A stretch of 64,000 nt of DNA from Actinomadura sp. KC06 (lineage in GTDB: Bacteria > Actinomycetota > Actinomycetes > Streptosporangiales > Streptosporangiaceae), in the NCBI RefSeq assembly GCF_004348735.1, contig NZ_SMKT01000012.1, forward strand, positions 21,374-85,373, written 5' to 3'. This document shows, one piece after another, positions 1 to 64,000 of this stretch. The position numbers and the translations under genes were made by a program. The stretch's first letter is position 1. Each line of letters begins with the position of its first letter. The notes beneath the pieces are model-generated. The model was not told the DNA's origin. It worked only from the letters and a program-made list of their open reading frames with translations, and did no database searches.

Positions 1-2
1 TG

Positions 3-2009
3 CTGGCCCCGCCCGAGACCGTCCAGCGCGCCGCCATGCTGCCCCCCGGCACCTGGCAGAGCGTCTGGGTGAAGGCCGCCCCGGGCGTGCCCCCCGAACG
101 GCTGCGCGGTGACCTGGCCCGGGAGTTGGGCGGCGCGGCCACGGTCCGCACCGCGGAGTCCGTACGGCGCGTGCAGAGCGCAGCCGCGGAGGGCGAGGGC
201 GCCTCGATCGCCGGCGTCATCGGCATGCTCGCCTCGGTGGCGATCTTCGTCGGACTGTTCGTGGTGGCCAACACGTTCGGGACGCTGGTCCGGCAGCGCA
301 CCCGGCGGCTCGCGCTGCTCGGGGCGATCGGCGCCACGCCCCGGCAGATCAAGCGGCTCATCCGGCTGGAGGCGCTGGTGCTGGGCGCCGTCGCCTCGGC
401 GGGCGGGGTCGCCGCAGGCTATCCGGTGTCCGCGCTGATCACCCGGCTGTTCGCGCGGGACGGCTTCGACGTCTCGGCCGCGGGCGCCCAGTTCGGCTGG
501 GTCGCGCTCGCCGTCCCTGCCGCGGCCGGGATCCTGGTCACCCAGGCCGCCGCGTGGCGGGCGGCCCGCCGCGCCGCGGGCGTCTCGCCGGTCCAGGCGC
601 TGCGCAGCACCGTCACCGAGACCCCGGAACATCGCCGGCCGCGGCTGCTGGCCGCGTTCGCGATCTTCGCCGGTGCGGGCTTCTGGTGGGCGGTGGCGGC
701 CGCGATCCGCACCGGCGATCCGCCCGGCCCCGACCGCACGTTCGGGGTCTCGCTGATGGTCGTCTTCGGTGCGCTGCTCGCCGTGACCGGCCTGGCCGTC
801 CTCACCCCGTTCTTCGTCAGGCCGCTGGGCGGCCTGGTCGGCCGCCTCGGCACGCTGGTAGGCGGCGAGACCGGGCGGCTGGCGCATGCCACCATCACCC
901 GCAGCCCGCGCCGGGTCTCCTCGGCCGCCTCGTCGCTGATGCTGGGGGTCGCGCTGGTCGCGTCCGTGGCGCTGGTCACGCTGTCGGTGCACGACCGGTT
1001 CCGGGACGCGGGACGGGAGGTGATGGCGGCCGAGCACGCGATCACCTCGACCGCCAGGACCACCGAGGGCGCGCCCGCGCCGCTGCCCCGGGACGTCGCA
1101 ACCCTGGTGACGGCCGCGCCGGAGGTGTCGCAGGCGACCGCTCTCACGCAGACCGAGGTCAAGCTGGTCTCGCCCCCATCGAACCGGCTCGAACCGGACG
1201 AGGAACCCGAGCCGTTCTACTTCCTCGTCAGCGGCGCCGAGCAGGCCGGGTTGCGCGACGTCCTGCGGCTGGGCGGACGGCCGCCCACGCTGCGTCCCGG
1301 CCAGATCGCGCTGTCGTCGACCGTCATGAAGGAGCGAGGGCTGCGCCGCGGCGAGGAGATCGTCGTCCGTGGCGCTCAGGGCCGCGTCACCCTCACGGTG
1401 GCGGCCGTCTACCACGACCCGTCCCACCTGTTCGCCGAACAGGCGCTCGCGGCGCCCGCGACGATGGACCGGCTGGACGCCAACGCGGCGACCCAGGCCG
1501 TCCTGGTGCGAGGCGGCTCCCCCGAGGACCTCGAGCGCGCGGTGGCCGGAGTGCCGGGCGTGCGGGTCCTCGACCGTGACGCCTACGTGGACGCCGCGTC
1601 CAGCTCCCTCACCCGTCCACTACGGGCGACGTACAGCTTCGTCGGCATGGCGCTGCTGCTGGCACTGTTCGGCATGGCGACCACGGTGTCGATGAGCGTC
1701 ACCGAACGCACGCGGGAGTTCGGGCTCCTGGGCGCCGTGGGCACGACCATGAGGCAGATCCGCTCGATCGTCCGGTGGGAGGCGGCGACCGTGGTCGTCC
1801 TCGGCACGATCCTCGGCCTCGTGATCGCCATGGGAACACTGACTCTTCTGCACCTGGCGACGGGAAGTTCCTTCCTGCGCCCGGACCCGCCGTGGTGGCT
1901 GGTCCCGATACTGACGGCAGGTGCGGCAGCGGCGACGCTGGCCACCTCGGCCCTCCCCGCACGTCGGGCCGCCGCCATACCCGTCCTGGAAGCCACCAAG
2001 GCCGAGTAG
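3..2009 (+). CDS. FtsX-family ABC transporter permease (5' partial)
   Basis: The frame is open to the window edge and reads like protein before the first ATG (36), so the true start lies upstream; 668 residues are visible. It is a MacB/FtsX-type permease: two FtsX domains (about residues 65-185 and 540-665), each with three membrane helices and the family pattern R-x-R-x2-L-x-LLGAIGAT or EFGLLGAVGTT just after the first helix. They flank further helices and an extracellular domain. Such subunits pair with a separate ATPase, often encoded just upstream, and move lipids, lipoproteins or peptides, or signal to cell-wall enzymes. The substrate cannot be read here. Stop TAG at 2007-2009; no partner gene follows on this strand. 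Confidence 0.9.
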   Translation: MAPPETVQRAAMLPPGTWQSVWVKAAPGVPPERLRGDLARELGGAATVRTAESVRRVQSAAAEGEGASIAGVIGMLASVAIFVGLFVVANTFGTLVRQRTRRLALLGAIGATPRQIKRLIRLEALVLGAVASAGGVAAGYPVSALITRLFARDGFDVSAAGAQFGWVALAVPAAAGILVTQAAAWRAARRAAGVSPVQALRSTVTETPEHRRPRLLAAFAIFAGAGFWWAVAAAIRTGDPPGPDRTFGVSLMVVFGALLAVTGLAVLTPFFVRPLGGLVGRLGTLVGGETGRLAHATITRSPRRVSSAASSLMLGVALVASVALVTLSVHDRFRDAGREVMAAEHAITSTARTTEGAPAPLPRDVATLVTAAPEVSQATALTQTEVKLVSPPSNRLEPDEEPEPFYFLVSGAEQAGLRDVLRLGGRPPTLRPGQIALSSTVMKERGLRRGEEIVVRGAQGRVTLTVAAVYHDPSHLFAEQALAAPATMDRLDANAATQAVLVRGGSPEDLERAVAGVPGVRVLDRDAYVDAASSSLTRPLRATYSFVGMALLLALFGMATTVSMSVTERTREFGLLGAVGTTMRQIRSIVRWEAATVVVLGTILGLVIAMGTLTLLHLATGSSFLRPDPPWWLVPILTAGAAAATLATSALPARRAAAIPVLEATKAE

Positions 2010-2239
2010 GCCCCAGCACACGGCCAGCGGCCGGCAGCGTCAGGTCGCGCGTAACGCCGGAGCTTCGCCGATGGATGAGCAGCCCCACATCAAGCGGTGC
2101 GCAGGAGGTCGTCGCGGCGGCGATCGAGCGGAGGGCCTACCCCTCGAAAATCTCCCAACTATCTACTCTCTGCAATCAGTCGATCCCTCTAAGTGAGGGC
2201 ATGGGATTGGGTGGATGCTCCCGACCCCCAGGAGAGGCC

Positions 2240-2764
2240 ATGCCCGACCACACCAATGCCATCCCGACCGGCAAGGTCTTGATCGTGCACAAGGTGATCA
2301 ACGCCTACCTCATGCCCGATGGCATCAGCGATGCCGAGACCAGCGACAACGACGAACTTCAGACCTACTGGGTGGACCCCTGGCCCAACAATGCATCGGT
2401 CTACTGGGTGTTCGAGCCCGCGCGGGACCGCCCCGGGGCTTACTACATCCGGTCCCAGCCCAACCAGCGATACCTCGGGATCCGGGGGGACGTGGCGAAA
2501 GCCGACGCGGTGGTGACCCTGCGGATGAACGAAAACAATGCCGGCCTCTGGGAGCCCGTCCCCATCCCGGGCCTGCCCGACAACCCGAACCACCCGGTGG
2601 TACGCGCGCTACGGCTGCGCGGCACCAACTTCGCCATGGCCACAGGCGGGAACCTTCCCAACCGAGACGCCGAGATCCACCTGGACCGCGCCTGGGACGG
2701 CGAGTTCAACTTCTACCACGCATTCCTCCTCATCCCCGAAGCGTCGGTCGTCACCCGGCCGTAG
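2240..2764 (+). CDS. Lectin-like (beta-trefoil-type) hypothetical protein
   Basis: A 174-residue protein. I chose the ATG at 2240 because GGAGAGG sits 3-9 bases upstream; the open frame runs far upstream only as a shadow of the permease gene. Aromatic-rich blocks (YWVFEPARD, YYIRSQPNQRYLGIRG, LRLRGTNFAMATGG, FNFYHAFLLIP) recur at about 45-residue spacing, resembling ricin-type or agglutinin-like beta-trefoil proteins. No signal peptide or membrane segment is visible, so it is probably cytosolic. Carbohydrate binding is an inference from this repeat pattern only. It stands alone and ends before a strong bidirectional terminator at 2871-2900. Confidence 0.65.
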   Translation: MPDHTNAIPTGKVLIVHKVINAYLMPDGISDAETSDNDELQTYWVDPWPNNASVYWVFEPARDRPGAYYIRSQPNQRYLGIRGDVAKADAVVTLRMNENNAGLWEPVPIPGLPDNPNHPVVRALRLRGTNFAMATGGNLPNRDAEIHLDRAWDGEFNFYHAFLLIPEASVVTRP

Positions 2765-2870
2765 CAGCCTGCCCGTACGTGCGCACTCGTCCGGGCACAC
2801 AGGCGCCTTGACGCCGCCCGCACGATACCCGCAGGCCACCGCCGAGACAGTCCTCGCACGCACGTCATCA

Positions 2871-2900
2871 GCCCGATGCCGTCTCCGGACGGCATCGGGC
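2871..2900. terminator. Bidirectional hairpin terminator
   Basis: Perfect 13-bp inverted repeat (GCCCGATGCCGTC / GACGGCATCGGGC) with a TCCG tetraloop. It lies between the convergent lectin-like gene (ending 2764) and SnoaL-like gene (ending 2953). No clear U-tract, as is common in actinomycetes. Confidence 0.8.
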
Positions 2901-2952
2901 GAAAGAGCCGAGCGTGACGTTCGAGACCGACCATCTGCAGATCCGCGGTCAT

Positions 2953-3495
2953 CTATTGAGAGTGGAGCCGGTCCGGTAGGTCGGCCAGCGCGAAGACCTT
3001 CCAGAAATAGGCATCCGCCGCGTGCTGGTCGCCGGGGTAGTTGATCGCCTCGGCGATACGGCCCTCCTCGACGCGGAAGGCCAGCGCCCAGGTGATGTCC
3101 AGTCCCTTGGGCTTCGTGCTCCACCCGCGGTGCAGGTCGACCACCCAGTCGCCGTCCGCGGCCAGGAAGATCGTCTCGGCCTTGAAGCCCGCCCGGCCGA
3201 GCGCCTTGAAGAAGGCCAGCACCTCGTCCGGACCCTCTTTCGTGCCGGCCAGGGGATGGTGTCCGGGGATGGTCCAGGTGATGTCCCGGGCGAAGAACCT
3301 CGTGCGCAGCGCTTGGAGATCGCCTTTTCCGTAGGCGTCGTAATACTTGCGGATCAGGGTGACGTTCGGATGCTCGCGAGGCTTGCCGACGGGCGCCGCC
3401 GCGGCCGGTTCGGGGCCCGCGATGGTCGCGGCGGCCGCGGCCGCCGCGGTGACGCCGGCGGCGCGCAACAGGCTCGCGCGAGAGATCTCGCTCAA
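2953..3495 (-). CDS. SnoaL/NTF2-like protein with export-like N-terminus
   Basis: A 180-residue protein starting at TTG (3495-3493), supported by AAAGGAG about seven bases upstream. Residues 1-35 form an alanine-rich signal-like segment. It resembles a Tat leader, but the usual twin arginine reads S-R-A-S-L-L, so one arginine is missing and Tat export is doubtful. Residues 42-170 match the NTF2-like/SnoaL fold (VTLIRKYYDAYGKGDLQALR, then DITWTIPGHHPLAG, then an EEGRIAE strand). Members range from polyketide cyclases and isomerases to catalytically inert scaffolds, so no reaction is assigned. The next gene on the same strand (3829-4323) is a lipoprotein of the same broad fold. Confidence 0.75.
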   Translation of the reverse strand: MSEISRASLLRAAGVTAAAAAAATIAGPEPAAAAPVGKPREHPNVTLIRKYYDAYGKGDLQALRTRFFARDITWTIPGHHPLAGTKEGPDEVLAFFKALGRAGFKAETIFLAADGDWVVDLHRGWSTKPKGLDITWALAFRVEEGRIAEAINYPGDQHAADAYFWKVFALADLPDRLHSQ

Positions 3496-3828
3496 GAGGA
3501 ACTCCTTTCGGAAATGGGGACAGCGCTTGTCCCGCTCATGTGGTGGTCGGAGGGAAAGACGGCGATGGCCAGTGCGCCCAACGCCGAGTTGCTGCGCGGT
3601 GACGTTTAGAGCGCAGGCGACGCCGTGACGAGCCTGTGCGGTACCCCGGTGAGGGACGCGGCCCTCATGGCGGCGAATGCCAGCCCCTGACCCACGCTCA
3701 TGACGACGACGCCGAAGACGTCCCCCTGCCGGGAGTGAGTTCAGAGGTCACATGAGCTCCGGTCGCGAGTGAGCTGTCACCATTGGCTCTCCATAGACCG
3801 CGGACTTTCCGCGCCGCATACCAGCCGC

Positions 3829-4323
3829 TCAGTAGCGGCCCACAACATCGCGGATCAGCCCGTCCTGGATCAGGAATGCGTAGGAGAAGCTCTCGCCACC
3901 GCCCCCGCCCGTCTTGAAGTCGTAGTTCACGACGTACCGGTCGCCGTCCCAGCGGCTCCCGGTGGGCTTGTAGCGGCCGCCGACGTCGAGTACTTCGGGA
4001 ATGAGGAAGCGATTCATGATGTCGGCGCGCGACGGGTAGACGCGGCCTGCGCTGTCGAATCGGGCGTTCTCCGCGAAGGTGGCCTCGACCCCTTTCGCGT
4101 CCCCCGCGTTGGCGGCGTCCAGGAAGCGGCGCGCGACCCGTTCGGCCTCCGCCTTGTCGACGGGCACGGCGACGGTGGACGCCCGAAGAGAATCCGAGGC
4201 GCCCGCCTCTGTGCCGGTGCCTGCGGAATTTTCCGGCGAACCGCCGGTATCCCCCGCGCCACCGCAACCTGTGAGCAGTACCGCCGCCACCATTGCGAAG
4301 CCGATGTGCCTACGAAAACGCAT
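3829..4323 (-). CDS. Lipoprotein with SnoaL-like domain
   Basis: 164 residues from the ATG at 4323, with GGAG about nine bases upstream; the frame is open further upstream but without coding character. Residues 1-20 are a signal peptide ending in lipobox L-T-G-C, so the protein should be lipid-anchored outside the membrane. A Gly/Ser/Thr linker (20-45) leads to an NTF2/SnoaL-like domain (AERVARRFLDAANAGDAKGV, then RYKPTGSRWDGDRYVVNYDF, then SYAFLIQDGLIRDVVGRY). No catalytic residues are evident. It is divergently transcribed from a LysR regulator (4623), which probably controls it through motifs in the shared 299-bp gap. Confidence 0.8.
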   Translation of the reverse strand: MRFRRHIGFAMVAAVLLTGCGGAGDTGGSPENSAGTGTEAGASDSLRASTVAVPVDKAEAERVARRFLDAANAGDAKGVEATFAENARFDSAGRVYPSRADIMNRFLIPEVLDVGGRYKPTGSRWDGDRYVVNYDFKTGGGGGESFSYAFLIQDGLIRDVVGRY

Positions 4324-4503
4324 GACAAAATCTCCAACCCTGCCATTTTCTTTCCTTCGCTTCCCGGCCGACGAGTGGACGCTGTGCCCCCGGCCCTGCG
4401 AGCGCAGGGCCTCCGCGGGCCGAGGGGAGGTCTCCGCTGCCGAAGGACGTCCGCTGGGCTCAGCAAAGCGCGGGCTCCCCGCGCGAGTCCAAGACCTTTG
4501 CCT

Positions 4504-4518
4504 ATGCAAAAAGCGCAT
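4504..4518. promoter_or_regulatory. Candidate LysR T-N11-A operator
   Basis: ATGC-N7-GCAT is a perfect interrupted palindrome whose inner T (4505) and A (4517) are exactly 11 bases apart, the LysR-family T-N11-A signature. It lies between the lipoprotein gene (start 4323) and the divergent LysR gene (start 4623). Confidence 0.45.
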
Positions 4519-4559
4519 GGTGGCCCAAGGGCTGGCGTCTCACCCGAGATGGCAAGGGA

Positions 4560-4580
4560 GTATGAGACCCATGCCCATAC
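4560..4580. promoter_or_regulatory. Second palindrome before LysR gene
   Basis: GTATG (4560-4564) and CATAC (4576-4580) form an inverted repeat with an 11-bp spacer, 43 bp before the LysR start. The position suits an autoregulatory site. Confidence 0.4.
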
Positions 4581-4622
4581 AGTTGACGCCTAGATCAGCC
4601 CTTGGGTCAGGGAGGCCTGCGC

Positions 4623-5567
4623 ATGGACGTGGACACGCGATCCCTGCGGTATTTCATCGAACTCGCCGAACAACTGAACTTCACCCGCGCCTCCGAACGG
4701 CTCTTCGTCTCCCAGCCCGCGCTGAGCCGAAGGATCCGCCAGCTTGAAGAGGACCTCCGCACGCCGCTGTTCGAGCGGACCGGTCGCGAGGTCCTGCTGA
4801 CCGCTGCGGGCGAGGCGCTCCTCCCGCTAGCGCGGCAGCTCATCGCCGACTGGCAGGCGGCCCAGCGCACCGCACGCGTCGTGGCGGCGGCCAGGTCCCG
4901 AATCCTGCGAGTCGGATTCGAGGCTTCGGGTGCCGGGACGATGGCCACCCAGGCTTACACCGAGTTCATGCGGCGGCACCCCGATTCCTCCGTCGAGCCC
5001 AAGCGCTTCGAGTGGGGCGGGGAGGTGATGGCGCTGCACGAAGGCCTGGTCGACGTCGCCTTCGTCTGGCTGCCCGCCCACACCACCGGATTGCACACCG
5101 AGGTCGTGGCCGTCGAGCGGCGGATGGCCGGGCTGGCCACCGGACATCCGCTGGCCGGACGGGACACGATCTCGATCCTGGAGCTGAACGACGAGCCGAT
5201 CGTCTGGACCCGGCGGGCGCCGCGGGACTGGGTCGACTGGTGGGCGGTGAACCCGCGTCCCGACGGACGGGAGCCGCTGTGGGGACCGGAGAACGACAAC
5301 GTCGAGGAGATGCTCGAACACGTGGCCTCCGGCCGGGCGATCTGCATCAGCCCCGAGTCGATGACACTGCACTACAGCCGTCCGGATCTGGCCTGGGTGC
5401 CCGTGGACGACGTCCCACCGCTGCGCATCGCCCTCTGCTGGCCGGTGAACACCACCAACCAATCCGTCGCCGACTTCGCCTCCGTGGTCAGGCACCTGTC
5501 CAGGGAACCCACGTCCGACTCGACCCGCGATCCGATCCCCGGGGAAGCCCGCAGGATCGGCGGTTGA
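4623..5567 (+). CDS. LysR-family transcriptional regulator
   Basis: 314 residues. The ATG at 4623 is preceded by GGGAGG at good spacing; an in-frame TTG at 4602 is less likely. The N-terminal winged helix (residues 1-65) is typical: LRYFIELAEQLNFTRASERL, then VSQPALSRRIRQLEEDL, then LFERTGREVLLTAAG. Residues 90-290 form the periplasmic-binding-like effector domain. It is divergent to the lipoprotein gene at 3829-4323, the usual arrangement for a LysR regulator and its target, and two palindromes lie between them. The effector is unknown. The last 80 bp overlap, antisense, the tail of the doubtful ORF 5488-6171. Confidence 0.9.
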   Translation: MDVDTRSLRYFIELAEQLNFTRASERLFVSQPALSRRIRQLEEDLRTPLFERTGREVLLTAAGEALLPLARQLIADWQAAQRTARVVAAARSRILRVGFEASGAGTMATQAYTEFMRRHPDSSVEPKRFEWGGEVMALHEGLVDVAFVWLPAHTTGLHTEVVAVERRMAGLATGHPLAGRDTISILELNDEPIVWTRRAPRDWVDWWAVNPRPDGREPLWGPENDNVEEMLEHVASGRAICISPESMTLHYSRPDLAWVPVDDVPPLRIALCWPVNTTNQSVADFASVVRHLSREPTSDSTRDPIPGEARRIGG

Positions 5568-6171
5568 CACGGTGGTGCCGCCCGACGGGCTCTAACACCG
5601 TTATGAACGCAGTCCGGAGAATCAGTTCACCATTGATGTTGTTGGTCGTTGCTGTCGCTATTGGTCGTCGTTGTGGCTGGCTGCGGAGACGCGGCCCAGG
5701 CGCGGTTCTTGATGCGGTAACTGTCTGGTACTGGGGCGACATGGACCCGTACACGGTCAGACCCGGACCCCGCAGATATTCGATACGTACCTGCTCGCCG
5801 GGCAGATAGCCGGAGGCCCTAATCCGGACCGTCCACCCGGCAGTTCCAGCGGCCGGCACGACCTCGGCGACCGGCGCGCTCGCACGAGGTGGCATCGGCA
5901 GAGCCTGCGTCGGCGGACCAGTGCTTCGCGTGAGGCAGGTGGAAGCCGCCCTGTCCGAACTGCGGTCCTGAACAACCCCTGGGATCGCCGCGGACGCCAC
6001 CCACACTGCCACCAGCGCCACAACCACGCCTGCCACCTTGGGATCAGTGAAATAGGTCAGGACCAACCACGCGATCGCGGCACACACCGGTGCGGCGGGC
6101 AGCAGTAGCCAGGCTGCAGCCACGTTTAGCGTGTAGAGCCACACCCAGCCCGCGCTGCCCGCCACGATCAC
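5488..6171 (-). CDS. Hypothetical membrane protein, possibly degraded
   Basis: 227 residues if started at GTG 6171. Residues 1-70 hold two or three hydrophobic helices; residues 110-150 form a soluble domain (WTVRIRASGYLPGEQVRIEY). Two oddities suggest damage. The frame stays protein-like upstream to a stop at 6262-6264 without a good start codon, so the N-terminus may be lost. After about residue 150 the frame runs into basic, low-quality sequence antisense to the LysR gene, whereas a shift near 5740 would give a Ser/Thr/Gln-rich tail stopping at 5627. Either a divergent gene or a pseudogene. No family recognised. Confidence 0.4.
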   Translation of the reverse strand: MIVAGSAGWVWLYTLNVAAAWLLLPAAPVCAAIAWLVLTYFTDPKVAGVVVALVAVWVASAAIPGVVQDRSSDRAASTCLTRSTGPPTQALPMPPRASAPVAEVVPAAGTAGWTVRIRASGYLPGEQVRIEYLRGPGLTVYGSMSPQYQTVTASRTAPGPRLRSQPQRRPIATATTNNINGELILRTAFITVLEPVGRHHRVNRRSCGLPRGSDRGSSRTWVPWTGA

Positions 6172-6498
6172 TGTCCCAGCGGCGATGGGGGTCAGCCACG
6201 GCGGAACGGCGATCGGGTGACGCTCAACCGTGTTAGGAGCCGAGGAAAAAGGTCTTGGTGATCACCGGCTGATCGGTGGCCCCTGGGCAACAGCCGCGCC
6301 GCAGCCGCCGCGTCCTGTTGCGTCCCCCACGATCTCGGACGCGATCGTGATTAAAGTGAGCGCGCCTCGTCCCGAGTTGGGCGCCGGGCGTGGGACACGG
6401 CTTGCGGACGTGCGGCCGTTCGGGTGTGGTGGAGGTGACGTGGGCAGCGCGAGGCGACCTACAGCGCTGCTGCGGCGCATCGGTGAGGAGCCGAGAAG
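6172..6498. other. Intergenic stretch before STAND gene
   Basis: 327 bp without a convincing gene. On the minus strand, 6172-6261 continues the frame of the damaged membrane ORF. The end carries GAGGAG (6485-6490), the ribosome-binding site of the STAND gene. No terminator or strong promoter recognised. Confidence 0.4.
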
Positions 6499-9168
6499 AT
6501 GAAGGCACTGGCACCTGCGGTGCACCGGGCGATCGTCTGCGTCGACGTGGAGGAGTTCACCGATCGGCGGCGCACTCACCCGCACCAGATTGCGGTGCGC
6601 AAAGGCCTCTACCGGGCGCTCGACCAGGCGTTCGCCCGAGCGGGAGTCGCCTTGCGGCACTGCTACCACGAGGATCGCGGCGATGGGGCGTTGATCCTCG
6701 TGCCGCCGGACGTCCCCAAGGACCTTCTCGTCGCCGGTGTCCCGCAGGAGCTGGTCACGGCGCTGGCCCAGCACAACCACGAGCATGACGAACGGGCACG
6801 GATCCGGCTGCGGTTGGCGCTGCACGCCGGGGAGATCCACCACGACGATCACGGCGTCACGGGCACCGCCATCAACCTCGCCTTTCGGCTGCTGGAGGCC
6901 GCGCCGCTCAAGCTGGCGCTTGCCGACTCGTCCGGCACACTCGCCATGGTCGCTTCGCAGTGGTTCTTCGACGAGGTCATCCGGCACACGCCGGGCAGCG
7001 CGTCCAGCTCGTATCGGCAGGTGCCGATCGTGGTGAAGGAAACCCGGACCAGCGCGTGGATATGCCGGCCCGATGATCCCTATCCGCCCGATGAGACGTC
7101 CATGGCGGAACCGCCCGCACCTCCGCAGGCGCGGGAATGGCCCGTCCCGCGGCAGTTGCCCGCCGCCACCCCGGTGTTCGTCGGCCGGGAGGCCGACCTG
7201 GCGGCCTTGGACGCGCTGCCGGGCCGCGATGGCGCGTGCGAGGCGGTGGTGATCTCCGCGATAGCCGGCGGTGCGGGCGTGGGCAAGACGACCCTGGCGG
7301 TGCACTGGGCGCAGCGTGTCCGGGAACGCTTCCCCGACGGGCAGCTATTCGTCAACCTGCGTGGCTATGATCCGGGCGACCCGCTCAGTCCGCTGGAGGC
7401 CCTGGACGGCTTCCTGCGAGCGCTGGACGTACCCACCACCAAGATCCCTCTCGATCTGCAATCCCGGGCGGCGCTGTTCCGGTCCATGCTGGCGGGACGC
7501 CGGATACTGGTGGTGCTGGACAATGCCGGCAGTGCCGACCAGGTCCGGCCGCTGCTACCGGGCGTTCCCGGTTGCCTCGCGCTGATCACCAGCCGCAGCC
7601 GCCTGTCGGGGCTGACCACACGCGAAGGGGCCCACCGGCTTCCCCTCGACGTCCTGCCGGTCGATCAGGCAGTACACCTGCTGCGACGGACCATCGGCGC
7701 CCCACGGGTGGACGCCGAACCGGACGAGGCGCAGGAACTCGCGCAGCGGTGCGCGTACCTCCCGCTGGCATTGCGCATCGCCGCCGACCGCGCGGCAGGC
7801 CATCCGCACCTCAAGCTGGCAGACCTGATCGAGGAACTCGCCGATGAGAGTGCCCGGTTGGACATGCTGGCGACAGACGACGAGACCACCGCAATACGAG
7901 CGGTCTTCTCCTGGTCGTACCGGAGGCTGCCCGACGACGCTGCCAGGGCCTTTCGCCTGCTGGGTCTCCACGCCGGACCCGACATCGCGCTCAACGCCGC
8001 CGCGGCCTTGCTCGGCCTCTCCGTCTCCCGCACGCGGACCGTCCTCGACACGCTGACCGGCCAGCACCTGCTGGAACACAGCGGACGGGACCGTTACCGA
8101 TTCCACGATCTGCTTCGCGTCTACGCGGCTGAGCGCGCCGATCACGACGACACTCACACCACCCGCGACACCGCTGTGGGACGCCTGCTCACCTGGTATC
8201 TGCACACGGCCGGAGCCGCGCATGACGTCCTGCTCCCACACGGTCACCGGATCGATCTCGACCAATCGAACACCGAAGGACCATCGCCATTGGAATTCGC
8301 CCATCGTGACCTGGCACTGGCGTGGTTCGACGCGGAAAGGCATAATCTCGTCGCCGCTGTCCGGCACGCCGCGGAGAGCGGCCGCCACGCCATCACCTGG
8401 AAACTCGCGCACACGTTGATCGCCTTTCTCCACATGTGGTGGTATCCAGACGATTGGCTCACGGTGCTGCACACGGGTGGCGTCGCTGCCCAGCGTCTCG
8501 ATGACGCGGGTGCGCAGGCCGTCATGCTGCTCCATGACGGGGTGTGGCATCGCGAGTTCGGCCGCTATCGCGAAGCCATCGAATTGTATGAGAGATCGTT
8601 GAGATTCAATCGCGAGTCCGACGACCGCCGAATTGAAGGCTTCTGCCACAACAGCCTCGGCGTGGCCCGTACCGAACTCGGTGAACTCGATGTGGCAGTG
8701 AACCACCTTCAGTTGGCGCTACAGGTCTTCCGTGACATATCTGATCGCCGTGGGGAAGGGATCGCCTTGTCCAACATCGGCGAGGCCTACCAGAGACAGG
8801 GACGGCTCGACGATGCGATCGACTGCAACCGGCGGGCGGCGGTGATCCTCCGATCAACCGGAAACCACGAAGGCCGGGCGTCGGCGCTGCGCCGCATCGG
8901 GAAGGTTTACCGAGAGCTTCAGCGATACGATGATGCCGCCCACCATTACCGGGAGGCACTCGATATCCTGCGCGATAGAGGACATCGAAGGCAGACCGGG
9001 TACGCCCTCGTCGGCCTGGGAGAGGTCCATCTCGATGCCGGCCACCTTGAAGCGGCGCGGCAATGCCTCCAAGAGGCACTCGCCATCTTTACCGACGTTG
9101 ACACTTCGCAGGCAGCAAAAGTGCGCACCAAGCTGGCTGCTATCGACATTCCGAGAAAGGTGCGATGA
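6499..9168 (+). CDS. STAND NTPase with N-terminal class III cyclase domain and TPR tail
   Basis: 889 residues. Residues 8-190 resemble a class III nucleotide cyclase: D16 in VDVEEFTD, E58 and D62 in ExRGDG, and N126/R130 in INLAFR, so metal and transition-state residues look intact. The position that is Lys in adenylyl and Glu in guanylyl cyclases appears to be E58. Residues 225-550 are an NB-ARC/STAND ATPase: FVGREADL, Walker A GGAGVGKTT (257-265), Walker B LVVLDN (337-342), and a GLPLA-like CAYLPLALR. Residues 640-880 are TPR repeats. It resembles AfsR-type proteins with the DNA-binding and BTAD parts replaced by a cyclase domain. The stop overlaps the DUF397 gene. Role unknown; signalling or a defence-like switch are both possible. 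Confidence 0.85.
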   Translation: MKALAPAVHRAIVCVDVEEFTDRRRTHPHQIAVRKGLYRALDQAFARAGVALRHCYHEDRGDGALILVPPDVPKDLLVAGVPQELVTALAQHNHEHDERARIRLRLALHAGEIHHDDHGVTGTAINLAFRLLEAAPLKLALADSSGTLAMVASQWFFDEVIRHTPGSASSSYRQVPIVVKETRTSAWICRPDDPYPPDETSMAEPPAPPQAREWPVPRQLPAATPVFVGREADLAALDALPGRDGACEAVVISAIAGGAGVGKTTLAVHWAQRVRERFPDGQLFVNLRGYDPGDPLSPLEALDGFLRALDVPTTKIPLDLQSRAALFRSMLAGRRILVVLDNAGSADQVRPLLPGVPGCLALITSRSRLSGLTTREGAHRLPLDVLPVDQAVHLLRRTIGAPRVDAEPDEAQELAQRCAYLPLALRIAADRAAGHPHLKLADLIEELADESARLDMLATDDETTAIRAVFSWSYRRLPDDAARAFRLLGLHAGPDIALNAAAALLGLSVSRTRTVLDTLTGQHLLEHSGRDRYRFHDLLRVYAAERADHDDTHTTRDTAVGRLLTWYLHTAGAAHDVLLPHGHRIDLDQSNTEGPSPLEFAHRDLALAWFDAERHNLVAAVRHAAESGRHAITWKLAHTLIAFLHMWWYPDDWLTVLHTGGVAAQRLDDAGAQAVMLLHDGVWHREFGRYREAIELYERSLRFNRESDDRRIEGFCHNSLGVARTELGELDVAVNHLQLALQVFRDISDRRGEGIALSNIGEAYQRQGRLDDAIDCNRRAAVILRSTGNHEGRASALRRIGKVYRELQRYDDAAHHYREALDILRDRGHRRQTGYALVGLGEVHLDAGHLEAARQCLQEALAIFTDVDTSQAAKVRTKLAAIDIPRKVR

Positions 9169-9386
9169 TGGAGAATAGTCGAGATGAGCTGACTCACGTC
9201 TCCTGGCGAAAGAGCAGCAGATCTCAAGAATTCGAAGACTGCGTGCGTGTTGCCCGAATCGGAAACAGCTGCGCCATCAGCGACAGCAAGGACCCGGACC
9301 AGGTTATGATCACACTCGCCGTCAAAGACCTCCGACACTTCATCCACTCCATCTGCTCCGGAGAGCACGACCTGCCTCTACCCTGA
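9165..9386 (+). CDS. DUF397 domain protein
   Basis: 73 residues starting inside the STAND stop codon (ATGATG at 9165/9168), so translationally coupled. The family core is visible: WRKSSRSQEFEDCVRVA, then CAISDSKDPD, then a terminal FIHSICSGEH. DUF397 proteins are small actinobacterial proteins usually encoded beside XRE regulators, where some act as partners or antitoxin-like factors in development. Here no XRE gene is adjacent and the partner appears to be the STAND protein, which is unusual. Confidence 0.85.
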   Translation: MMENSRDELTHVSWRKSSRSQEFEDCVRVARIGNSCAISDSKDPDQVMITLAVKDLRHFIHSICSGEHDLPLP

Positions 9387-9615
9387 AACGGCTGCACAGG
9401 ACCACCGACATCGAATATGAAGGTGCCCGAAAAGGAAGCGGCAACGGTCCTGCACTCGCCCGACACGATGACCGTGCCCTTGTGAACGCTTCCCCGCCTC
9501 ACCGAGATCCATGGCCTCTCTGGCATGCGGCCCCTGGGTCATCGGCAGAGCTGCGCGAGCTGCGGCGGGAGAGGATGTTGGGGCTGAGGCAGGACCCCCG
9601 GGATGGATCGTTCGG

Positions 9616-10263
9616 TTAAGGGCCGAGGTAGGCCATTAGGGCCTTGCCGCGTGGGGAGAGGCGGTATCCGGTCTCCAGGCTTTCGGTTAGGCCGAGGGAT
9701 TTGAGGCGGCGGACGTCGGCTTTGAACGGGAGTTTGTCGCGGTCCAGGCGTTCGGCCAGGTCCATGGCGCGCAGGCCGGGGTGTTCCTCGATGAGGCGCA
9801 GGACCTCGCGGGTCCAGGGGCCGCGGCGGCTGCGGGTGTCGATGGCGTCCAGGGCGGCTTTGAGGTCGGCCAGTTCCTGGTCGGTCAGGTCGGCGTTGCC
9901 GGCCAGCTCCGCTCTGGGATCGGGGCCGCCCAGATGGAGCATGACGCGGTGGTAGCCGCCCTGCTTGGTGCTCTTGGACAGGGCGGTGAGCAGCGCCGCG
10001 CGGCTTTTGAAGCCCGAGCGCAGGGCGTCCTCCTCGGTGATCTCCTCGGGGGTGACGGCCGTGACCGAGTCGATGACGATGATCCCCGCCCAGGTGCGCT
10101 GGGTGCTCCCGGCGCGGGCCCGGGGCTCGGCCCACACCCGGAACACCCGGTCGATCCGTCCGCCTGCGATCCCCTCAAGGACCTCTCGCTTGAACAGCAC
10201 AGTTCCCTCCCGGGTGATGCGCCTCTCGTCCTGCAACTTCATGCGGGGGACCCAATAGGTCAT
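9616..10263 (-). CDS. ASCH-like domain protein with winged-helix tail
   Basis: 215 residues from ATG 10263; an ATG at 10242 is an alternative, neither with a clear ribosome-binding site. Residues 15-95 resemble an ASCH/PUA-like RNA-binding domain (GTVLFKREVLEGIAGGRIDR, then WAGIIVIDSV, then SGFKSRAALLTAL). Residues 140-215 look like a winged helix (RLIEEHPGLRAMDLAERLDR, then VRRLKSLGLTESLETGYRLS), so the protein may bind RNA, DNA or both. It stands alone. The function is not assigned beyond the fold. Confidence 0.65.
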   Translation of the reverse strand: MTYWVPRMKLQDERRITREGTVLFKREVLEGIAGGRIDRVFRVWAEPRARAGSTQRTWAGIIVIDSVTAVTPEEITEEDALRSGFKSRAALLTALSKSTKQGGYHRVMLHLGGPDPRAELAGNADLTDQELADLKAALDAIDTRSRRGPWTREVLRLIEEHPGLRAMDLAERLDRDKLPFKADVRRLKSLGLTESLETGYRLSPRGKALMAYLGP

Positions 10264-10642
10264 GCTAAGCGAGCTGCAGGAGGCCGCCCGAGCAGGAACG
10301 ATGACCCGAACGGCCACCTCGACCGAATGAGCCGCCGACCTCCGCGGCTTGGGCACAGTGCCGCGCCTCGCCACAGCTGACCGGCCGAGGAACCGCCGGT
10401 CACCACTGGCGGACGAGTTCGATCGAGGGTCACGCTGGCAGCGCCGAGATCCCGTTAGGGCTTACCTCACCAGGCGGCCGCGAGCGTTCAACAGCGTTGG
10501 AGGGTCGTGCTGGTCGTCGACGATGTGTCGGCGGGACGCATGGCGGCGGCCGCGAACAGTGCGGTGGCCAAGGCGACGATTCCGGCCACGCCGCCGACGA
10601 GGTGGAGCCAGTCGGTATGGGCTTGCTGGTGTCTGGGCGGTA
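10264..10642. other. Gap between ASCH-like and DUF3500 genes
   Basis: 379 bp lacking a supported gene. On the minus strand, about 10500-10640, a short frame just after the DUF3500 stop encodes one hydrophobic helix (LHLVGGVAGIVALATALFAA) with no start or ribosome-binding site. It could be a frameshifted tail of the DUF3500 gene or a remnant. Confidence 0.35.
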
Positions 10643-11722
10643 CTACCGGTTCTCAGGGGTCATGTGGTGCTGGCGGTAATGGTCGGCCAAGATGTCGTCG
10701 CCGAAGTCATCCGCGGGGTTGCGCCAGACCGAGTGGATGTGGGCGCCGTTGTTTTGAGAGTTGTCGTGTTCGATCAGCAGGACCGGTCCTTGGATACGGA
10801 AGTAGTGCCGGTCTCCGGGTGATGTGCCGCCGGCCCAGGCGAACACCAGGTTATGCAGGCCGGCACGCTCGATTTTGTGGAGCTGCGCTGCCGCCGCGTC
10901 CGATGGCAGCCGTCCGGCGAAGGCTTCGACGATGGCGAACAGGTCGCCGAGCTGGTCCTCGCGCAGCGCGTCTCCGGGCAGCCCGCGGGGGTCGTCGCGC
11001 ACGTAGCTGAGGATGTCGCGCTCGGCCTCGCTGATCACGTAGTCGGGCTCGGGCGCGAACACCGGATCCGGCCGCTCGACGTGACCGATCTTGGGTGTGA
11101 TGCGGGTCGCCAGATCCGGCGGCGGTCGATGGTGGATGATCGCGGTGGCGCGTTGCGCGGGGTCGAGGGAATTGACGAAGCGGAAGCCGGCCTCCTCGTC
11201 ATCGGCGAGCGGGGCGAGTGTCCCGAAGGTCGCCGGCTGCGAGCCGAGCAACGACGGGGTGGGAGACACGTAACGTCCGTCCACCACCGTGAAGTTGAGC
11301 GAAACATGGTGCCCGGCGAGCTGCCATCCCCACGCGCCGGTGTCGCCGGGACGGCCGAACACCTTGAAGCAGTACCGTCCCGGGTCGAACAGGTCCGCGC
11401 TCGCCGGACGTCTCGCGGCGGTCAGCGCGCGGAGCACATGCTCCATGGCGATCACCGAGACGACCTTGGCGTAGCCGGGCATGCTGGTACCGGACACGAT
11501 CAACTCGTGCGCGAGCTTGCGTTGCGCCTCGTCCAGCGCGCCGATCGGCAAGCCGTCGCGTTGCCTGGCGGGCAGGAACGACCAGTCGCGCCGCTGAGCC
11601 TCATCGGCGAAGTCGAAACCGACCTTGTCGCGCTGCGCCTCGGTCAGCGCCGCAAGGAGGGCGGCTGCGGCTTCGGCCATCGCACGTGCGGTCTCAGGAG
11701 CAGTCCGCGCCAACTCGTCCAC
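10643..11722 (-). CDS. DUF3500 domain-containing protein
   Basis: 359 residues from GTG 11722, where the protein begins like its family (MDELAR, then an Ala-rich helix ending TEAQRDKVGFDFADEA); the frame also allows 11773. Family features are the early RRDWSFLPARQRDGLPIGAL block, FGRPGDTGAWGWQLAGHHVS, and the terminal HYFRIQGPVLLIEHDNSQNN plus HIHSVWRNPADDFG. The histidine- and aspartate-rich patches suggest a metal-binding enzyme, but no reaction is established for DUF3500. No signal peptide is visible with this start. It has no operon partner. Confidence 0.8.
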   Translation of the reverse strand: MDELARTAPETARAMAEAAAALLAALTEAQRDKVGFDFADEAQRRDWSFLPARQRDGLPIGALDEAQRKLAHELIVSGTSMPGYAKVVSVIAMEHVLRALTAARRPASADLFDPGRYCFKVFGRPGDTGAWGWQLAGHHVSLNFTVVDGRYVSPTPSLLGSQPATFGTLAPLADDEEAGFRFVNSLDPAQRATAIIHHRPPPDLATRITPKIGHVERPDPVFAPEPDYVISEAERDILSYVRDDPRGLPGDALREDQLGDLFAIVEAFAGRLPSDAAAAQLHKIERAGLHNLVFAWAGGTSPGDRHYFRIQGPVLLIEHDNSQNNGAHIHSVWRNPADDFGDDILADHYRQHHMTPENR

Positions 11723-12215
11723 TGTCCATCCCCCGCTCTCAAAGCCTGCACAACCCCCGGTCCAGCGGGCCATTCTGGCAGCTGACGATCAAGGCGTCGT
11801 GGCTTGAGCCCCAGCGTAGCCGGAGGGCTTGAGCAAGGAACGCCGGCCTGGACGTTCACTACCGGCCGCGGGGAAAGGCGCCCGACCGCCCTAATGAGCA
11901 GCAGATCAGGGTGGTGGCGCGGAGCGCGATGAATTTTGGGGGAACCGGCGGTCTGAGTGTGGAGTGATCACCACTGAGCACGAGCTGATCGAGCGTTTGA
12001 CGCCGATCGGTGAGGAGCTGGGACCGTCCCGGCGCGGGAGGAAATACAGGGAGGCACGGATGCGGAAATTGGATCAGCCCGTCAACCTGCGCCTGGTGAA
12101 AAGCACGGCCTTCCCGTCCGGAGTCCTCGAACTGGTGTACGCGCCAGCCGACAAATAAGACCGGGAAGGCGACGCATCGTCACGGTGTGGGCTCGGTCGT
12201 TCGCCCGCGCGCCTG
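11723..12215. other. Intergenic region with one doubtful small ORF
   Basis: 493 bp between the DUF3500 and MFS genes. Apart from the 64-codon ORF at 11964-12158, nothing recognisable was found: no hairpin, repeat or RNA gene. Confidence 0.4.
11964..12158 (+). CDS. Small hypothetical protein
   Basis: A 64-residue frame from GTG 11964, Arg/Lys-rich in the middle (GPSRRGRKYREARMRKLDQP) with a hydrophobic C-terminal strand pair (LRLVKSTAFPSGVLELVYAP). TGGG and GGAG-like bases lie upstream but the site is weak. No family recognised; it may be a real small gene or chance. Confidence 0.3.
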   Translation: MITTEHELIERLTPIGEELGPSRRGRKYREARMRKLDQPVNLRLVKSTAFPSGVLELVYAPADK

Positions 12216-13487
12216 TCACGAGGTGGGGGTGCCTGAGGACTGTTGGTTCGCCGCTTGGAGTGAATCGTGATCGTGGGAGGTCGCCGTCCTCGGCCTTCCT
12301 ACGAGGCGGGGCTTTCCTGCGCTGAAGGACAGGGCCGCCTGGACGACGCATATCGCCATGAGGACCGATACCGGCGTGGTCCAGGAACCGGTGACGTCCC
12401 GCAGCACGCCGACGGTGAACGGACCGAGTGCGGCGAGGAGGTAGCCGGCGCTCTGCGCCATCGCCGACAGGGCGGCGGTGTCCGTCGCGGTGCGGGTTCG
12501 CATGCTGAACAGCGCCAGGGTCAGTGGGAACACGCCGCCGCCGATGCCGATGAGCACCGCCCAGAGCCAGGGGACCGACTCCGGACGGAGCAGGAGGCCG
12601 GCCAGGCCGACGATCTGGACGGCGGTCATCCCCGCGCCGAGGGCTCCCTGCCGCCGTAGCCGTGCGGCCAGGACCGGGACGACGAAGTACACCGGTACGC
12701 CGACGAGGAGCGCGGCGGCCAGGAGGGTGCCGGCCTCGCCCGGTGCGAAGCCGGCGTCGATGTAGATGGTCGGCAGCCAGGCCATGACGACGAAGGCGAG
12801 GACGGACTGCGTCGCGAACAGGAGGGTGACCGCCCAGGCGACCGGACTGCGCATCATGGCCGTCATCGACGCGCGGGATCCGGCCGGGGTGCGGCTCCGG
12901 CGCAGCTGGGGCAGCCAGATCGCCAGAGCGGCGGCGGCGAGGACGGACCAGGCCGCGAGGCCGCCCCGCCAGCCGCCGGCGGCGTCCCCGATCGGCACGG
13001 TCGCGGCGGCGCCGATCGCGGCCCCGGCGGACATGGCGGCACTGTAGGCGCCGGTGACCTCGCCGGCGCGGGCCGGGAACTCGATCTTGACGATCACGGG
13101 GATCAGCACGTTGCCCACCGCGATGCCGGCGCAGGCGACGAAGGTGCCGGCGAGGAGCGCGGCCTCGCCGCCGACACGGACCAGCTGCCCGGCCAGGAGC
13201 AGTCCGAGCGCGAGGGCGAGCCCGGCCTGCGCGCCCACCCGCCGGATGAGCAGGGGCGTCACCAGGGCGATGCCGCCGAAGCACGCGACCGGCAGGGTCG
13301 CCGCGGTCGACGTGGCGAGCGTGGACATCGCGAGATCGGCGCGGGCCTGGTCGAGAACGGCGCCGAGGCTCGTCACCGCGACACGGAGGTTCACGGCGAC
13401 GAGGACGACGGCGACCAGCACCACCAGCGGTCGCCTGAGCGCGCCGCGAGCGGGTGCCGCCCCGGTGGCCTGGCCGTTCCTGGTCAC
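12216..13487 (-). CDS. MFS transporter, CynX/NimT type
   Basis: 423 residues from GTG 13487 with about twelve membrane helices. The opening (VAVNLRVAVTSLGAVLDQ), the early ACFGGIALVTPLLIRRVG and the mid-protein VIVKIEFPARAGEVTGAYSA are characteristic of the CynX/NimT subfamily, which includes cyanate and 2-nitroimidazole transporters. It lies 97 bp downstream of the uridine phosphorylase gene on the same strand and may be cotranscribed, so a nucleobase or related heterocycle is a reasonable guess for the substrate. The C-terminal 30 residues are hydrophilic and cytosolic. Confidence 0.85.
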   Translation of the reverse strand: MTRNGQATGAAPARGALRRPLVVLVAVVLVAVNLRVAVTSLGAVLDQARADLAMSTLATSTAATLPVACFGGIALVTPLLIRRVGAQAGLALALGLLLAGQLVRVGGEAALLAGTFVACAGIAVGNVLIPVIVKIEFPARAGEVTGAYSAAMSAGAAIGAAATVPIGDAAGGWRGGLAAWSVLAAAALAIWLPQLRRSRTPAGSRASMTAMMRSPVAWAVTLLFATQSVLAFVVMAWLPTIYIDAGFAPGEAGTLLAAALLVGVPVYFVVPVLAARLRRQGALGAGMTAVQIVGLAGLLLRPESVPWLWAVLIGIGGGVFPLTLALFSMRTRTATDTAALSAMAQSAGYLLAALGPFTVGVLRDVTGSWTTPVSVLMAICVVQAALSFSAGKPRLVGRPRTATSHDHDSLQAANQQSSGTPTS

Positions 13488-13584
13488 GTCGCGTCCCGTT
13501 CACCAGGGGTGCCCGGCGCCGCGCGGAACGCGGTGTGTGCCTGGGAGCCCCGGCGTCTCGCGGTGGATCCGTCGTCCGGGTTCA

Positions 13585-14367
13585 TCACGCCCCGAGGGTC
13601 GGCTGCGCGGACGTGCCGGACCGTGCGCTCGCCGCGATGAGCGCGCGCACCGCGTCGACGGCGGTGGCGAACAGCGGGGCGGCGGAGGGGGCGGTGCCGG
13701 TGTCGATGGCGTCCTGGCTCCACATCATCACGACGCCGCCCGTGCGCACCTTGAGCACGGTGCCGACGATGAACACGGCGGCGGTCTCCATCTCCGAGCA
13801 GACGGCCCCGCCTCGGCGCCATGCCTCGAAACGCTCGGTCAGCGCGGCCGCCAGCGGCATCCGCTCCGGTTCCGTCTCGCCGTAGTAGGAGTCCTTGGTG
13901 TGCGCGGGTCCGCACGTGTACGGGACGCCCGCGCGGTCCGCGGCAGCGCGCAGCGCGAGCACCACGTCGATGTCCGCGACCGCCGGGAACTCGACCGGCA
14001 GGTACTGCCTGGTGGTGCCCTCGTCGCGGATCGCCGCGGTGAGGACGGCCAGCTCGCCGTTGCGGGTCTCGGGCCGCATCGAGCCCGACACGCCGACCCG
14101 GATCATCGTGTCGACCCCGAGCGCGGCCAGCTCTTCCACGGCCAGGGCGGTGGACGGTCCGCCGACGCCGGTGGAGGTCACGATGACGGTCGCGCCGCCG
14201 GCCGTGCCGCGCCAGGTCTCGAACTCGCGGTTGCGGACGACGAACTCGGGATCATCGAGGAGCGCGGCGATCGAGGCCACCTGGTCGGGGTTGCCGGGCA
14301 GGAGGGCGTACCGTCCCACGTCCCGGGCGCGAAGGTGCAGGTGGTGGGCCAGCTTGTCGCCGTTCAT
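13585..14367 (-). CDS. udp: Uridine phosphorylase-like nucleoside phosphorylase
   Basis: 260 residues, close to the usual 250-260. ATG 14367 follows GGAGGT at ideal spacing; the longer frame to 14415 is not needed. It splits a nucleoside with phosphate into base and (deoxy)ribose-1-phosphate. NP-I family signs: YALLPGNPDQV near the start, IVTSTGVGGPSTALAVEEL, RVGVSGSMRPE, and the ribose-binding SEMETAAVF. This pattern fits uridine phosphorylase better than the hexameric purine enzyme. It is divergent from an FCD regulator (14491), and the transporter, amidohydrolase and purine phosphorylase genes beyond it suggest a nucleoside salvage island. Specificity is inferred. Confidence 0.85.
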   Translation of the reverse strand: MNGDKLAHHLHLRARDVGRYALLPGNPDQVASIAALLDDPEFVVRNREFETWRGTAGGATVIVTSTGVGGPSTALAVEELAALGVDTMIRVGVSGSMRPETRNGELAVLTAAIRDEGTTRQYLPVEFPAVADIDVVLALRAAADRAGVPYTCGPAHTKDSYYGETEPERMPLAAALTERFEAWRRGGAVCSEMETAAVFIVGTVLKVRTGGVVMMWSQDAIDTGTAPSAAPLFATAVDAVRALIAASARSGTSAQPTLGA

Positions 14368-14382
14368 CCAGTTACCTCCGTG

Positions 14383-14436
14383 TGTCAATTGCGGCCATAG
14401 AGTGTCATAACCCAACTACGTTCGTCACTATTGACA
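14383..14436. promoter_or_regulatory. Inverted repeat, candidate FCD-regulator operator
   Basis: TGTCAAT (14383-14389) and ATTGACA (14430-14436) are exact reverse complements 40 bp apart, between udp and the FCD regulator. The right arm overlaps the -35 box of the regulator promoter, fitting autoregulation. Confidence 0.4.
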
Positions 14437-14459
14437 TACGCGGACAAGGCACCTACGGT
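14431..14459 (+). promoter_or_regulatory. Sigma-70-type promoter of the FCD regulator
   Basis: TTGACA (14431-14436), 17-bp spacer, TACGGT (14454-14459), followed by a 31-bp leader to GTG 14491. A consensus -35 at optimal spacing. Confidence 0.6.
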
Positions 14460-14490
14460 TCCGGCACGGCCTGACGACGAGGAGGCGCCC

Positions 14491-15237
14491 GTGCGGTACA
14501 CGCCGGCGATGGAGTCCGCGCTTCTGGCGTTCATGAACGTCCAGGAAGGCCCCGTAGGGGCGCGGGCGGCCACCCGGCACCTGCGCGGACGCGGCTTCGA
14601 CGTCAGCGAGTCGACCGTCAGCCGGCTGCTCAACGACCTCGACGAGCGGTCCCTCACCCTGTCCCTGGGGAAGAAGGGGCGGATCCTCACCGAGGAGGGG
14701 AGCCGCGTCGCGGCCAACCAGCGGCTGGACAGCCGCCGGGAGTCGTCCTTCGCCGACGCCCTCGCGCTGCGCGACGTCCACGACCTGATCGACCACCTGA
14801 TCGGGCGGCGGGGGATCGAGCGCGAGGCCGCGCGGGCCGCCGCGCTCCGGGCGCGCCCGGAGGAGCTCACCCGCCTCCGGGAGATGGTCGAGACGAGCGG
14901 CGAGGCGCGCTGGCGGGAGCGGCTCGCCTTTCACAAGATGATCGGCCAGTCCTCGCACAACAAGCAGATCCAGGCCATCAGCACCACCCTGTTCGACGAG
15001 CGCCTCGACGTGCTCGAACGACTGCTCATCATGATCGGAATCAAGCAGGATGCACTGCTTCGGTGGGACCAGGAGCACCGCGACATCGTCGCGAGCATCT
15101 CGGACCGGGATGCCGACGGCGCCGAGCGGCTCATGGTCGTGCATCTCGACGGAATGATCCGTGAGACGGAGCACTTCGCCAACAGCGGAAACGCTCACGT
15201 CATCCACACGCTGCTCGCGGAAAACGACCTCGCGTAG
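14491..15237 (+). CDS. FCD-type transcriptional regulator
   Basis: 248 residues from GTG 14491, which has GGAGG six bases upstream; the frame opens at TTG 14431, but that lies in the promoter. Residues 1-75 form a winged helix unlike the classical GntR type and closer to the NrpR/RNase R winged helix ([20 protein letters not shown]). Residues 95-230 are an all-helical FCD ligand domain with metal-ligand-type histidines ([11 protein letters not shown], then [13 protein letters not shown]). It is placed between udp and the ABC/salvage operon that starts 56 bp downstream, and probably senses a nucleoside or breakdown product. Confidence 0.8.
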
Positions 15238-15293
15238 AGCGCTACCCCTTCCTCAACACAGCGATCACGACGACGACTCTTTCGGGAGCACGA

Positions 15294-16346
15294 ATGACTC
15301 ACTTCTGCGCGCCGCCCGGCCTTGGCCGGCGGTCCTTCCTCCGGGTCGCGGGCCGGAGCGCGGCCGTGGTGGCGGCCGGCTCGGCCGTCCCGTGGCTGGC
15401 CGCATGCGGTTCCAGCGCCGCCGGCGGCGGCGACTCCGGCAAGGGCCGGTTCACGGTGAAGCTCGCCTGGATTCCCAACGCGGAGTACGCGGGCATCTTC
15501 GTCGGGGCCGAGGACGGGCTCTACACCAAGCAGGGACTCGACGTCGAGGTCCTGCCGGGCGGGCCGAACTCCGCGGTCGTCCCCATGGTCACGACGAACC
15601 GCGTCGACCTCGGCGTCGAGGCGATCCCGGAGAACGTCGCCACCGCCGTCGCCCGTGGCTCGAAGCTGAAGATCGTCGGTGCCGGGCTGCTGAAGAGCCC
15701 CGAGTCCTGGATCTCGCTCGCCGACCGTCCGGTCAGGAACCCGAAGGAGATCGAGGGCAAGAAGCTCGGCATCACCCTGGCCGGGAAGAACACGGCCCTG
15801 GTGTTCATGAAGCGCAACGGCGTCGACGTCAGCAAGGTGAAGCTGGTGCCGATCCAGTTCGATCCCGCGCCGCTCGCGGCCCGCGAGGTGGACGCGATCT
15901 GGGGATTCGCGTCCAACCAGCCGGTGTCGCTGGCGCTCCGCGGGGTCAAGACGCACGTGATGCCGCTGGCCGACTTCGGGTTCAACCGGATGCAGAGCGT
16001 CTTCTTCGCGTCCCAGAAGACGCTGGACGACCCCGCCGCCCGCGAGCGCGCCCGCAAGTTCATGACCGCCAGCAGGCTGGGCTGGGAGGCGGCGCTGCGC
16101 GACCAGAAGCACGCCGCCGACGTGATCATCAAGAGGTACGGCGCCAAGCTCGGGCTGAAGCTCGACGAGCAGGCCAAGTCGCTCGCCGCCATCGCGCCCT
16201 ACGTCAAGGGCGACGGGTCCGGCATCGGGGCCAAGGGCCTGTTCTGGATGTCGGACGCGCTCATCGAGGAGACGATCACGAGCCTGACCAGCATCGGGAT
16301 CAAGCTCGACAAGTCGCTCTTCACCAACGAGCTGCTCGGGGGATGA
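15294..16346 (+). CDS. NMT1/THI5-like ABC substrate-binding lipoprotein
   Basis: 350 residues. The leader has both an S-F-L-R-type Tat motif after paired arginines ([10 protein letters not shown]) and a lipobox-like L-A-A-C, so it is exported and lipid-anchored. The mature part is the NMT1/THI5/SsuA binding fold: [20 protein letters not shown], then [21 protein letters not shown], then [21 protein letters not shown]. Relatives bind pyrimidines, riboflavin, sulfonates or nitrate. Beside phosphorylases and a deaminase-like amidohydrolase, a pyrimidine or other nucleobase is most likely. First gene of a five-gene overlapping operon (15294-20854). Confidence 0.85.
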
Positions 16347-17194
16347 GGCCCGCCATGCCGGAGGAGAGAACACTGCCGGACACCGAGAAGGCCCGCGCCG
16401 CCTCAGACGGCGTCCCGGACTCGGCGGGGATTCGCACGAGCGGCTTGAAGAAGACGTTCGCCGGGAAAGGGGCGTCGGTCGAGGCGCTGCGCGAGTTCTC
16501 GTTCGAGTCGCGCCGCGGCGAGTTCGTCGGGCTGCTGGGGCCGTCCGGGTGCGGCAAGTCCACGGTCCTGCGCATGCTGGCCGACCTGGAGACCCCCACC
16601 GCCGGGACCGTCACGGTCCACGGCCGGACGCCGCGCGAGCTGCGCGAGGGGCACGGCGTCGGCATCGCGTTCCAGGACGCGGGCCTGCTGCCGTGGCGGA
16701 GCGTGGAGGCCAACATCCGGCTCCCGCAGGAGGTGGCCGGTCACCGCGACGGCGCCGCGGTCGCCGACCTGATCCGGCTCGTCGGCCTCACGGGGTTCGA
16801 GAAGGCGCGGCCGTCGCAGCTCTCCGGAGGCATGCGCCAACGGGTGTCGCTGGCCCGGTCCCTGGTCACCGATCCCGAACTCCTGCTGCTGGACGAGCCG
16901 TTCGGGGCGCTGGACGACCTGACCCGGCAGCGGCTCAACTTCGAGCTGCAGCGGATCTGGGCCGAGCGGGGCACGACCACGGTGCTGGTGACCCATGGCA
17001 TCGCCGAGGCCGTGCTGCTCTCGGACACCGTCGTCCTGATGTCGCCGCGTCCTGGAACGATCCTCGACGTCGTCCGCGTCGACCTGCCCAGGCCGCGCAC
17101 CCCCGAGATACTGCAGGACGCCGCGTTCCACGCGCTCTGCGACGAGCTGTCGGAGAAGCTGTTCACCAGCCGTGAGAACGGGAACGCTCCATGA
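16343..17194 (+). CDS. ABC importer ATP-binding protein
   Basis: 283 residues. The ATG at 16343 overlaps the stop of the binding-protein gene; ATG 16355 is an alternative. Complete ATPase of the SsuB/TauB/ThiZ class: Walker [11 protein letters not shown]-loop [10 protein letters not shown], signature LSGGMRQR, Walker [11 protein letters not shown]-loop GALDD, and H-switch VTHGIAEA. It energises uptake by the adjacent binding protein and permease. The stop overlaps the permease start (ATGA). Confidence 0.9.
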
Positions 17195-18804
17195 ACGCCG
17201 CCGCCGTCCGGCCTCGCATGGCGGGCCTGCGGCACGTCGTCCCGCCGCTCCTGACGGTCGCGGTCCTGGGCGCCGCGTGGCAGGTGATGTCGCTCGGCGG
17301 GCTCGGGTCGCTGGTGCCGCCGCCCGCCGACGTGCTCGCGCAGATGCGGGACGACGCCGGCTACTACGTGCCGAACGCGACCGTCACCATGTCGTCCGCG
17401 TTGCAGGGGTACCTCTGGGGCAACGGCATTGCGATCGCGCTGGCCCTGTGCACGCTGCCGTTCCCCCGCGTCCAGGCGCTGTTCGAGCGGGTCGCGGTCG
17501 GCGCGATCGCGCTGCCGCTCATCGCCATCGCCCCGCTGCTCGCGATCGCCTTCCGCGGCAACGTCCCGAGCGTGATCCTCGCCGCCCAGGCCGTGGTCTT
17601 CACAACGCTGGTCGCCGCCATCCTCGGCCTGGGCAGCGTCGACCGGACCTCGGTGGACGTGGTCCGCGCCGCCGGCGGTTCGGAATGGACGGTGATCCGC
17701 AAGGTGCGGCTGCCCGCCGCGATCCCGAGCCTCGTCGGCGGCCTCCAGGTCGCGGCGCCCAGCGCCATCCTCGGCGCGATCATCGGGGAGTACATGGGCG
17801 GCGAGGAGGGGCTGGGCGTCGCGATGATCCAGGCCCAGGGCGCGTTCGACGTCCCCCGCGCCTGGGGCCTGGCGATCGTGACCTCGCTTCTGGCCGCCGT
17901 GGCGTTCCTGGCGCTGCCGCTGGTCGTGCGGCTGATCCTGCCGTGGACCCGCTCAGCGGACACCGTCCTGGACGCGCGGGCGGCCCGCCCCGGACGACGC
18001 GACGCGCGCCGGGCCGCCCGGGTGCTGCGCGCCGCCTTCGCCGCTGCCGGGACGCTGGCGGGCGTCGTGCTCGGCTGGTGGCTGCTGGTCCTCGTCGTCC
18101 CGGGCGGTACCGAGGTCGCGAGAGGCCCGCTGGAGGTCGCACCGTACTTCGCCACCGGCGACACCCAGCTGGTCACCGCGTCCGGTGAGGCGGAGGAGCC
18201 GCTGCCGTACATGCTGTCGTCGCTGCTGCGCACCCTCGGCGACGCCGGCGTCGGCTTCCTGGTCGGGCTCGTCCTCGCGGTGGCGATGGCGGTGGTCGCG
18301 CACGAGTTCCCGGTGATCGAACGGGTGCTGATGCCCGTCTCGATCGCGCTCCGGTCGATCCCGATCGTGGCCGCGATGCCGCTCCTCGCCCTCATGTTCG
18401 GGCGGGGGATCGTCGCCGTGACGATCCTGATCGCGGTGATGACGTTCTTCCCGATCCTCGTCAACGTCCTGCTCGCCATGAGAGCGGTCCCGCGCAGCGC
18501 CGTGGATCTGCTCACCGCGGTCGGCGCGGGACGCAGGCACCACCTGACGAAGCTCCTCATCCCGTACGCGCTGCCGGCGCTGCTGGCCTCGGTCAAGATC
18601 GCGCTGCCGCTGTCGATCGGCGCGGCCATGGTCGCGGAGTGGCTCGCCACCGGCTACGGGCTGGGCGCCTCCATGACCGTCGCCGCGACGCTGTCGGACT
18701 ACGACTTCGTCTGGGGCGGGGTCGCCATCGTGCTGCTGGCATCGCTCATGGCCTACCGCCTGGCCGCCGCGCTGGAGGACATCGCGCTCAGCCGCCTGGA
18801 GTAA
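17191..18804 (+). CDS. ABC importer permease, two permease domains fused
   Basis: 537 residues, about twice the family's usual 250-270. Two BPD_transp_1 domains sit in tandem: residues 1-255 with coupling motif [21 protein letters not shown], and 275-537 with [20 protein letters not shown], each with about six helices. In most SsuC/ThiX-type systems the channel is a homodimer; here both halves are in one chain and differ in sequence, so the pore should be pseudo-symmetric. An insertion of about 60 residues follows the first helix of the second half ([16 protein letters not shown]). The start overlaps the ATPase stop; 56 bp separate it from the amidohydrolase gene. Confidence 0.9.
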
Positions 18805-18860
18805 TCGGAAGGCACGACCGTTCACGGTCCCGGACACCGGGACGTAGGAGAAGGCGAATC

Positions 18861-20063
18861 ATGTCGAGAATCATCCTGTCCAATGTCCGTGTGAACGGCG
18901 CCGGCGACCCGCAGGTCATCACCATTGCCGACGGGAAGATCCACACCGTCGGCACCGAGACCCCGGCCGACCTCGGCCCGGCCGACCACGTCGAAGACCT
19001 CGCCGGGCAGATCGTCCTGCCGGGCTTCGTCGACGGCCACGCCCACGCCGACAAGAGCCTGTGGGGCGAGCCGTGGGTCCGGCGGACGTCGGAGCCGATC
19101 ACCATGGAGCAGATGTTCGACGACCAGCTGCAACAGTGGGCGGAGACCACGACGCCGGTCGCCGCCCGGGCGCGCACCTTCCTCGACATGTGCGTCGCCT
19201 ACGGCTCGACGTCCATCAGGACCTTCACCGACGTGGCCCCGGAGATCGGGCTCGACGGCGTCCACGGGCTGCTCCAGGTGCGCGAGGAGATGGCCGATCT
19301 CACGGACCTGCAGATCGTGGCGTTTCCCCAGCTCGGCATCCTGCGGAAGCCCGGCACCGCCGAACTGCTCGAACAAGCCTTGCGGGCCGGAGCCGACGCG
19401 ATCGGCGGGCTGGACCCCGCCGGCGTCGACGGCGACGCGGCACGCCAGCTCGACATCGTCTTCGGCCTCGCCGAGAAGTACCAGGTGCCGGTGGACTTCC
19501 ACGCGCACGAGTCCGGCGAGCTCGGCATCTGGCTCATCGAGCGGATCGCCGAGCGGGTCAAGGCACTGGGCATGCAGGGCAAGGTCAGCCTCTGCGACGT
19601 GTTCAGCCTGGCCGAACCGACGCCGCCGCAGTTCGAGCGGCTGGCGTCCGTGCTCGCCGACGCGGACATCGCCGTCGCCGTCGGCGTCCACGGGCTCCTG
19701 CCGGTGCCCGACGTCAAGGCCCTGCACGCGATGGGCGTGCGGATGTGCCTCGGCTCCGACTCCGCCCGCAGCCGCTGGTCGCCTTGGGGCGAAGGCGACA
19801 TCCTCGCCAGGGCGATGTTCATGGCCTACAAGCGCTACTGGCGCAGGGACGAGGACCTGGAGTTCGCTGTCACCATGGGCACGACACTCGGCCGCGAGGT
19901 CCTCGGCGCCCCGCCGTGCGACCTCAAGCCCGGAGACGTCGCCGATCTCGTCGTCCTCCCGGGCGAGGCGATCGGCGAGATCGTCGTGGCCCCGCCGCAA
20001 CGGACGCTCGTCATGAAGCGCGGGAAGATCGTCGCCCGCTCCGGCGTCCTGGTCCGCCCATGA
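18861..20063 (+). CDS. Cytosine deaminase-like amidohydrolase
   Basis: 400 residues from ATG 18861 with AGGAG 10-15 bases upstream. Amidohydrolase superfamily, CodA-like: metal motif H-A-H in [13 protein letters not shown]-x2-E in [10 protein letters not shown], and the distal acid in [18 protein letters not shown]. The position of the CodA histidine that follows (usually S-H) reads C-D here ([12 protein letters not shown]), so one catalytic or metal-site histidine seems replaced by Asp and specificity may differ. Probable role: deamination or ring-amide hydrolysis of an imported nucleobase. It overlaps the purine phosphorylase gene by four bases. Confidence 0.85.
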
Positions 20064-20854
20064 ACGCGTTCGCGCTGGCGCGGGCTGCCGCGGACGAGTT
20101 GCGCGCTCGCGCGTCCGCCGACTCCTTCGACGTCGCCTTGGTGATGGGTTCCGGCTGGGTCCCGGCCGCCGACGCCCTCGGCCAGCCGTCTACCGATGTG
20201 CTGGTCACCGAGCTGCCGGGCTTCGCGCCACCGGCCGCGGAAGGGCATGCGGGGCGGGTGCGGGTGGTGGAGGTCGCCGGGCGCCGGGCGCTGGTGTTCC
20301 TGGGCCGGACGCACCTGTACGAGGGACACGGCGTCGACGCGGTCGTCCACCCCGTCCGCACCGCCCTGGCCGCCGGAGTCACGACGATGGTGCTCACCAA
20401 CGCGGCAGGCGGCCTGCGGCCCGAACACCAGAAGGTCGGCGACCCGGTGCTGATCTGCGACCACCTGAACCTGTCAGGCGCCAACCCCCTCACCGGCGCG
20501 ACCTTCCTGGACCTGACCGAGGCCTACTCCGGACGGCTGCGGACCCTGGCCAAAGAGGTCGACCCGACACTGGCCGAAGGCGTGTACGCGGCGTTCCGCG
20601 GCCCGACCTATGAGACACCCGCCGAGATCCGGATGCTGCGCACCCTCGGCGCGGACCTGATCGGCATGTCCACCGTCCTGGAGACCATCGAAGCCCGCCG
20701 CGGCGACGCCGACGTGCTGGGCATCTCCCTGATCACCAACATCGCGGCCGGACTGGCCGGCGAACCCCTCGACCACGAAGAGGTCCTGGCCACCGGACGC
20801 GCCTCCGCCGGACGCATGGGCGCCCTCCTGGCCACCGTCCTGGCGAAACTGTGA
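20060..20854 (+). CDS. punA: Purine-nucleoside phosphorylase, trimeric class
   Basis: 264 residues; ATG 20060 overlaps the amidohydrolase stop. It converts purine nucleosides plus phosphate into free base and ribose-1-phosphate. Class II (PNP/MTAP) features: ALVMGSGW phosphate loop, [15 protein letters not shown], the [11 protein letters not shown] block, [23 protein letters not shown], and base-binding [10 protein letters not shown] with the Asn of N-A-A-G-L. In context it completes nucleoside salvage with the importer and amidohydrolase. Last gene of the operon; the next gene is convergent. Confidence 0.9.
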
Positions 20855-20908
20855 GCGACCTGCGCCGCGCCATCCTGCGGGCGTTCCGACTCGTCGCGGG
20901 GACCGGCG

Positions 20909-22507
20909 CTAGTCGTCTGTTTCTTCTGGACGGCGTTGCTCGGCTGTGTGGGCTATGCCCTGGCACATTCCTCCGAAGATTCGGTCGTGGAATGGCCGGA
21001 ATGTCCACCAGTACGCGTGGCCCGCCAGCCCTCTGGGGTGGAACAGGGCCCGTTGCGTGAGGACGGTGTGGGAGCCGTCCCGGTGGACGCCGAACTCCAG
21101 CCAGGCGAGGCCGGGGAGCCGCATCTCCGCCCTCAACCGCAGCAGCCGTCCCGTCTCGTTCTCCTCCACCCGCCAGAAGTCCACCGTCTCCCCGACGCGC
21201 AACCGGCGCGGGTCCCGGCGGCCGCGTCGCAGCCCGACGCCGCCGACCAGCCGGTCCAGGGCACCGCGGACGCGCCAGGCGATCGGGAACGAATACCAGC
21301 CGCGTTCCCCGCCGATTCCTTCGACGACCTCCCACAACCGCTCGGGCGTCGCGTCCGTCCGGCAGGATCGCTCGTCGGTGTAGAGGCTGCCGCCCGCCCA
21401 GTCCGGGTCGGTCGGCAGCGGGTCGCTGGGCGCTCCCGGTGTGCTCGCCGACGACCACCGCGTGGCGACGTCGGCCTCGCGGACCCGGCGCAGCGCCAAC
21501 GCCACCGAACGCTCGAAACCGACCGGTCCTCCGGGCGGCGGAGGAAGATGCTCGGCGATGTCGTTCTCGGCGCAGACCACTTCGTTGCGCAGCGATTCCA
21601 CCAGCGGGCGCGCGAGACCGCCGGGCACGGGGGTGATGGCTCCCACCCATAGGCTCGACAGCTGCGGGCTCAGCACCGGGACCGGAACGATGATCCGGTG
21701 CCTGAGCCCGGCCTCGGCGGCGTAGCGGCGCATCATGTCGGCGTAGGTGAGGATGTCCGGGCCGCCGATGTCGAACCCGCGGTTCACGTCCGCGGGAAGG
21801 TCGGCGGCGGCCACCAGGTAGTGCAGCACGTCCCGGATCGCGATCGGCTGGATGCGCGTGTGGACCCACCGGGGCGTGACCATCACCGGCAGCCGCTCGG
21901 TCAGGTACCGCAGCATCTCGAACGACGCCGAACCCGAGCCGATGATCACAGCGGCCCGCAGCCACACCGCCGGGACTCCGCTGCCGAGCATGATCTCGCC
22001 GACCTCGGCACGCGACCGCAGGTGCGGGGACAGTTCCTCCTCGGGGTCCATGCCGCCGAGATAGACCAGGCGCGCGATCTCCGCCTCCCGCGCCGCGTCG
22101 GCGAAGGTGCGCGCCGCCCGGCGGTCGGCGTCCGCGAAGCCGCCCTTGCCGCCGATCGCATGGATCAGGTAATAGGCGACGTCGACTCCGTCCAGAGCGC
22201 GCCGGGTGGACGCGGAATCGGTGGCATCGGCCTCGACGATCTCCACGTGTCCGGCCCAGGGGTGATCACGCAACCGCCGGGCCGAGCGGGCCATGCACCG
22301 CACCCGGTGGCCGGCGTCCAGCAGCTCCGGCACGAGCCGGCCGCCGATGTAGCCACTGGCGCCGGTCACCAGGCACAACCGTTGCTCTGCGGCGCCCGCG
22401 TCCGCCTCCTGGCGAGTTCCTTCTAGGACGATCGCGTCGCCGCCGAGTGCACCGCCCGGGCGGTGGACGGCGAAGCCATGTCGATCGGGTTCTGCGGGCA
22501 TGTCCAT
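20909..22507 (-). CDS. SDR/NmrA-like oxidoreductase with DUF2867 domain
   Basis: 532 residues. Residues 42-330 are an atypical short-chain dehydrogenase/NmrA domain with NAD(P) loop TGASGYIGGRL and VDVAYYLIHAIGG. Residues 365-515 match DUF2867 (LWEVVEGIGGERGWYSFP, then RRDPRRLRVGETVDFWRVEE, then YWWTFRPFHDRIFGGM). Proteins of this build are common in actinobacteria and act in the cytosol on unknown substrates. ATG 22501 has better ribosome-binding-site spacing (CGGAG six bases away) than ATG 22507. It lies 66 bp beyond the oxoprolinase operon and may be read with it or alone. Confidence 0.85.
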   Translation of the reverse strand: MDMPAEPDRHGFAVHRPGGALGGDAIVLEGTRQEADAGAAEQRLCLVTGASGYIGGRLVPELLDAGHRVRCMARSARRLRDHPWAGHVEIVEADATDSASTRRALDGVDVAYYLIHAIGGKGGFADADRRAARTFADAAREAEIARLVYLGGMDPEEELSPHLRSRAEVGEIMLGSGVPAVWLRAAVIIGSGSASFEMLRYLTERLPVMVTPRWVHTRIQPIAIRDVLHYLVAAADLPADVNRGFDIGGPDILTYADMMRRYAAEAGLRHRIIVPVPVLSPQLSSLWVGAITPVPGGLARPLVESLRNEVVCAENDIAEHLPPPPGGPVGFERSVALALRRVREADVATRWSSASTPGAPSDPLPTDPDWAGGSLYTDERSCRTDATPERLWEVVEGIGGERGWYSFPIAWRVRGALDRLVGGVGLRRGRRDPRRLRVGETVDFWRVEENETGRLLRLRAEMRLPGLAWLEFGVHRDGSHTVLTQRALFHPRGLAGHAYWWTFRPFHDRIFGGMCQGIAHTAEQRRPEETDD

Positions 22508-22573
22508 CTCCGGGTTGACCAGGTATTTCTCATGCCTACCCGTCCCGGCGGCGGGTACCGCGAGGCACAGGCT

Positions 22574-23467
22574 TTATTGCCAGCGTTGGCTGGGCCTGGA
22601 CGTCGTGAGGCGGAAGCGGAGGGTGTCGCCGGGGACGAGTTGCGCCGCACTCGGGAGGCTCGCCGTCGTGACGACGGCGATGACCGGGTAGCCGCCCGTC
22701 GTGGGGTGGTCGTTGAGGAAGAGGATCGGCAGGCCGGTGGGTGGCACCTGAAGCGCGCCGGTCATCATGCCCTCTGAGGGCAGCTCGGTGGTTTCGCGCC
22801 GGGTCAGGGCAGGGCCGCTGAGCCTGATGCCGATCCGGTTGGCTTCACTGGTGACCGTGTACTCGTTGCTGGTCAGCAGGGTCAGGGCTTGTGGGATGAA
22901 CCAGTCGTCGCGGGGGCCCGGGACGATGTCCAGCGTCGGTGTCGGTGCTGGGCCGGGGACAGGTGCGATGTCCACGTTGAGCGCGGCCGCGGTCGATGGT
23001 CCGAGTGGCAGTCTTGTGCCGTTCCGCAGGGGCGGTGGGCCGAGTCCGGACATCAGGTCTGTCGACCGGCTGCCCAGTACCGGCGGAACGTCGATGCCGC
23101 CGGAGATCGCAAGGTAGGTGCGCAGGCCGCGGCAGGATGGGCGCTCGAGCCGCAGGATCTGGCCTGGCCGGGCGAAGTGGGGGGCGTTCGCTGCCAGGGG
23201 CGTGTCGTCCAGTCGCGCGGGCGGTTCGGCTCCGGTGAGCGCGAGCCAGCGTCCGGTGGTGAATTCGGCGATGAGGCCGCCGAGGGTGATTTCCAGGGCG
23301 GCGGTGTTCTCGGGGTTGCCGACCAGGCGGTTGGCCAGCTTCAGTGCGGAGGGATCGGCCGCTCCGGAGGGTGGGACGCCGAGCGACGCGTGGCCGGGTC
23401 GGCCGAGGTCCTGCACCAGTGTCAGAGTGCCGGGGTGGTGTATCAGCAGTTCTCGCCGCGGGTTCAT
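22574..23467 (-). CDS. pxpC: 5-oxoprolinase subunit C-like (biotin-dependent carboxyltransferase family)
   Basis: 297 residues; ATG 23467 overlaps the pxpB stop. AHS2/KipA-type domain: VQDLGRPGHASLGVPPSGAA, then ALTGAEPPARLDD, then YLAISGGIDVPPVLGSRST, then SNEYTVTSEANRIGIRLSGP. With PxpA and PxpB it forms the prokaryotic ATP-dependent 5-oxoprolinase that opens pyroglutamate to glutamate; KipA/KipI relatives of PxpC/B also act in other amide hydrolyses. Last gene of a nine-gene run that starts at 30205, or ten counting the regulator. Confidence 0.9.
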   Translation of the reverse strand: MNPRRELLIHHPGTLTLVQDLGRPGHASLGVPPSGAADPSALKLANRLVGNPENTAALEITLGGLIAEFTTGRWLALTGAEPPARLDDTPLAANAPHFARPGQILRLERPSCRGLRTYLAISGGIDVPPVLGSRSTDLMSGLGPPPLRNGTRLPLGPSTAAALNVDIAPVPGPAPTPTLDIVPGPRDDWFIPQALTLLTSNEYTVTSEANRIGIRLSGPALTRRETTELPSEGMMTGALQVPPTGLPILFLNDHPTTGGYPVIAVVTTASLPSAAQLVPGDTLRFRLTTSRPSQRWQ

Positions 23468-24099
23468 CGGATCGGGTCGAATTGGACGGTGGTGCCTGGG
23501 GTGAGCAGCGCAGGGGGGTGCTGTTCCACGTCCCACAGTGCCGAGTCGGTGGTGCCGAGCAGGTGCCAACCGCCCGGTGACGAGCACGGATAGACGCCTG
23601 TGTATTCGCTGGCCATGGCCAGGGAGCCCGCCGGGACGCAGGTACGCGGGCTCTCTCGTCGAGGGAGGTGGAGTGCGGGGTCGAGGCCGGTGAGGTAGGC
23701 GAATCCGGGGACGAGCCCGAGGAACGCGGTCGCATAGGTGCGGCGGCTGTGTCTGGCGATCACCTCTTCGATGGACATTCCGCACCGTGCGGCGACTTCG
23801 GCCAGATCGGCGCCGTCATAGCGCACCGGCAACCTGACGGTTCTCTCCGTCAGCTGTGTGGCTGTCGTGTCCATCGGCTTCCGGGCGCGCTGGACGGCTA
23901 TGCCCAAGGCCCGGCTTCGGCCCTGTTCAGCAATCAGGAGGACGGTCCGGGCACCGGGCACCACATCGACGATGCCTTCCACGGGGTGACGCACCAAGTC
24001 GGCGTGGACGCGCCGTACAGACTCAGGACCGTCCAGATCGAGAAGCACGGCACGGTCGCCGACCGGGTGAGCGGCGCAGATCACGGGGTCGTGGTTCAC
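23464..24099 (-). CDS. pxpB: 5-oxoprolinase subunit B-like (AHS1/KipI family)
   Basis: 211 residues from GTG 24099, inside the stop of the upstream RraA gene (GTGA). AHS1 features: AHPVGDRAVLLDLDG, RVHADLVRHPVEGIVDVVPG, IEEVIARHSRRTYATAFLGL, VPGFAYLTGLDPALHLPRR, and SPGGWHLLGTT. It partners PxpC, encoded in a four-base overlap. Unusually, pxpA is separated from pxpBC by five other genes of the same operon. Confidence 0.9.
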   Translation of the reverse strand: MNHDPVICAAHPVGDRAVLLDLDGPESVRRVHADLVRHPVEGIVDVVPGARTVLLIAEQGRSRALGIAVQRARKPMDTTATQLTERTVRLPVRYDGADLAEVAARCGMSIEEVIARHSRRTYATAFLGLVPGFAYLTGLDPALHLPRRESPRTCVPAGSLAMASEYTGVYPCSSPGGWHLLGTTDSALWDVEQHPPALLTPGTTVQFDPIR

Positions 24100-24743
24100 C
24101 GCCGCGTCTGCAGGTGGTGGTAGCCGACGGCGGCGCGGGCGTCCCGCAGGGACGCGCCGTTCACGATCTGTTCCCGGATGGCCTGCTCTGCTCGGGCGAT
24201 GTCCATCGCGTACCGCAGGACCTCCTCGGCCCTGGAGGCGGGGACGGCGAGGACTCCGTCGGCGTCCCCGACGAGCAGATCGCCCGGCTCTATGCGGACT
24301 CCGCCGCAGTTGACGGGGCCCTGGACGTCCTCGACCTGGACCCGGTCCTTGCCCGTGCGCATCCACCGGTGCCGAGAGAAGATCGGATAGCCCGTCTCCA
24401 GGGCGACGTCGGTGTCGCGGCAGGTCCCGTTGACGACCGTACCGCCCAGCCGCCGGCGGTGGGCGGTCAGCGTGAGCAGGTCGCCCCAGACGGTGACGTC
24501 CGCGCGTCCTTGGTTGTCGAGTACGACGACAGAGCCCGGCGGTACCTCGTCGATGTAGTCGCCGACCGTGCCCGCGTCCTGGCCGACCGGACCGTACCGG
24601 ACCGTGAAAGCAGGGCCGAGGAGCCGGAAGGACGGTTCGAGCGGCGCGATCGCGGGGATCTGCCCCGCGATCCCGGCACGGTCGAGCGCGTCGGAGACCG
24701 TGCTGGTGCCGAGATCGCGCCATTCGCGCTGGTCGATGGCCAT
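24096..24743 (-). CDS. RraA/HMG-aldolase family protein (paralogue 1)
   Basis: 215 residues from ATG 24743, directly abutting the M20 peptidase stop. The family includes the RNase E inhibitor RraA and class II pyruvate aldolases (4-hydroxy-4-methyl-2-oxoglutarate aldolase). The aldolase motif D-x20-R-D is intact (D88, R109, D110), so this copy is the best candidate for a working Mg-dependent aldolase. The core reads SVVVLDNQGRADVTVWGDLL and GDLLVGDADGVLAVPA. One of three paralogues in the operon; in context it probably splits a hydroxy-2-oxo acid. Confidence 0.85.
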   Translation of the reverse strand: MAIDQREWRDLGTSTVSDALDRAGIAGQIPAIAPLEPSFRLLGPAFTVRYGPVGQDAGTVGDYIDEVPPGSVVVLDNQGRADVTVWGDLLTLTAHRRRLGGTVVNGTCRDTDVALETGYPIFSRHRWMRTGKDRVQVEDVQGPVNCGGVRIEPGDLLVGDADGVLAVPASRAEEVLRYAMDIARAEQAIREQIVNGASLRDARAAVGYHHLQTRR

Positions 24744-26141
24744 CTAGTTCTCGCTTCCCAGGTCCGACCACAGATGGGCGACCGCCTCGGCTGCCTTGAG
24801 GAGCAACGGCATCTCGGTCTTCTCGTTCGGCCCGTGGTAGTTGTCATCGGGAAGGGTGACCGCCAGGAAGACGACGGCGGCGTCCAGCACCTCGGCCAGG
24901 GTGGCGGACGGGCCGGACCCGCCCTCGCGCGTGTAGAGCACCTGACGGTCGAAGGCCCGCTCCAGAGACCGGGTCACCGCTTCCAAGGCCGGGTGGTCGA
25001 GTGGGGTGAGACAGGGCATGGTCCCCTCCCCGAAGAACTCCACGTCGACGGCGATGCCCGGCGGAGCCTGTTCTCGCAGCCAGCGGCGGAAGGACTCCCG
25101 CACCTCGGCCGGTTCCTGGTCGGCGACCAGGCGGAAGGAGACCTTGGCGTGGGCCTCGCGCGGGATGATCGTCTTCATGCCGGGGCCGGTGTGGCCGCCC
25201 CACATGCCGTTGACCTCGGCGGTCGGCCGGGCCCAGACGCGTTCGAGGGTGGTGAAGCCTTCTTCGCCGTGGGCTGCGCGGGAACGGGCGGTGGACAGCC
25301 ATTCCCGTTCGTCGAAAGGAAGCTTGGCGAAAAGGTCGCGTTCGGTGTCGGTGAGTTCGATGACGCGGTCGTAGAAGCCGGGGATGGTGACCCGGGATCG
25401 GCTGTCGTGCAGTCCGCCCAGGACCCGGCACAGTTCGGTGAGCGGGTTGGGGATCGCGCCTCCGAAGGAACCGGAATGGACTTCGTCGGCGGGCCCGCGG
25501 AAAGAGACCTGTGCGGCGACCATGCCGCGCATTCCAGTACAGGTGGTCGGGACGTCGGCCGACCACATCGCGGAGTCGGAGTTGACCACCAGGTCGCACG
25601 CCAGCCGGTCGGCGTGCCGCCGGACCAGTGCTTCGAAATGCGGCGACCCAGCTTCCTCTTCGCCTTCGATGAGCAGTTTCACGGTGACGGCCGGCGCTGT
25701 CCGGCCGGTGGCCGCCAGGTGCGCGCGGATTCCGAGCGCGTGAAAGAGCACCTGCCCTTTGTCGTCGGACGCACCCCGCGCGTACATGCGGTCCCCGGTC
25801 ACGGTGGGGGTGAAGGGCGCCGTGTCCCAGGCCTCGACGGGATCGACCGGTTGGACGTCATGGTGCCCGTAGACCAGGACCGTCCGGGCCGACGGCAGGG
25901 AGGCGGGCCACTCCGCGTACACGGCCGGATGGCCGCCGGTCGGCCATATCTCCACGATCGGGAAGCCCGCCCACCGCAGGGCGGTCGCGAGCCACTCCGC
26001 CGACCGCCGGACGTCGTCCGCATGGTGCGGGTCGCTGGAAATGGACGGAATCGCGAGCCATTCCGCGAGATCGGCGAAGAAGGCTTCGCTTCCGGCCGCG
26101 ATATAGGAACGCACGGCCTCAGGTGCTGTCATGGTCGTCAT
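24744..26141 (-). CDS. M20 family metallopeptidase (dipeptidase)
   Basis: 465 residues. ATG 26141 is used, overlapping the upstream RraA stop; ATG 26132 is possible. M20/CNDP-type dinuclear zinc peptidase: YGHHDVQPVDP (zinc His and Asp), RGASDDKGQV (bridging Asp), LIEGEEEAGSP (catalytic and zinc Glu), SDSAMW, and a terminal DDNYHGPNE zinc His. The lid/dimerisation domain spans about residues 195-385. Family members cleave dipeptides or N-acylated amino acids in the cytosol, so it may release the amino acid handled by the neighbouring oxoprolinase, transaminase and aldolases. Confidence 0.9.
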   Translation of the reverse strand: MTTMTAPEAVRSYIAAGSEAFFADLAEWLAIPSISSDPHHADDVRRSAEWLATALRWAGFPIVEIWPTGGHPAVYAEWPASLPSARTVLVYGHHDVQPVDPVEAWDTAPFTPTVTGDRMYARGASDDKGQVLFHALGIRAHLAATGRTAPAVTVKLLIEGEEEAGSPHFEALVRRHADRLACDLVVNSDSAMWSADVPTTCTGMRGMVAAQVSFRGPADEVHSGSFGGAIPNPLTELCRVLGGLHDSRSRVTIPGFYDRVIELTDTERDLFAKLPFDEREWLSTARSRAAHGEEGFTTLERVWARPTAEVNGMWGGHTGPGMKTIIPREAHAKVSFRLVADQEPAEVRESFRRWLREQAPPGIAVDVEFFGEGTMPCLTPLDHPALEAVTRSLERAFDRQVLYTREGGSGPSATLAEVLDAAVVFLAVTLPDDNYHGPNEKTEMPLLLKAAEAVAHLWSDLGSEN

Positions 26142-26836
26142 GTCCTCTCGTGGCGGTGGGGCCGCGCCTGGATGGCGCCCTCGTAGGCGGCGCCCATGAC
26201 CTGGCTCATCGCGACGCCGTCCTGAACGGCCGCCGCCATGGCGGCCTCCTTTTCGGCGAGCCTCTCGGCCGTGTCCAGGACCCTGCCGGCCACCGACGCG
26301 GGGACGATCACAACGCCGGAGCCGTCGGCGCGGACCAGGTCGCCGGGGGCGACCGTGACGCCCTGGACGTCGATCTCGCAGTTCCAGCCGCGTTCCACGA
26401 CCGTTCCGCGAGCCGACCGCGGCGTGACGGCGGCGGCGTGCACGGCGAGGCCCAGTTCGTGGATCTCGTCGACGTCTCGTACCGCGCCGTCGACCACGAT
26501 TCCGGCGACCCCGGCCCGCACCGCGCCCCGGCTGAGGATTCCGCCCCAGCCCGCCACGCTGGTCATCCCGTGGTGGGCCACAACGATGACGGTGCCGGGG
26601 GCGGCGGCGTCCAGGGCGGCGGTCCCGAGATGGCGGACGGCCGCGGTCGCGGACCCGGCCGGGTCGGCGGAACCGGCCGGGCCCAGGTCGACGGTGACGG
26701 CGCGTCCGGCGAAGGAGCGGCCCGCGATGACGGGGACGAGGCCGGACGGCACGCCCGGGACCGATTCGGCGGCGAGCGCATCGCTGAGCAGGCAGGTGTC
26801 CAGCCTGGACAGCCTGCCGACATCGTGATCGGTCAT
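26138..26836 (-). CDS. RraA/HMG-aldolase family protein (paralogue 2)
   Basis: 232 residues from ATG 26836, overlapping paralogue 3. RraA fold: VIVVAHHGMTSVAGWGGILS, GIVVDGAVRDVDEIHELGL, VAPGDLVRADGSGVVIVPA. The distal R-D of the aldolase motif is kept (R120, D121) but the upstream acidic residue is G99, so D-x20-R-D is broken. This copy may have another reaction or a partner role, perhaps in a hetero-oligomer with its paralogues. Confidence 0.8.
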   Translation of the reverse strand: MTDHDVGRLSRLDTCLLSDALAAESVPGVPSGLVPVIAGRSFAGRAVTVDLGPAGSADPAGSATAAVRHLGTAALDAAAPGTVIVVAHHGMTSVAGWGGILSRGAVRAGVAGIVVDGAVRDVDEIHELGLAVHAAAVTPRSARGTVVERGWNCEIDVQGVTVAPGDLVRADGSGVVIVPASVAGRVLDTAERLAEKEAAMAAAVQDGVAMSQVMGAAYEGAIQARPHRHERT

Positions 26837-27435
26837 GCCGGGAGCCCGTAGATGCCGAGGGTGGTCTCGCCGGCTTCGAGCCGGGCGATGATCGCGGTCT
26901 CGTCCAGGTCCCGGCGGCGTGCGGCCTCGACGGTCGCGCCGGCCGCGTCCGCGGGGACGACCACCACGCCGTCGGCGTCGCCCACCGCGAGGTCGCCCGG
27001 GCGGACCAGGACATCGCCGAGTAGGACGGGCACCGCCAGCGCCCCGCCGCGTGCCGGGTCCTTGCCCGTCCCCCGGATGCACGCGCCGCTGCTGAAGACG
27101 GCGAAGTCCAGCGAAGCCAGCGCCGCGGTGTCCCGGACGCCGCCGTCGATGACCAGCCCGGCCAGGCCCCTCGCCCGGGCGGCGCGGGTCATGATCTCGC
27201 CCCAGTAGCCGAACTCGGTCAGGCCGCCGGTCTCGGCGACCAGGATCGAGCCGGGTGGGGCGGCCGCGATCGCCCGGTGGAGCCACAGGTTGTCGCCTCC
27301 CGGGCAGCGCACCGGGTAGGCGGGGCCGTAGGCCCGCATCTCGGGTGTCACGGGACGAAACCTGCCGGGCAGTGCCCCGATGCGTCCTGCCGCCTCGTGA
27401 ATGGACGCGGCTCCGGGGAACGGGGAGGTGGTCAT
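26833..27435 (-). CDS. RraA/HMG-aldolase family protein (paralogue 3)
   Basis: 200 residues from ATG 27435, which has GGAAGG upstream and overlaps the aminotransferase stop. Features: RCPGGDNLWLHRAIAAAPPG, ETGGLTEFGYWGEIMTRAA, GLVIDGGVRDTAAL, and GDLAVGDADGVVVVPAD. The motif position that is D in aldolases is E80, giving E-x20-R-D (R101, D102), a substitution that may still hold Mg. With paralogues 1 and 2 it makes three divergent copies in one operon. Confidence 0.85.
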   Translation of the reverse strand: MTTSPFPGAASIHEAAGRIGALPGRFRPVTPEMRAYGPAYPVRCPGGDNLWLHRAIAAAPPGSILVAETGGLTEFGYWGEIMTRAARARGLAGLVIDGGVRDTAALASLDFAVFSSGACIRGTGKDPARGGALAVPVLLGDVLVRPGDLAVGDADGVVVVPADAAGATVEAARRRDLDETAIIARLEAGETTLGIYGLPA

Positions 27436-28559
27436 GATGCCTTCCAGGCGGTGTGGCGCCATCCGTGGGTGTCTTCTGCGCGGCCGAATTGGAGGTCGAG
27501 CAGGCGCTGCCCGAGGGCGAGGGTCACGGGACCGGGCTGGCCGTCGCCGATGACGAAGTGTCCGGTCGCGTCATGAATGCTTCCGATGGGCGCGACCGCG
27601 ACCGCCGTCCCGCAGGCGAACGCCTCGCGGATGGTGCCGTCACGCGCCCCGTCCTGCCACCGCTCGATGGCGATCGGTTCCTCCCGGACGGTCATGCCGC
27701 CGTCACGGGCGAGCCCGATGATCGAGTCGCGGGTCACCCCGGCCAGCAGGCTGTCGCTCAGGGGAGGCGTGAGCAGCACGTCCCCGCCTTCCTCCCGGGC
27801 GACGAGGAAGAGGTTCATCGCCCCGAGTTCCTCGACGAACCGGCGCCGCTCCGGGTCGAGCCAGATCACCTGGTCGCAGCCGCGCTCCCGCGCGAGTTTC
27901 TGGGCGAGCAGGCCGGCGCCGTAGTTCCCGGCGAACTTGGCCGCGCCGGTGCCACCGCGCGCCGCCCGTACCTGGTCGCGTTCGACCCAGACCCGCAGCG
28001 CCCGGATTCCGCCGTCGAAATACGCGCCCGCGGGGCTCGCGAAGAGAGCGAAGAGGTAGGTGCGGGAGGCCGCGGCGACGACCGCCTCGTCAGTGGCGAT
28101 CATGAGCGGCCGCAGGTAGAGAGTCCTGTCCGCACCGTCCGGCACCCATGCGTGGTCGGCCTCCAACAGGGCGCCGAGGCTTGCCAGGAACGCAGGCCGC
28201 GGCAACGGCGGCATGGCGATGCGCGCGGCGGACGCCGCGAAGCGTGCGGCGTTCAGTTCCGGACGGAACAGGGCCACCGATCCGTCCGGTTGCCGGTACG
28301 CCTTCAGGCCCTCGAAAATGGCCTGCCCGTAATGCAGAGCCGATGTCGCCGGGGAAAGCGGCAGCTCTCGGAAGGGGCCGACGGTGAAGCCGTGCCAGCC
28401 CGCCTCCTCCGTGTAGCGGGCCGTCACCATGTGGTCGGTGAACGTCCGTCCGAAAACGGGATCGGCCAGGATGGCGGCCCGCTGTGACGGCGGACCCGGT
28501 GTCACGGGCAGGCGCTGGAATTCGAGGTCCTCGCCGGGCGGAGTCGGCGGCGCGCTCAT
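27432..28559 (-). CDS. ilvE: Branched-chain-type aminotransferase (fold IV)
   Basis: 375 residues, normal for class IIb branched-chain aminotransferases. PLP-dependent transfer of an amino group to 2-oxoglutarate. Motifs: LHYGQAIFEGLKAYR, LYLRPLMIATDEAV, the PLP lysine in GTGAAKFAGNYGAG, FVEELGAMNLF, and EAFACGTAVAVAPIGS. Within this catabolic operon it more likely deaminates a released amino acid to a 2-oxo acid for the RraA-type aldolases than makes Val/Leu/Ile. It overlaps its neighbours by four bases on both sides. Confidence 0.9.
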   Translation of the reverse strand: MSAPPTPPGEDLEFQRLPVTPGPPSQRAAILADPVFGRTFTDHMVTARYTEEAGWHGFTVGPFRELPLSPATSALHYGQAIFEGLKAYRQPDGSVALFRPELNAARFAASAARIAMPPLPRPAFLASLGALLEADHAWVPDGADRTLYLRPLMIATDEAVVAAASRTYLFALFASPAGAYFDGGIRALRVWVERDQVRAARGGTGAAKFAGNYGAGLLAQKLARERGCDQVIWLDPERRRFVEELGAMNLFLVAREEGGDVLLTPPLSDSLLAGVTRDSIIGLARDGGMTVREEPIAIERWQDGARDGTIREAFACGTAVAVAPIGSIHDATGHFVIGDGQPGPVTLALGQRLLDLQFGRAEDTHGWRHTAWKAS

Positions 28560-29347
28560 CGCTCCTCCCCCGTTCCGCGGAACGCTCGCAGGGTCACGCC
28601 TTCCGCCCTTAGTGCGGCGCCGACCTTGGCGAGCAGATCGACCGCCCCGGCCGTGTCACCGTGCAGGCAAAGGGAGTCGGGGGCGACGTCCAGTACCGTC
28701 CCGTCGACGGCCTCGACGGTTCCGTCGCGCGCCAACCGCCGGACACGGTGCAGGATCTCCTCCTCGCCGTGCAGCACCGCTCCCGGCTGCGAACGGGGGA
28801 CGAGCGTTCCGTCGGGAGCGTAGGCACGGTCCAGGAACGCCTCCCTGGCCACCGTGAGTCCCCTGCGGCGGGCCTGCCTTTCGAGCGCGGAACCGTGCCA
28901 TGCCATGACGATCAGCCGCGGATCCACGGACTCCACCGCGGCCGCCACGGCCTCGGCCGCCCGGTCGTCCTTCCAGGCCAGGTTGCCCAGTGCCCCGTGC
29001 GGCTTGACGTGCCGCAGCCGGGTTCCATGGCGATGGCAGAACGCCTGCACCGCTCCGATCTGGTACACGACGTCGGTGGTGATCTCTTCGGAGCTCAGGG
29101 CCATCATTCGCCGCCCGAAGCCCACCCTGTCGGGGAAGCCGGGATGTGCGCCGACCCCTACCCGGTGCTCGGCCGCTGCGGCCACCGCCGCGTCCAGGGT
29201 GCGCGGGTCACCGGCGTGGAATCCGCAAGCGATGTTCGCGGACGTGATGAGGGGGATGGCGGCGGCGTCCCCGCCGAGGGTGTAGCGGCCGTACCCTTCC
29301 CCCAGATCGGCGTTCAGATCGAGGGACCGCGGTGTCGTGCCCGCCAT
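28556..29347 (-). CDS. pxpA: 5-oxoprolinase subunit A (LamB/YcsF family)
   Basis: 263 residues. LamB/YcsF fold: DLNADLGEGYGRYTLG at the start, ITSANIACGFHAGDPRTL, GVGAHPGFPDRVGFGRR, VKPHGALGN, EAFLDRAYAPDGTLVPRS, and SLCLHGDTAGAV. Supplies the hydrolytic half of the ATP-dependent 5-oxoprolinase with PxpB and PxpC. Only 3 bp separate it from the DUF1989 gene upstream, and it overlaps the aminotransferase downstream. Confidence 0.92.
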   Translation of the reverse strand: MAGTTPRSLDLNADLGEGYGRYTLGGDAAAIPLITSANIACGFHAGDPRTLDAAVAAAAEHRVGVGAHPGFPDRVGFGRRMMALSSEEITTDVVYQIGAVQAFCHRHGTRLRHVKPHGALGNLAWKDDRAAEAVAAAVESVDPRLIVMAWHGSALERQARRRGLTVAREAFLDRAYAPDGTLVPRSQPGAVLHGEEEILHRVRRLARDGTVEAVDGTVLDVAPDSLCLHGDTAGAVDLLAKVGAALRAEGVTLRAFRGTGEER

Positions 29348-29350
29348 CGG

Positions 29351-30205
29351 CTACTCCGCACCATCGGTCGGCCAAGCGGGCAGGTCGATGCCGTGCAGCC
29401 CGGCGTAGGACGCGACCGGCGGCGGGCTCCATCCTTCGAGCAGCCCGGCGTCCGGCCGGTACACCTCGACCGCGAGCGGCCTGCACACCTCCAGCGGATC
29501 ACGGGCGTCCGGGCCCCACAGGGGGATCGACAGGTCGCCCGCCGGGCAGGTGGACAGCGCGCACAGCAGGTCCTGCTCGGCGAAGAACTCGAAGAAGTCC
29601 CCCGGCTTCGCGGGTGAGGCCTTCATGAAGTACCGGTCCTCATCGTTGAGGCCGGTGCACTGGAAGATGTTGAGCACGTCGTGGACGTCGAACTCGGTCA
29701 GCCCGTAGGGCAGCACGGCACGGACGAGGTTCGAATGGCAGTGGAAGTCGAAGTCCTCGTCGCTGAGAATGCGGTTCACGTACGGGTCGCAGCGTGAGCC
29801 GAGCAGGTCGTGCACCCGCCCGCCGTCATCGTCCACTCCGTAGGACTCCAGCGTGTCGTTAGTGATCGTCAGCAACGGGCGCAGGTAGGGAAGCGTGGAC
29901 CACAGCCGGTCGTACCTGGTCACGTGAGCGCTCTGCAACTGGCGGGTCCGCGCCGCCCACAGCCGCTCCCGCGGATTGTGGCGGTTCCACACATTGAAGT
30001 CGCCGACCTGCGGGCCCTCGGGAGTGATCACGCGGCACAGGTGTCCGGCCGGGACCTCCCATGCGCGTCCGGAGCGGATCGGGATGACGAACTCTTCGAC
30101 GGGCTTGCGCTCGTCCGTCCGTTCGGCCAGGCGATCGTAGAAGGGCCTGTCGACGTCCAGGACACTGCCGGCCTTCGGCTGGTAAGCGGCGGGAGGGTGG
30201 CTCAT
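29351..30205 (-). CDS. DUF1989 (urea carboxylase-associated) family protein
   Basis: 284 residues from ATG 30205, with GAGAGG upstream. DUF1989 features: IPIRSGRAWEVPAGHLCRVI, GPQVGDFNVWNRHNPRERLW, SRCDPYVNRILSD, FHCHSNLVRAVLPYGL, VHDVLNIFQCTGL, and CPAGDLSIPLWGPDARDP. Conserved His/Cys suggest metal binding. Relatives sit beside urea carboxylase and guanidine or amide catabolism genes. Here it is the first enzyme gene after the regulator. The reaction is unknown; lactam or amide metabolism fits the context. Confidence 0.85.
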   Translation of the reverse strand: MSHPPAAYQPKAGSVLDVDRPFYDRLAERTDERKPVEEFVIPIRSGRAWEVPAGHLCRVITPEGPQVGDFNVWNRHNPRERLWAARTRQLQSAHVTRYDRLWSTLPYLRPLLTITNDTLESYGVDDDGGRVHDLLGSRCDPYVNRILSDEDFDFHCHSNLVRAVLPYGLTEFDVHDVLNIFQCTGLNDEDRYFMKASPAKPGDFFEFFAEQDLLCALSTCPAGDLSIPLWGPDARDPLEVCRPLAVEVYRPDAGLLEGWSPPPVASYAGLHGIDLPAWPTDGAE

Positions 30206-30278
30206 CGGATACCTCTCAAGGCGTGGAACGGAGAGACGGCCGAGTACGGACGACCGTCTCAGGGGGTCGGGGGGCCGT

Positions 30279-30950
30279 TCAGGCCGTGCGCACACGCCGG
30301 AGCGTGTCGAGGGTCTGGCGCTCGGAGTCGTCGAGGTAGACCAGCAGCGCGCCCACTCCCTGCGTCCGGCTGCCCGTGCGCAGGAGGTCGAACAGCTCGC
30401 GATCGCGTCCGGCCCACGAGCGCTGGAAGAGTTCCTCGTCCTGCGTCTCGCCCCAGGCCAGGCGGAGCTGGGCAAGAAGGGAGTGAAAGAAGTCGTCGAG
30501 CCGGCGGCTGCCCAGCAGGGCGATCAGCGCCTGGTGAAAGCGCAGGCTCGCGGTGCTCGCGGCGCCCCAGGCACGCTCCCGCTCGGCCCGCTCCCCGGCG
30601 ATGACCGCCGCCTCCATGTCGGTGAACTGCTCGTCCTCCGCGAGAGCGCTCGCGGTGGCCGCCTGGACCTCCAGCGCTCTTCGCGCCCGGTAGATGTCAC
30701 GCACGTCCGCCGCCATGAGCCGCCTGACCGCCGCCCCCCGGTTCGGGACGAGCGCCACCAGCCCCTCCAGCGCCAGCTGGCGCAGGCCCTCCCGCAAGGT
30801 GTTGCGGGAGATCTGCAGGTCGGTCGCGAGCGAGACCTCCCGCAGGGGCGAGCCCGGCGGCAGCTCACCTTCCAGGATCCTGTCGCGCAGTAGCCCGGCT
30901 ATCCGTTCAGCGGCGCTGGCCGCCTCCGACTCGGCGGTATCGAGTGACAT
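30279..30950 (-). CDS. GntR-family regulator (FadR/FCD subfamily)
   Basis: 223 residues. Residues 10-78 are a GntR winged helix (ILEGELPPGSPLREVSLATD, then SRNTLREGLRQLALEGLV); residues 85-215 are an FCD ligand domain. Divergent from an MFS gene (31141) and first in the operon of catabolic genes. A 14-bp site, ATTGCTCAACAATC, lies 22 bp before its start, and the exact reverse complement sits inside the MFS promoter, so it probably represses both units until the transported compound is present. Confidence 0.9.
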   Translation of the reverse strand: MSLDTAESEAASAAERIAGLLRDRILEGELPPGSPLREVSLATDLQISRNTLREGLRQLALEGLVALVPNRGAAVRRLMAADVRDIYRARRALEVQAATASALAEDEQFTDMEAAVIAGERAERERAWGAASTASLRFHQALIALLGSRRLDDFFHSLLAQLRLAWGETQDEELFQRSWAGRDRELFDLLRTGSRTQGVGALLVYLDDSERQTLDTLRRVRTA

Positions 30951-30971
30951 GCCGGGAAGGCTAGCTCAGAT

Positions 30972-30985
30972 ATTGCTCAACAATC
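30972..30985. promoter_or_regulatory. GntR/FCD operator, copy 1
   Basis: ATTGCTCAACAATC, containing the palindrome ATTG-N5-CAAT. On the minus strand it overlaps the region between a TTGATT -35-like and a TAGCCT -10-like element of the regulator gene, so binding would block its promoter. Confidence 0.7.
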
Positions 30986-31059
30986 AAGCGGGGTCGCATC
31001 AGGCATCAGACCCTGCGGTTCTGGAGTATGTGCACTGAGCACCACTCTCGAACTCACTA

Positions 31060-31089
31060 TTGACGACAGATTGTTGAGCAATCTATGGT
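31060..31089 (+). promoter_or_regulatory. Promoter of the MFS gene with embedded operator
   Basis: TTGACG (31060-31065), 18-bp spacer, TATGGT (31084-31089). The second operator copy (31069-31082) lies wholly within the spacer, the classic repressor placement. Confidence 0.6.
31069..31082. promoter_or_regulatory. GntR/FCD operator, copy 2
   Basis: GATTGTTGAGCAAT is the exact reverse complement of copy 1 over all 14 bases, 97 bp away in the divergent promoter. Two perfect copies in one 190-bp gap strongly suggest a regulator site. Confidence 0.75.
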
Positions 31090-31140
31090 CCTCCTGACTT
31101 CGGCGGCGCTCGCCTGCCGGAACCACCGATGGGAGGAACC

Positions 31141-32505
31141 ATGACCACTCCCGACCCCCTCACCTCGCCGCCCACCAGCGCGAGGCCGGCCTCGAACGTC
31201 ATCGATGACGCCCCGCTGACCGCGTTCCACCGCAAGCTCACGATGTTCTGCTCGGGTGGACCGTTCCTGGACGGCTTCGCCCTCGGCGTCATCGGCTTCG
31301 CGCTTCCGCAGATCGCCGACCAGTGGCAGCTGTCCGGAACGTGGCAGGGGATCCTGGCCGTGGCCCCCCTGCTCGGCATCCCGGCCGTCGTCGGGGTCGG
31401 CTACCTGACCGACCGGCTCGGGCGGCGGATCATGTACGTGGCCGACATCGCCGCGATCACGCTGCTGTGCATCGCGCAGTTCTTCGTCACCGGTCCCGTG
31501 GAACTCCTGGTCCTGCGCGTGCTGCTCGGCATCGCGATCGGCGCCGACTACCCCATCGCCTCATCGCTGCTGGCCGAGTTCGCCCCGCGCAAGTCCAGAG
31601 CCAAGCTGATCGGACTGCAAACGATCATGTGGACGGCCGGCAACGCCGCCGCCTACCTCGTCGGCGCGGCGCTGCTGCAACTCGGACCGGAGGCGTGGCG
31701 GTGGATCCTGCTGTCCCCCGCCGTCATCGGCGCCCTGCTGGCCGTACTGCGCATCGGCACGCCCGAGTCGCCACGCTGGCTGATCAGCAAGGGCCGGACG
31801 GACGAGGCGCTCCGCGTCGTCCAGAAGGTCTACGGGCCGGACGCGACCCTCGACGGCATTGGCGAGGAGTCCGCTCCGACCCGCTTCCAACTGGTCTTCC
31901 AGTCCCCCTACCTCCAGAGAACGATCTTCGTCGGAACCTTCTGGGCGTGCTCGATAGCCCCCGTCTACGCGATCTACGCGTTCGCTCCCAAACTCCTGGA
32001 GGCGTTCGACCTCAGCGGGAAGGGCGCGGTGGACATCGGCTCCGTGCTGGTCGGGCTGTTCTTCCTCGCCGGGACGATCCTCGCCACCCTGGTCGCCGAC
32101 CGGTGGCGCAGAAGAACCCTGCTGATCTGGCCCTTCATGATCGCCAGCGCCGCCCTGCTCGCGCTCGGCGCCTTCTCCGACGCCACGGCGATCGTCGTGG
32201 TGATCCTCTTCGCCGTGTACGCCCTGGCGATCGGCGGCCCGACGATCCTGCAGTGGATCTACCCGAACGAGATCTTCCCCACCGAGATCCGCGCGACGGC
32301 CTTCAGCATCGGCCTGTCGGTCAGCCGGATCGGCGCCATCATCGGGACCTTCGCCGTCCCCGTCCTCCTGGAGCGGACCGGAATCTCCGGCACGATGATC
32401 ATCGTCGGTGTGGTCAGCGCCGTGGGCGCCGTGAGTTCCCTGGTCATGGCCCCGGAAACGAACGGCCGCCCACTCAACGAAGCCGCAGCACCCCGCGGGA
32501 GGTGA
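31141..32505 (+). CDS. MFS transporter, sugar/aromatic-acid porter type
   Basis: 454 residues from ATG 31141 with GGGAGG upstream. Twelve helices with family signatures GYLTDRLGRRIMYV after helix 2, GIAIGADYPIASSLLAEF, PESPRWLISKGRTDEAL before the central loop, and PNEIFPTEIRATAF near the end. It probably imports the compound degraded by the divergent nine-gene operon; the shared operator supports this. The substrate is unknown, but an organic acid, amino-acid derivative or lactam would fit. Confidence 0.88.
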   Translation: MTTPDPLTSPPTSARPASNVIDDAPLTAFHRKLTMFCSGGPFLDGFALGVIGFALPQIADQWQLSGTWQGILAVAPLLGIPAVVGVGYLTDRLGRRIMYVADIAAITLLCIAQFFVTGPVELLVLRVLLGIAIGADYPIASSLLAEFAPRKSRAKLIGLQTIMWTAGNAAAYLVGAALLQLGPEAWRWILLSPAVIGALLAVLRIGTPESPRWLISKGRTDEALRVVQKVYGPDATLDGIGEESAPTRFQLVFQSPYLQRTIFVGTFWACSIAPVYAIYAFAPKLLEAFDLSGKGAVDIGSVLVGLFFLAGTILATLVADRWRRRTLLIWPFMIASAALLALGAFSDATAIVVVILFAVYALAIGGPTILQWIYPNEIFPTEIRATAFSIGLSVSRIGAIIGTFAVPVLLERTGISGTMIIVGVVSAVGAVSSLVMAPETNGRPLNEAAAPRGR

Positions 32506-32514
32506 GCGTGGTCG

Positions 32515-33858
32515 TCAGCCGAGCAGGAAGTCGCGTGCCTGGCGGGCGACCGGCTCCGGGGCCATCCAGAACGCGGAATGGTCGTGGTCGGCCAGAGTCA
32601 GCACGGAGGCGTTCTTCAGGATCGCGGCCAGCGCGTTGGCGCCCGCGCGGATGAAGGCCTCGCCGTTGCCGCCGACCGCCACCGCGACCGGCGCTTCGAT
32701 CGACCAGCGGTCGGCGGGCAGCGGCTTCCCGTCCTGGAGTCCGCGCATGATCCGGCCGTCGTAGGCGTAGGTGTGGGCGTACTTGACCATCGTGTCCCAG
32801 GACGGGTCCTGCTTCATCGCCGGGATGTACTCGGCCGGGACGCCGATCATCTCGGTCATGAAGTACTCGACGGCCTCGCTGCGCTTGCCCGCCGCGACCA
32901 GTGCCTCCTGGTGCTCGACGTAGCCGGCGGGCGCCGGGGGCCGGGAGCCGTCGACGATGAACGGCGGCTCGTAGAGATACACGCCCGTCACCTTGCCGCC
33001 CAGTGCGCTGGCCGCGTCGAGTGTGAGGCCGCAGCCACCGGATCCGCTGGTCAGGGCCGCCGAGCCGCCCACGACGTCGATCAGCGCGGCGATGTCGTCG
33101 ATCTCTGATGCCGGGTCGTAGGGCTGCGGGTCACCGCTGGCGCCGCGGCCGCGGCGGTCGAAGCTGATCACGGTGAAGTCCTTTGACAGTGCCTCGGCCA
33201 GGCCCGCGACGCCGGTGTGGTCCTCGGCGACGTTGCTGATCACGATGATCGCGGGGCCTGAACCGGACTTCTCGTAGGCGATCGTGGTGCCGTCGGCGGA
33301 GGTGATGGTGGAAAGGGCGGACATGGTGGATTCTCCTTCGGTTGTTGATGCGTCAATGTGATCGTCGTGCGGGGCGTCCAGCAGGCCGGCGAGCCGGTCG
33401 AGGGCCTCGGCGTACCCTTCGGCCATCTGGAGTTCGACGGCCCGCCGCAGCGCCCGGCCGTCGGGAAAGGTCGCGGCGACTTCGACGGTGCAGCCGGTGC
33501 CAGCCGGGACGAAGGTGACCGAGGTCGGGAACGTGCCCGTGTCGTCGGACCGCCATGCCTCGTCGGCGAACGTGTCCTCGTAGCTCAACTCGGCCCGAGG
33601 GGCGATCGCCGTGTAGGTGGCGATGATGCGGACCGGAGAGGCCGATCCGTCCACCGGCGCCATCTGGAATCGCCAGGTTCCGCCGGGCCGGACGTCCATC
33701 TCGTAGACGGTCGCGGCCCAGCCCTGGGGACCCCACCACCGGCTGATCGCCTCGGCGTCGGTCCAGGCCCACCAGGCGCGGTCGACGCCGGCGGCGTAGG
33801 TGCGGCTGATGCGGACGGTGTTGCTCGCCTCGTCGATCACGATGCCGTCTTCGGACAT
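32515..33858 (-). CDS. SRPBCC (AHSA1)-alpha/beta hydrolase continuous ORF
   Basis: One open frame of 447 codons from ATG 33858 (AAGGAG upstream) reads through two normally separate proteins. Residues 1-165 are an AHSA1/SRPBCC lipid- or ligand-binding domain (SRTYAAGVDRAWWAWTDAEA, then RWWGPQGWAATVYEMDVRPG). After a short linker, residues 179-447 are an alpha/beta hydrolase starting at an internal ATG (33324), with SFDRRGRGASGDPQPYD, a GSGG nucleophile elbow and LTLADHDHSAFW. That ATG has its own GGAGAA site, so a separate hydrolase is probably also made. No stop codon separates the two; a one-base change would restore a TGA. The upstream ArsR gene ends two bases before. Confidence 0.7.
   Translation of the reverse strand: MSEDGIVIDEASNTVRISRTYAAGVDRAWWAWTDAEAISRWWGPQGWAATVYEMDVRPGGTWRFQMAPVDGSASPVRIIATYTAIAPRAELSYEDTFADEAWRSDDTGTFPTSVTFVPAGTGCTVEVAATFPDGRALRRAVELQMAEGYAEALDRLAGLLDAPHDDHIDASTTEGESTMSALSTITSADGTTIAYEKSGSGPAIIVISNVAEDHTGVAGLAEALSKDFTVISFDRRGRGASGDPQPYDPASEIDDIAALIDVVGGSAALTSGSGGCGLTLDAASALGGKVTGVYLYEPPFIVDGSRPPAPAGYVEHQEALVAAGKRSEAVEYFMTEMIGVPAEYIPAMKQDPSWDTMVKYAHTYAYDGRIMRGLQDGKPLPADRWSIEAPVAVAVGGNGEAFIRAGANALAAILKNASVLTLADHDHSAFWMAPEPVARQARDFLLG
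33322..33336 (-). promoter_or_regulatory. Internal ribosome-binding site and start of hydrolase
   Basis: GGAGAA then ATG at 33324-33322 within the continuous SRPBCC-hydrolase frame. The spacing is ideal, suggesting independent initiation of the 269-residue hydrolase. Confidence 0.6.
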
Positions 33859-33860
33859 GG

Positions 33861-34211
33861 TCAAACTCCTTCCTGGGTCGCCGCGTCGGGTGCGGAGTCG
33901 TCCTCTTCGAGGAAGGCGCCGAGTCGGTCCATGCGTTCCGACCACAGGCCGGCGAACCGCTGCACCCAGTCGCTCAGCTCGCGCATCGATTCGGGCCGCA
34001 GCCGGTAGATCCGCTGCTGGGCCCGTTTGGTCACCTCGACGACGCCCGCGTCCAGGAGCAGCCGCAGATGCCGGGACACCTGCGGCTGGCCCACACCGAG
34101 CGCGTCGACGATTCCGCCCACCGACTGTGGGCCGTCCCTGAGCAACTCGACGATCCGGAACCGGTTCGGCTCCGAGATCGCCGTCAATCGCCGTTGCACG
34201 CTGTCGACCAT
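33861..34211 (-). CDS. ArsR-family transcriptional regulator
   Basis: 116 residues from ATG 34211; ATG 34217 and a longer frame to 34247 exist, but these lie within the promoter elements. ArsR/SdpR fold: LTAISEPNRFRIVELLRDGP, VGQPQVSRHLRLLLDAGVVE, KRAQQRIYRL. The typical partner of AHSA1 genes. No metal-binding cysteines, so it probably senses something other than a metal or acts as a simple autorepressor. The promoter TTGCGC-N17-TATGTT places the transcript start about at the ATG, suggesting a leaderless message. The gene is followed two bases later by the SRPBCC start. Confidence 0.88.
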   Translation of the reverse strand: MVDSVQRRLTAISEPNRFRIVELLRDGPQSVGGIVDALGVGQPQVSRHLRLLLDAGVVEVTKRAQQRIYRLRPESMRELSDWVQRFAGLWSERMDRLGAFLEEDDSAPDAATQEGV

Positions 34212-34217
34212 ACCCAT

Positions 34218-34257
34218 GAACATACACACTGACATATATATGCGCAAGTGTATGTTC
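34218..34257. promoter_or_regulatory. Nested palindromic operator of the ArsR gene
   Basis: GAACATACAC (34218-34227) and GTGTATGTTC (34248-34257) are perfect 10-bp inverted repeats. Between them lies CATATATATG (34233-34242), itself a palindrome. The -35 (TTGCGC) and -10 (TATGTT) boxes of the minus-strand promoter fall within or overlap this block. Confidence 0.65.
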
Positions 34258-34319
34258 GCACTTCGCCGTGTCGGACGGCTCGCGAGGCCGTGGATCAGGC
34301 GGGTCGGGGGTGGGCATGC

Positions 34320-34357
34320 GACGGCCGGGGCCCGGTCGTGCCTGGGCCCCGGCCGTC
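34320..34357. terminator. Strong GC hairpin terminator
   Basis: Perfect 14-bp inverted repeat (GACGGCCGGGGCCC / GGGCCCCGGCCGTC) with a 10-base loop, 17 bp beyond the fasciclin gene stop on the minus strand. Confidence 0.8.
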
Positions 34358-34373
34358 CGGCTGTACCGCCTTG

Positions 34374-35015
34374 TTACTTGGGCGGCATCAGGACGGAGTC
34401 GATGATGTAGACGGTGGCGTTGGCGGTCTGGACGTTGCCGCACACCACGTTCGCCTTGTCCTTGCCGACCGTGTAGGAATCGCCCGAGCCGCCCGTGGTC
34501 AGGGCGGCGCCCTGGAGGGTTTCGAAGCTGCCGGCCGACAGCCCGCCCGGCGCGATCTTCTGGCCGACGACGTGGTAGGTCAGGATGCCCTTCAACATCT
34601 CCTTGTCGGCCATCACCTTGTCGAGCGTGCCCTTGGGGATCTTCTTGAACGCGTCGTTGGTCGGCGCGAACACGGTGAGGTTCTGGGCGGAGTTGAGGGT
34701 GTCGACGAGCCCGGCCTGCTTGACCGCGCTGACCAGCGTGGACAGGACCGGGTTGTTGGACGCGGCGGTCGCGACGGGGTCGGTGGACATGCCGCTGAAG
34801 CTGCCCTTGCCGGACGCGGGGACGGCCGAGCACGCCGAACCGAACGGCTTGTCCGTCGCGGGCGCGGCGGCGCCGGTGCCGGCCGGGGCGGGAGCGGACG
34901 TGCCAGGGGACGCGACACTGGAGCCGTTGTCGTCGTCTCCCCCGGAGCAGGCTGTGAGCCCGAGAGTCAGGGCCGCCGCGGACAGGACGCCGACGGCGAT
35001 TCGGGTGCGTTTCAT
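34374..35015 (-). CDS. Fasciclin-domain lipoprotein (MPT70/MPT83-like)
   Basis: 213 residues from ATG 35015 with AAGGAG upstream. The signal peptide has lipobox L-T-A-C at about residue 23, then a Gly/Ser/Ala/Pro linker. Residues 75-213 are one FAS1 domain with LSTLVSAVKQAGLVDTLNSA, LTVFAPTNDAFKKIP, LTYHVVGQK and a terminal VYIIDSVLMPP. Surface adhesin-like proteins of this type (MPT70/MPT83) are the main SigK targets in Mycobacterium tuberculosis. Here the gene follows the molybdopterin oxidoreductase by 50 bp and probably shares its SigK-type promoter. Confidence 0.9.
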   Translation of the reverse strand: MKRTRIAVGVLSAAALTLGLTACSGGDDDNGSSVASPGTSAPAPAGTGAAAPATDKPFGSACSAVPASGKGSFSGMSTDPVATAASNNPVLSTLVSAVKQAGLVDTLNSAQNLTVFAPTNDAFKKIPKGTLDKVMADKEMLKGILTYHVVGQKIAPGGLSAGSFETLQGAALTTGGSGDSYTVGKDKANVVCGNVQTANATVYIIDSVLMPPK

Positions 35016-35065
35016 GGTGAACTCCTTCGGGGTTGGAGAGCTGTCGATTTCGTCGGCTGCCGTGG

Positions 35066-36691
35066 TCAGGTCACGGTGACCACCACCGAATGCCAGCCGG
35101 TGGCCCCGTCCGGGAAGGGCGGTGACCGTGGCTCGGGTTGGGTCGTTCCGGTCTTGTCGGTGGCGCGGACGCGGAGCGTGTGCGAGCCCGGGACGGCGTC
35201 CCACTCGGCGACCCACTGCCGCCAGGTGTCGATGCCGGGGCCCGGGGCGAGCCGCGCCGGACGCCATGGCCCGTCGTCGGCCTGCCATTCGACGGCGTCG
35301 ATGCCGCGGTGCTGGGCCCAGGCCGTACCGGCGACGGCGACGGGTCCGGCTTTGAGGCGGGCGAACGGCTTGGGGACGTCAATGCGGGAGAAGGTCTTCA
35401 CCGGCGCGCGTTCGGCATAGCCGCGTCTGGTCCAGTACGCCTGGTCGGTGGCGAACCGGGTGACCTTGAGGTCGACGACCCACTTGGTCGCCGACACGTA
35501 TCCGTACAGGCCGGGCACCACCAAGCGGGCGGGGAAGCCGTGCGCGACCGGCAGCGGCTCGCCGTTCATCCCCACGGCGAGGACCGCGTCGCGGCCGTCC
35601 AGCACGGTCTCCAGCGGGGTGCTGAGCGTCATGCCGTCGGACGAGCGGGACAGGATCTGGTCGGCCCCCGGCAGCACCCCGGCCCTGCGCAGCAGCGGTC
35701 CGAGCGGCGCGCCGAGCCAGCGGGCGTTCCCGGCCAGGTCGCCGCCGACCTGGTTCGACACGCACGACACGGTGATGTCGCGTTCGATCAGCGCCAGGCG
35801 CAGCAGGTCGTCGAACGTCAGCTCGACGGGGCGGGCGAGCATGCCGTGGATCCGCAGCGTCCAGTCCCGGGGATCGACCTGGGGCAGGACGAGCGCGGTG
35901 TCGACCCGGTAGAAGTCGGAATTGGACGTACGGAACGGCGTCATGCCAGGGACCCGCACCTGGGCGCCCGCCGGGACCGGAGGCGCAGGGCTGACCGGAC
36001 GCGGCAGCCGCACGTCCGCCCGGACCGATGAGACATCACCGCGGCGCAGCAGCATCCGCCCGGATACGCCGCTCACCGCGGCGACGCCGATCACCCCCGC
36101 GCCCGTCAGCAGCGCCCGCCGCCAACCGACCTCGGCGCCCGGGGCGGAGGGTCGCTCGGGCTCGGCGTCCTGCCCGGGCTCGGCGTCCTGCTCGGGTTCT
36201 GTTGTGGGCTCGGGTCCGGTGTCGCGGCGACGGCGTTCCAGCCCGGCCGTCCGGCTCCTGGCGTCGCCCCCCGTGCCACGTGTCAGCAGGGTCAGGGCGG
36301 CCATGCCCGCGAGCGCGCCGACCGTGGCCGGCACCGCGTCCACCGGCTCGGCGACCGGCCTGGTCAGCGCCGCGACGATCCCGACGGTTCCGAACGCGGC
36401 GAGCCCGAGCAGGCCCCAGGCGAGCCTGCGCCGGCCGAGCAGCCCGATGGCGGGCGCGGCCGCGGCGACGCCGGCGGCGAGGCCGATCAGCAGGACCGTC
36501 TTGTCGTCGCTCCCGAAATGGCGGATCGCGAAGTCCTTCAACCACACCGGTGTGAGGTCGATGAAGCCCGCGCCGACGGCCGGCAGCGGAGAGGACGACA
36601 CGCGTCCGAGCGCACCGGCCGCGAGCTCCGCGGTTCCCATCGCGGCGGCTGCGGCGAGCAGTCCGCGCAGAGCGGCGGTGACCCACCGCAT
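35066..36691 (-). CDS. Membrane-anchored molybdopterin oxidoreductase (sulfite oxidase family)
   Basis: 541 residues from ATG 36691; GTG 36718 is possible. Residues 1-135 hold about four membrane helices; 150-185 is an acidic Glu/Pro-rich loop; another helix near 195-210 precedes the outer catalytic part. Residues 260-420 are the sulfite-oxidase-type molybdopterin domain with the Mo-ligand cysteine C310 (ITVSCVSNQVGGDLAGNARW) and PARLVVPGLYGYVSATKWV. Residues 430-540 are the dimerisation (Mo-co_dimer) domain. Probable extracytoplasmic reductase or oxidase; substrate unknown. Divergent from sigK and preceded by a SigK-like promoter (36726-36752). Confidence 0.9.
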   Translation of the reverse strand: MRWVTAALRGLLAAAAAMGTAELAAGALGRVSSSPLPAVGAGFIDLTPVWLKDFAIRHFGSDDKTVLLIGLAAGVAAAAPAIGLLGRRRLAWGLLGLAAFGTVGIVAALTRPVAEPVDAVPATVGALAGMAALTLLTRGTGGDARSRTAGLERRRRDTGPEPTTEPEQDAEPGQDAEPERPSAPGAEVGWRRALLTGAGVIGVAAVSGVSGRMLLRRGDVSSVRADVRLPRPVSPAPPVPAGAQVRVPGMTPFRTSNSDFYRVDTALVLPQVDPRDWTLRIHGMLARPVELTFDDLLRLALIERDITVSCVSNQVGGDLAGNARWLGAPLGPLLRRAGVLPGADQILSRSSDGMTLSTPLETVLDGRDAVLAVGMNGEPLPVAHGFPARLVVPGLYGYVSATKWVVDLKVTRFATDQAYWTRRGYAERAPVKTFSRIDVPKPFARLKAGPVAVAGTAWAQHRGIDAVEWQADDGPWRPARLAPGPGIDTWRQWVAEWDAVPGSHTLRVRATDKTGTTQPEPRSPPFPDGATGWHSVVVTVT

Positions 36692-36725
36692 TCGCCCAGT
36701 CGCTCGTTTCGCTGTCACACCGGGT

Positions 36726-36752
36726 GTTCGGGGCCGGACGACACGTGGATGG
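36726..36752 (-). promoter_or_regulatory. SigK-type promoter toward the oxidoreductase/fasciclin genes
   Basis: On the minus strand CCATCC (36752-36747), 15-bp spacer, CCGAAC (36731-36726). Same boxes and spacing as the promoter before sigK, and close to the mycobacterial SigK consensus as I recall it. Confidence 0.7.
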
Positions 36753-36778
36753 GTCGCGTTCTTCAGCGGATCCTGGGC

Positions 36779-36805
36779 CCATCCATGAGGGCATCCGCTC
36801 CGAAC
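36779..36805 (+). promoter_or_regulatory. SigK-type promoter before sigK
   Basis: CCATCC (36779-36784), 15-bp spacer, CCGAAC (36800-36805). The predicted transcript start coincides with GTG 36813, implying autoregulation and a leaderless message. Confidence 0.7.
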
Positions 36806-36812
36806 CAACGGT

Positions 36813-37421
36813 GTGGAGATGACCGAGCCGGCCGGCGAGCCGCCCAGAACACTGAAGCCGATCGGTGCCGCGTCCTGCGGTACGCCCGAGCTGGCCGAGC
36901 TGCTCGGCCGTGTCGCCCGCGGCGACCAGGACGCGTTCGGGCAGGTGTACGAGCTGCTGTCCGGTCCGGTGTACGGGCTGGCGCTGCGGGTCGTCCGCGA
37001 CCCGGCGCAAGCGGAGGAGATCGCGCAGGACGTGCTGGTCGAGGTGTGGCGCAAAGCGTCGCACTACCGGCCCGAACGCGGCAGCGCGACGTCCTGGGTC
37101 CTGACCGTGGCGCACCGCCGCGCCGTCGACCGGGTCCGCTCCAGCCAGGCCGACCGCGACCGCGAGGAGCGCACCGCCGCGCCCGCGCCCGGCTACGACG
37201 AGGTCGCCGAAGAGGTCGGCACCCGGCTGGAGCACCAGCAGGTGCGCCGCTGCATGAGCAGCCTCACCGAGACGCAACGTGAATCGATCACCCTGGCCTA
37301 CTACGGCGGCTACACCTACCGCGAGGTCTCCGAACTGCTCGGCGTCGGCCTCGCCGCCGTCAAGACCCGGATGCGCGACGGACTCATCCGGTTGCGTGAC
37401 TGCCTGGGAGTCCAGCCATGA
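36813..37421 (+). CDS. sigK: ECF sigma factor SigK
   Basis: 202 residues from GTG 36813; ATG 36819 is next in frame. Sigma region 2: FGQVYELLSGPVYGLALRVV, AEEIAQDVLVEVWRKASHYR, SWVLTVAHRRAVDRVRS. Region 4: LTETQRESITLAYYGGYTYR, EVSELLGVGLAAVKTRMRDG. SigK identity follows from sequence type and context: the overlapping RskA-like anti-sigma gene and the divergent oxidoreductase and fasciclin genes reproduce the sigK-rskA-mpt70/83 theme. Predicted to direct RNA polymerase to the paired CCATCC-N15-CCGAAC promoters. Confidence 0.92.
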   Translation: MEMTEPAGEPPRTLKPIGAASCGTPELAELLGRVARGDQDAFGQVYELLSGPVYGLALRVVRDPAQAEEIAQDVLVEVWRKASHYRPERGSATSWVLTVAHRRAVDRVRSSQADRDREERTAAPAPGYDEVAEEVGTRLEHQQVRRCMSSLTETQRESITLAYYGGYTYREVSELLGVGLAAVKTRMRDGLIRLRDCLGVQP

Positions 37422-38128
37422 CCCACGACCCGCACGACCTGGCCGGACCCTACGTCCTGGACGCGCTCGGCGACACCGAACGGCGCCGCTTCGAGCGCCA
37501 CCTGCCGGGCTGCACCGCCTGCGCCGAGGAGACCGCCGGACTCCGCGAGACCACGGTCCGGCTGGCGCTCGCCGCCGCCCGCCGCCCACCGGACCGGCTC
37601 CGCGAACGCGTCATGGCCGAGATCGCCCGGACCCGGCAGTCGCCCCCTCCGCTCGCCCGCCGCCTGCCGTCCCCCCGCACCCGCGGGCTGAGCCGGATCG
37701 CCGCCGCGGCGTGCCTGGTCCTGGCGCTCATCGGCGGCGGCACGACCTGGCACTACCACCGCTCCGCCGACCAGGAACGAGCTCTGAACCGCCAGGTCAC
37801 GGCAGTGATGACGGCACCGGACGCGCACACCTCCACCGCCCGCGCCCAAGGAGCCGCCACCGTCACCGTCGTGTCGTCCCGCTCACTCGGCAAAGCCGTC
37901 GTCACCACGGCCCGGCTACAGCATCTGCCACCAGCCAAGACGTACCAGATGTGGTGGCTTGGCCCGACCGCGCCACGCTCCGCCGGAACCTTGGACCCGT
38001 CGGGACGGCAACGCCCGGTCATTACGGTCGGCCTCGGGAACGCGCAGCGCTTCGGCGTCACCATCGAACCGGCGGGCGGCTCCCCTCAACCGACCAGCCC
38101 TCCGCTCCTGACCGTCGCCCTCGGCTGA
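37418..38128 (+). CDS. rskA: Anti-sigma-K factor RskA
   Basis: 236 residues; ATG 37418 overlaps the sigK stop. N-terminal zinc-associated anti-sigma motif H-x3-C-x2-C (H28, C32, C35 in HLPGCTAC), one membrane helix (about residues 90-108), and an extracytoplasmic RskA C-terminal domain (QHLPPAKTYQMWWLGPTAPR, then GVTIEPAGGSPQPTSP). It should hold SigK at the membrane and release it after regulated proteolysis. Confidence 0.93.
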   Translation: MTHDPHDLAGPYVLDALGDTERRRFERHLPGCTACAEETAGLRETTVRLALAAARRPPDRLRERVMAEIARTRQSPPPLARRLPSPRTRGLSRIAAAACLVLALIGGGTTWHYHRSADQERALNRQVTAVMTAPDAHTSTARAQGAATVTVVSSRSLGKAVVTTARLQHLPPAKTYQMWWLGPTAPRSAGTLDPSGRQRPVITVGLGNAQRFGVTIEPAGGSPQPTSPPLLTVALG

Positions 38129-38178
38129 TCCAGGGCGGGTTCCGGATCACGGGGGTGGAGCGCGGCAGTTCCGGCTGA

Positions 38179-38197
38179 TGAGGTTAGGCTGCCCTTA
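38179..38197. promoter_or_regulatory. Iron box (IdeR/DmdR type), copy 1
   Basis: TGAGGTTAGGCTGCCCTTA closely matches the actinobacterial iron box (TTAGGTTAGGCTNNCCTAA-like). It lies 53 bp before the siderophore permease gene; iron-loaded repressor would shut the operon. Confidence 0.75.
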
Positions 38198-38249
38198 TTT
38201 GCCGCCGTTTCGGAGGAATTGTGGTGCTGGCCGGAATCGGCGGACGCGG

Positions 38250-39308
38250 ATGAGCACGGTGATCGCCAAGCGGCCGCCGGTGTCCCGGGTCGCGGCCGCA
38301 CGCCGGCGGCGGGTCGTGGGTCTTGGCGTGCTCGTGGCCGTCCTGCTGACGGCGGGGGCGCTGTCGATGGTCGTCGGCGCGCGGGCGCTGAGCCCCCGCG
38401 AGGTATGGCAGGGGCTGTTCGCGGCATCGGACGCCGACCAGCGGCTCACCGAGATCAGGCTCATCGTGCGGACGGTCCGGGTGCCGCGGACGGTGCTCGC
38501 GATCGTGGCGGGCGTCGCCCTGGGGATCGGCGGGGCGCTGATCCAGGGGTGCACGCGCAACCCGATCGCCGACACGGGGCTGCTCGGAGTGAACGCCGGT
38601 GCCTCGTTCGCCGTGGTGTCGGCGGTCTCCCTGTTCGGGCTCGCGAACCCGTTCCAGTACGTCTGGTTCGCCTTCCTGGGGGCGGCGGTCGCCGGGGTCG
38701 TCGTGTTCGGGCTGGCGAGCATCGGGCGCGGGGCCGGGAACCCGCTGACGCTCGCGCTGGCCGGGCAGGGGGTCGCGGTGTTCCTGGCGGCGATGACCAC
38801 GGCGGTCGCGCTGTCGGACAAGGCGTCGCTGAACGCGCTGCGGTTCTGGAACGCGGGCTCGGTGGCCGGGGTGAAGTTCGACGTCATCTGGCCGGTGTCG
38901 GCTTTCATCGCGGCCGGGCTGGTCCTGACGGTGATCATGCTGCCCGCCATCAACCTGCTCAACCTGGGCGACGACGTGGCGCGCGGGCTCGGGGTGAACA
39001 TCGCGCTGACCCGGACGGTCGGCATCGCCGCCATCACCCTGCTGGCGGGCGCGGCGACGGCGGCGTGCGGCCCGATCGCGTTCCTCGGGCTCATGGTCGC
39101 CCATGTCGCCCGGTATCTGACCGGGCCTGACTACCGATGGCTCGTCCCGTATGCGGGGCTGCTCGGGGCGGTCGTCCTGCTGGTGTGCGACATCGTGGGA
39201 CGCGTCGTCGTCCGGCCGGGCGAGCTGGACGCGGGCATCGTCGTCGCCCTCCTCGGCGCCCCGTTCTTCGCGGCTCTGGTCTGGCGCGGAAAGCTCAAGA
39301 CCGCATGA
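38250..39308 (+). CDS. Ferric-siderophore ABC permease (FecCD family)
   Basis: 352 residues from ATG 38250; a longer frame to 38178 overlaps the iron box and is unlikely. About ten helices. FecCD signatures: RVPRTVLAIVAGVALGIGGA, IQGCTRNPIADTGLLGVNAG, LGDDVARGLGVN, and GPIAFLGLMVAHVARYLTGPDYR. It forms a heterodimeric channel with the next gene (ATGA overlap) and takes up Fe(III)-siderophore delivered by the lipoprotein at 41366. Confidence 0.93.
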   Translation: MSTVIAKRPPVSRVAAARRRRVVGLGVLVAVLLTAGALSMVVGARALSPREVWQGLFAASDADQRLTEIRLIVRTVRVPRTVLAIVAGVALGIGGALIQGCTRNPIADTGLLGVNAGASFAVVSAVSLFGLANPFQYVWFAFLGAAVAGVVVFGLASIGRGAGNPLTLALAGQGVAVFLAAMTTAVALSDKASLNALRFWNAGSVAGVKFDVIWPVSAFIAAGLVLTVIMLPAINLLNLGDDVARGLGVNIALTRTVGIAAITLLAGAATAACGPIAFLGLMVAHVARYLTGPDYRWLVPYAGLLGAVVLLVCDIVGRVVVRPGELDAGIVVALLGAPFFAALVWRGKLKTA

Positions 39309-40381
39309 ACCAGACGGATGTGAAGCGGTCCGTGACGCCGGGTGTGCGGCTCGGGCGGGTGTCGTTCATGTGGCGGCCCTGGCCCGTCCTCGTCACGGTG
39401 GTGCTGGCGGCGGCGGCGTTCCTGGTGTTCTGCCTGTCCATCGGCGTCGGCGACTTCCCCATCGCGCTGCCCCGCGTGATCGCCACCATCCTCGGCCGGG
39501 GCGAGCGGGTCGACGAGTTCGTGATCATGGACCTGCGGATGCCGCGCGCCCTGGCCGGGCTCGTCGTGGGGGTCGCGCTGGGGGTGTCCGGGGCGATCAC
39601 GCAGTCGATCGCGCGCAACCCGCTGGCCAGCCCGGACGTTCTGGGGATCACGGGTGGCGCAAGCGCGGTCGCGGTGTTCCTGGTGACGGTCTCGGGCGGG
39701 GTGTCCGCGTTGGTCGCCGGGTCGGTGGGCATGTCGGCGGCGGCGCTCGCGGGCGGGCTCGGCACCGGTCTGCTGGTGTACTTCCTCGCCTGGCGGCGCG
39801 GGATCGACGGCTTCCGGCTCATCCTCATCGGCATCTCGATGAACGCGCTGATGCAGGCGCTCACTGCCTGGCTGCTGGTCACCGCCGACATCAGGGACGT
39901 GGCCCGCGCCCAGGCGTGGCTGATCGGCTCGCTGGACGGACGCTCCTGGGACGACATCCGGGTGCCGCTCTGGTGCGCGGCCGTCCTGCTGGCCGTCGTC
40001 GGGGCCGCCGCGTTCCAGTTCAGGCAGCTGACCTTCGGTGACGACGTCGCCGCGGGGCTGGGCGTCCGGTACTCGGCGGTGCGGGCGGTCATGCTGCTGT
40101 GCGCGGTGCTGCTGGCCGGTGTGGCGGTGAGCGCGGCGGGGCCGGTCCCGTTCGTCGCGCTGGTGGCGCCGCAGGTGGCGATGCGGCTGGCGCGCTGCCC
40201 GACGCCGCCGCTGGTGGCGTCCGGCCTGGTGGGCGCGCTGCTGCTGATCGGCTCGGACCTGGTGGCGCGCACCGCGCTGCAGGTCACGCTGCCGGTCGGC
40301 GTGGTCACCGCCGCGATCGGCGGGCCCTTCCTCGTCTACCTGCTGGTGCGGGCGAACCTCCGCCAGGCGACACGGGGGTAG
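39305..40381 (+). CDS. Ferric-siderophore ABC permease (FecCD family), second subunit
   Basis: 358 residues; ATG 39305 overlaps the first permease. FecCD features: LRMPRALAGLVVGVALGVSG, IARNPLASPDVLGITGGASA, FGDDVAAGLGVRYS, and AAGPVPFVALVAPQVAMRLA. Completes the membrane channel of the importer. Followed 24 bp later by the ATPase GTG. Confidence 0.93.
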   Translation: MNQTDVKRSVTPGVRLGRVSFMWRPWPVLVTVVLAAAAFLVFCLSIGVGDFPIALPRVIATILGRGERVDEFVIMDLRMPRALAGLVVGVALGVSGAITQSIARNPLASPDVLGITGGASAVAVFLVTVSGGVSALVAGSVGMSAAALAGGLGTGLLVYFLAWRRGIDGFRLILIGISMNALMQALTAWLLVTADIRDVARAQAWLIGSLDGRSWDDIRVPLWCAAVLLAVVGAAAFQFRQLTFGDDVAAGLGVRYSAVRAVMLLCAVLLAGVAVSAAGPVPFVALVAPQVAMRLARCPTPPLVASGLVGALLLIGSDLVARTALQVTLPVGVVTAAIGGPFLVYLLVRANLRQATRG

Positions 40382-40405
40382 GCGATGCCGAGCAAAGGAG
40401 ATCCA

Positions 40406-41278
40406 GTGACCGCTGAAACGCAGGCCGACGCGCCGCTGGCCGCGCGGGGCGTCACGGTCGGGTACGGCGGTCGGACGGTCATCGACGGCCTCGACGTGGC
40501 GATCCCGCCCGGGGTCATCACGACGATCATCGGCCCGAACGGCTGCGGGAAGACGACCCTGCTCCGGACGCTGTCGCGGCTGCTCAGGCCGTCGAAGGGC
40601 ACGGTCGTCCTGGACGGCGAGGACATCGCCAAGCTCAAGACCAGGAACGTCGCCAAGAGGCTCGGCCTGCTGCCGCAGGCGCCGGTGGCGCCGGACGGGC
40701 TGACGGTCGCCGACCTCGTCGCGAGGGGCCGCCATCCGCACCAGAGCTGGCTGCGGCAGTGGTCGTCGGACGACGCCGCCGTCGTGGAGCGCGCGCTCGC
40801 CATGACCGGGGTGTCCGACCTGGCCGACCGTCCGGTGGACTCGCTGTCCGGCGGGCAGCGCCAGCGCGTCTGGATCTCGATGACCCTGGCTCAGGGCACC
40901 GACCTGCTGCTGCTGGACGAGCCGACCACCTACCTGGACCTGGCGCACGCGATCGACGTCCTCGACCTGGTGGACGACCTGCACGAGTCGGGACGCACCG
41001 TCGTCATGGTCCTGCACGACCTCAACCTGGCGACGCGCTACAGCGACAACCTCATCGTGATGCGGGCGGGGACGGTCCTGGCGCAGGGGCATCCGCGGGA
41101 CGTGATCACCGCCGGGCTGCTGGACGAGGCGTTCGGCCTGCGCGCGGAGGTGATCGACGACCCGGTGGGCGACCGTCCGCTGATCGTCCCGATCGGCCGC
41201 ACCCACGTCCGCCCCGGCGGCGCCCACGTCCGCCCTGGTCGGAGGCGGGACCCCGATGGAGAAGAAGATCCTAATTAG
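40406..41278 (+). CDS. Ferric-siderophore ABC ATP-binding protein
   Basis: 290 residues. GTG 40406 has AAAGGAG at ideal spacing; the in-frame ATG 40385 lacks one. FepC/FhuC-class ATPase: Walker A GPNGCGKTT, Q-loop LPQAPVAPDG, signature LSGGQRQR, Walker B LLLLDEPTT, and VLHDLNLATRYSD H-loop. The C-terminal 30 residues are a basic Arg/Pro/Gly tail beyond the usual end. Its stop codon overlaps iron box 2. Confidence 0.93.
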   Translation: MTAETQADAPLAARGVTVGYGGRTVIDGLDVAIPPGVITTIIGPNGCGKTTLLRTLSRLLRPSKGTVVLDGEDIAKLKTRNVAKRLGLLPQAPVAPDGLTVADLVARGRHPHQSWLRQWSSDDAAVVERALAMTGVSDLADRPVDSLSGGQRQRVWISMTLAQGTDLLLLDEPTTYLDLAHAIDVLDLVDDLHESGRTVVMVLHDLNLATRYSDNLIVMRAGTVLAQGHPRDVITAGLLDEAFGLRAEVIDDPVGDRPLIVPIGRTHVRPGGAHVRPGRRRDPDGEEDPN

Positions 41279-41293
41279 GTTAGGCTGCCCTTA
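41275..41293. promoter_or_regulatory. Iron box (IdeR/DmdR type), copy 2
   Basis: TTAGGTTAGGCTGCCCTTA, identical to copy 1 over 20 consecutive bases (41277-41296). It overlaps the ATPase stop and lies 73 bp before the binding-protein gene, giving that gene its own iron-controlled start. Confidence 0.8.
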
Positions 41294-41365
41294 TTTACGC
41301 CTGTTAATGTACGTCTGCTCTGGAACGATCCAGCGGCGTCCGGCCTGGAAAGCAAGGGATTTCGC

Positions 41366-42424
41366 ATGCCACTCCCCCGACTGACACGTCCGAGATCCCG
41401 GCGGCGGCCGGCCGCGCTCCTGTCGGCCGCGGCCCTCGGCGCCGCGCTCCTCACGGGCTGCGGCTCCGACTCCTCGGACGACGCGGACGGCGGCGCGCAG
41501 GCCGCCGCGGGCGGCGTCTTCCCGGTCACCGTGGAGCACGCGTTCGGGTCCACGAAGATCACCGAGGCTCCGAAGCGGGTCGTCTCCGTCGGCTACACCG
41601 ACGACCAGGCCATCCTGGCGCTCGGCACCAAGCCCGTCGGCATGGTCGACCAGTACCCGAACCCGGCGGGCACATCCCCCGACATCAACACCCAGTGGCC
41701 CTGGGTGAAGGACAAGTGGGGCGACGCCAGGCCCGAGGTCGTCATGAACAACGGCGACACCGGCCCGAACTTCGAGAAGATCGCCGCGCTGCGCCCCGAC
41801 CTGATCATCGCGGTCTACTCCGAGATCGACCAGGCCGCCTACGACAAGCTCTCCAAGATCGCCCCGACGGTGGGCCGGACGAAGGCGGAGAAGGAGCCGT
41901 TCAGCGCGCCGTGGCAGGACAACGCGGTGCACATCGCCAAGGCCCTCGGCAAGGAGGCCGAGGGCAAGAAGCTGGTGCAGGACATCCAGGCCAAGCTCGA
42001 CGCCGCCCGCAAGGCGCACCCGGCCTTCGCGGGCCAGACCGCCGTCGCCGTGTCCTGGTACAAGGACTCGATCGCGCCGTTCACCACGACCGACGTGCGC
42101 GGACGGCTGCTCTCGGGCATCGGCTTCAAGGGCGCCGCCGAGATCGACAAGATCGCGGGCGGCAAGTTCTTCACGGTGCTGTCCCCCGAGCGCATGGACC
42201 TCATCGACGTCGACCGCATCTTCGTCATCAACGACAAGGCGGACCAGGAGGCGCTGAAGAAGTTCGAGCTGTTCGCCAACCTCTCCGCAGTCAAGGGCGG
42301 GAAGGTGTCCTACCTGCTGGACAGCGAGGGCCCGGCGATCGGCGCGGCCATGTCCCAGGGCACGCTGCTGTCCCTGCCGTATGCGATCGACGAGCTGGTC
42401 AAGGCAGCAGCCGCCCAGGGGTGA
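41366..42424 (+). CDS. Siderophore-binding lipoprotein (FepB/FecB family)
   Basis: 352 residues with signal peptide and lipobox L-T-G-C (about residue 31), then an acidic linker. Periplasmic binding type III fold: APKRVVSVGYTDDQAILALG, FEKIAALRPDLIIAVYSE, DAARKAHPAFAGQTAVAVSW, MDLIDVDRIFVINDK. Captures the Fe-siderophore outside and hands it to the FecCD channel. Its stop overlaps the GTG of the ABC exporter-type gene, linking uptake with that transporter. Confidence 0.93.
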   Translation: MPLPRLTRPRSRRRPAALLSAAALGAALLTGCGSDSSDDADGGAQAAAGGVFPVTVEHAFGSTKITEAPKRVVSVGYTDDQAILALGTKPVGMVDQYPNPAGTSPDINTQWPWVKDKWGDARPEVVMNNGDTGPNFEKIAALRPDLIIAVYSEIDQAAYDKLSKIAPTVGRTKAEKEPFSAPWQDNAVHIAKALGKEAEGKKLVQDIQAKLDAARKAHPAFAGQTAVAVSWYKDSIAPFTTTDVRGRLLSGIGFKGAAEIDKIAGGKFFTVLSPERMDLIDVDRIFVINDKADQEALKKFELFANLSAVKGGKVSYLLDSEGPAIGAAMSQGTLLSLPYAIDELVKAAAAQG

Positions 42425-44214
42425 GCACCACCGACACACGCGCCACGGGGACGACGGCGACCCTGCACACGGCGACCGGACGCGAGGCGGCCCGATGGGT
42501 CGCCTCGCATTGCCGGGACGTGCCGTGGCTGACGTCCGCGACCGTCCTCACGACGGTGGCCGGGGCGGCGCTCCAGGTGCTGCCGGTGCTGCTGCTCGGC
42601 CGCGTGGCGGACGGGGTGGCCGGCGGCGAGCCGCAGTCGATCCTGGTCACGATCGGCGCGCTGATGGTGGGCGCCGCGCTGCTCGGCGCGGCCGCCACCG
42701 CCGCGTCGACGTACCTGATCGGACGGCTCGGCGCGGACCTGCTGGCGCGGCTCCGCGAAGGCGCCGTCCGGGCGGTGCTGGGGATGCCGAGCGCGCGGAT
42801 CGAGCAGGTCGGGCGCGGCGACGTGCTCTCCAGGGTCGGCGACGACGTGGCCGTGGTGTCCAAGGGCATCCGGACGGCGGTCCCCACCGTCTTCTCGGCG
42901 GGCGTCCTGGTCGTCATCGCCACCGGCGGCATGTTCGGCCTGGACTGGCGGCTCGGCCTGGCGGGCGCGGGCGCGCTGCCCGCCTACACGCTGGCGCTGC
43001 GCTGGTACCTGCCCCGGTCCGCCCCGCTCTACCAGCGGCAGCGGGCCGCGCAGGCCGACCGGGCGCAGGCGCTGATCAGCGGCCTGAACGGGATCGGCAC
43101 CGTCCGGGCGTACCGGCTCGAGGACGCCTTCCGCGCGAAGGTCACCGCCGAGTCGTGGCGCGTCCGCGATCTCGGCATCGAGGTGTTCCGGTTCTTCGGC
43201 CGGTTCGTCGGGCGGGAGAACCGCGCGGAGTTCATCGGGCTCGTCCTGATCATCGTGGTCGGGTACGCGCTGCTGGAGGCGGACGCCGCCACCCTGGGCG
43301 AGGTCGCGGCGGCGCCGCTGCTGTTCCACCGGCTGTTCAATCCGCTCGGCTCGATCATGTTCACCTTCGACGAGGCGCAGAAGTCGGGCGCGAGCCTGAC
43401 CCGGCTGGTCGGCGTCCTGGGAGAGGCCGCCGAGGACCGGTTGGTCGGCGACCCGGCCGCCCCGCCGCCCACCGCCGCCGCGTACCCGGTGGCGGTGGAG
43501 GGGCTGACGTTCACCTATCCCGGCGGCGAGGAGCCCGTCCTCCGGGACGTCGACCTGGCGATCCCGTCCGGCGGCTCGCTCGCGCTGGTGGGGGCGACGG
43601 GCGCGGGCAAGTCGACCCTGGCCGCGCTGGTCGCGGGCATCGGGACCCCGCAGAAGGGCTCGGTCCGCATCGGCTCGACGGACCTCGCCGACCTGGACGA
43701 GGCCGGGGCGCGGACCTTGGTGAGCATCCTGACGCAGGAGACGCACGTGTTCTCCGGCCCGCTCGCCGACGACCTCCGGCTCGCCGCACCGAACGCGACC
43801 ACCGCCGAGCTGATGGACGCGTTGCGCACGGTCGGCGCAGGCGAATGGGTCGACGCGCTGCCCGACGGCCTCGACACCAGGGTCGGCGAGGGCGGCGAAC
43901 GCCTCGACGTCACCAAGGTCGCGCAGATCGCCCTGGCCCGCCTGGTCCTGGGCCGCGCACCGGTCGTGGTGCTGGACGAGTCGACCGCCGAGGCGGGCAG
44001 CCAGGGCGCCGCCGAACTGGAACGGGCCGTCCTCGCCGCATGCCAGGGCCGTACCACGTTGTTCGTCGCGCACCGGCTGACCCAGGCGATGACCGCCGAC
44101 CGGATCGCCGTCCTGGACGCGGGCCGCGTGGTCGAACACGGAACCCACGAAGAACTGGTCGCCCAAGACGGCCGGTACGCGCGGCTGTGGCGAGCCTGGC
44201 GAGAAGGCAGTTAG
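42421..44214 (+). CDS. ABC transporter subunit A (fused permease-ATPase), degenerate signature
   Basis: 597 residues from GTG 42421. Residues 20-335 are a six-helix type IV (exporter-fold) domain; 350-597 the ATPase. Walker A GATGAGKST (about 390) and Walker B with catalytic Glu in VVVLDESTAEAGS are intact, but the LSGGQ signature reads LDVTK (VGEGGERLDVTKVAQ). Subunit B at 44219 has the opposite defects, so the pair should form one working ATP site. Located in an iron operon, it resembles IrtAB/YbtPQ-type siderophore importers or an apo-siderophore exporter. Confidence 0.9.
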   Translation: MSTTDTRATGTTATLHTATGREAARWVASHCRDVPWLTSATVLTTVAGAALQVLPVLLLGRVADGVAGGEPQSILVTIGALMVGAALLGAAATAASTYLIGRLGADLLARLREGAVRAVLGMPSARIEQVGRGDVLSRVGDDVAVVSKGIRTAVPTVFSAGVLVVIATGGMFGLDWRLGLAGAGALPAYTLALRWYLPRSAPLYQRQRAAQADRAQALISGLNGIGTVRAYRLEDAFRAKVTAESWRVRDLGIEVFRFFGRFVGRENRAEFIGLVLIIVVGYALLEADAATLGEVAAAPLLFHRLFNPLGSIMFTFDEAQKSGASLTRLVGVLGEAAEDRLVGDPAAPPPTAAAYPVAVEGLTFTYPGGEEPVLRDVDLAIPSGGSLALVGATGAGKSTLAALVAGIGTPQKGSVRIGSTDLADLDEAGARTLVSILTQETHVFSGPLADDLRLAAPNATTAELMDALRTVGAGEWVDALPDGLDTRVGEGGERLDVTKVAQIALARLVLGRAPVVVLDESTAEAGSQGAAELERAVLAACQGRTTLFVAHRLTQAMTADRIAVLDAGRVVEHGTHEELVAQDGRYARLWRAWREGS

Positions 44215-44218
44215 GTCG

Positions 44219-45919
44219 ATGACGACCCCTGACGAACAGCAGCCCCGCACGGGCTCCGCGATCCTCCGGACCGCGCTGCGCCGCAACATCGGCGCGATGA
44301 CCGGCGGCACCGTCCTCATGGGCCTGTACCAGGCGGGCGAGACCGCCTTCCCCATCGCGCTCGGCCTGATCGTCGAGCACACGATGCGGGACCGGAGCCT
44401 CGGCGCGCTCGCCCTGTCCATCGCCGCGCTCGCCGTGATCATCACGACGGTGTCGTTCTCATGGCGGTTCGGGATGCGCGTCCTGCAGAAGGCCAACACG
44501 ACCGAGGCGCACCGCTGGCGGGTGGAGGTCGCGTCCCGCGGGCTCCAGCCGGTGGCCAGGGACACCGATCTCAAGTCCGGCGAGGTGCTGACCATCGCCA
44601 CCGAGGACGCCGACCAGACCGCCGACATCATCGAGGTGGTGCCGCTGCTCATCAGCTCGCTGGTCGCGGTGCTGGTCGCGGCGGTCGCGCTGGGCCTGGC
44701 GAGCGTCCGCCTCGGCCTGCTGGTGATCGCGGGGACGATCGCGATCCTGACGATCCTGAGCGTGCTGTCCAGGCGGATCGGCTCCGGCACCCGCGAGCAG
44801 CAGGCACGGGTGGCGCGGGCGGGCGCGAAGGTCGCCGACCTGATCATCGGGCTCCGCCCACTGCGCGGCTTCGGCGGCAACCACGCGGCGTTCGGCTCCT
44901 ACCGGACGGTCAGCACGGAGGCCAAGCACCAGGCGGTGATCGTCGCGCGGGCGAACGGCGCGTACGCGGGCGCCGCGCTGGCCCTCAACGCGCTGCTGGC
45001 CACCGCCGTGACGCTCGTGGCGGGACGGCTCGCGTTCCAGGGCCAGATCACCATCGGCCAGCTCGTCATGGCCGTCGGGCTCGCGCAGTTCATCATCGAG
45101 CCGCTCAAGCTGTTCTCGCAGATGCCGACATACGTGATGATCGCGCGGGCGTCGGCGCAGCGGATGGCGCTGGTCCTCGCCGCGCCGCCGGTGACGACCC
45201 CGGGCCGCGGCCGTCCGGCGCCGGGCGGCGGCCTCGACGTCGACGGCGTCCGGTATGGGGCCTTGAACGAGCTGAAATTCACGGTGCCGTCCGGCGAGTT
45301 CGTGGCGATCACCGCCTATCAGCCGCGCGCGGCGGCCGACCTCGCGTCGGTGCTGGCGGCCGCCGTCCCGCCCGACGCGTACGAGGGCGTGGTGCGGGTC
45401 GGCGGGCAGGAGACGGCCGACCTGTCGATCGAGACGCTCCGCGAGCACATGCTGGTGAACCCCTACGACGGGGAGATCTTCGCGGGCACCCTCCGCACGA
45501 ACATCGACCCGTCGGGCGCCGGACGGATGATCGCCGAGGCCGTCGCGGCGTCCATGCTGACCGACGTCGTCGCGCTCCACCGCGACGGGCTCGACCACCC
45601 CGTCCGGGACCGGGGCGCGAACCTGTCCGGCGGGCAGCGGCAACGGCTGTCGCTGGCCCGCGCCCTCGCCGCCGACACCGACGTCCTCGTCCTGCACGAC
45701 CCGACGACCGCCGTCGACGCCGTCACCGAACAGCTCATCGCGCGCAACATCGCCGCACTGCGCCGGGGCCGCACCACCATCGTGATCACCAGCAGCCCGC
45801 CCTTCCTGGACGCCGCCGACCGGGTCCTCGTCCTGGACGGCGGCGTCATCACCGCCGAGGACACGCACCGCAACCTGCTCGGCACCGACGAGACCTACCG
45901 GCTGGCCGTGGCCCGCTGA
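44219..45919 (+). CDS. ABC transporter subunit B (fused permease-ATPase), degenerate Walker A
   Basis: 566 residues from ATG 44219, four bases after subunit A. Exporter-fold helices (residues 20-315), then an ATPase in which Walker A is unrecognisable (ITAYQPRAAADL, about 364) and the catalytic Glu is lost (VLVLHDPTTAVD), while the signature LSGGQRQR (about 470) is perfect. It therefore complements subunit A in a heterodimer. Last gene of the iron-regulated run. Confidence 0.9.
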   Translation: MTTPDEQQPRTGSAILRTALRRNIGAMTGGTVLMGLYQAGETAFPIALGLIVEHTMRDRSLGALALSIAALAVIITTVSFSWRFGMRVLQKANTTEAHRWRVEVASRGLQPVARDTDLKSGEVLTIATEDADQTADIIEVVPLLISSLVAVLVAAVALGLASVRLGLLVIAGTIAILTILSVLSRRIGSGTREQQARVARAGAKVADLIIGLRPLRGFGGNHAAFGSYRTVSTEAKHQAVIVARANGAYAGAALALNALLATAVTLVAGRLAFQGQITIGQLVMAVGLAQFIIEPLKLFSQMPTYVMIARASAQRMALVLAAPPVTTPGRGRPAPGGGLDVDGVRYGALNELKFTVPSGEFVAITAYQPRAAADLASVLAAAVPPDAYEGVVRVGGQETADLSIETLREHMLVNPYDGEIFAGTLRTNIDPSGAGRMIAEAVAASMLTDVVALHRDGLDHPVRDRGANLSGGQRQRLSLARALAADTDVLVLHDPTTAVDAVTEQLIARNIAALRRGRTTIVITSSPPFLDAADRVLVLDGGVITAEDTHRNLLGTDETYRLAVAR

Positions 45920-45932
45920 CCCGACTCCCGAG

Positions 45933-46877
45933 TCACTGCTGGGCCACTGCCATGGCTCGCAGCTCTATGTCCGCCGCCACCGACCGGAGGGCCTCGAGGA
46001 CGAGCTTCACGTGCGGCAGCCGCGCGTCACCGATCCGGGTGAACGCATGGACGACCCGGACGACCGGATGGACCAGGGGGTGCAGGCTGACGTTCGAGGT
46101 GTCGGCGGGCAGCGCCATGCGCGGCACCAAGGCGACTCCGGCGCCGACGGCGACGAGTTCGGTCAGCACGGAGAAATCGCTGGCGATCACGGCGGGGCGG
46201 GGCACGAACCCCGCGCTTCCGCAGGCGCGCCTGGTCAGCTCGTGGCAGGAGGTCTCGGGGCCCGGCATCAGCCAGTTCTCGTCGGCGAGGTCGGCGAGGT
46301 TCACGCGCTGCCCGGCAATCAGGGTGCGCTCGGCGGCCAGATGCTGAGGCAGGGCCAGCAGTACCGGCTCGTCCATGAGCCGGTGCTGTTCGCAGCCCGC
46401 CGGCAGGTCGCGGGGCAGCAGGCTGTAGGAGTGGACGATCGCGATGTCGCTGTCGTGGCGGCGCAGCCCCTCCGCGGCCTCGTCCGGCTCATGTTCGATG
46501 ACGCGCAGCTCGGGTGAGCGCCCCCGCTCCTGGGAGAGCGCGCGCCACATCCGGGACACCAGAACCCGGGCGGCCGACGGGAAGGCGGCGACGCGGACCA
46601 GCCCCTGGTCTCCGCCGCGCAGCGCGCGAAGATCGGCCTCGACGGTGGCGAGCTGGCCGAGGATGACCTCGGCGTGCTCGACCAGCAGGTTCCCGGCCGC
46701 CGTCAGCCGCAGCCTCCTGCCCTGCTTCTCCAGCAGCGGCATGCCGGCCTCCTTCTCCAGCGCGGCCAGTTGCTGGGACACGGCGGGACCGCTGAGGTGC
46801 AGGGCCTCGGCGGTCGCCGTGACGGTGCCGTGGACCTGGAGTTCGCGTAGCAGCCGCAGGCGGCGTACCTCTAACAA
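45933..46877 (-). CDS. LysR-family regulator (exporter-linked)
   Basis: 314 residues from TTG 46877, giving the subfamily start M-L-E-V-R-R-L-R-L-L-R-E-L, with AGGAAGG upstream; GTG 46886 is the alternative. Winged helix (GTVTATAEALHLSGPAVSQQ, then KQGRRLRLTAAG) plus effector domain (VRVAAFPSAARVLVSRMWRA, then SDIAIVHSYSLL). Divergent from the EamA gene (46950), the classic LysR-exporter pair for amino acids or analogues. It may sense the bes-type product or precursor. Confidence 0.88.
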   Translation of the reverse strand: MLEVRRLRLLRELQVHGTVTATAEALHLSGPAVSQQLAALEKEAGMPLLEKQGRRLRLTAAGNLLVEHAEVILGQLATVEADLRALRGGDQGLVRVAAFPSAARVLVSRMWRALSQERGRSPELRVIEHEPDEAAEGLRRHDSDIAIVHSYSLLPRDLPAGCEQHRLMDEPVLLALPQHLAAERTLIAGQRVNLADLADENWLMPGPETSCHELTRRACGSAGFVPRPAVIASDFSVLTELVAVGAGVALVPRMALPADTSNVSLHPLVHPVVRVVHAFTRIGDARLPHVKLVLEALRSVAADIELRAMAVAQQ

Positions 46878-46903
46878 GAAGAACACCTTCCTGGTTCCGA
46901 AAG

Positions 46904-46922
46904 GAAGATTAATTAGATCTTC
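46904..46922. promoter_or_regulatory. Palindrome between LysR and EamA genes
   Basis: GAAGAT-N7-ATCTTC, an exact inverted repeat in an AT-rich patch of the 72-bp divergent gap; candidate LysR binding site. It lacks a strict T-N11-A. Confidence 0.45.
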
Positions 46923-46949
46923 ATCATTGTATAGGGAAGGCTGGGACCT

Positions 46950-47870
46950 GTGAATCGATCGAAGACACTTCGCTTTCCGGCCCTGGTCACGACGGTCGTC
47001 CTGTGGGCGTCGGCCTTCCCCGCGATCCGGGTGGCGGTCGACGGCCTGGACGTGGGAGGCCTGTCGTTCTGGCGCCTGGCCGTGGCCTCGCTCGCCCTCG
47101 CGGCCGTCAGCCCGCTGCTGAAGGTCCGCCGGCCGCGCAGGCGCGATCTCCTGCTGATCGCGCTGTGCGGGGCCACGGGGATGAGCGCCTACCAGTTATT
47201 GCTCAACTGGGGCGAGGTCCACGTCCCGGCGGGTACCGCGAGCCTGCTGATCGCCACCGCTCCGGTGTTCAGCGTGCTGCTCGCGACCGCGTTCCTGGGC
47301 GAACGCCTCACCACGACGATCGTGCTCGGCAGCATCATCGCGATCTCCGGCGCGGCGGTCATCGCCTACGCGGGCGGTTCGACCCGGGTCACCACCAGCG
47401 CCCTGGCCATCCTCGCGGCCGCGGTCGTGCAGGGCGTCTACCACTTCGCGACCAAGCCGCTGCTCAGGCGCTACACCGGGCTGGAGGTCGCCTGCTACGC
47501 GATGTGGGCGGGCACGATCTTCCTCCTGCCCCTGGCGCCCGCGGCGGCGCGCGGGCTGGCGCAGGCCCCCGCCGACGCCATCGGATCGGCGGTCTACCTC
47601 GGGCTGCTGCCCTCCGCGCTGGGCTTCGTCACCTGGGGGTACGCGGTCGCCCGCTACACGATCGCCGAGTCCACCGCCGCGCTCTACCTCGTCCCGCCCG
47701 TCGCGATCGTGGTCGCCTTCGTCTGGCTCGGCGAAAGGCCCACCCTGGTCGACCTGCTCGGCGGCGTGGTCAGCATGGTCGGCGTCGTGGTGATCAATCG
47801 CCGCTTCACCCGGCCGCCGACGTCCGCACCCGAGGATGACCCCGCCGTTCAGCGCGCGAAGACCAGGTGA
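46950..47870 (+). CDS. EamA/DMT-family exporter
   Basis: 306 residues from GTG 46950 with ten predicted helices and two EamA repeats (WASAFPAIRVAVDGLDVGGL ... APVFSVLLATAFLGERL, and the second ending PPVAIVVAFVWLGERPTLVD). Family members export amino acids, analogues or metabolites. Next to a LysR regulator and close to the alkyne amino acid genes, it is a good candidate to export the product or its peptide; the substrate is inferred. Confidence 0.9.
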   Translation: MNRSKTLRFPALVTTVVLWASAFPAIRVAVDGLDVGGLSFWRLAVASLALAAVSPLLKVRRPRRRDLLLIALCGATGMSAYQLLLNWGEVHVPAGTASLLIATAPVFSVLLATAFLGERLTTTIVLGSIIAISGAAVIAYAGGSTRVTTSALAILAAAVVQGVYHFATKPLLRRYTGLEVACYAMWAGTIFLLPLAPAAARGLAQAPADAIGSAVYLGLLPSALGFVTWGYAVARYTIAESTAALYLVPPVAIVVAFVWLGERPTLVDLLGGVVSMVGVVVINRRFTRPPTSAPEDDPAVQRAKTR

Positions 47871-47933
47871 TGCGACACAGCATGATGGAACGGTCCATTC
47901 GAGGCGTGACGGGCGCCGGGGCCGCGCGGGGAT

Positions 47934-49157
47934 CTACGCCGTGGGGGCCTGCACTGCCTTCAGCGCGGTCGTCACCATCAGCCGGACGCCGAGCGCGATG
48001 CATCTTTCGTCGACATCAAAGGCACCGACATGCAGGTCGTACTCGTCGGCGCGGTCGAACCGCCGTACGCCCAGTCGGCCCAGGGCCCCGGGAACCGATT
48101 CGAGGTAGTAGCCGAAGTCCTCTCCACCGAGGCTCTGAGGGGTGTCGACCACGCCGTCCTCGCCGAGTACCGTCCGTGCGGCCGTACGGAACAGCTCGAC
48201 GCTCGTCTCCTCGTTGACGGTGGGCGGGGTGCCGCGTTCGTACGTCAGCTCGGTCTTGACGTCGTACGCTCTGGCGACGGTGTCCAGAAGGGCCTCCATG
48301 AGATCGGGCACGGTGTGCCAGAGGCCTCCGTCCAGGCATCGGACGGTGCCTTCGGCGACGCCGTCATCGGGGATCGCGATGGCCACCGAACCCGCGGCCA
48401 CCCGTCCCCAGACGAGGCTGAGGCCGGCCCGGGGGTCCACCCGGCGGGACAGGGCCGCGGGCAGTTCGGTGAGGACCTTGCCCAGCGCGTACACCAGGTC
48501 CGCGGTCAGGTGGGGACGCGCGGTGTGCCCGCCGGGCCCGCCCACCCGCACGCGCACCTTGTCGCACGCCGCTGTGACGGGCCCGGCCCGGAGACCGAAC
48601 TCGCCGACGGGGAGGCGCGGGTCGCAGTGCAAGGCGAAGATCCGCCCGACGGATGCCAGACCGCCGGCGTCGATGACCTCGCCCGCCCCGCCGGCCAGGC
48701 CCTCCTCGGCCGGCTGGAAGACCAACCGCACCCGGCCGGGCAGCAGCCCCGCGTCCGCCCATTGGGCGAGGAAGAGACCGGTGCCGAGCAGGATCGCGGT
48801 GTGCACGTCGTGACCGCAGGCGTGACAGGCTCCCCGCAGCCGCGAACGGTACGGGACGTCCTTCTCGTCCGTCACCGGCAGCGCGTCGATGTCGGCTCGC
48901 AGCGCTACCGCTGGACCGGCGCCCGAGCCGATGTCGCAGATCAGGCCGGTGCCTTTCGGCAGGCCGACAGGCCGCAGCCCGCCCCCGGTCAACGCCTCGG
49001 CGATCCGGGCGGTCGTCCTGTGCTCCGCGAATCCGAGTTCCGGATGCATGTGCAGAGCGCGGCGAAAATCGATCAGTTCGTCCTCTGATCTGGTCAGGAA
49101 ATCGTCGAGCCGTTTTCGTAGAATTTCCTCGTTTTCATCAGGGCTGGATTCCTGCAT
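47934..49157 (-). CDS. M20D amidohydrolase (HipO/IAA-amidohydrolase type)
   Basis: 407 residues; ATG 49157 has GGGAGGT five bases upstream, better than GTG 49163. M20D metal motif HACGHDVHTAILLG, QPAEEG, FALHCDP, GGHTARPH lid contact and terminal SLGGEDFGYYLE. These enzymes remove acyl or aminoacyl groups from amino acids. In the bes context it could release the free alkynyl amino acid from the dipeptide made by the ligase at 50353, but this is inference. Confidence 0.88.
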   Translation of the reverse strand: MQESSPDENEEILRKRLDDFLTRSEDELIDFRRALHMHPELGFAEHRTTARIAEALTGGGLRPVGLPKGTGLICDIGSGAGPAVALRADIDALPVTDEKDVPYRSRLRGACHACGHDVHTAILLGTGLFLAQWADAGLLPGRVRLVFQPAEEGLAGGAGEVIDAGGLASVGRIFALHCDPRLPVGEFGLRAGPVTAACDKVRVRVGGPGGHTARPHLTADLVYALGKVLTELPAALSRRVDPRAGLSLVWGRVAAGSVAIAIPDDGVAEGTVRCLDGGLWHTVPDLMEALLDTVARAYDVKTELTYERGTPPTVNEETSVELFRTAARTVLGEDGVVDTPQSLGGEDFGYYLESVPGALGRLGVRRFDRADEYDLHVGAFDVDERCIALGVRLMVTTALKAVQAPTA

Positions 49158-49187
49158 GCGCACCTCCCGTGCGGCTCGCTTTTGCCG

Positions 49188-50132
49188 CTACACGGGTACT
49201 GCTTCGTGCAGCGCTGAAATTTCTTGGAGGAGATAGGTGTGCGTCTCCTCCAAGCAGCCAGGGCCGCACTGCTCAAGCGGCCTGCGTTGGACGACCACTT
49301 GGTAGCGGGCATCTCCGACTCCGACCTGCACCATGCAGACGGCCTCATCAGTCGCCGCGTAGAACAGTCGTCCCATCCGGACGTCGTCCACCTTGAGTGC
49401 ACCGGTGTGAATACGGATGAAGTGCTCGGCGGCCTGTGCCGGTTCTGGCACACCGGCCTTTCCGCGGTAGCGGTTCAGAGATATCTCGTCGCGGTAATAG
49501 GCTTCGGCCGACGAGATCGCCTGTTCCGGACTGAGAGCGCCGTAGTACAGGCCGTGGGGAAGGCACACGAGATTGGCCGCATAGCGGTCGCCGCCGACGT
49601 GGGTGGTCTCCCACACCGCGTCCCCGAAACGGGCCTGCAAACCGCGTGCGAGTGGAACTCCGTGGCGGGCGCAGCACACGTTCCTCTTACCGTTCACGCA
49701 CACCAGCAGGATCGGCCCGGCGACGCGCGAGCCGAAGGCGGGCGGACGACCGGAGCCCGCGGCCCGCAGATCAAGCCCCGCCAATTCCTCGTCATCGTCC
49801 AGTTCCCGGCCCTCCAGCCAGGGGGGATGGCCCTGGCGGTCGTCCCAGGCGGCGGCGTCGAACGGACCAGACCACCCCACGTAGATCTGACGGGGCGGCG
49901 GTGTGCGCCGCCTCCCCGGGCGCCGGATGAGCTGCACTCGCAGCCCGTGGGAACGGGCCCGCTCCACCGCATCGGCCAGCGGGGCCGTCAAGCCGGTTCC
50001 CTCAATCCGATCGGCCCAGGGGCCTCGATGCTCGATCAGCAGCCAACCGCGCGCCCTGACGGTCGCGCTGGCCATCGTCGGCACGCCGCCTGAATGGCTG
50101 CCAAGGCAATGGCTGCACTCATGGAATTCCAC
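49188..50132 (-). CDS. Sucrase/ferredoxin-like (thioredoxin-fold) protein
   Basis: 314 residues from GTG 50132, which has AAGGGAGG at ideal spacing. Family PF06999 features: early C-x2-C (CSHCLGSHSGG), RGWLLIEHRGPWADR, LLVCVNGKRNVCCARHGVP and HVGGDRYAANLVCLPHG. The thioredoxin-like [2Fe-2S]-type fold suggests electron transfer. It is encoded back-to-back with the ligase gene and 30 bp before the M20D gene on the same strand. It could supply electrons to the diiron or 2OG-iron enzymes, but that is speculative. Confidence 0.85.
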   Translation of the reverse strand: MEFHECSHCLGSHSGGVPTMASATVRARGWLLIEHRGPWADRIEGTGLTAPLADAVERARSHGLRVQLIRRPGRRRTPPPRQIYVGWSGPFDAAAWDDRQGHPPWLEGRELDDDEELAGLDLRAAGSGRPPAFGSRVAGPILLVCVNGKRNVCCARHGVPLARGLQARFGDAVWETTHVGGDRYAANLVCLPHGLYYGALSPEQAISSAEAYYRDEISLNRYRGKAGVPEPAQAAEHFIRIHTGALKVDDVRMGRLFYAATDEAVCMVQVGVGDARYQVVVQRRPLEQCGPGCLEETHTYLLQEISALHEAVPV

Positions 50133-50352
50133 CGGATGCCTCCCTTTCAGCTGGAGTGGGGTGCGGCCGGTCGACCCGCATTCGCCTTTCTTCGGATCAT
50201 CCTACGCCGTTATGTCCGAAAAATTCACGACCACCGGCGGCGGCCTCTGAAACGTGCCGAAAAGATGGCAGCCGACTGGTGATTCAAGTAGAATCCGGAC
50301 GGTCTCGCCGGAGCGCCCGGAGTCACTCAACCTGAGCGGAGGATGTACCTGC

Positions 50353-51738
50353 ATGCCCGAAGGTTCATCGACAATGATTCTTCTCTATGCTTTTCAGTAC
50401 GCCGAGCGCGCCTTGGCAGAAGTGCCCTACCTCAGGTTCTCCGCCGAGCGAACCCTGTGTTTTCTCGACGACCTCCGCGACCCGCGCAGCAGGATCGTCG
50501 CCGTGATGTCGGAGCCCGTCGACCCGTACACGCTCGAATACCACTTCCGGGACATCTTCCGATTCGACGACCGGATGGTGGAGAGTGCGCGGGAGCGGCT
50601 GACCATCGTGGTCCCCGCCGCTCCCGAGGTCCGTCCGCTGGACGAGCTCGTCCACCGCGACGACCAGGTCATGGAGCTGCTGCGGAACACCGTCCGCGCT
50701 GATCCCGCGGCGGTCATCGTCAATTTCGCCGCGTCACGGCGGACGGACGAGCTCGCGAGGGCGATCGGTTCGAGCGCCGAAGAGAGCGACCACCTGTTCG
50801 CCGACCGATGGGGAGGCAAGGCCGGCGGCAAGGAGCTCCTGATCCGCGCGGGTGTCGCCGTCCCCGGGGGGACCCCGGAGCTCGCGCACGGCGAGGCGGC
50901 GGTCGTGTCGGCGGTCAAGCAGCTCACCTCCGGGCCGATACCGCCGCGGCGCGTCCTGGTGAAGTTGAGCGCGAGCACCTGGGCCGCGTCGATCGGCAAC
51001 GTGCTCGTCGACTGCGACCGGCTCCTCCGCACCAGGGACCTGGTCGGGTCGGCCGAGATGATCCGCATGCCCGGGGACGACTTCCGCCGCGAACTCGCCG
51101 AGAGCGGAGCGATCGTCGAGGAGTTCGTCGACGAGGCCGTCTCCTCGCCGAGCGCACAGGGATGGATCGGGGACGGCGGCACGGTCGACACGATCGCCTG
51201 CCACGAACAGCTGCTGGTCGACGGCCAGTACTGGGGGTGCCGGTCCGCGGTGGACGAACAGTGGCGGCCCGCCATGGTGACGGCGATGGAGCGCACCGGC
51301 GCGGCCCTCGCCGAACTGGGTCACCGGGGCTCGTTCGGAGTGGACTTCGTGACCGTGCCGCGGCGCGGGCTGCTCGCGGTGGAGGTCAACCTGCGCAAGG
51401 TCGGGCCCAGCCATGTGGTCCGGTACGTCGAGGCGATCGCGGGCGCGAAGGCAGGAAAGGACGGGCTTGTGCGCAGGCCGGACGGACGGCGGGTGCACTA
51501 CTCCCACCGGCGTCTGTTCGAGCCCGACGTCCTGACGGCTCTCGACCCGAGGTCCGCCGTCGATCGGCTGCGCGCGGAGGGGCTCCTCTACCGCCATGAG
51601 GCGGGCGAAGGGGTGGCGCTCCATGTGCTCGGCGGGTTGGACACCTGCGGATTCGTCGAACTGACCGCGCTGGCGCCGTCCGCCGAACTCGCCGACACGC
51701 ATCGCGAAGCCGCCGAGGCGGCGCTCATGCGCACCTGA
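50353..51738 (+). CDS. besA: ATP-grasp peptide ligase, PGM1-like (BesA role)
   Basis: 461 residues from ATG 50353; ATG 50374 is possible. Residues 10-150 are a pre-ATP-grasp domain; 160-330 hold the ATP-grasp (DRWGGKAGGKELLIRAGVAV, then RRVLVKLSASTWAASIGNVL, then VEEFVDEAVSSPSAQGWIGD); GSFGVDFVTVP and LLAVEVNLRKVGPSHVV carry the Mg-binding acid and Asn. The C-terminus matches the PGM1 peptide-ligase tail. In the beta-ethynylserine pathway BesA couples propargylglycine to glutamate before hydroxylation. This gene occupies that role beside besB-E homologues; identity of the coupled residue is not readable. Confidence 0.75.
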   Translation: MPEGSSTMILLYAFQYAERALAEVPYLRFSAERTLCFLDDLRDPRSRIVAVMSEPVDPYTLEYHFRDIFRFDDRMVESARERLTIVVPAAPEVRPLDELVHRDDQVMELLRNTVRADPAAVIVNFAASRRTDELARAIGSSAEESDHLFADRWGGKAGGKELLIRAGVAVPGGTPELAHGEAAVVSAVKQLTSGPIPPRRVLVKLSASTWAASIGNVLVDCDRLLRTRDLVGSAEMIRMPGDDFRRELAESGAIVEEFVDEAVSSPSAQGWIGDGGTVDTIACHEQLLVDGQYWGCRSAVDEQWRPAMVTAMERTGAALAELGHRGSFGVDFVTVPRRGLLAVEVNLRKVGPSHVVRYVEAIAGAKAGKDGLVRRPDGRRVHYSHRRLFEPDVLTALDPRSAVDRLRAEGLLYRHEAGEGVALHVLGGLDTCGFVELTALAPSAELADTHREAAEAALMRT

Positions 51739-51759
51739 GCCCCTCTTTTGGTAAGGCAA

Positions 51760-51815
51760 CGTTTCGCCGGTCTGACGCGCCTCCCGCGAGGGAGACGAGC
51801 CAGACCGGCGAAACG
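51760..51815. terminator. Large bidirectional terminator between besA-like and besB-like genes
   Basis: CGTTTCGCCGGTCTG (51760-51774) pairs perfectly with CAGACCGGCGAAACG (51801-51815); the loop contains a small hairpin CTCCC-GCGA-GGGAG (51781-51794). Sits between convergent genes. Confidence 0.85.
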
Positions 51816-51830
51816 ATGGCCCCCGCACCT

Positions 51831-53408
51831 TCACCCGACCGGGCTCGCCGGGCTCTTGGGGGAGCCGAAGACTTCCTCGAAGGTCTCCAGAATCTGGTCC
51901 GGGTCTTCGGTCCCGACGGAGATCCGGAGCATGTCCCGATGCAGTCCGTGGGCGCGCAGTACGGCACGTCCCTCGGGGGTGGACAGCAGATCGAAGTGGG
52001 CGACGAAGATCTGGGGCGACGCCATCGTGAAATCGGCGCCGAAACTCGGCCCCTTCGCCACGGCGAGCCGGTCGTACGCCCGCTCCAGCGGCACCCTCAG
52101 ATCCACCATGAGCAGACCGCCGGGCGCGTCGGGGCGGCGTTCGATCTTCCGGTAATTGGCCCGGGAACGGGCGTCGTAGGGCCAGGCCACTCCCCTGACC
52201 AGGCTGGACTCCTGAAGAAGCCGCGCGAGCGCGACCGCGTTGGCGTTCACCCGGTCGATCCGGGCGGCGTAGTCACGGATCCGGGCGGCGACCCGGGCCA
52301 CGTCGCGGTGGTAGGGCTCGTCACCGTGGCGCGCCAGCCCGTCCCGCAGCCTGGTGGCGAAGGACGAGCCGGCGTTGACCACCGCCGCGCCCATCAGCAC
52401 GTCCGCGGAACCGGTCGCGTACTTCGTCAGGCTCTCGACCGCAACGTCGGCGTAAGGAAGCACGTCGACGTTGTACGGCGTGGCGATCGTCGCGTCGATC
52501 ACCAGCGCGCACCCGGCGCGGTCGGCGATCTCCCGCAGCGCCGGGACGTCCGGCACCTGGAGGCTCGGATTGCTGGGAACCTCCACGACGATGCCCGCGA
52601 GCTCACCCGCCTGCGCCGCCGCGGCACGGGCGACCATCGCCAGGTCGAACGGGTCCGGCAGGACCATGCGCTCGACGTCGACGACACGCTTCTCCAGCAG
52701 GCTCACGGTGTCGAAGAAGATCCAGCCCAGCTGGATCCACCGCCGCCGTCCGTTCGCCCGCTGGATCTCCGACAGCGCCGCGACGGCCGCGGCGACCGCG
52801 TTCATACCGCTGTTGTGCAGAGAGACGTCGGCCACCGAGCGGGCGCTGTAGGCGTCCGAGAGCACCTCCCTGACGGACGCGGCCGGATCACCGTCCGGTG
52901 CGCTCCCGACCTGAGGGTCGTCGATCAGACCGGCGTCGATCAGACCGGCGGTCAGGAGGACGTCCTCCGCCTTGCGCGACGACAGGTGGCCACCGGTGTG
53001 CTGCACGTACTCGCGAACCCGGGTCCGCGCCACGCTCGCGTCACGGGGCAGCCGCACGCCGTGCACCCCGAGGGCCTCGAACGCGGCGTCGGGCGCGAGC
53101 CCGGCGTGGGCCGCGGCGGCCGCCGCGGCCCGTGCCGAGCAGGTGAGGACCATGTCCTCGGCCGGTCCGCCGATCTCGCCGGCCACCAGCCGCGCCACCC
53201 GCGTCACGTAAGGGTGCGCGCGGAATCGCGGATACCCCCACGGGATGCGCCGCAGCACGGCCTGGTCGCCCGACTCGAACCCGGTCATCGACCCGACGTC
53301 CGGGATCGACACCGACACCGAATGCACGGGGCCGGGGATCCGCCGTCCGGCGGGGACATGCCGCAGGCTGACCTCCGCCCACGGCCGTGCTCCCTGCTCG
53401 ATGCTCAC
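51831..53408 (-). CDS. besB: Cystathionine gamma-synthase-like PLP enzyme (BesB-like)
   Basis: 525 residues from GTG 53408, overlapping the diiron oxidase stop. Cys/Met-metabolism PLP fold: Asp to the pyridine N in LVIDATIATPYN (D305) and Schiff-base lysine K329 in ESLTKYATGS. Residues 1-180 form an N-terminal region with SVSVSIPDVGSMTGFESGD and WGYPRFRAHP, as in fungal STR2-type synthases. BesB converts 4-chloroallylglycine to propargylglycine by gamma-elimination. Placement directly after besC- and besD-like genes supports this role. Confidence 0.8.
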   Translation of the reverse strand: MSIEQGARPWAEVSLRHVPAGRRIPGPVHSVSVSIPDVGSMTGFESGDQAVLRRIPWGYPRFRAHPYVTRVARLVAGEIGGPAEDMVLTCSARAAAAAAAHAGLAPDAAFEALGVHGVRLPRDASVARTRVREYVQHTGGHLSSRKAEDVLLTAGLIDAGLIDDPQVGSAPDGDPAASVREVLSDAYSARSVADVSLHNSGMNAVAAAVAALSEIQRANGRRRWIQLGWIFFDTVSLLEKRVVDVERMVLPDPFDLAMVARAAAAQAGELAGIVVEVPSNPSLQVPDVPALREIADRAGCALVIDATIATPYNVDVLPYADVAVESLTKYATGSADVLMGAAVVNAGSSFATRLRDGLARHGDEPYHRDVARVAARIRDYAARIDRVNANAVALARLLQESSLVRGVAWPYDARSRANYRKIERRPDAPGGLLMVDLRVPLERAYDRLAVAKGPSFGADFTMASPQIFVAHFDLLSTPEGRAVLRAHGLHRDMLRISVGTEDPDQILETFEEVFGSPKSPASPVG

Positions 53409-54178
53409 GGCGTGGCGCTCACGAGCCGCTGCACCCCGTCCCAGTAGTTCTCGACGAGCCGCAGGAACTCGAACGCGCCCGCCTCGAACTCGGCACGCGC
53501 CTCGGCCGATTCCACATACGGCGCGATCGCGTTGAAGACGGAGTTGCTGTGCCCGACCTCGACGTCGATGTGCAGCGTCCAGAAGTGCCGGACGTCCTCG
53601 TCATACCCCTGGTTGGCGAGCCCGTCGTTGATCTTCGAGACCATGATCGAGGACATCGTCTCGTCGGCGTACAGCGCACCGAGCGCGGTGTAGATCGACG
53701 ACTCGGTGTAGAGCCGCCGGATACCGTCGTTGAGCTGCCGGGTCACCTCGAGCGGCTCGTACTCCGCCAGCTGCTCCCGCTCGATCCCGAGCCGGGACAG
53801 GAAGCCGGCGAAGACGGCCGAGTGCGTGGTCTCGCCGCCGACCTCGTCCGCCACGTTCAGGATGATCTCGCGCAGGATCATCTCGTCCCGGGTCTTGATC
53901 GCCATTCCGGTGATGTAGAACGGCAGGTACTGGAAGAAGTAGTAGCACTCGCTGAAGAACCGGCGTTCCTGCTCCGGCTCGAACGCCGTGGTGCGGTAGG
54001 CGTTCAGCAGCGGGTGCTCGACGGCGCGGTGGGACGCGATCCGGGCCAGCGTCTCGTCGAGGTAGGTCTTGATCTCCGGGTTCTCGACGGCGATCCGCCG
54101 CCGGATGCCGGCGTCGACGTTGTCGAAGTGCTCCCACACCGGCACCGAGGCGGGTTCGGTGGTCTTGAGCTCGGTCAT
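53405..54178 (-). CDS. besC: HDO-type diiron oxidase (BesC-like)
   Basis: 257 residues. Heme-oxygenase-like all-helical fold with the full diiron ligand pattern: E112 and H119 (DEVGGETTH), E173 (YADETM), H203, E207 and H210 (HIDVEVGH), matching E-x6-H and H-x3-[DE]-x2-H of CADD/BesC-like enzymes. BesC splits 4-chlorolysine oxidatively into 4-chloroallylglycine, formaldehyde and ammonia. GGAGCAGGAAGA precedes the ATG. An 82-bp gap with a 12-bp tandem repeat separates it from the halogenase gene; the stop overlaps the PLP gene. Confidence 0.85.
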   Translation of the reverse strand: MTELKTTEPASVPVWEHFDNVDAGIRRRIAVENPEIKTYLDETLARIASHRAVEHPLLNAYRTTAFEPEQERRFFSECYYFFQYLPFYITGMAIKTRDEMILREIILNVADEVGGETTHSAVFAGFLSRLGIEREQLAEYEPLEVTRQLNDGIRRLYTESSIYTALGALYADETMSSIMVSKINDGLANQGYDEDVRHFWTLHIDVEVGHSNSVFNAIAPYVESAEARAEFEAGAFEFLRLVENYWDGVQRLVSATP

Positions 54179-54191
54179 TCTTCCTGCTCCT

Positions 54192-54230
54192 TGCTGTCGT
54201 GGCTGCTGTCGTGGCTGCTGTCGTCGTGGC
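54192..54230. repeat. 12-bp tandem repeat between besD- and besC-like genes
   Basis: TGCTGTCGTGGC occurs twice in tandem (54192-54203, 54204-54215) with a partial third copy. It lies in the transcript gap before besC translation starts; it may tune coupling or simply vary by slippage. Confidence 0.7.
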
Positions 54231-54260
54231 TTGTCGTGCCGCCGCGTGCCCGCTCGCCGG

Positions 54261-55031
54261 TCAGCGCTCGACCGAGGTGGCCGCCGAGACGCCGGCGTCG
54301 TCCCACCAGCGGTCGTCGGCGTCGAACTCGCGGTTCAGGTCGCGGGTACCCGCCCACGTCATGTTGAGGATGATGCGGGTGGTGCTCTCTTCGAGGGGGA
54401 TCGTCCGGTGCAGGGTCGTGTCGGTCCGCAGGAAGTACACGTCGCCGGACGTGAAGAAGTAGGTGTCGATCGGGTTGTCGACCAGGTACCTGTTGATCTG
54501 CGGGTTCGACTTGTCCCAGGAGGTGTGCGGGACGCACTGGAGCAGACCGCCCACATTGATCGGCGGCGATACCAGAACCCAGATCAGGGCGAAGCTGAAG
54601 TCGCCCCAGTGCCATCCGTGCGTGTCCCCGCTCTGCTCCTGGCGGGTGATGAGGAACTCCTCGTCCGGCTTCGGGCACGGGTGCAGCTTCTCGCCGGCAA
54701 TGGCCTCCAGCGGCGAGGTCAGCTCCGAGTGCGCGTACAGCCTGCGCACCAGCTCGCTGTCGTTCGCGATCGTCTCGCTGGGCACCACGGACATCGATCG
54801 GCGGGTGTTGTCGGTGGTGGCCAGGCGCAGGTCCCGGCGCTCGGCGTGGAGGTCGAGAAGGCGTTCCGCCTCCTTCCGGAGGAGGTCGCGGACGTTCTCC
54901 TTGATGAGCTCGGTCACGGTGACGATGCCGTACCGGTGAAAGCGATGCGAGAGCCGCTGGATGTCGCTCCTATCGAGCTTTTCGCACACTCCGTTGAGTT
55001 CGGCTTTGTTCTCCGCATGGTCGACGGTCAT
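54261..55031 (-). CDS. besD: Radical Fe/2OG amino acid halogenase (BesD-like)
   Basis: 256 residues from ATG 55031 with GGAGG upstream. The iron site reads H141-W-G143 with distal H208, that is H-x-G...H: glycine replaces the usual carboxylate, leaving room for chloride, the hallmark of 2OG halogenases. With a constant offset of four, residues I recall as important in BesD (H134, H137, G139, D140, E120, H204, N219, T221) align with H138, H141, G143, D144, E124, H208, N223 and T225. It should chlorinate free lysine at C4. First gene of the besD-besC-besB operon, divergent from the besE-like gene. Confidence 0.88.
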
Positions 55032-55172
55032 GACGAACCTCCGGTATTGGCCGATGTGTGATTCGCCTCGAAGATCGCACCGGGCCGGCCCCGGAATCGG
55101 ATCTCAGGCTGGCCTGATAGTAGGCAGATCGCGCGCTTTCAACCAAACAGTTCTGCGTGCACTTTTGAACCC

Positions 55173-55199
55173 TTGCGAAACTTCGCCGCGCATTACAAT
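55173..55199 (+). promoter_or_regulatory. Weak promoter candidate before besE-like gene
   Basis: TTGCGA (55173-55178), 15-bp spacer, TACAAT (55194-55199), in the 224-bp divergent gap. The -10 is good, the spacer short. GTTC-N13-GAAC (55151-55171) just upstream is a possible activator half-palindrome. Confidence 0.35.
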
Positions 55200-55255
55200 C
55201 CCGTCATGTCGTTTTCACCGTGCTATCCGGCCCCGGCCATCGAACTGGAGGACAA

Positions 55256-56053
55256 ATGTCCGGCACGGCGCTCGATCCCACGTTCACCGCGGTGGACTCC
55301 CCCGCCTTTTCCCGCGCGCAGATCGAGGCTCTCGCGACGGGCGGCCTCGCCGCACTTCGCGTCCCCCGCCTATTCGGGCCCGACCTCGTCGGCGGGACGG
55401 TCGGCAGGCTGCACCGGCTGCCGGCGGCCGACTACCAGCCGGCCCGGACGGCGATGACGCGTTTCGGTCCCGCCCTCAACGACTACCGCCATCCCGACGG
55501 CGGCCTCGATGCCGACCGCTACTGGCACGACGCCGAAACCGCCCGGGCCCAGTGGCGGGGGACGGGCTTCGATCCGGACCCGACCAGGTTGTGCCTGGAC
55601 GCTCTCGGCGACGCCTGGGGAGAGGCGCTGCGTCCCGCCACCATCGGCGGGCGTCCCGCGTTCGTCGGCATGCTGCGTGAGATAAACGCTGGCACGCTCA
55701 TCCATTACGACGACATTCGCCTGGAGTACCCGGACGGTCTCTTCGATCAGGAGATCGTCGCGCAGCTCACCTTTAACCTCTGGCTCGTGGTGCCCGGCGA
55801 CGGCGGGGAGACCACCGTATGGCGGCACCGGTGGGCGTTGGCCGACGACGTCCATCGTCACAAATACGGCTACACCCCGGCGGTCGTTGAGAACTACCAG
55901 GAGGTCACCGTGACCCCAGAACTCGGGGACGGGTTGCTTTTCAATCCGAACAACTACCACACGGTACGGCCGAACGGTGAAGGGCATCGGAGAATAACGC
56001 TGGCATTTTTCTTCGGCCTCACTCCCGAGGGGAGTCTCGTCGCGTGGTCCTGA
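55256..56053 (+). CDS. besE: 2OG-Fe(II) oxygenase (BesE-like hydroxylase)
   Basis: 265 residues from ATG 55256 with GGAGG upstream. Complete facial triad: H150-Y-D152 (LIHYDDIR) and H235 (NPNNYHTVRP), with R245/R246 for 2-oxoglutarate. Unlike the halogenase at 54261 it retains the Asp, so hydroxylation is expected. BesE hydroxylates the dipeptide of propargylglycine to the beta-ethynylserine form. The gene is divergent to the halogenase operon and ends at a strong terminator. Confidence 0.75.
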   Translation: MSGTALDPTFTAVDSPAFSRAQIEALATGGLAALRVPRLFGPDLVGGTVGRLHRLPAADYQPARTAMTRFGPALNDYRHPDGGLDADRYWHDAETARAQWRGTGFDPDPTRLCLDALGDAWGEALRPATIGGRPAFVGMLREINAGTLIHYDDIRLEYPDGLFDQEIVAQLTFNLWLVVPGDGGETTVWRHRWALADDVHRHKYGYTPAVVENYQEVTVTPELGDGLLFNPNNYHTVRPNGEGHRRITLAFFFGLTPEGSLVAWS

Positions 56054-56076
56054 GCCGACGATGTGGTGCCATCGGC

Positions 56077-56108
56077 AGAGGGCCCGCCGCAATTGCGGCG
56101 GGCCCTCT
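56077..56108. terminator. Bidirectional terminator after besE-like gene
   Basis: A 32-bp perfect palindrome centred on AATT with arms AGAGGGCCCGCCGC / GCGGCGGGCCCTCT, between the convergent oxygenase and antiporter genes. Confidence 0.85.
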
Positions 56109-56109
56109 C

Positions 56110-57453
56110 TCAATCGCTCTGGACGGCGTCGGGAAGGCGACTCCATTCGCGGTGCCTTGCCTCGCGTAGTTCCTCGTCGGCCGTCCGCTCGACACGCTCC
56201 ATGGCCAGTCTCAGCAGCGGCGGCGCCATCAGCGACGTGACCACGGCGATCAGCACCACGATGGTGTAGGCCGGAACGCTGAGAATGCCGAGCCTCAGCC
56301 CGACCATCGCGACGGTGACCTCGATGACTCCGCGGGCGTTGAGACCGGCGCCCAGGGCCAGCGCCTCCCACCGGTTCAGCCCGCTCAGCTTCGCGCCCGC
56401 CCAGGCCCCCACGAACTTGCCGATGATCGCGACCGCCAGCATGCCCAGCCCGGCCACGGCGATCCTCGGATCGAGGAGCGCGCCGAGATCCATGCGCAGG
56501 CCGGCGGTGGCGAAGAAGACCGGCCCCAGGACGGACAGAGCGATGGTGCGGAGCGGGGCCAGGCGAGCAGGTTCGATCCCGCCTACGCGTCCGATGAGGA
56601 TGCCCGCGAGGAAGGCGCCCAGGATCGGCTCCAGGCGCAGCGCATGGGTGGCGGCCGCGGCGAGGAGGATCAGCACGACAGCGGCCGCGACCACCGGGCC
56701 CGGCTCGTTGCCGAGGCCGACCAGCCGGAACGTATGCCGGACCGCCCAGCGCCCGGCGGTCAGCGAGATGAGGGCCACGACCGCGACGGAGGCGAGCGAC
56801 TGCAGGATGACCGTGCCGCGGACGCCGGCGACGGCGACGGACGACACGACCGACAGCATGAACCAGCCGAAGACGTCGTCGATCACCCCGGCGGTCAGGG
56901 TGAGCTGACCGACGTTGCGGTGGAGCAGCCGCATGTCCATCAGCGTCTTCGCGATGACGGGAATGGCGCTCACACACATCGCGACGCCAAGAAAGAGCGC
57001 GAAGACGACTCGGTCCGCGCCCTTCGGGGATAAACCGGCGGGAAGCAGGAACGCCGCGCCGATGCCCAGCCCGAGCGGGACGATCAAGCCGCCGCCGCTG
57101 ACCATGACGGCCGTCCTGCCTCGCCGGCGCACAAGGTCCAGATCCAGGTGCATCCCGGTGACACCCACCAGCAGCAGCACTCCGATCTGGGCGACGGCGT
57201 CCAGAAGGTGCATCTGCTCCGCACCGCCAGGGAAGAACCGCCCCGACAGGTCGGTGGGCAGACGGAGGAGGAGCGACGGCCCGAGCAGGATGCCCACAAG
57301 GAGTTCGCCGACGACGGCGGGCATTCCAAGCCTCGCCGCGAGCCTGCCGAAGGCCATCGCCAACGCCAGAATCGAGGCCAGCTGGAGCAGAAAGACGAGC
57401 AATTGATCCGCTGAAAGCACCGCGACGGTCGTGGGCGTGGATGAGGAAATCAT
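56110..57453 (-). CDS. Cation:proton antiporter (CPA2/KefB type)
   Basis: 447 residues, about twelve helices. Na+/H+ exchanger fold: ARLGMPAVVGELLVGILLGP, VLLLVGVTGMHLDLDL, VSAIPVIAKTLMDM, TAGVIDDVFGWFML (paired Asp of the ion site) and FFATAGLRMDLG, ending with a charged cytosolic tail. Similar antiporters accompany several actinomycete antibiotic clusters. A StrR-like site lies 133 bp upstream, suggesting control by the regulator at 57824. Ion homeostasis or resistance role is inferred. Confidence 0.88.
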   Translation of the reverse strand: MISSSTPTTVAVLSADQLLVFLLQLASILALAMAFGRLAARLGMPAVVGELLVGILLGPSLLLRLPTDLSGRFFPGGAEQMHLLDAVAQIGVLLLVGVTGMHLDLDLVRRRGRTAVMVSGGGLIVPLGLGIGAAFLLPAGLSPKGADRVVFALFLGVAMCVSAIPVIAKTLMDMRLLHRNVGQLTLTAGVIDDVFGWFMLSVVSSVAVAGVRGTVILQSLASVAVVALISLTAGRWAVRHTFRLVGLGNEPGPVVAAAVVLILLAAAATHALRLEPILGAFLAGILIGRVGGIEPARLAPLRTIALSVLGPVFFATAGLRMDLGALLDPRIAVAGLGMLAVAIIGKFVGAWAGAKLSGLNRWEALALGAGLNARGVIEVTVAMVGLRLGILSVPAYTIVVLIAVVTSLMAPPLLRLAMERVERTADEELREARHREWSRLPDAVQSD

Positions 57454-57823
57454 GTGCTCCCCGGACTGTCATGGCTCGACCACAGGAAAGCCGGGCGGAG
57501 GGTTGATTTCGGACCTTAACCGACGCGGTCGGCGAGGCACATCGACGAGCCGCCCGCCCTGAATGATCGGTAGGTCCGTGAGATCGTTCGAGTTTGGACA
57601 GGGACAAACACGAACAGTGCCGTCCTGATCACGCAATGACGACGGAGGTCATTCAACTGAGGATTTTCTTCAGTTGAAAGAAGGCTCAGCTTCATGGACG
57701 TGTCCAACGGTTGCGGCCGGTCACCGTCCCGGCAGGTCGCGGTCGTCTCGCGGGGCACCGTCCGGCAGGTTTCGGACGAGCATTCCGGCGAACCAGGCCC
57801 GTCCGAGTTACGTGGGGTGCCCG
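57454..57823. other. Regulatory gap with no supported gene
   Basis: 370 bp between the antiporter start and the ParB-type regulator stop. Holds the 30-bp inverted repeat at 57586-57615; short ORFs here lack coding character or ribosome-binding sites. Confidence 0.5.
57586..57615. promoter_or_regulatory. StrR/NovG-like activator site
   Basis: GTTCGAGTTTG (57586-57596), 8-bp spacer, CAAACACGAAC (57605-57615): arms match at 10 of 11 positions and begin/end with GTTCG/CGAAC as in StrR-type sites. Upstream of the antiporter and beside the StrR-like gene. Confidence 0.6.
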
Positions 57824-58840
57824 CTAATCCAGTTGGTTCTCACGTTCCTGGAGTTCCCGGGCAAGGCTACGCCACATTTCAGAGCACTGAATGGCCAAGT
57901 CGGCGACGACCGCTAGAAGATGTGCCGGCAGGTTTTCCACCACGCGCGACTGGTGGGCTCTCAGTTGCTGCTGCAGATGGAGCCAGCGCAGGAGTTCTCT
58001 CCCCGATTCGGAAAACCGCAGTGACGGATCTTTCCGCAATGACCGCAGCCGTTCCTGCACGCTGTTCTTATCCGTTCTCCGGACGGTGCGCAGGCCGCTC
58101 ACCGGTTCCGCCGGCCGGTCGCGATCGTCCGGCGTCGCCCCGTCGGGTCGCGACTTGCGCCGGTCCCTGGACGCGACCGGGTCCTCGCCTCGGCGCAATC
58201 GCTGCCTGACGTCGTGCGCGGTTCCCACGGAGACGCCCGCGACCTTGGCGATCTTGGTCAACGGTGCGTCCGGCTCGGCTGCCAGGGCCTCCGCGGCCTG
58301 GCGCCGTCCCTCGGCGGCGCTGAGCGGACGGCGGCGCCCGTCCTTGCCGATCCGTGTCGCCTCCTCGGGAGATCGCCGGCCCAGCCTCGCCCGGATTCCG
58401 CTGACCGTCTTGGCGGATAAACCCGTGCACTCGGCGATGGCCCGGTCCGACATGTTCTGCCGCGAAAGGATGATGCGCTCGGCCGCGGCCCGCCGTTCCT
58501 CCATGGAAAGGGGAAGGCCATGCCTCACATTGGACTTCACCGCTTCGATGAAGGCCGCTTCCCCGGTGCCCTCGAAGAATTCGACCCTGACGGCGTCCTC
58601 ACCTTTGAGCTTGGCCGCGCGGAGCCGATGCATACCGTCGATGACCCGCATCGTGGGCCGATGGACCAGAATCGGCGGCAGTGCGGATTCGATTTCGACC
58701 AGCCTTTTGATATGCCTCGCGTCCTCCCCTTCGAGGCGCGGAGTATCGGCCGGCCGAAGCTGATCGATGGGGACCAGGTACGTTTCTTGTGCACCGGAGA
58801 AAGATTCTCCGGACCTGTCGACGCGATCGGAAGCATTCAT
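57824..58840 (-). CDS. StrR-like ParB-domain pathway regulator
   Basis: 338 residues. Residues 20-110 are a ParB/Srx-like domain (VPIDQLRPADTPRLEGEDAR, then PPILVHRPTMRVIDGMHRLR), followed by a helix-turn-helix (MSDRAIAECTGLSAKTVSGI) and a second one near 190-210 (LTKIAKVAGVSVGTAHDVRQ). This is the layout of StrR, NovG and glycopeptide-cluster activators, which bind GTTCG...CGAAC sites and switch on antibiotic operons. It lies at the right edge of the bes-like region. The C-terminal 90 residues are charged and helical. No plasmid parA or parS is nearby, so a partition role is unlikely. Confidence 0.85.
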   Translation of the reverse strand: MNASDRVDRSGESFSGAQETYLVPIDQLRPADTPRLEGEDARHIKRLVEIESALPPILVHRPTMRVIDGMHRLRAAKLKGEDAVRVEFFEGTGEAAFIEAVKSNVRHGLPLSMEERRAAAERIILSRQNMSDRAIAECTGLSAKTVSGIRARLGRRSPEEATRIGKDGRRRPLSAAEGRRQAAEALAAEPDAPLTKIAKVAGVSVGTAHDVRQRLRRGEDPVASRDRRKSRPDGATPDDRDRPAEPVSGLRTVRRTDKNSVQERLRSLRKDPSLRFSESGRELLRWLHLQQQLRAHQSRVVENLPAHLLAVVADLAIQCSEMWRSLARELQERENQLD

Positions 58841-59029
58841 ATATGTTCCTCAGTGCGCATCATCACGGAAGAAATGAGAGTGCCGCTGAGCAGACGTCAT
58901 CCTCACCTTCGACCAAGGTCGGCGGAGAGCTTCGGCCACGACTACCGACCCTGGCCCGGCGCTGACGTTGACGTGCACTACCGTCGGGGCTTCCACCGGC
59001 CAGCGGCCGTGACGGTCCATTTTTCCCCG

Positions 59030-59058
59030 GTTCCAAGGCCATTCGTTACAGGTGGAAC
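59030..59058. promoter_or_regulatory. 29-bp inverted repeat upstream of StrR-like gene
   Basis: GTTCCA-N17-TGGAAC, the length of StrR-type sites but with only six-base arms; a further TTGGAAC follows at 59060-59066. Possible autoregulatory site. Confidence 0.3.
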
Positions 59059-59160
59059 GTTGGAACGCAGCGACGCGCATTGAGAGGACCGCCCCATGTT
59101 TCTACTCCTCGTGTATCTGCGACGCCCACCGTCTGGCTATACCTTGCCAGCGGGTGACCA

Positions 59161-59200
59161 CTTGATCACATATCAAATATCGAATAGATCAATATGTCAA
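59161..59200. other. AT-rich palindromic block
   Basis: 29 of 40 bases are A or T in a GC-rich genome, with TTGAT...ATCAA and TGAT-N5-ATCA elements. Could be an integrase-arm/attachment region or a promoter; next to a decayed integrase. Confidence 0.35.
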
Positions 59201-59579
59201 CCGACCAATCTCATGGGTCACCCCGGCTCCGTTCCGCGACCGGCACGTATTTGATCACGCCAGGAGTTTCGGCGCTGCCCTCGATCTGTCCAAATTAGCC
59301 AGGGTGTTCGCAGACCAGGCTTAACGAGAAGTAAGACAGTGCGGCGGCGACGCAGCTACAGAAGAACGAAACCGCAAAGAAGAACACGCACCCAGATCCG
59401 GCCCGATGGCGCCACCGGGCTGGACGGCGACGAATACGGATTCACGGTGGGCCGGACGGGGTCTGACGTTGAGTTAACCCCTTTCCCTACAGGACGACAA
59501 GGATGCGGAGCAAACGCTTTCCATTACGCAGCAAGGCACCACGGTGGACCGGCCACTAACACGATTAGCGGCGGGCCGC

Positions 59580-60330
59580 TTAAGCACCGATGATCGTCGG
59601 CACTGTCGGCCGCCAGCTCGCAGCACATGGGTGACGGTCTTTCCGGCGGCGGTGTGCCAGCGAGGCCGCCATACCGCAACTCGTACAGCCGCGCCGACAG
59701 CAGCCTCGGCCGACTGCCGGTTCCGGTGCACCCGCAACGCAGCGATGGTCAAGGCGCTGTACGCGGTCTTGTGCAGTCACACCTGCAGGCGACCGCGGCA
59801 CCGTGCTCCAAGTCCACGTCCACCCAGCGCAACGCCGCCGCCTCACCACGCCGCAACCCCGCAACGCGATCAGCAGCAGGCGGCATTCAGCCGGTGGCCG
59901 CGGATGGCGTGCAAGAACGCGGCGGTCTGCTCGGCTCCCGGTCCGTCTCCAATGCTCCAGCCGGACAGCCGTCCACACCACCGCCCGCGGCCTCCGCCCC
60001 GTTGGTATCACCAGCAGCAGTGCAGACCTGCGCGGCGCTCGGGCCGCAGCCTGGCCGCGCTCACCTTCGGCGCTCTGTGGGCGCTGAGTTCGACACGGCC
60101 CGAGGCGCATGCGCACCTGCGAGGGCATGGCCTTAGCATGCGGTGCTGGAAACCGACCGCGACCAGGGTCGCCTCTCGGCGCTCCGTGACACGACCGCGA
60201 CGGCGTCAGCGAACACGTCCGACCCGAGGGGCCGAACCAGCCCCGCGACGCCTGCACCGCTGCCGAGGTCCTGGCCTGGCACCTCACCCTCACCGCAGTC
60301 GGCCTGACCGGCGACGCCCACGCGCCTGAG
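59580..60330 (-). pseudogene. Tyrosine recombinase/integrase, multiply frameshifted
   Basis: No single frame is intact, but the minus strand yields successive integrase pieces in different frames: RAVSNSA, EQTAAFLHAIRGHRL, RLLLIALRG, then LRRGEAAALRWVDVDLEHG (box I with the catalytic Arg of LRRGE), and TAYSALTIAALRVHRNRQSA. Each junction needs a frameshift, so the gene is dead. The C-terminal box II (H-x2-R...Y) was not found. It marks a former phage or integrative element between the bes-like and van-like regions. Boundaries are approximate. Confidence 0.65.
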
Positions 60331-60387
60331 CTATATCGCGGGTGTATCGAAAATCGCATACGTCACTGCAACAGCCTCCCGTCTTCA

Positions 60388-61095
60388 GTGGGAGGCATGG
60401 ACCACAGCGCATCAGTGCCACCGCCGCGCTCGGCGATCAAGGCGCGCGTCCTCGCGACCGTCACCCGGCTCGTCGCGATGCTGCTGGTGCCGATCGCCTT
60501 CTGCCGCGCGCCGGGCCGTGCCCGCTTCCTGGCCTGCCAGTGGGCGTTGAGCCTGCGCTTCCCCGCCGAGGACCTCCGCGGGCTGGCGCCGGAGACACTG
60601 GCGGCGTTCACGCACGCGCGGGCCGAGGCGTTCTGGCGGGACGGGCAGCTGATCGGCCTCACCTCGGGATATCGCGACGCGACGGAGCAGCGCCGGATCT
60701 TCATGGCAGAGGTGCGGCGCACCGGCTCGGTGTCCGCGGCGCGGCGCCGGGTGCTGCCACCGGAGGAGTCCGGCCATGTGCGGGGGCTCGCGATCGACGT
60801 CCGGCCGACCGAGGGCGCGCGGTGGCTCGAACAGCACGGTGGACGGTACGGGCTCTACCGCGTCTACGACAACGAGTGGTGGCATTTCGAGTACCGCACG
60901 GTGGAGCCGGTCCGGCTGCCGCATCCGGACGCGGCGGGTTGGCTGTACGGGCACGGTCCCGCGTACGGGCACGGTCCCGCGTACGGGCGACGGCCTCAGA
61001 CGTACGGCAATGAGACGTGGCCTGACGTAACGCGTCCCGATGCCCTCGACGGCCGTGGCTCGTGGATGTGCGAAGACCCGGGGATGCGGCCGTGA
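60388..61095 (+). CDS. VanY-type D,D-carboxypeptidase (M15B)
   Basis: 235 residues from GTG 60388; ATG 60397 is possible but GGGAGG is then too close. A hydrophobic stretch at about residues 17-40 may anchor it in the membrane. Zinc peptidase motifs of M15: SGYRD, H-x2-G-x-A-x-D in SGHVRGLAIDV, and EWWHFEY. Removes the terminal D-Ala of peptidoglycan precursors. The C-terminus has an unusual YGHGPA repeat. Overlaps the racemase gene. Confidence 0.85.
   Translation: MGGMDHSASVPPPRSAIKARVLATVTRLVAMLLVPIAFCRAPGRARFLACQWALSLRFPAEDLRGLAPETLAAFTHARAEAFWRDGQLIGLTSGYRDATEQRRIFMAEVRRTGSVSAARRRVLPPEESGHVRGLAIDVRPTEGARWLEQHGGRYGLYRVYDNEWWHFEYRTVEPVRLPHPDAAGWLYGHGPAYGHGPAYGRRPQTYGNETWPDVTRPDALDGRGSWMCEDPGMRP
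60945..60990 (+). repeat. 18-bp tandem repeat in the vanY-like gene
   Basis: GTACGGGCACGGTCCCGC occurs twice (60945-60962, 60963-60980) with a partial third copy, encoding YGHGPA repeats. In-frame slippage product. Confidence 0.85.
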
Positions 61096-62222
61096 ATCGT
61101 GTCTCGGTCGCGCCGGAGCGTCGTGCAGGTACTTTTCGGCCACCGACGTTGCAGACGCTGCCCGTGGCGGTGACCGCGAACGTGGCCAGGGTCCGTACGC
61201 GGACCCGGAGCACGATCATGGCCGTGGTCAAGGCCGATGGCTACGGCCACGGCGCCGTCAGCGTCGCCAAGGCCGCCGTCGCCGCCGGTGCCGCATGGCT
61301 CGGGACGACGAGCGTCACGGAGGCTTTGGAGTTGCGCGCCGCCGGTCTGGCGGTGCCGATCCTCACGTGGCTGCACCCGTCCGGGATCGATGCCGAGGCG
61401 GCGGCCGCCGCCGAGGTCGATGTCGCGGTCGGATCGGTGGACGAGCTCGACGCACTGCTCACGCAGACCGCGCCAACGGTACGGATTCATCTCCATCTGG
61501 ATACCGGCATGTCCCGTGGCGGCTGCCCGCGTGCGGCCTGGACCGAGCTGATCGGCCTGGCTCAGCGTGGTCAGCGGGCTCGGAGGGTCCGCGTCGTGGG
61601 CGTGATGGGGCATCTCGCGATGGCCGATCAAGCCGATCCGGCGGCGAACGCGGGGGCGGTCGCCGGTATGCGCGCGGCGCGGCGGGTGGTCCGGGCGGCG
61701 GGTCTCGGCTCGCCCCCGGCCCATCTCGCGGCCACGTCGGGGGCGCTGACCGATCCGGCGACGCATTTCGGCATGGTCCGCGTCGGGGCGGGACTGGTCG
61801 GTATCGATCCTTCCGGGACGGTGGAGATGCACGGCGCGTCCCGTCTGACCGCGCCGGTCGTCCACACGTCGGAGGTTCCGGCGGGCACGCCGGTCGGCTA
61901 CGCCGGTGCGTACGTCACCGACCGGGCCACCCATCTGAGCGTCCTGCCCATCGGATACGCGGACGGGATCCCGCGAGAGTGCTCGCCCCAGGCCGGCGTC
62001 GAGATCGGCGGGCGCCGTTTCCCGGTCGTCGGACGCGTCTCGATGGACCAGATCGTGATCGACACCGGCGCCGTGGCCTTCCCGGTCGGCACGTCCGCGA
62101 CCGTGTTCGGCCCGGACGGGGGCGCGACCCCGACCATCGGGGACTGGGCGCGCTGGGCCGGAACCATTCCGCACACCATCGTCACCGGCATCGGCCCACG
62201 CGTGAAACGGAGCACCGCATGA
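61092..62222 (+). CDS. Alanine racemase (VanT/Alr-like)
   Basis: 376 residues from GTG 61092, overlapping the peptidase stop. PLP fold III: lysine K47 in AVVKADGYGHG, HLDTGMSRGG, GVMGHLAMAD, catalytic Tyr in VGYAGAY, PIGYADGIPRE, and GRVSMDQIVID. Interconverts L- and D-alanine (or serine, as in VanT of vanC/vanG operons). No membrane domain, unlike VanT. Coupled with the VanY-like and ligase genes, it feeds D-amino acid into precursor synthesis. A second racemase probably exists elsewhere in the genome. Confidence 0.92.
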   Translation: MNRVSVAPERRAGTFRPPTLQTLPVAVTANVARVRTRTRSTIMAVVKADGYGHGAVSVAKAAVAAGAAWLGTTSVTEALELRAAGLAVPILTWLHPSGIDAEAAAAAEVDVAVGSVDELDALLTQTAPTVRIHLHLDTGMSRGGCPRAAWTELIGLAQRGQRARRVRVVGVMGHLAMADQADPAANAGAVAGMRAARRVVRAAGLGSPPAHLAATSGALTDPATHFGMVRVGAGLVGIDPSGTVEMHGASRLTAPVVHTSEVPAGTPVGYAGAYVTDRATHLSVLPIGYADGIPRECSPQAGVEIGGRRFPVVGRVSMDQIVIDTGAVAFPVGTSATVFGPDGGATPTIGDWARWAGTIPHTIVTGIGPRVKRSTA

Positions 62223-62268
62223 AGAGAAGCCCGCATGAACGGGGACTCGGAACGAAGGAGAGCGCGGA

Positions 62269-63249
62269 ATGATGCGGCGGATCGCGGTGATCGGCGGCGG
62301 GCAGAACGCCGAGCACGACGTCTCTCTCGCCACTGCCGCAGCGGTGGCGAAGGCGCTGTGCTCCAGCGGATTCGACGTGGACGAGCTGACCATCGACCGC
62401 GACGGCAAATGGTGGCGAGGAACCGACGCGCTCGGAACGAAGACCATCCCTTCCCTGGCGGCGGCCTTGCGCGTCATCGAACGTGCCGACGTCGTCTTCC
62501 CCGCGGTCCACGGCCCGTCCGGCGAGGACGGGACGCTTGCGGCGTTGTGCGCCCTGGCGCACACGCCGATGGTCGGGTCGGACCTGCGCGCCAGTGCGCT
62601 CGGCATGGACAAGTGGGCCACCAAGCTCGTGGCGGAGGACGCCGGCATCCGCACCGCTCCGGGCCGCCTGGTCATGGCGGCGGAGATCAACGACATCGAG
62701 TTCGAGACCGATGCCGTGGTGAAACCGGCCTCGGCCGGGTCGAGTTTCGGCGTCGCCCTGGCGCGCGACGCCTCCCAGCTGCGCGAGGCACTGCGCCGCG
62801 CGGCGCGGTTCGACGACCGGATCCTGATCGAGGACGTCGTCGCGGGCCGCGAGATCGATGTGGCCGTCCTGCGTGAGGCCGACGGCCGTCGATGGGCGTC
62901 GCCGCCGCTGGAGATCCACACCGACGGCCTGTTCGACACCCGGTCGAAGTATGACGGTTCGGCCCGGTTCAGCGTCCCCGCAGACATCGACGGCACGGAC
63001 CGCGCGGCCCTGACCGAGGCGGCGCTGCGGATGTTCGACGCGCTCGGCTGCGCCGGCGTCGCCCGCATCGACTTCTTCCTCACCGGTCACGGGCCCGTCC
63101 TCAACGAGGTCAACACCATGCCGGGAATGACGGCCGAGTCCCAGGTGCCCAGAATGTTCGCCGCGGCCGGACAGTCCTACGAGCAACTGGTCGAACGCCT
63201 CGTCGACGCCGCCACCGTGCCCGGACAGACCCACGATCCCGGCCCCTGA
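62269..63249 (+). CDS. D-alanine--D-amino acid ligase (Ddl/Van family)
   Basis: 326 residues from ATG 62269 with AAGGAG seven bases upstream. ATP-grasp: GGGQNAEHDVS, FPAVHGPSGEDGT, VVKPASAGSSFGV, RIDFFLTGHGPVLNEVNTMP and PGMTAESQVP. The omega-loop keeps a Lys-Tyr (TRSKYDGS) rather than the His of D-lactate ligases, so the product should be D-Ala-D-Ala or D-Ala-D-Ser, not D-Ala-D-Lac. No vanH or vanX gene is present, which agrees. Confidence 0.88.
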   Translation: MMRRIAVIGGGQNAEHDVSLATAAAVAKALCSSGFDVDELTIDRDGKWWRGTDALGTKTIPSLAAALRVIERADVVFPAVHGPSGEDGTLAALCALAHTPMVGSDLRASALGMDKWATKLVAEDAGIRTAPGRLVMAAEINDIEFETDAVVKPASAGSSFGVALARDASQLREALRRAARFDDRILIEDVVAGREIDVAVLREADGRRWASPPLEIHTDGLFDTRSKYDGSARFSVPADIDGTDRAALTEAALRMFDALGCAGVARIDFFLTGHGPVLNEVNTMPGMTAESQVPRMFAAAGQSYEQLVERLVDAATVPGQTHDPGP

Positions 63250-63325
63250 GAGGCCGGAGCGCCGGAGCCACGGGCGGGTCCGTTCGCATACGTCGGCGAT
63301 AGGTCGCGTTGCATACCCTGCGGAG

Positions 63326-64000
63326 ATGCGTGTGCTGATCGTGGAGGACGAGCCCTACCTGGCCGAAGCCGTCCGTGATGGGCTGCGGCTGGAGGCGATC
63401 GCCGCCGACATCGCCGGGGACGGCGACACCGCGTTGGAGCTGCTCGCCGTCAACTCCTACGACCTGGCGGTGCTGGACCGCGACATCCCCGGCCCCTCAG
63501 GCGACGAGGTCGCCCGCTGGATCGTGGCGTCCGGCAGCGGCATCCCGATCCTGATGCTCACCGCCGCCGACCGGATCGATGACAAGGCGTCGGGGTTCGG
63601 GCTCGGGGCCGACGACTACCTCACCAAACCGTTCGAGCTCCGCGAGCTGGTGCTGCGGCTGCGGGCGCTGGACCGGCGGCGCGCGCACGCCCGTCCGCCG
63701 GTCCTGGAGATCGCGGGCCTGCGGCTGGACCCGTTCCGCCGGGAGGTCTTCCGGGACGGACGCTACGTCGCGCTGACCCGCAAGCAGTTCGCCGTGCTCG
63801 AAATCCTGCTCACCGCCAAGGGCGGCGTGGTCAGCGCCGAAGAACTCCTAGAGCGGGCCTGGGACGCCAACGCCGACCCCTTCACCAACGCCGTCCGCAT
63901 CACCGTGTCGGCCCTGCGCAAGCGCCTCGGCGAACCCTGGCTGATCGCCACAGTCCCCGGCGTCGGCTACCGCATCGCCCCCGACCCCGCCGCCCCCGAC
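63326..64000 (+). CDS. OmpR/VanR-type response regulator (3' partial)
   Basis: 225 residues visible; no stop before the window ends, though the protein is nearly complete. Receiver domain with acidic pocket (VEDEP), phosphoacceptor Asp in AVLDRDIPG, TAADR and K in LTKPF; winged-helix output domain from about residue 125 (LTRKQFAVLEILLTAKGGVV, then ISVSALRKRLG-like end). Probably controls the van-like genes just upstream; a sensor kinase should follow. TACCCT at about 63314 suggests a nearly leaderless transcript. Confidence 0.9.
   Translation, partial: MRVLIVEDEPYLAEAVRDGLRLEAIAADIAGDGDTALELLAVNSYDLAVLDRDIPGPSGDEVARWIVASGSGIPILMLTAADRIDDKASGFGLGADDYLTKPFELRELVLRLRALDRRRAHARPPVLEIAGLRLDPFRREVFRDGRYVALTRKQFAVLEILLTAKGGVVSAEELLERAWDANADPFTNAVRITVSALRKRLGEPWLIATVPGVGYRIAPDPAAPD

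Follow-up and report, generated by a model that had tools for sequence, protein, structure and literature searches.

Beta-ethynylserine is a threonine analogue that is used to label newly made proteins via click chemistry (PMC10250548). The closest described system is the terminal-alkyne amino acid cluster besA-besE of Streptomyces cattleya (Streptantibioticus; pSCAT/pSCATT, our loci L043 and L044). A precedent for a dedicated redox partner of an oxidase of the BesC type comes from mangotoxin biosynthesis, where the heme-oxygenase-like diiron oxidase of the MboA/MboB pair has a redox gene in its cluster, and MboB is described as a flavin-containing reductase that carries an Fe2S2 cluster (PMC13185094). 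Because of this use in labelling, a diverged, complete cluster of another genus would be of interest as a source of new beta-ethynylserine enzymes. Here we describe such a cluster in Actinomadura sp. KC06, which lies in a stretch of 64,000 nucleotides analysed as a whole (the window). New in this work are the bes cluster in a host that is likely an Actinomadura, the island of about 14.4 kb that carries it and a pair of genes for a Suc_Fer-like protein and an M20D amidohydrolase. A literature search revealed no earlier account of bes genes in Actinomadura, a result of little weight given that it covered few subscription papers. The features of the locus are as follows.

45924..60316, no strand: bes island, about 14.4 kb, between genus-conserved blocks (DNA search against genus genomes)
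45933..46886, minus strand: LysR-type regulator, divergent from the exporter (Pfam HTH_1, LysR_substrate)
46950..47870, plus strand: EamA-family protein, likely exporter of the BesE product (Pfam EamA; 73% to the bes-linked copy of S. cattleya)
47934..49163, minus strand: M20D amidohydrolase, candidate remover of the gamma-glutamyl group (TIGR01891, PDB relatives, motifs)
49188..50132, minus strand: Suc_Fer-like protein, candidate thioredoxin-fold [2Fe-2S] ferredoxin and candidate electron donor of BesC (Pfam Suc_Fer-like)
50353..51738, plus strand: BesA, predicted ATP-grasp gamma-glutamyl-propargylglycine ligase (NF042917, identity, synteny)
51831..53408, minus strand: BesB, predicted PLP enzyme forming the terminal alkyne (NF042918, PDB 9aua, K329)
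53405..54178, minus strand: BesC, predicted heme-oxygenase-like diiron oxidase (NF042919, PDB 7twa)
54261..55031, minus strand: BesD, predicted lysine 4-chlorinase (NF042920, PDB 6nie, residues)
55256..56053, plus strand: BesE, predicted Fe(II)/2-oxoglutarate hydroxylase of the gamma-glutamyl dipeptide (identity, clade, residues)
56110..57453, minus strand: CPA2-type cation:proton antiporter (PF00999)
57824..58840, minus strand: DNA-binding protein (HTH_23, 29.1 bits; otherwise weaker HTH models only)

The LysR regulator and the Suc_Fer-like gene were missing from the gene list of the first-pass annotation of this DNA.

That the cluster is of the BesA-E type is well supported by protein comparisons. 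All five homologues (window positions 50353-56053) are present as uninterrupted open reading frames where the first-pass annotation had placed them, and the order E-D-C-B-A and the orientations are the same as in S. cattleya, S. triculaminicus and S. griseocarneus (L043, L006 and L007). The identities to the S. cattleya proteins are 61% for BesA, 70% for BesB, 79% for BesC, 77% for BesD and 58% for BesE, which is thereby the least similar of the five. The first-pass description of besD-C-B as a single overlapping unit holds for besC and besB, which overlap by 4 bases (53405-53408), but not for besD and besC, which are 82 bases apart. The NCBIfam cut-offs were passed by BesB (NF042918, 963.7 bits, cut-off 800), BesC (NF042919, 546.6 bits, cut-off 500) and BesD (NF042920, 459.7 bits, cut-off 450). 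For BesA, with 461 amino acids counted from an ATG preceded by GGAGG in the upstream sequence, the only NCBIfam match was NF042917 at 655.2 bits, under the cut-off of 750; for BesE, NCBIfam gave no match and has no model. For the PLP protein, the diiron protein and the halogenase, the closest solved structures by sequence proved to be those of the respective bes enzymes, namely 9aua for BesB (E 1.7e-195), 7twa for BesC (E 4.7e-134) and 6nie for BesD (E 5.5e-132).

Residue conservation was assessed over eleven clusters, namely the one in the window and ten others, with L013, which is without BesA, left out; these loci span at most about 12 kb on each side of BesB. K329 of BesB lies within the PLP-lysine motif and is invariant in the eleven clusters, and so are 142 of 257 positions in BesC and 112 of 256 in BesD. 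BesD contains H141-W-G143 and H208; its H-W-G stands at the place of the HxD of hydroxylases, as expected for a lysine 4-chlorinase. BesE retains HxD and the distal histidine (H162-Y-D164 and H247, numbered in the 277-residue frame from 55220). In a tree of 105 rows it falls into a 15-row clade together with known bes-linked BesE rows (SH-aLRT 99), where rows P0249 and P0250 were counted as bes-linked via contigs presumably shared with the BesB hits P0006 and P0008.

Judged from these relatives, the bes core of Actinomadura sp. KC06 would very probably convert L-lysine to beta-ethynylserine. BesD would introduce chlorine at C4 of lysine, BesC would cleave the resulting 4-chlorolysine to chloroallylglycine, and BesB would eliminate chloride to give propargylglycine. 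BesA would then couple propargylglycine to glutamate, the gamma-glutamyl dipeptide would be hydroxylated by BesE, and the product would likely be exported by the EamA protein. Each of these activities is assigned by analogy with the relatives of the respective enzyme. Since relatives of all five S. cattleya bes genes are intact, production of beta-ethynylserine itself is predicted and is the most likely outcome, and there is no need to invoke a new alkyne. The first-pass annotation had considered a new amino acid or peptide of alkynyl or chloro type; with the complete gene set, a BesE of the bes clade and no peptide synthetase domain in the 30 proteins of the window that were put through Pfam, such a product is not favoured. 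It is also unlikely, in our estimate, that the pathway ends at propargylglycine, its gamma-glutamyl dipeptide or a further derivative instead of beta-ethynylserine. A product of that kind would fit the score of BesA below its NCBIfam cut-off, the low conservation of BesE and the lack of BesE in 7 of the 11 clusters; it fits poorly with a BesE that is intact, keeps its HxD and distal histidine and belongs to the bes-linked clade, and with the presence of an exporter that is found solely alongside BesE. The EamA gene occurs in all four clusters with BesE, that of the window included, and in none of the seven without it, and this co-occurrence leads to a simple prediction of the EamA cargo: the BesE product is likely what is exported.

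Comparison with the other clusters shows both the shared core and the differences in accessory genes. The Actinomadura cluster branches off outside six other Streptomyces clusters. It shares BesA-E and EamA with S. triculaminicus and S. griseocarneus, and with S. triculaminicus also a CPA2 antiporter; a nitroreductase-family gene stands beside BesE in S. triculaminicus, and S. griseocarneus has an 84% relative of this gene. Clusters of S. catenulae, S. achromogenes, S. eurythermus, S. sp. NRRL S-31 and three Frankia (L005, L008-L012 and L014) share homologues of BesA-D, whereas BesE and EamA were not found in them; absences in L008 and L010 weigh less because these loci are shorter. In S. cattleya the exporter lies directly beside besA on the opposite strand, whereas in Actinomadura it is on the same strand as besA with two extra genes between. 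These are the Suc_Fer-like and M20D genes, which were not found in S. cattleya, S. triculaminicus or S. griseocarneus, nor in any other of the ten comparison clusters. Of the earlier suggestion that both host and accessory set differ from the founding cluster, the host part is supported (likely Actinomadura versus S. cattleya), and the accessory part is supported for the ferredoxin/amidohydrolase pair but not for the EamA exporter, which both clusters possess.

A DNA search with positions 44001-64000 against 64 genus genomes, the own genome included and with four candidate stretches scored per genome, delimited the island. The flanks 44001-45923 and 60317-63994 match genus genomes with up to 95% identity, and among the matches listed, DNA within the island is matched only at the M20D gene (about 75%, a paralogue elsewhere). 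The same island edges were recovered on individual relative stretches. Of 65 genus genomes, the 64 besides this one gave no BesB match at E <= 1e-80, and neither did any of 340 other family genomes searched; it is mainly this lack of BesB in the rest of the genus, together with the relative stretches, that argues for absence of the island in the relatives. A clean empty site was sought and rejected, as the flanks are not adjacent in the relatives examined and the sequence of genus member G047 beyond the flanks is unlike that of the others. A circular contig was likewise rejected, the contig ending without overlap.

A rival reading takes the contig for an assembly chimera or a contaminant, in which case the host or the accessory context would be wrong. 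The contamination of the genome is given as 6.27%, and five pieces of the contig show a tetranucleotide correlation of 0.71-0.81 with four other contigs of the genome, as compared to 0.84-0.91 among those four and 0.80-0.90 between them and stretches from ten other genus genomes, which thus lie above this contig. In addition, the two blocks flanking the island are far apart or on separate contigs in the relatives. However, G047 matches the left flank with 94% identity across 7.8 kb, G047 and G043 match the right flank with 91-94% identity across 3.7 kb, and the core gene order is shared with three other clusters (L006, L007 and L043). Furthermore, the G047 sequence past each flank matches no other relative compared (six and seven, respectively), so the flank junctions vary anyway. 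We therefore regard a chimera or contaminant as improbable and a genuine island in Actinomadura as the better reading. The left-flank match of G043 is limited to 619 bases.

The Suc_Fer-like and M20D genes sit between besA and the EamA exporter on one strand, 24 bases apart with the Suc_Fer-like gene upstream, and are divergent from besA. The Suc_Fer-like domain scores 48.4 bits (Pfam cut-off 34.9), and candidate [2Fe-2S] ligands are invariant over 36 sequences; a search of solved structures with the protein sequence gave no match up to E 10. The M20D protein passes TIGR01891 (322.2 bits, cut-off 153.75), has YxeP, an IAA-amino acid hydrolase homologue and N-alpha-acyl-glutamine aminoacylase as PDB relatives, and contains the motifs CGHDVH, EE, HC and LH, which are typical of the metal site and expected to supply its ligands. 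The island opens two questions to direct test, the source of the electrons for BesC and the identity of the enzyme that takes off the gamma-glutamyl group. The Suc_Fer-like protein might reduce the diiron centre of BesC, and the M20D enzyme might cleave off the gamma-glutamyl group and release free beta-ethynylserine; we put both roles forward tentatively. Compared with MboB, the Actinomadura protein carries a Suc_Fer-like domain only and would be a donor of another kind; its pairing with BesC is a proposal. A self-contained pathway, with a dedicated donor for BesC, a deglutamylase in the cluster and export of the product by EamA, is a similarly speculative extension of the core.

There is about an even chance that the core pathway holds and that the two genes are passengers which arrived with or landed in the island and have no part in the pathway. 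Their absence from the ten other bes clusters is consistent with this, as are the near-universal presence of Suc_Fer-like genes in the genus (63 of 64 genomes) and a second M20D in the same genome with 70% identity. Against it stand the close, co-directional arrangement of the pair, the absence of M20D within 1.5 kb of any of 57 other Suc_Fer-like loci, and the divergence of the Suc_Fer-like protein from the genus copies. The identity of this protein to 29 of the 62 other genus copies is 54-58%, as against 69-95% among those copies, and the protein was therefore rejected as the genus orthologue. The genus-wide presence of such genes, and the protein being the sole PF06999 match in its genome, had initially favoured orthology. 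The rpoB gene, in comparison, is unremarkable within the genus, with a median of 95% to the other genomes and of 94% between those; some rows, read in a wrong frame, gave about 30%. The native Suc_Fer-like copy probably lies within an assembly gap, since the corresponding native region ends at a contig end (C27:1).

Among the flanking genes named in the first-pass annotation, the EamA exporter, the M20D amidohydrolase and the antiporter agree with Pfam (EamA, M20 and Na/H-type). The label 'StrR-like' for the regulator at 57824-58840 is not supported by the models searched: this protein has no NCBIfam match and matches short helix-turn-helix models only, and no StrR/ParB-type model was found for it. 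The CPA2 antiporter was dropped as a bes-specific gene, as relatives (E <= 1e-100) are present in 20 of 64 genus genomes, the own genome included; S. triculaminicus has a 52% relative one gene from BesE.

The window holds a complete new bes-family cluster in Actinomadura, in which the core chemistry is ordinary and an accessory pair, a Suc_Fer-like gene (49188-50132) and an M20D amidohydrolase gene (47934-49163), is unusual. All five genes named in the first-pass annotation were found with an uninterrupted open reading frame. BesB, BesC and BesD matched the NCBIfam models of the named enzymes at 963.7, 546.6 and 459.7 bits (cut-offs 800, 500 and 450, respectively), BesA matched its own model at 655.2 bits, under the cut-off of 750, and no NCBIfam model matched BesE. 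By sequence, the top solved-structure matches were 6nie for BesD, 7twa for BesC and 9aua for BesB. Chance does not account for matches with E-values of 1e-130 or lower. BesD has H141-W-G143 and H208, the halogenase form (HxG), BesB carries K329, and in BesE an H-Y-D motif together with a distal His gives the hydroxylase form (HxD); these residues fit the assigned enzymes. The roles of BesA and BesE were taken from the NCBI names and from those reportedly described in Marchand 2019. The reaction steps assigned to BesD, BesC and BesB follow PMC10187165.

The S. cattleya bes cluster, to which these genes had been likened, was taken from plasmid records and compared by tblastn with the window proteins. 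Identities were 61% for BesA, 70% for BesB, 79% for BesC, 77% for BesD and 58% for BesE, with the same order and orientation from BesA to BesE. The earlier description of besD-C-B as one overlapping unit is just partly right, since the overlap, of 4 bases, is between besC and besB, whereas 82 bases separate besD from besC. BesA-D were furthermore aligned and concatenated for eleven clusters. With three Frankia clusters as the root of the tree, the window and S. cattleya branch first within the streptomycete group, in an order that the tree does not separate, and the other six Streptomyces clusters form a 100/100 group excluding both. Judged from this tree, the window cluster is a separate, deep lineage and no recent copy from any of the six.

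The genome (9.38 Mb, 421 contigs, 98.79% complete, 6.27% contaminated; window on contig C33) is the only one with BesB at E <= 1e-80 among 65 genomes of the genus and 341 of the family. In a class sample, 4 of 394 genomes matched, its own and three from one other genus that score under the BesB cut-off. Window 44001-64000 was searched as DNA against the genus genomes. Among the matches listed, genus-conserved blocks (identity to 95%) end at 45923 and resume from 60317, edges that were reproduced on fetched stretches of relatives; between them, among the matches listed, the M20D gene alone matched, at about 75%, to a paralogue elsewhere. In the relatives examined the two flanks are non-adjacent and the junctions variable, so that no clean empty site was found for the island. 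Given flanks that are 91-95% identical to genus relatives, misassembly or contamination is an unlikely origin of the contig, although its tetranucleotide make-up stands somewhat apart: it correlates at 0.71-0.81 with four other contigs of its genome, as compared to 0.84-0.91 among those four, and stretches taken from ten other genomes of the genus reach 0.80-0.90 against them.

At 38124-45923, a genus-conserved block next to the island encodes an ABC exporter and an uptake operon of the siderophore type, with two FecCD proteins, an ABC ATPase and a periplasmic binding protein. On a relative's contig (G043:C475), window segments 1-2029 and 34323-36145 adjoin each other, and the roughly 32 kb in between (2030-34322) had no match there; this stretch is possibly a second island. 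Inside it lie:

6499-9168, NB-ARC/TPR protein
28556-29347, LamB/YcsF gene

BesC is a member of the heme-oxygenase-like diiron oxidases. The mangotoxin pathway pairs its oxidase MboA with a redox partner of its own, MboB, and according to the authors these two are perhaps the first pair of this kind to have been characterised (PMC13185094). By analogy, the Suc_Fer-like protein may act as a redox partner for BesC. Gamma-glutamyl dipeptides are N-acyl amino acids, and PDB relatives of the M20D protein include an N-alpha-acyl-glutamine aminoacylase; thus, a natural guess is that this enzyme would take the gamma-glutamyl group off the dipeptide. Neither gene was found in the 10 other bes clusters compared, which argues against their being required for the pathway. 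The pair turns two open questions into testable ones. In S. triculaminicus, a nitroreductase-family gene (L006:6339-6929) flanked by the antiporter and BesE is possibly another redox accessory; S. griseocarneus holds an 84% relative.

The EamA exporter is 73% identical to the S. cattleya copy (tblastn). By comparison with that cluster it is inverted relative to besA, from which the two extra genes separate it, and it is divergent to the LysR gene. All four clusters that contain BesE (window, S. cattleya, S. triculaminicus, S. griseocarneus) also carry EamA, which was found in none of the seven that lack BesE, a co-occurrence that suggests that EamA handles the BesE product. The eleven clusters are related and thus not eleven independent cases, but in the BesA-D tree S. 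catenulae lacks both genes, yet groups with S. triculaminicus and S. griseocarneus; the S-31/achromogenes/eurythermus group also lacks both.

The BesB family seems, from its distribution, to extend beyond the lysine-halogenase pathway, since at 28 loci (L015-L042; mostly Verrucomicrobia, also Nostoc and Spirochaetales) with BesB-family PLP enzymes of 26-41% identity, the DNA that was fetched, which in part is short, gave no BesA, BesC or BesD homologue at E <= 1e-10. On an Acidobacteriota contig (L013:6552-10000) relatives of BesB (42%), BesC (54%) and BesD (52%) are present; BesA and BesE were not found on it.

The BesE family likewise extends past bes: 129 proteins matched at E <= 1e-8, of which 120 were listed. 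A quick tree was built from 105 rows, namely the P0242-P0345 entries that are 240-300 residues long, the window protein and three copies from clusters; P0346-P0360 and three others were left out. The window and S. cattleya BesE and all copies known or inferred to be bes-linked fall into one 15-row group (SH-aLRT 99), with genomic context known for part of its rows only; one member, P0250, is oddly composed and sits on a long branch. This placement supports the BesE reaction in the window cluster. Outside the bes-linked clade lie, among the matches listed, many Streptomyces and Kitasatospora proteins (P0251-P0345) that are 51-61% identical to BesE and often annotated 'proline hydroxylase'.
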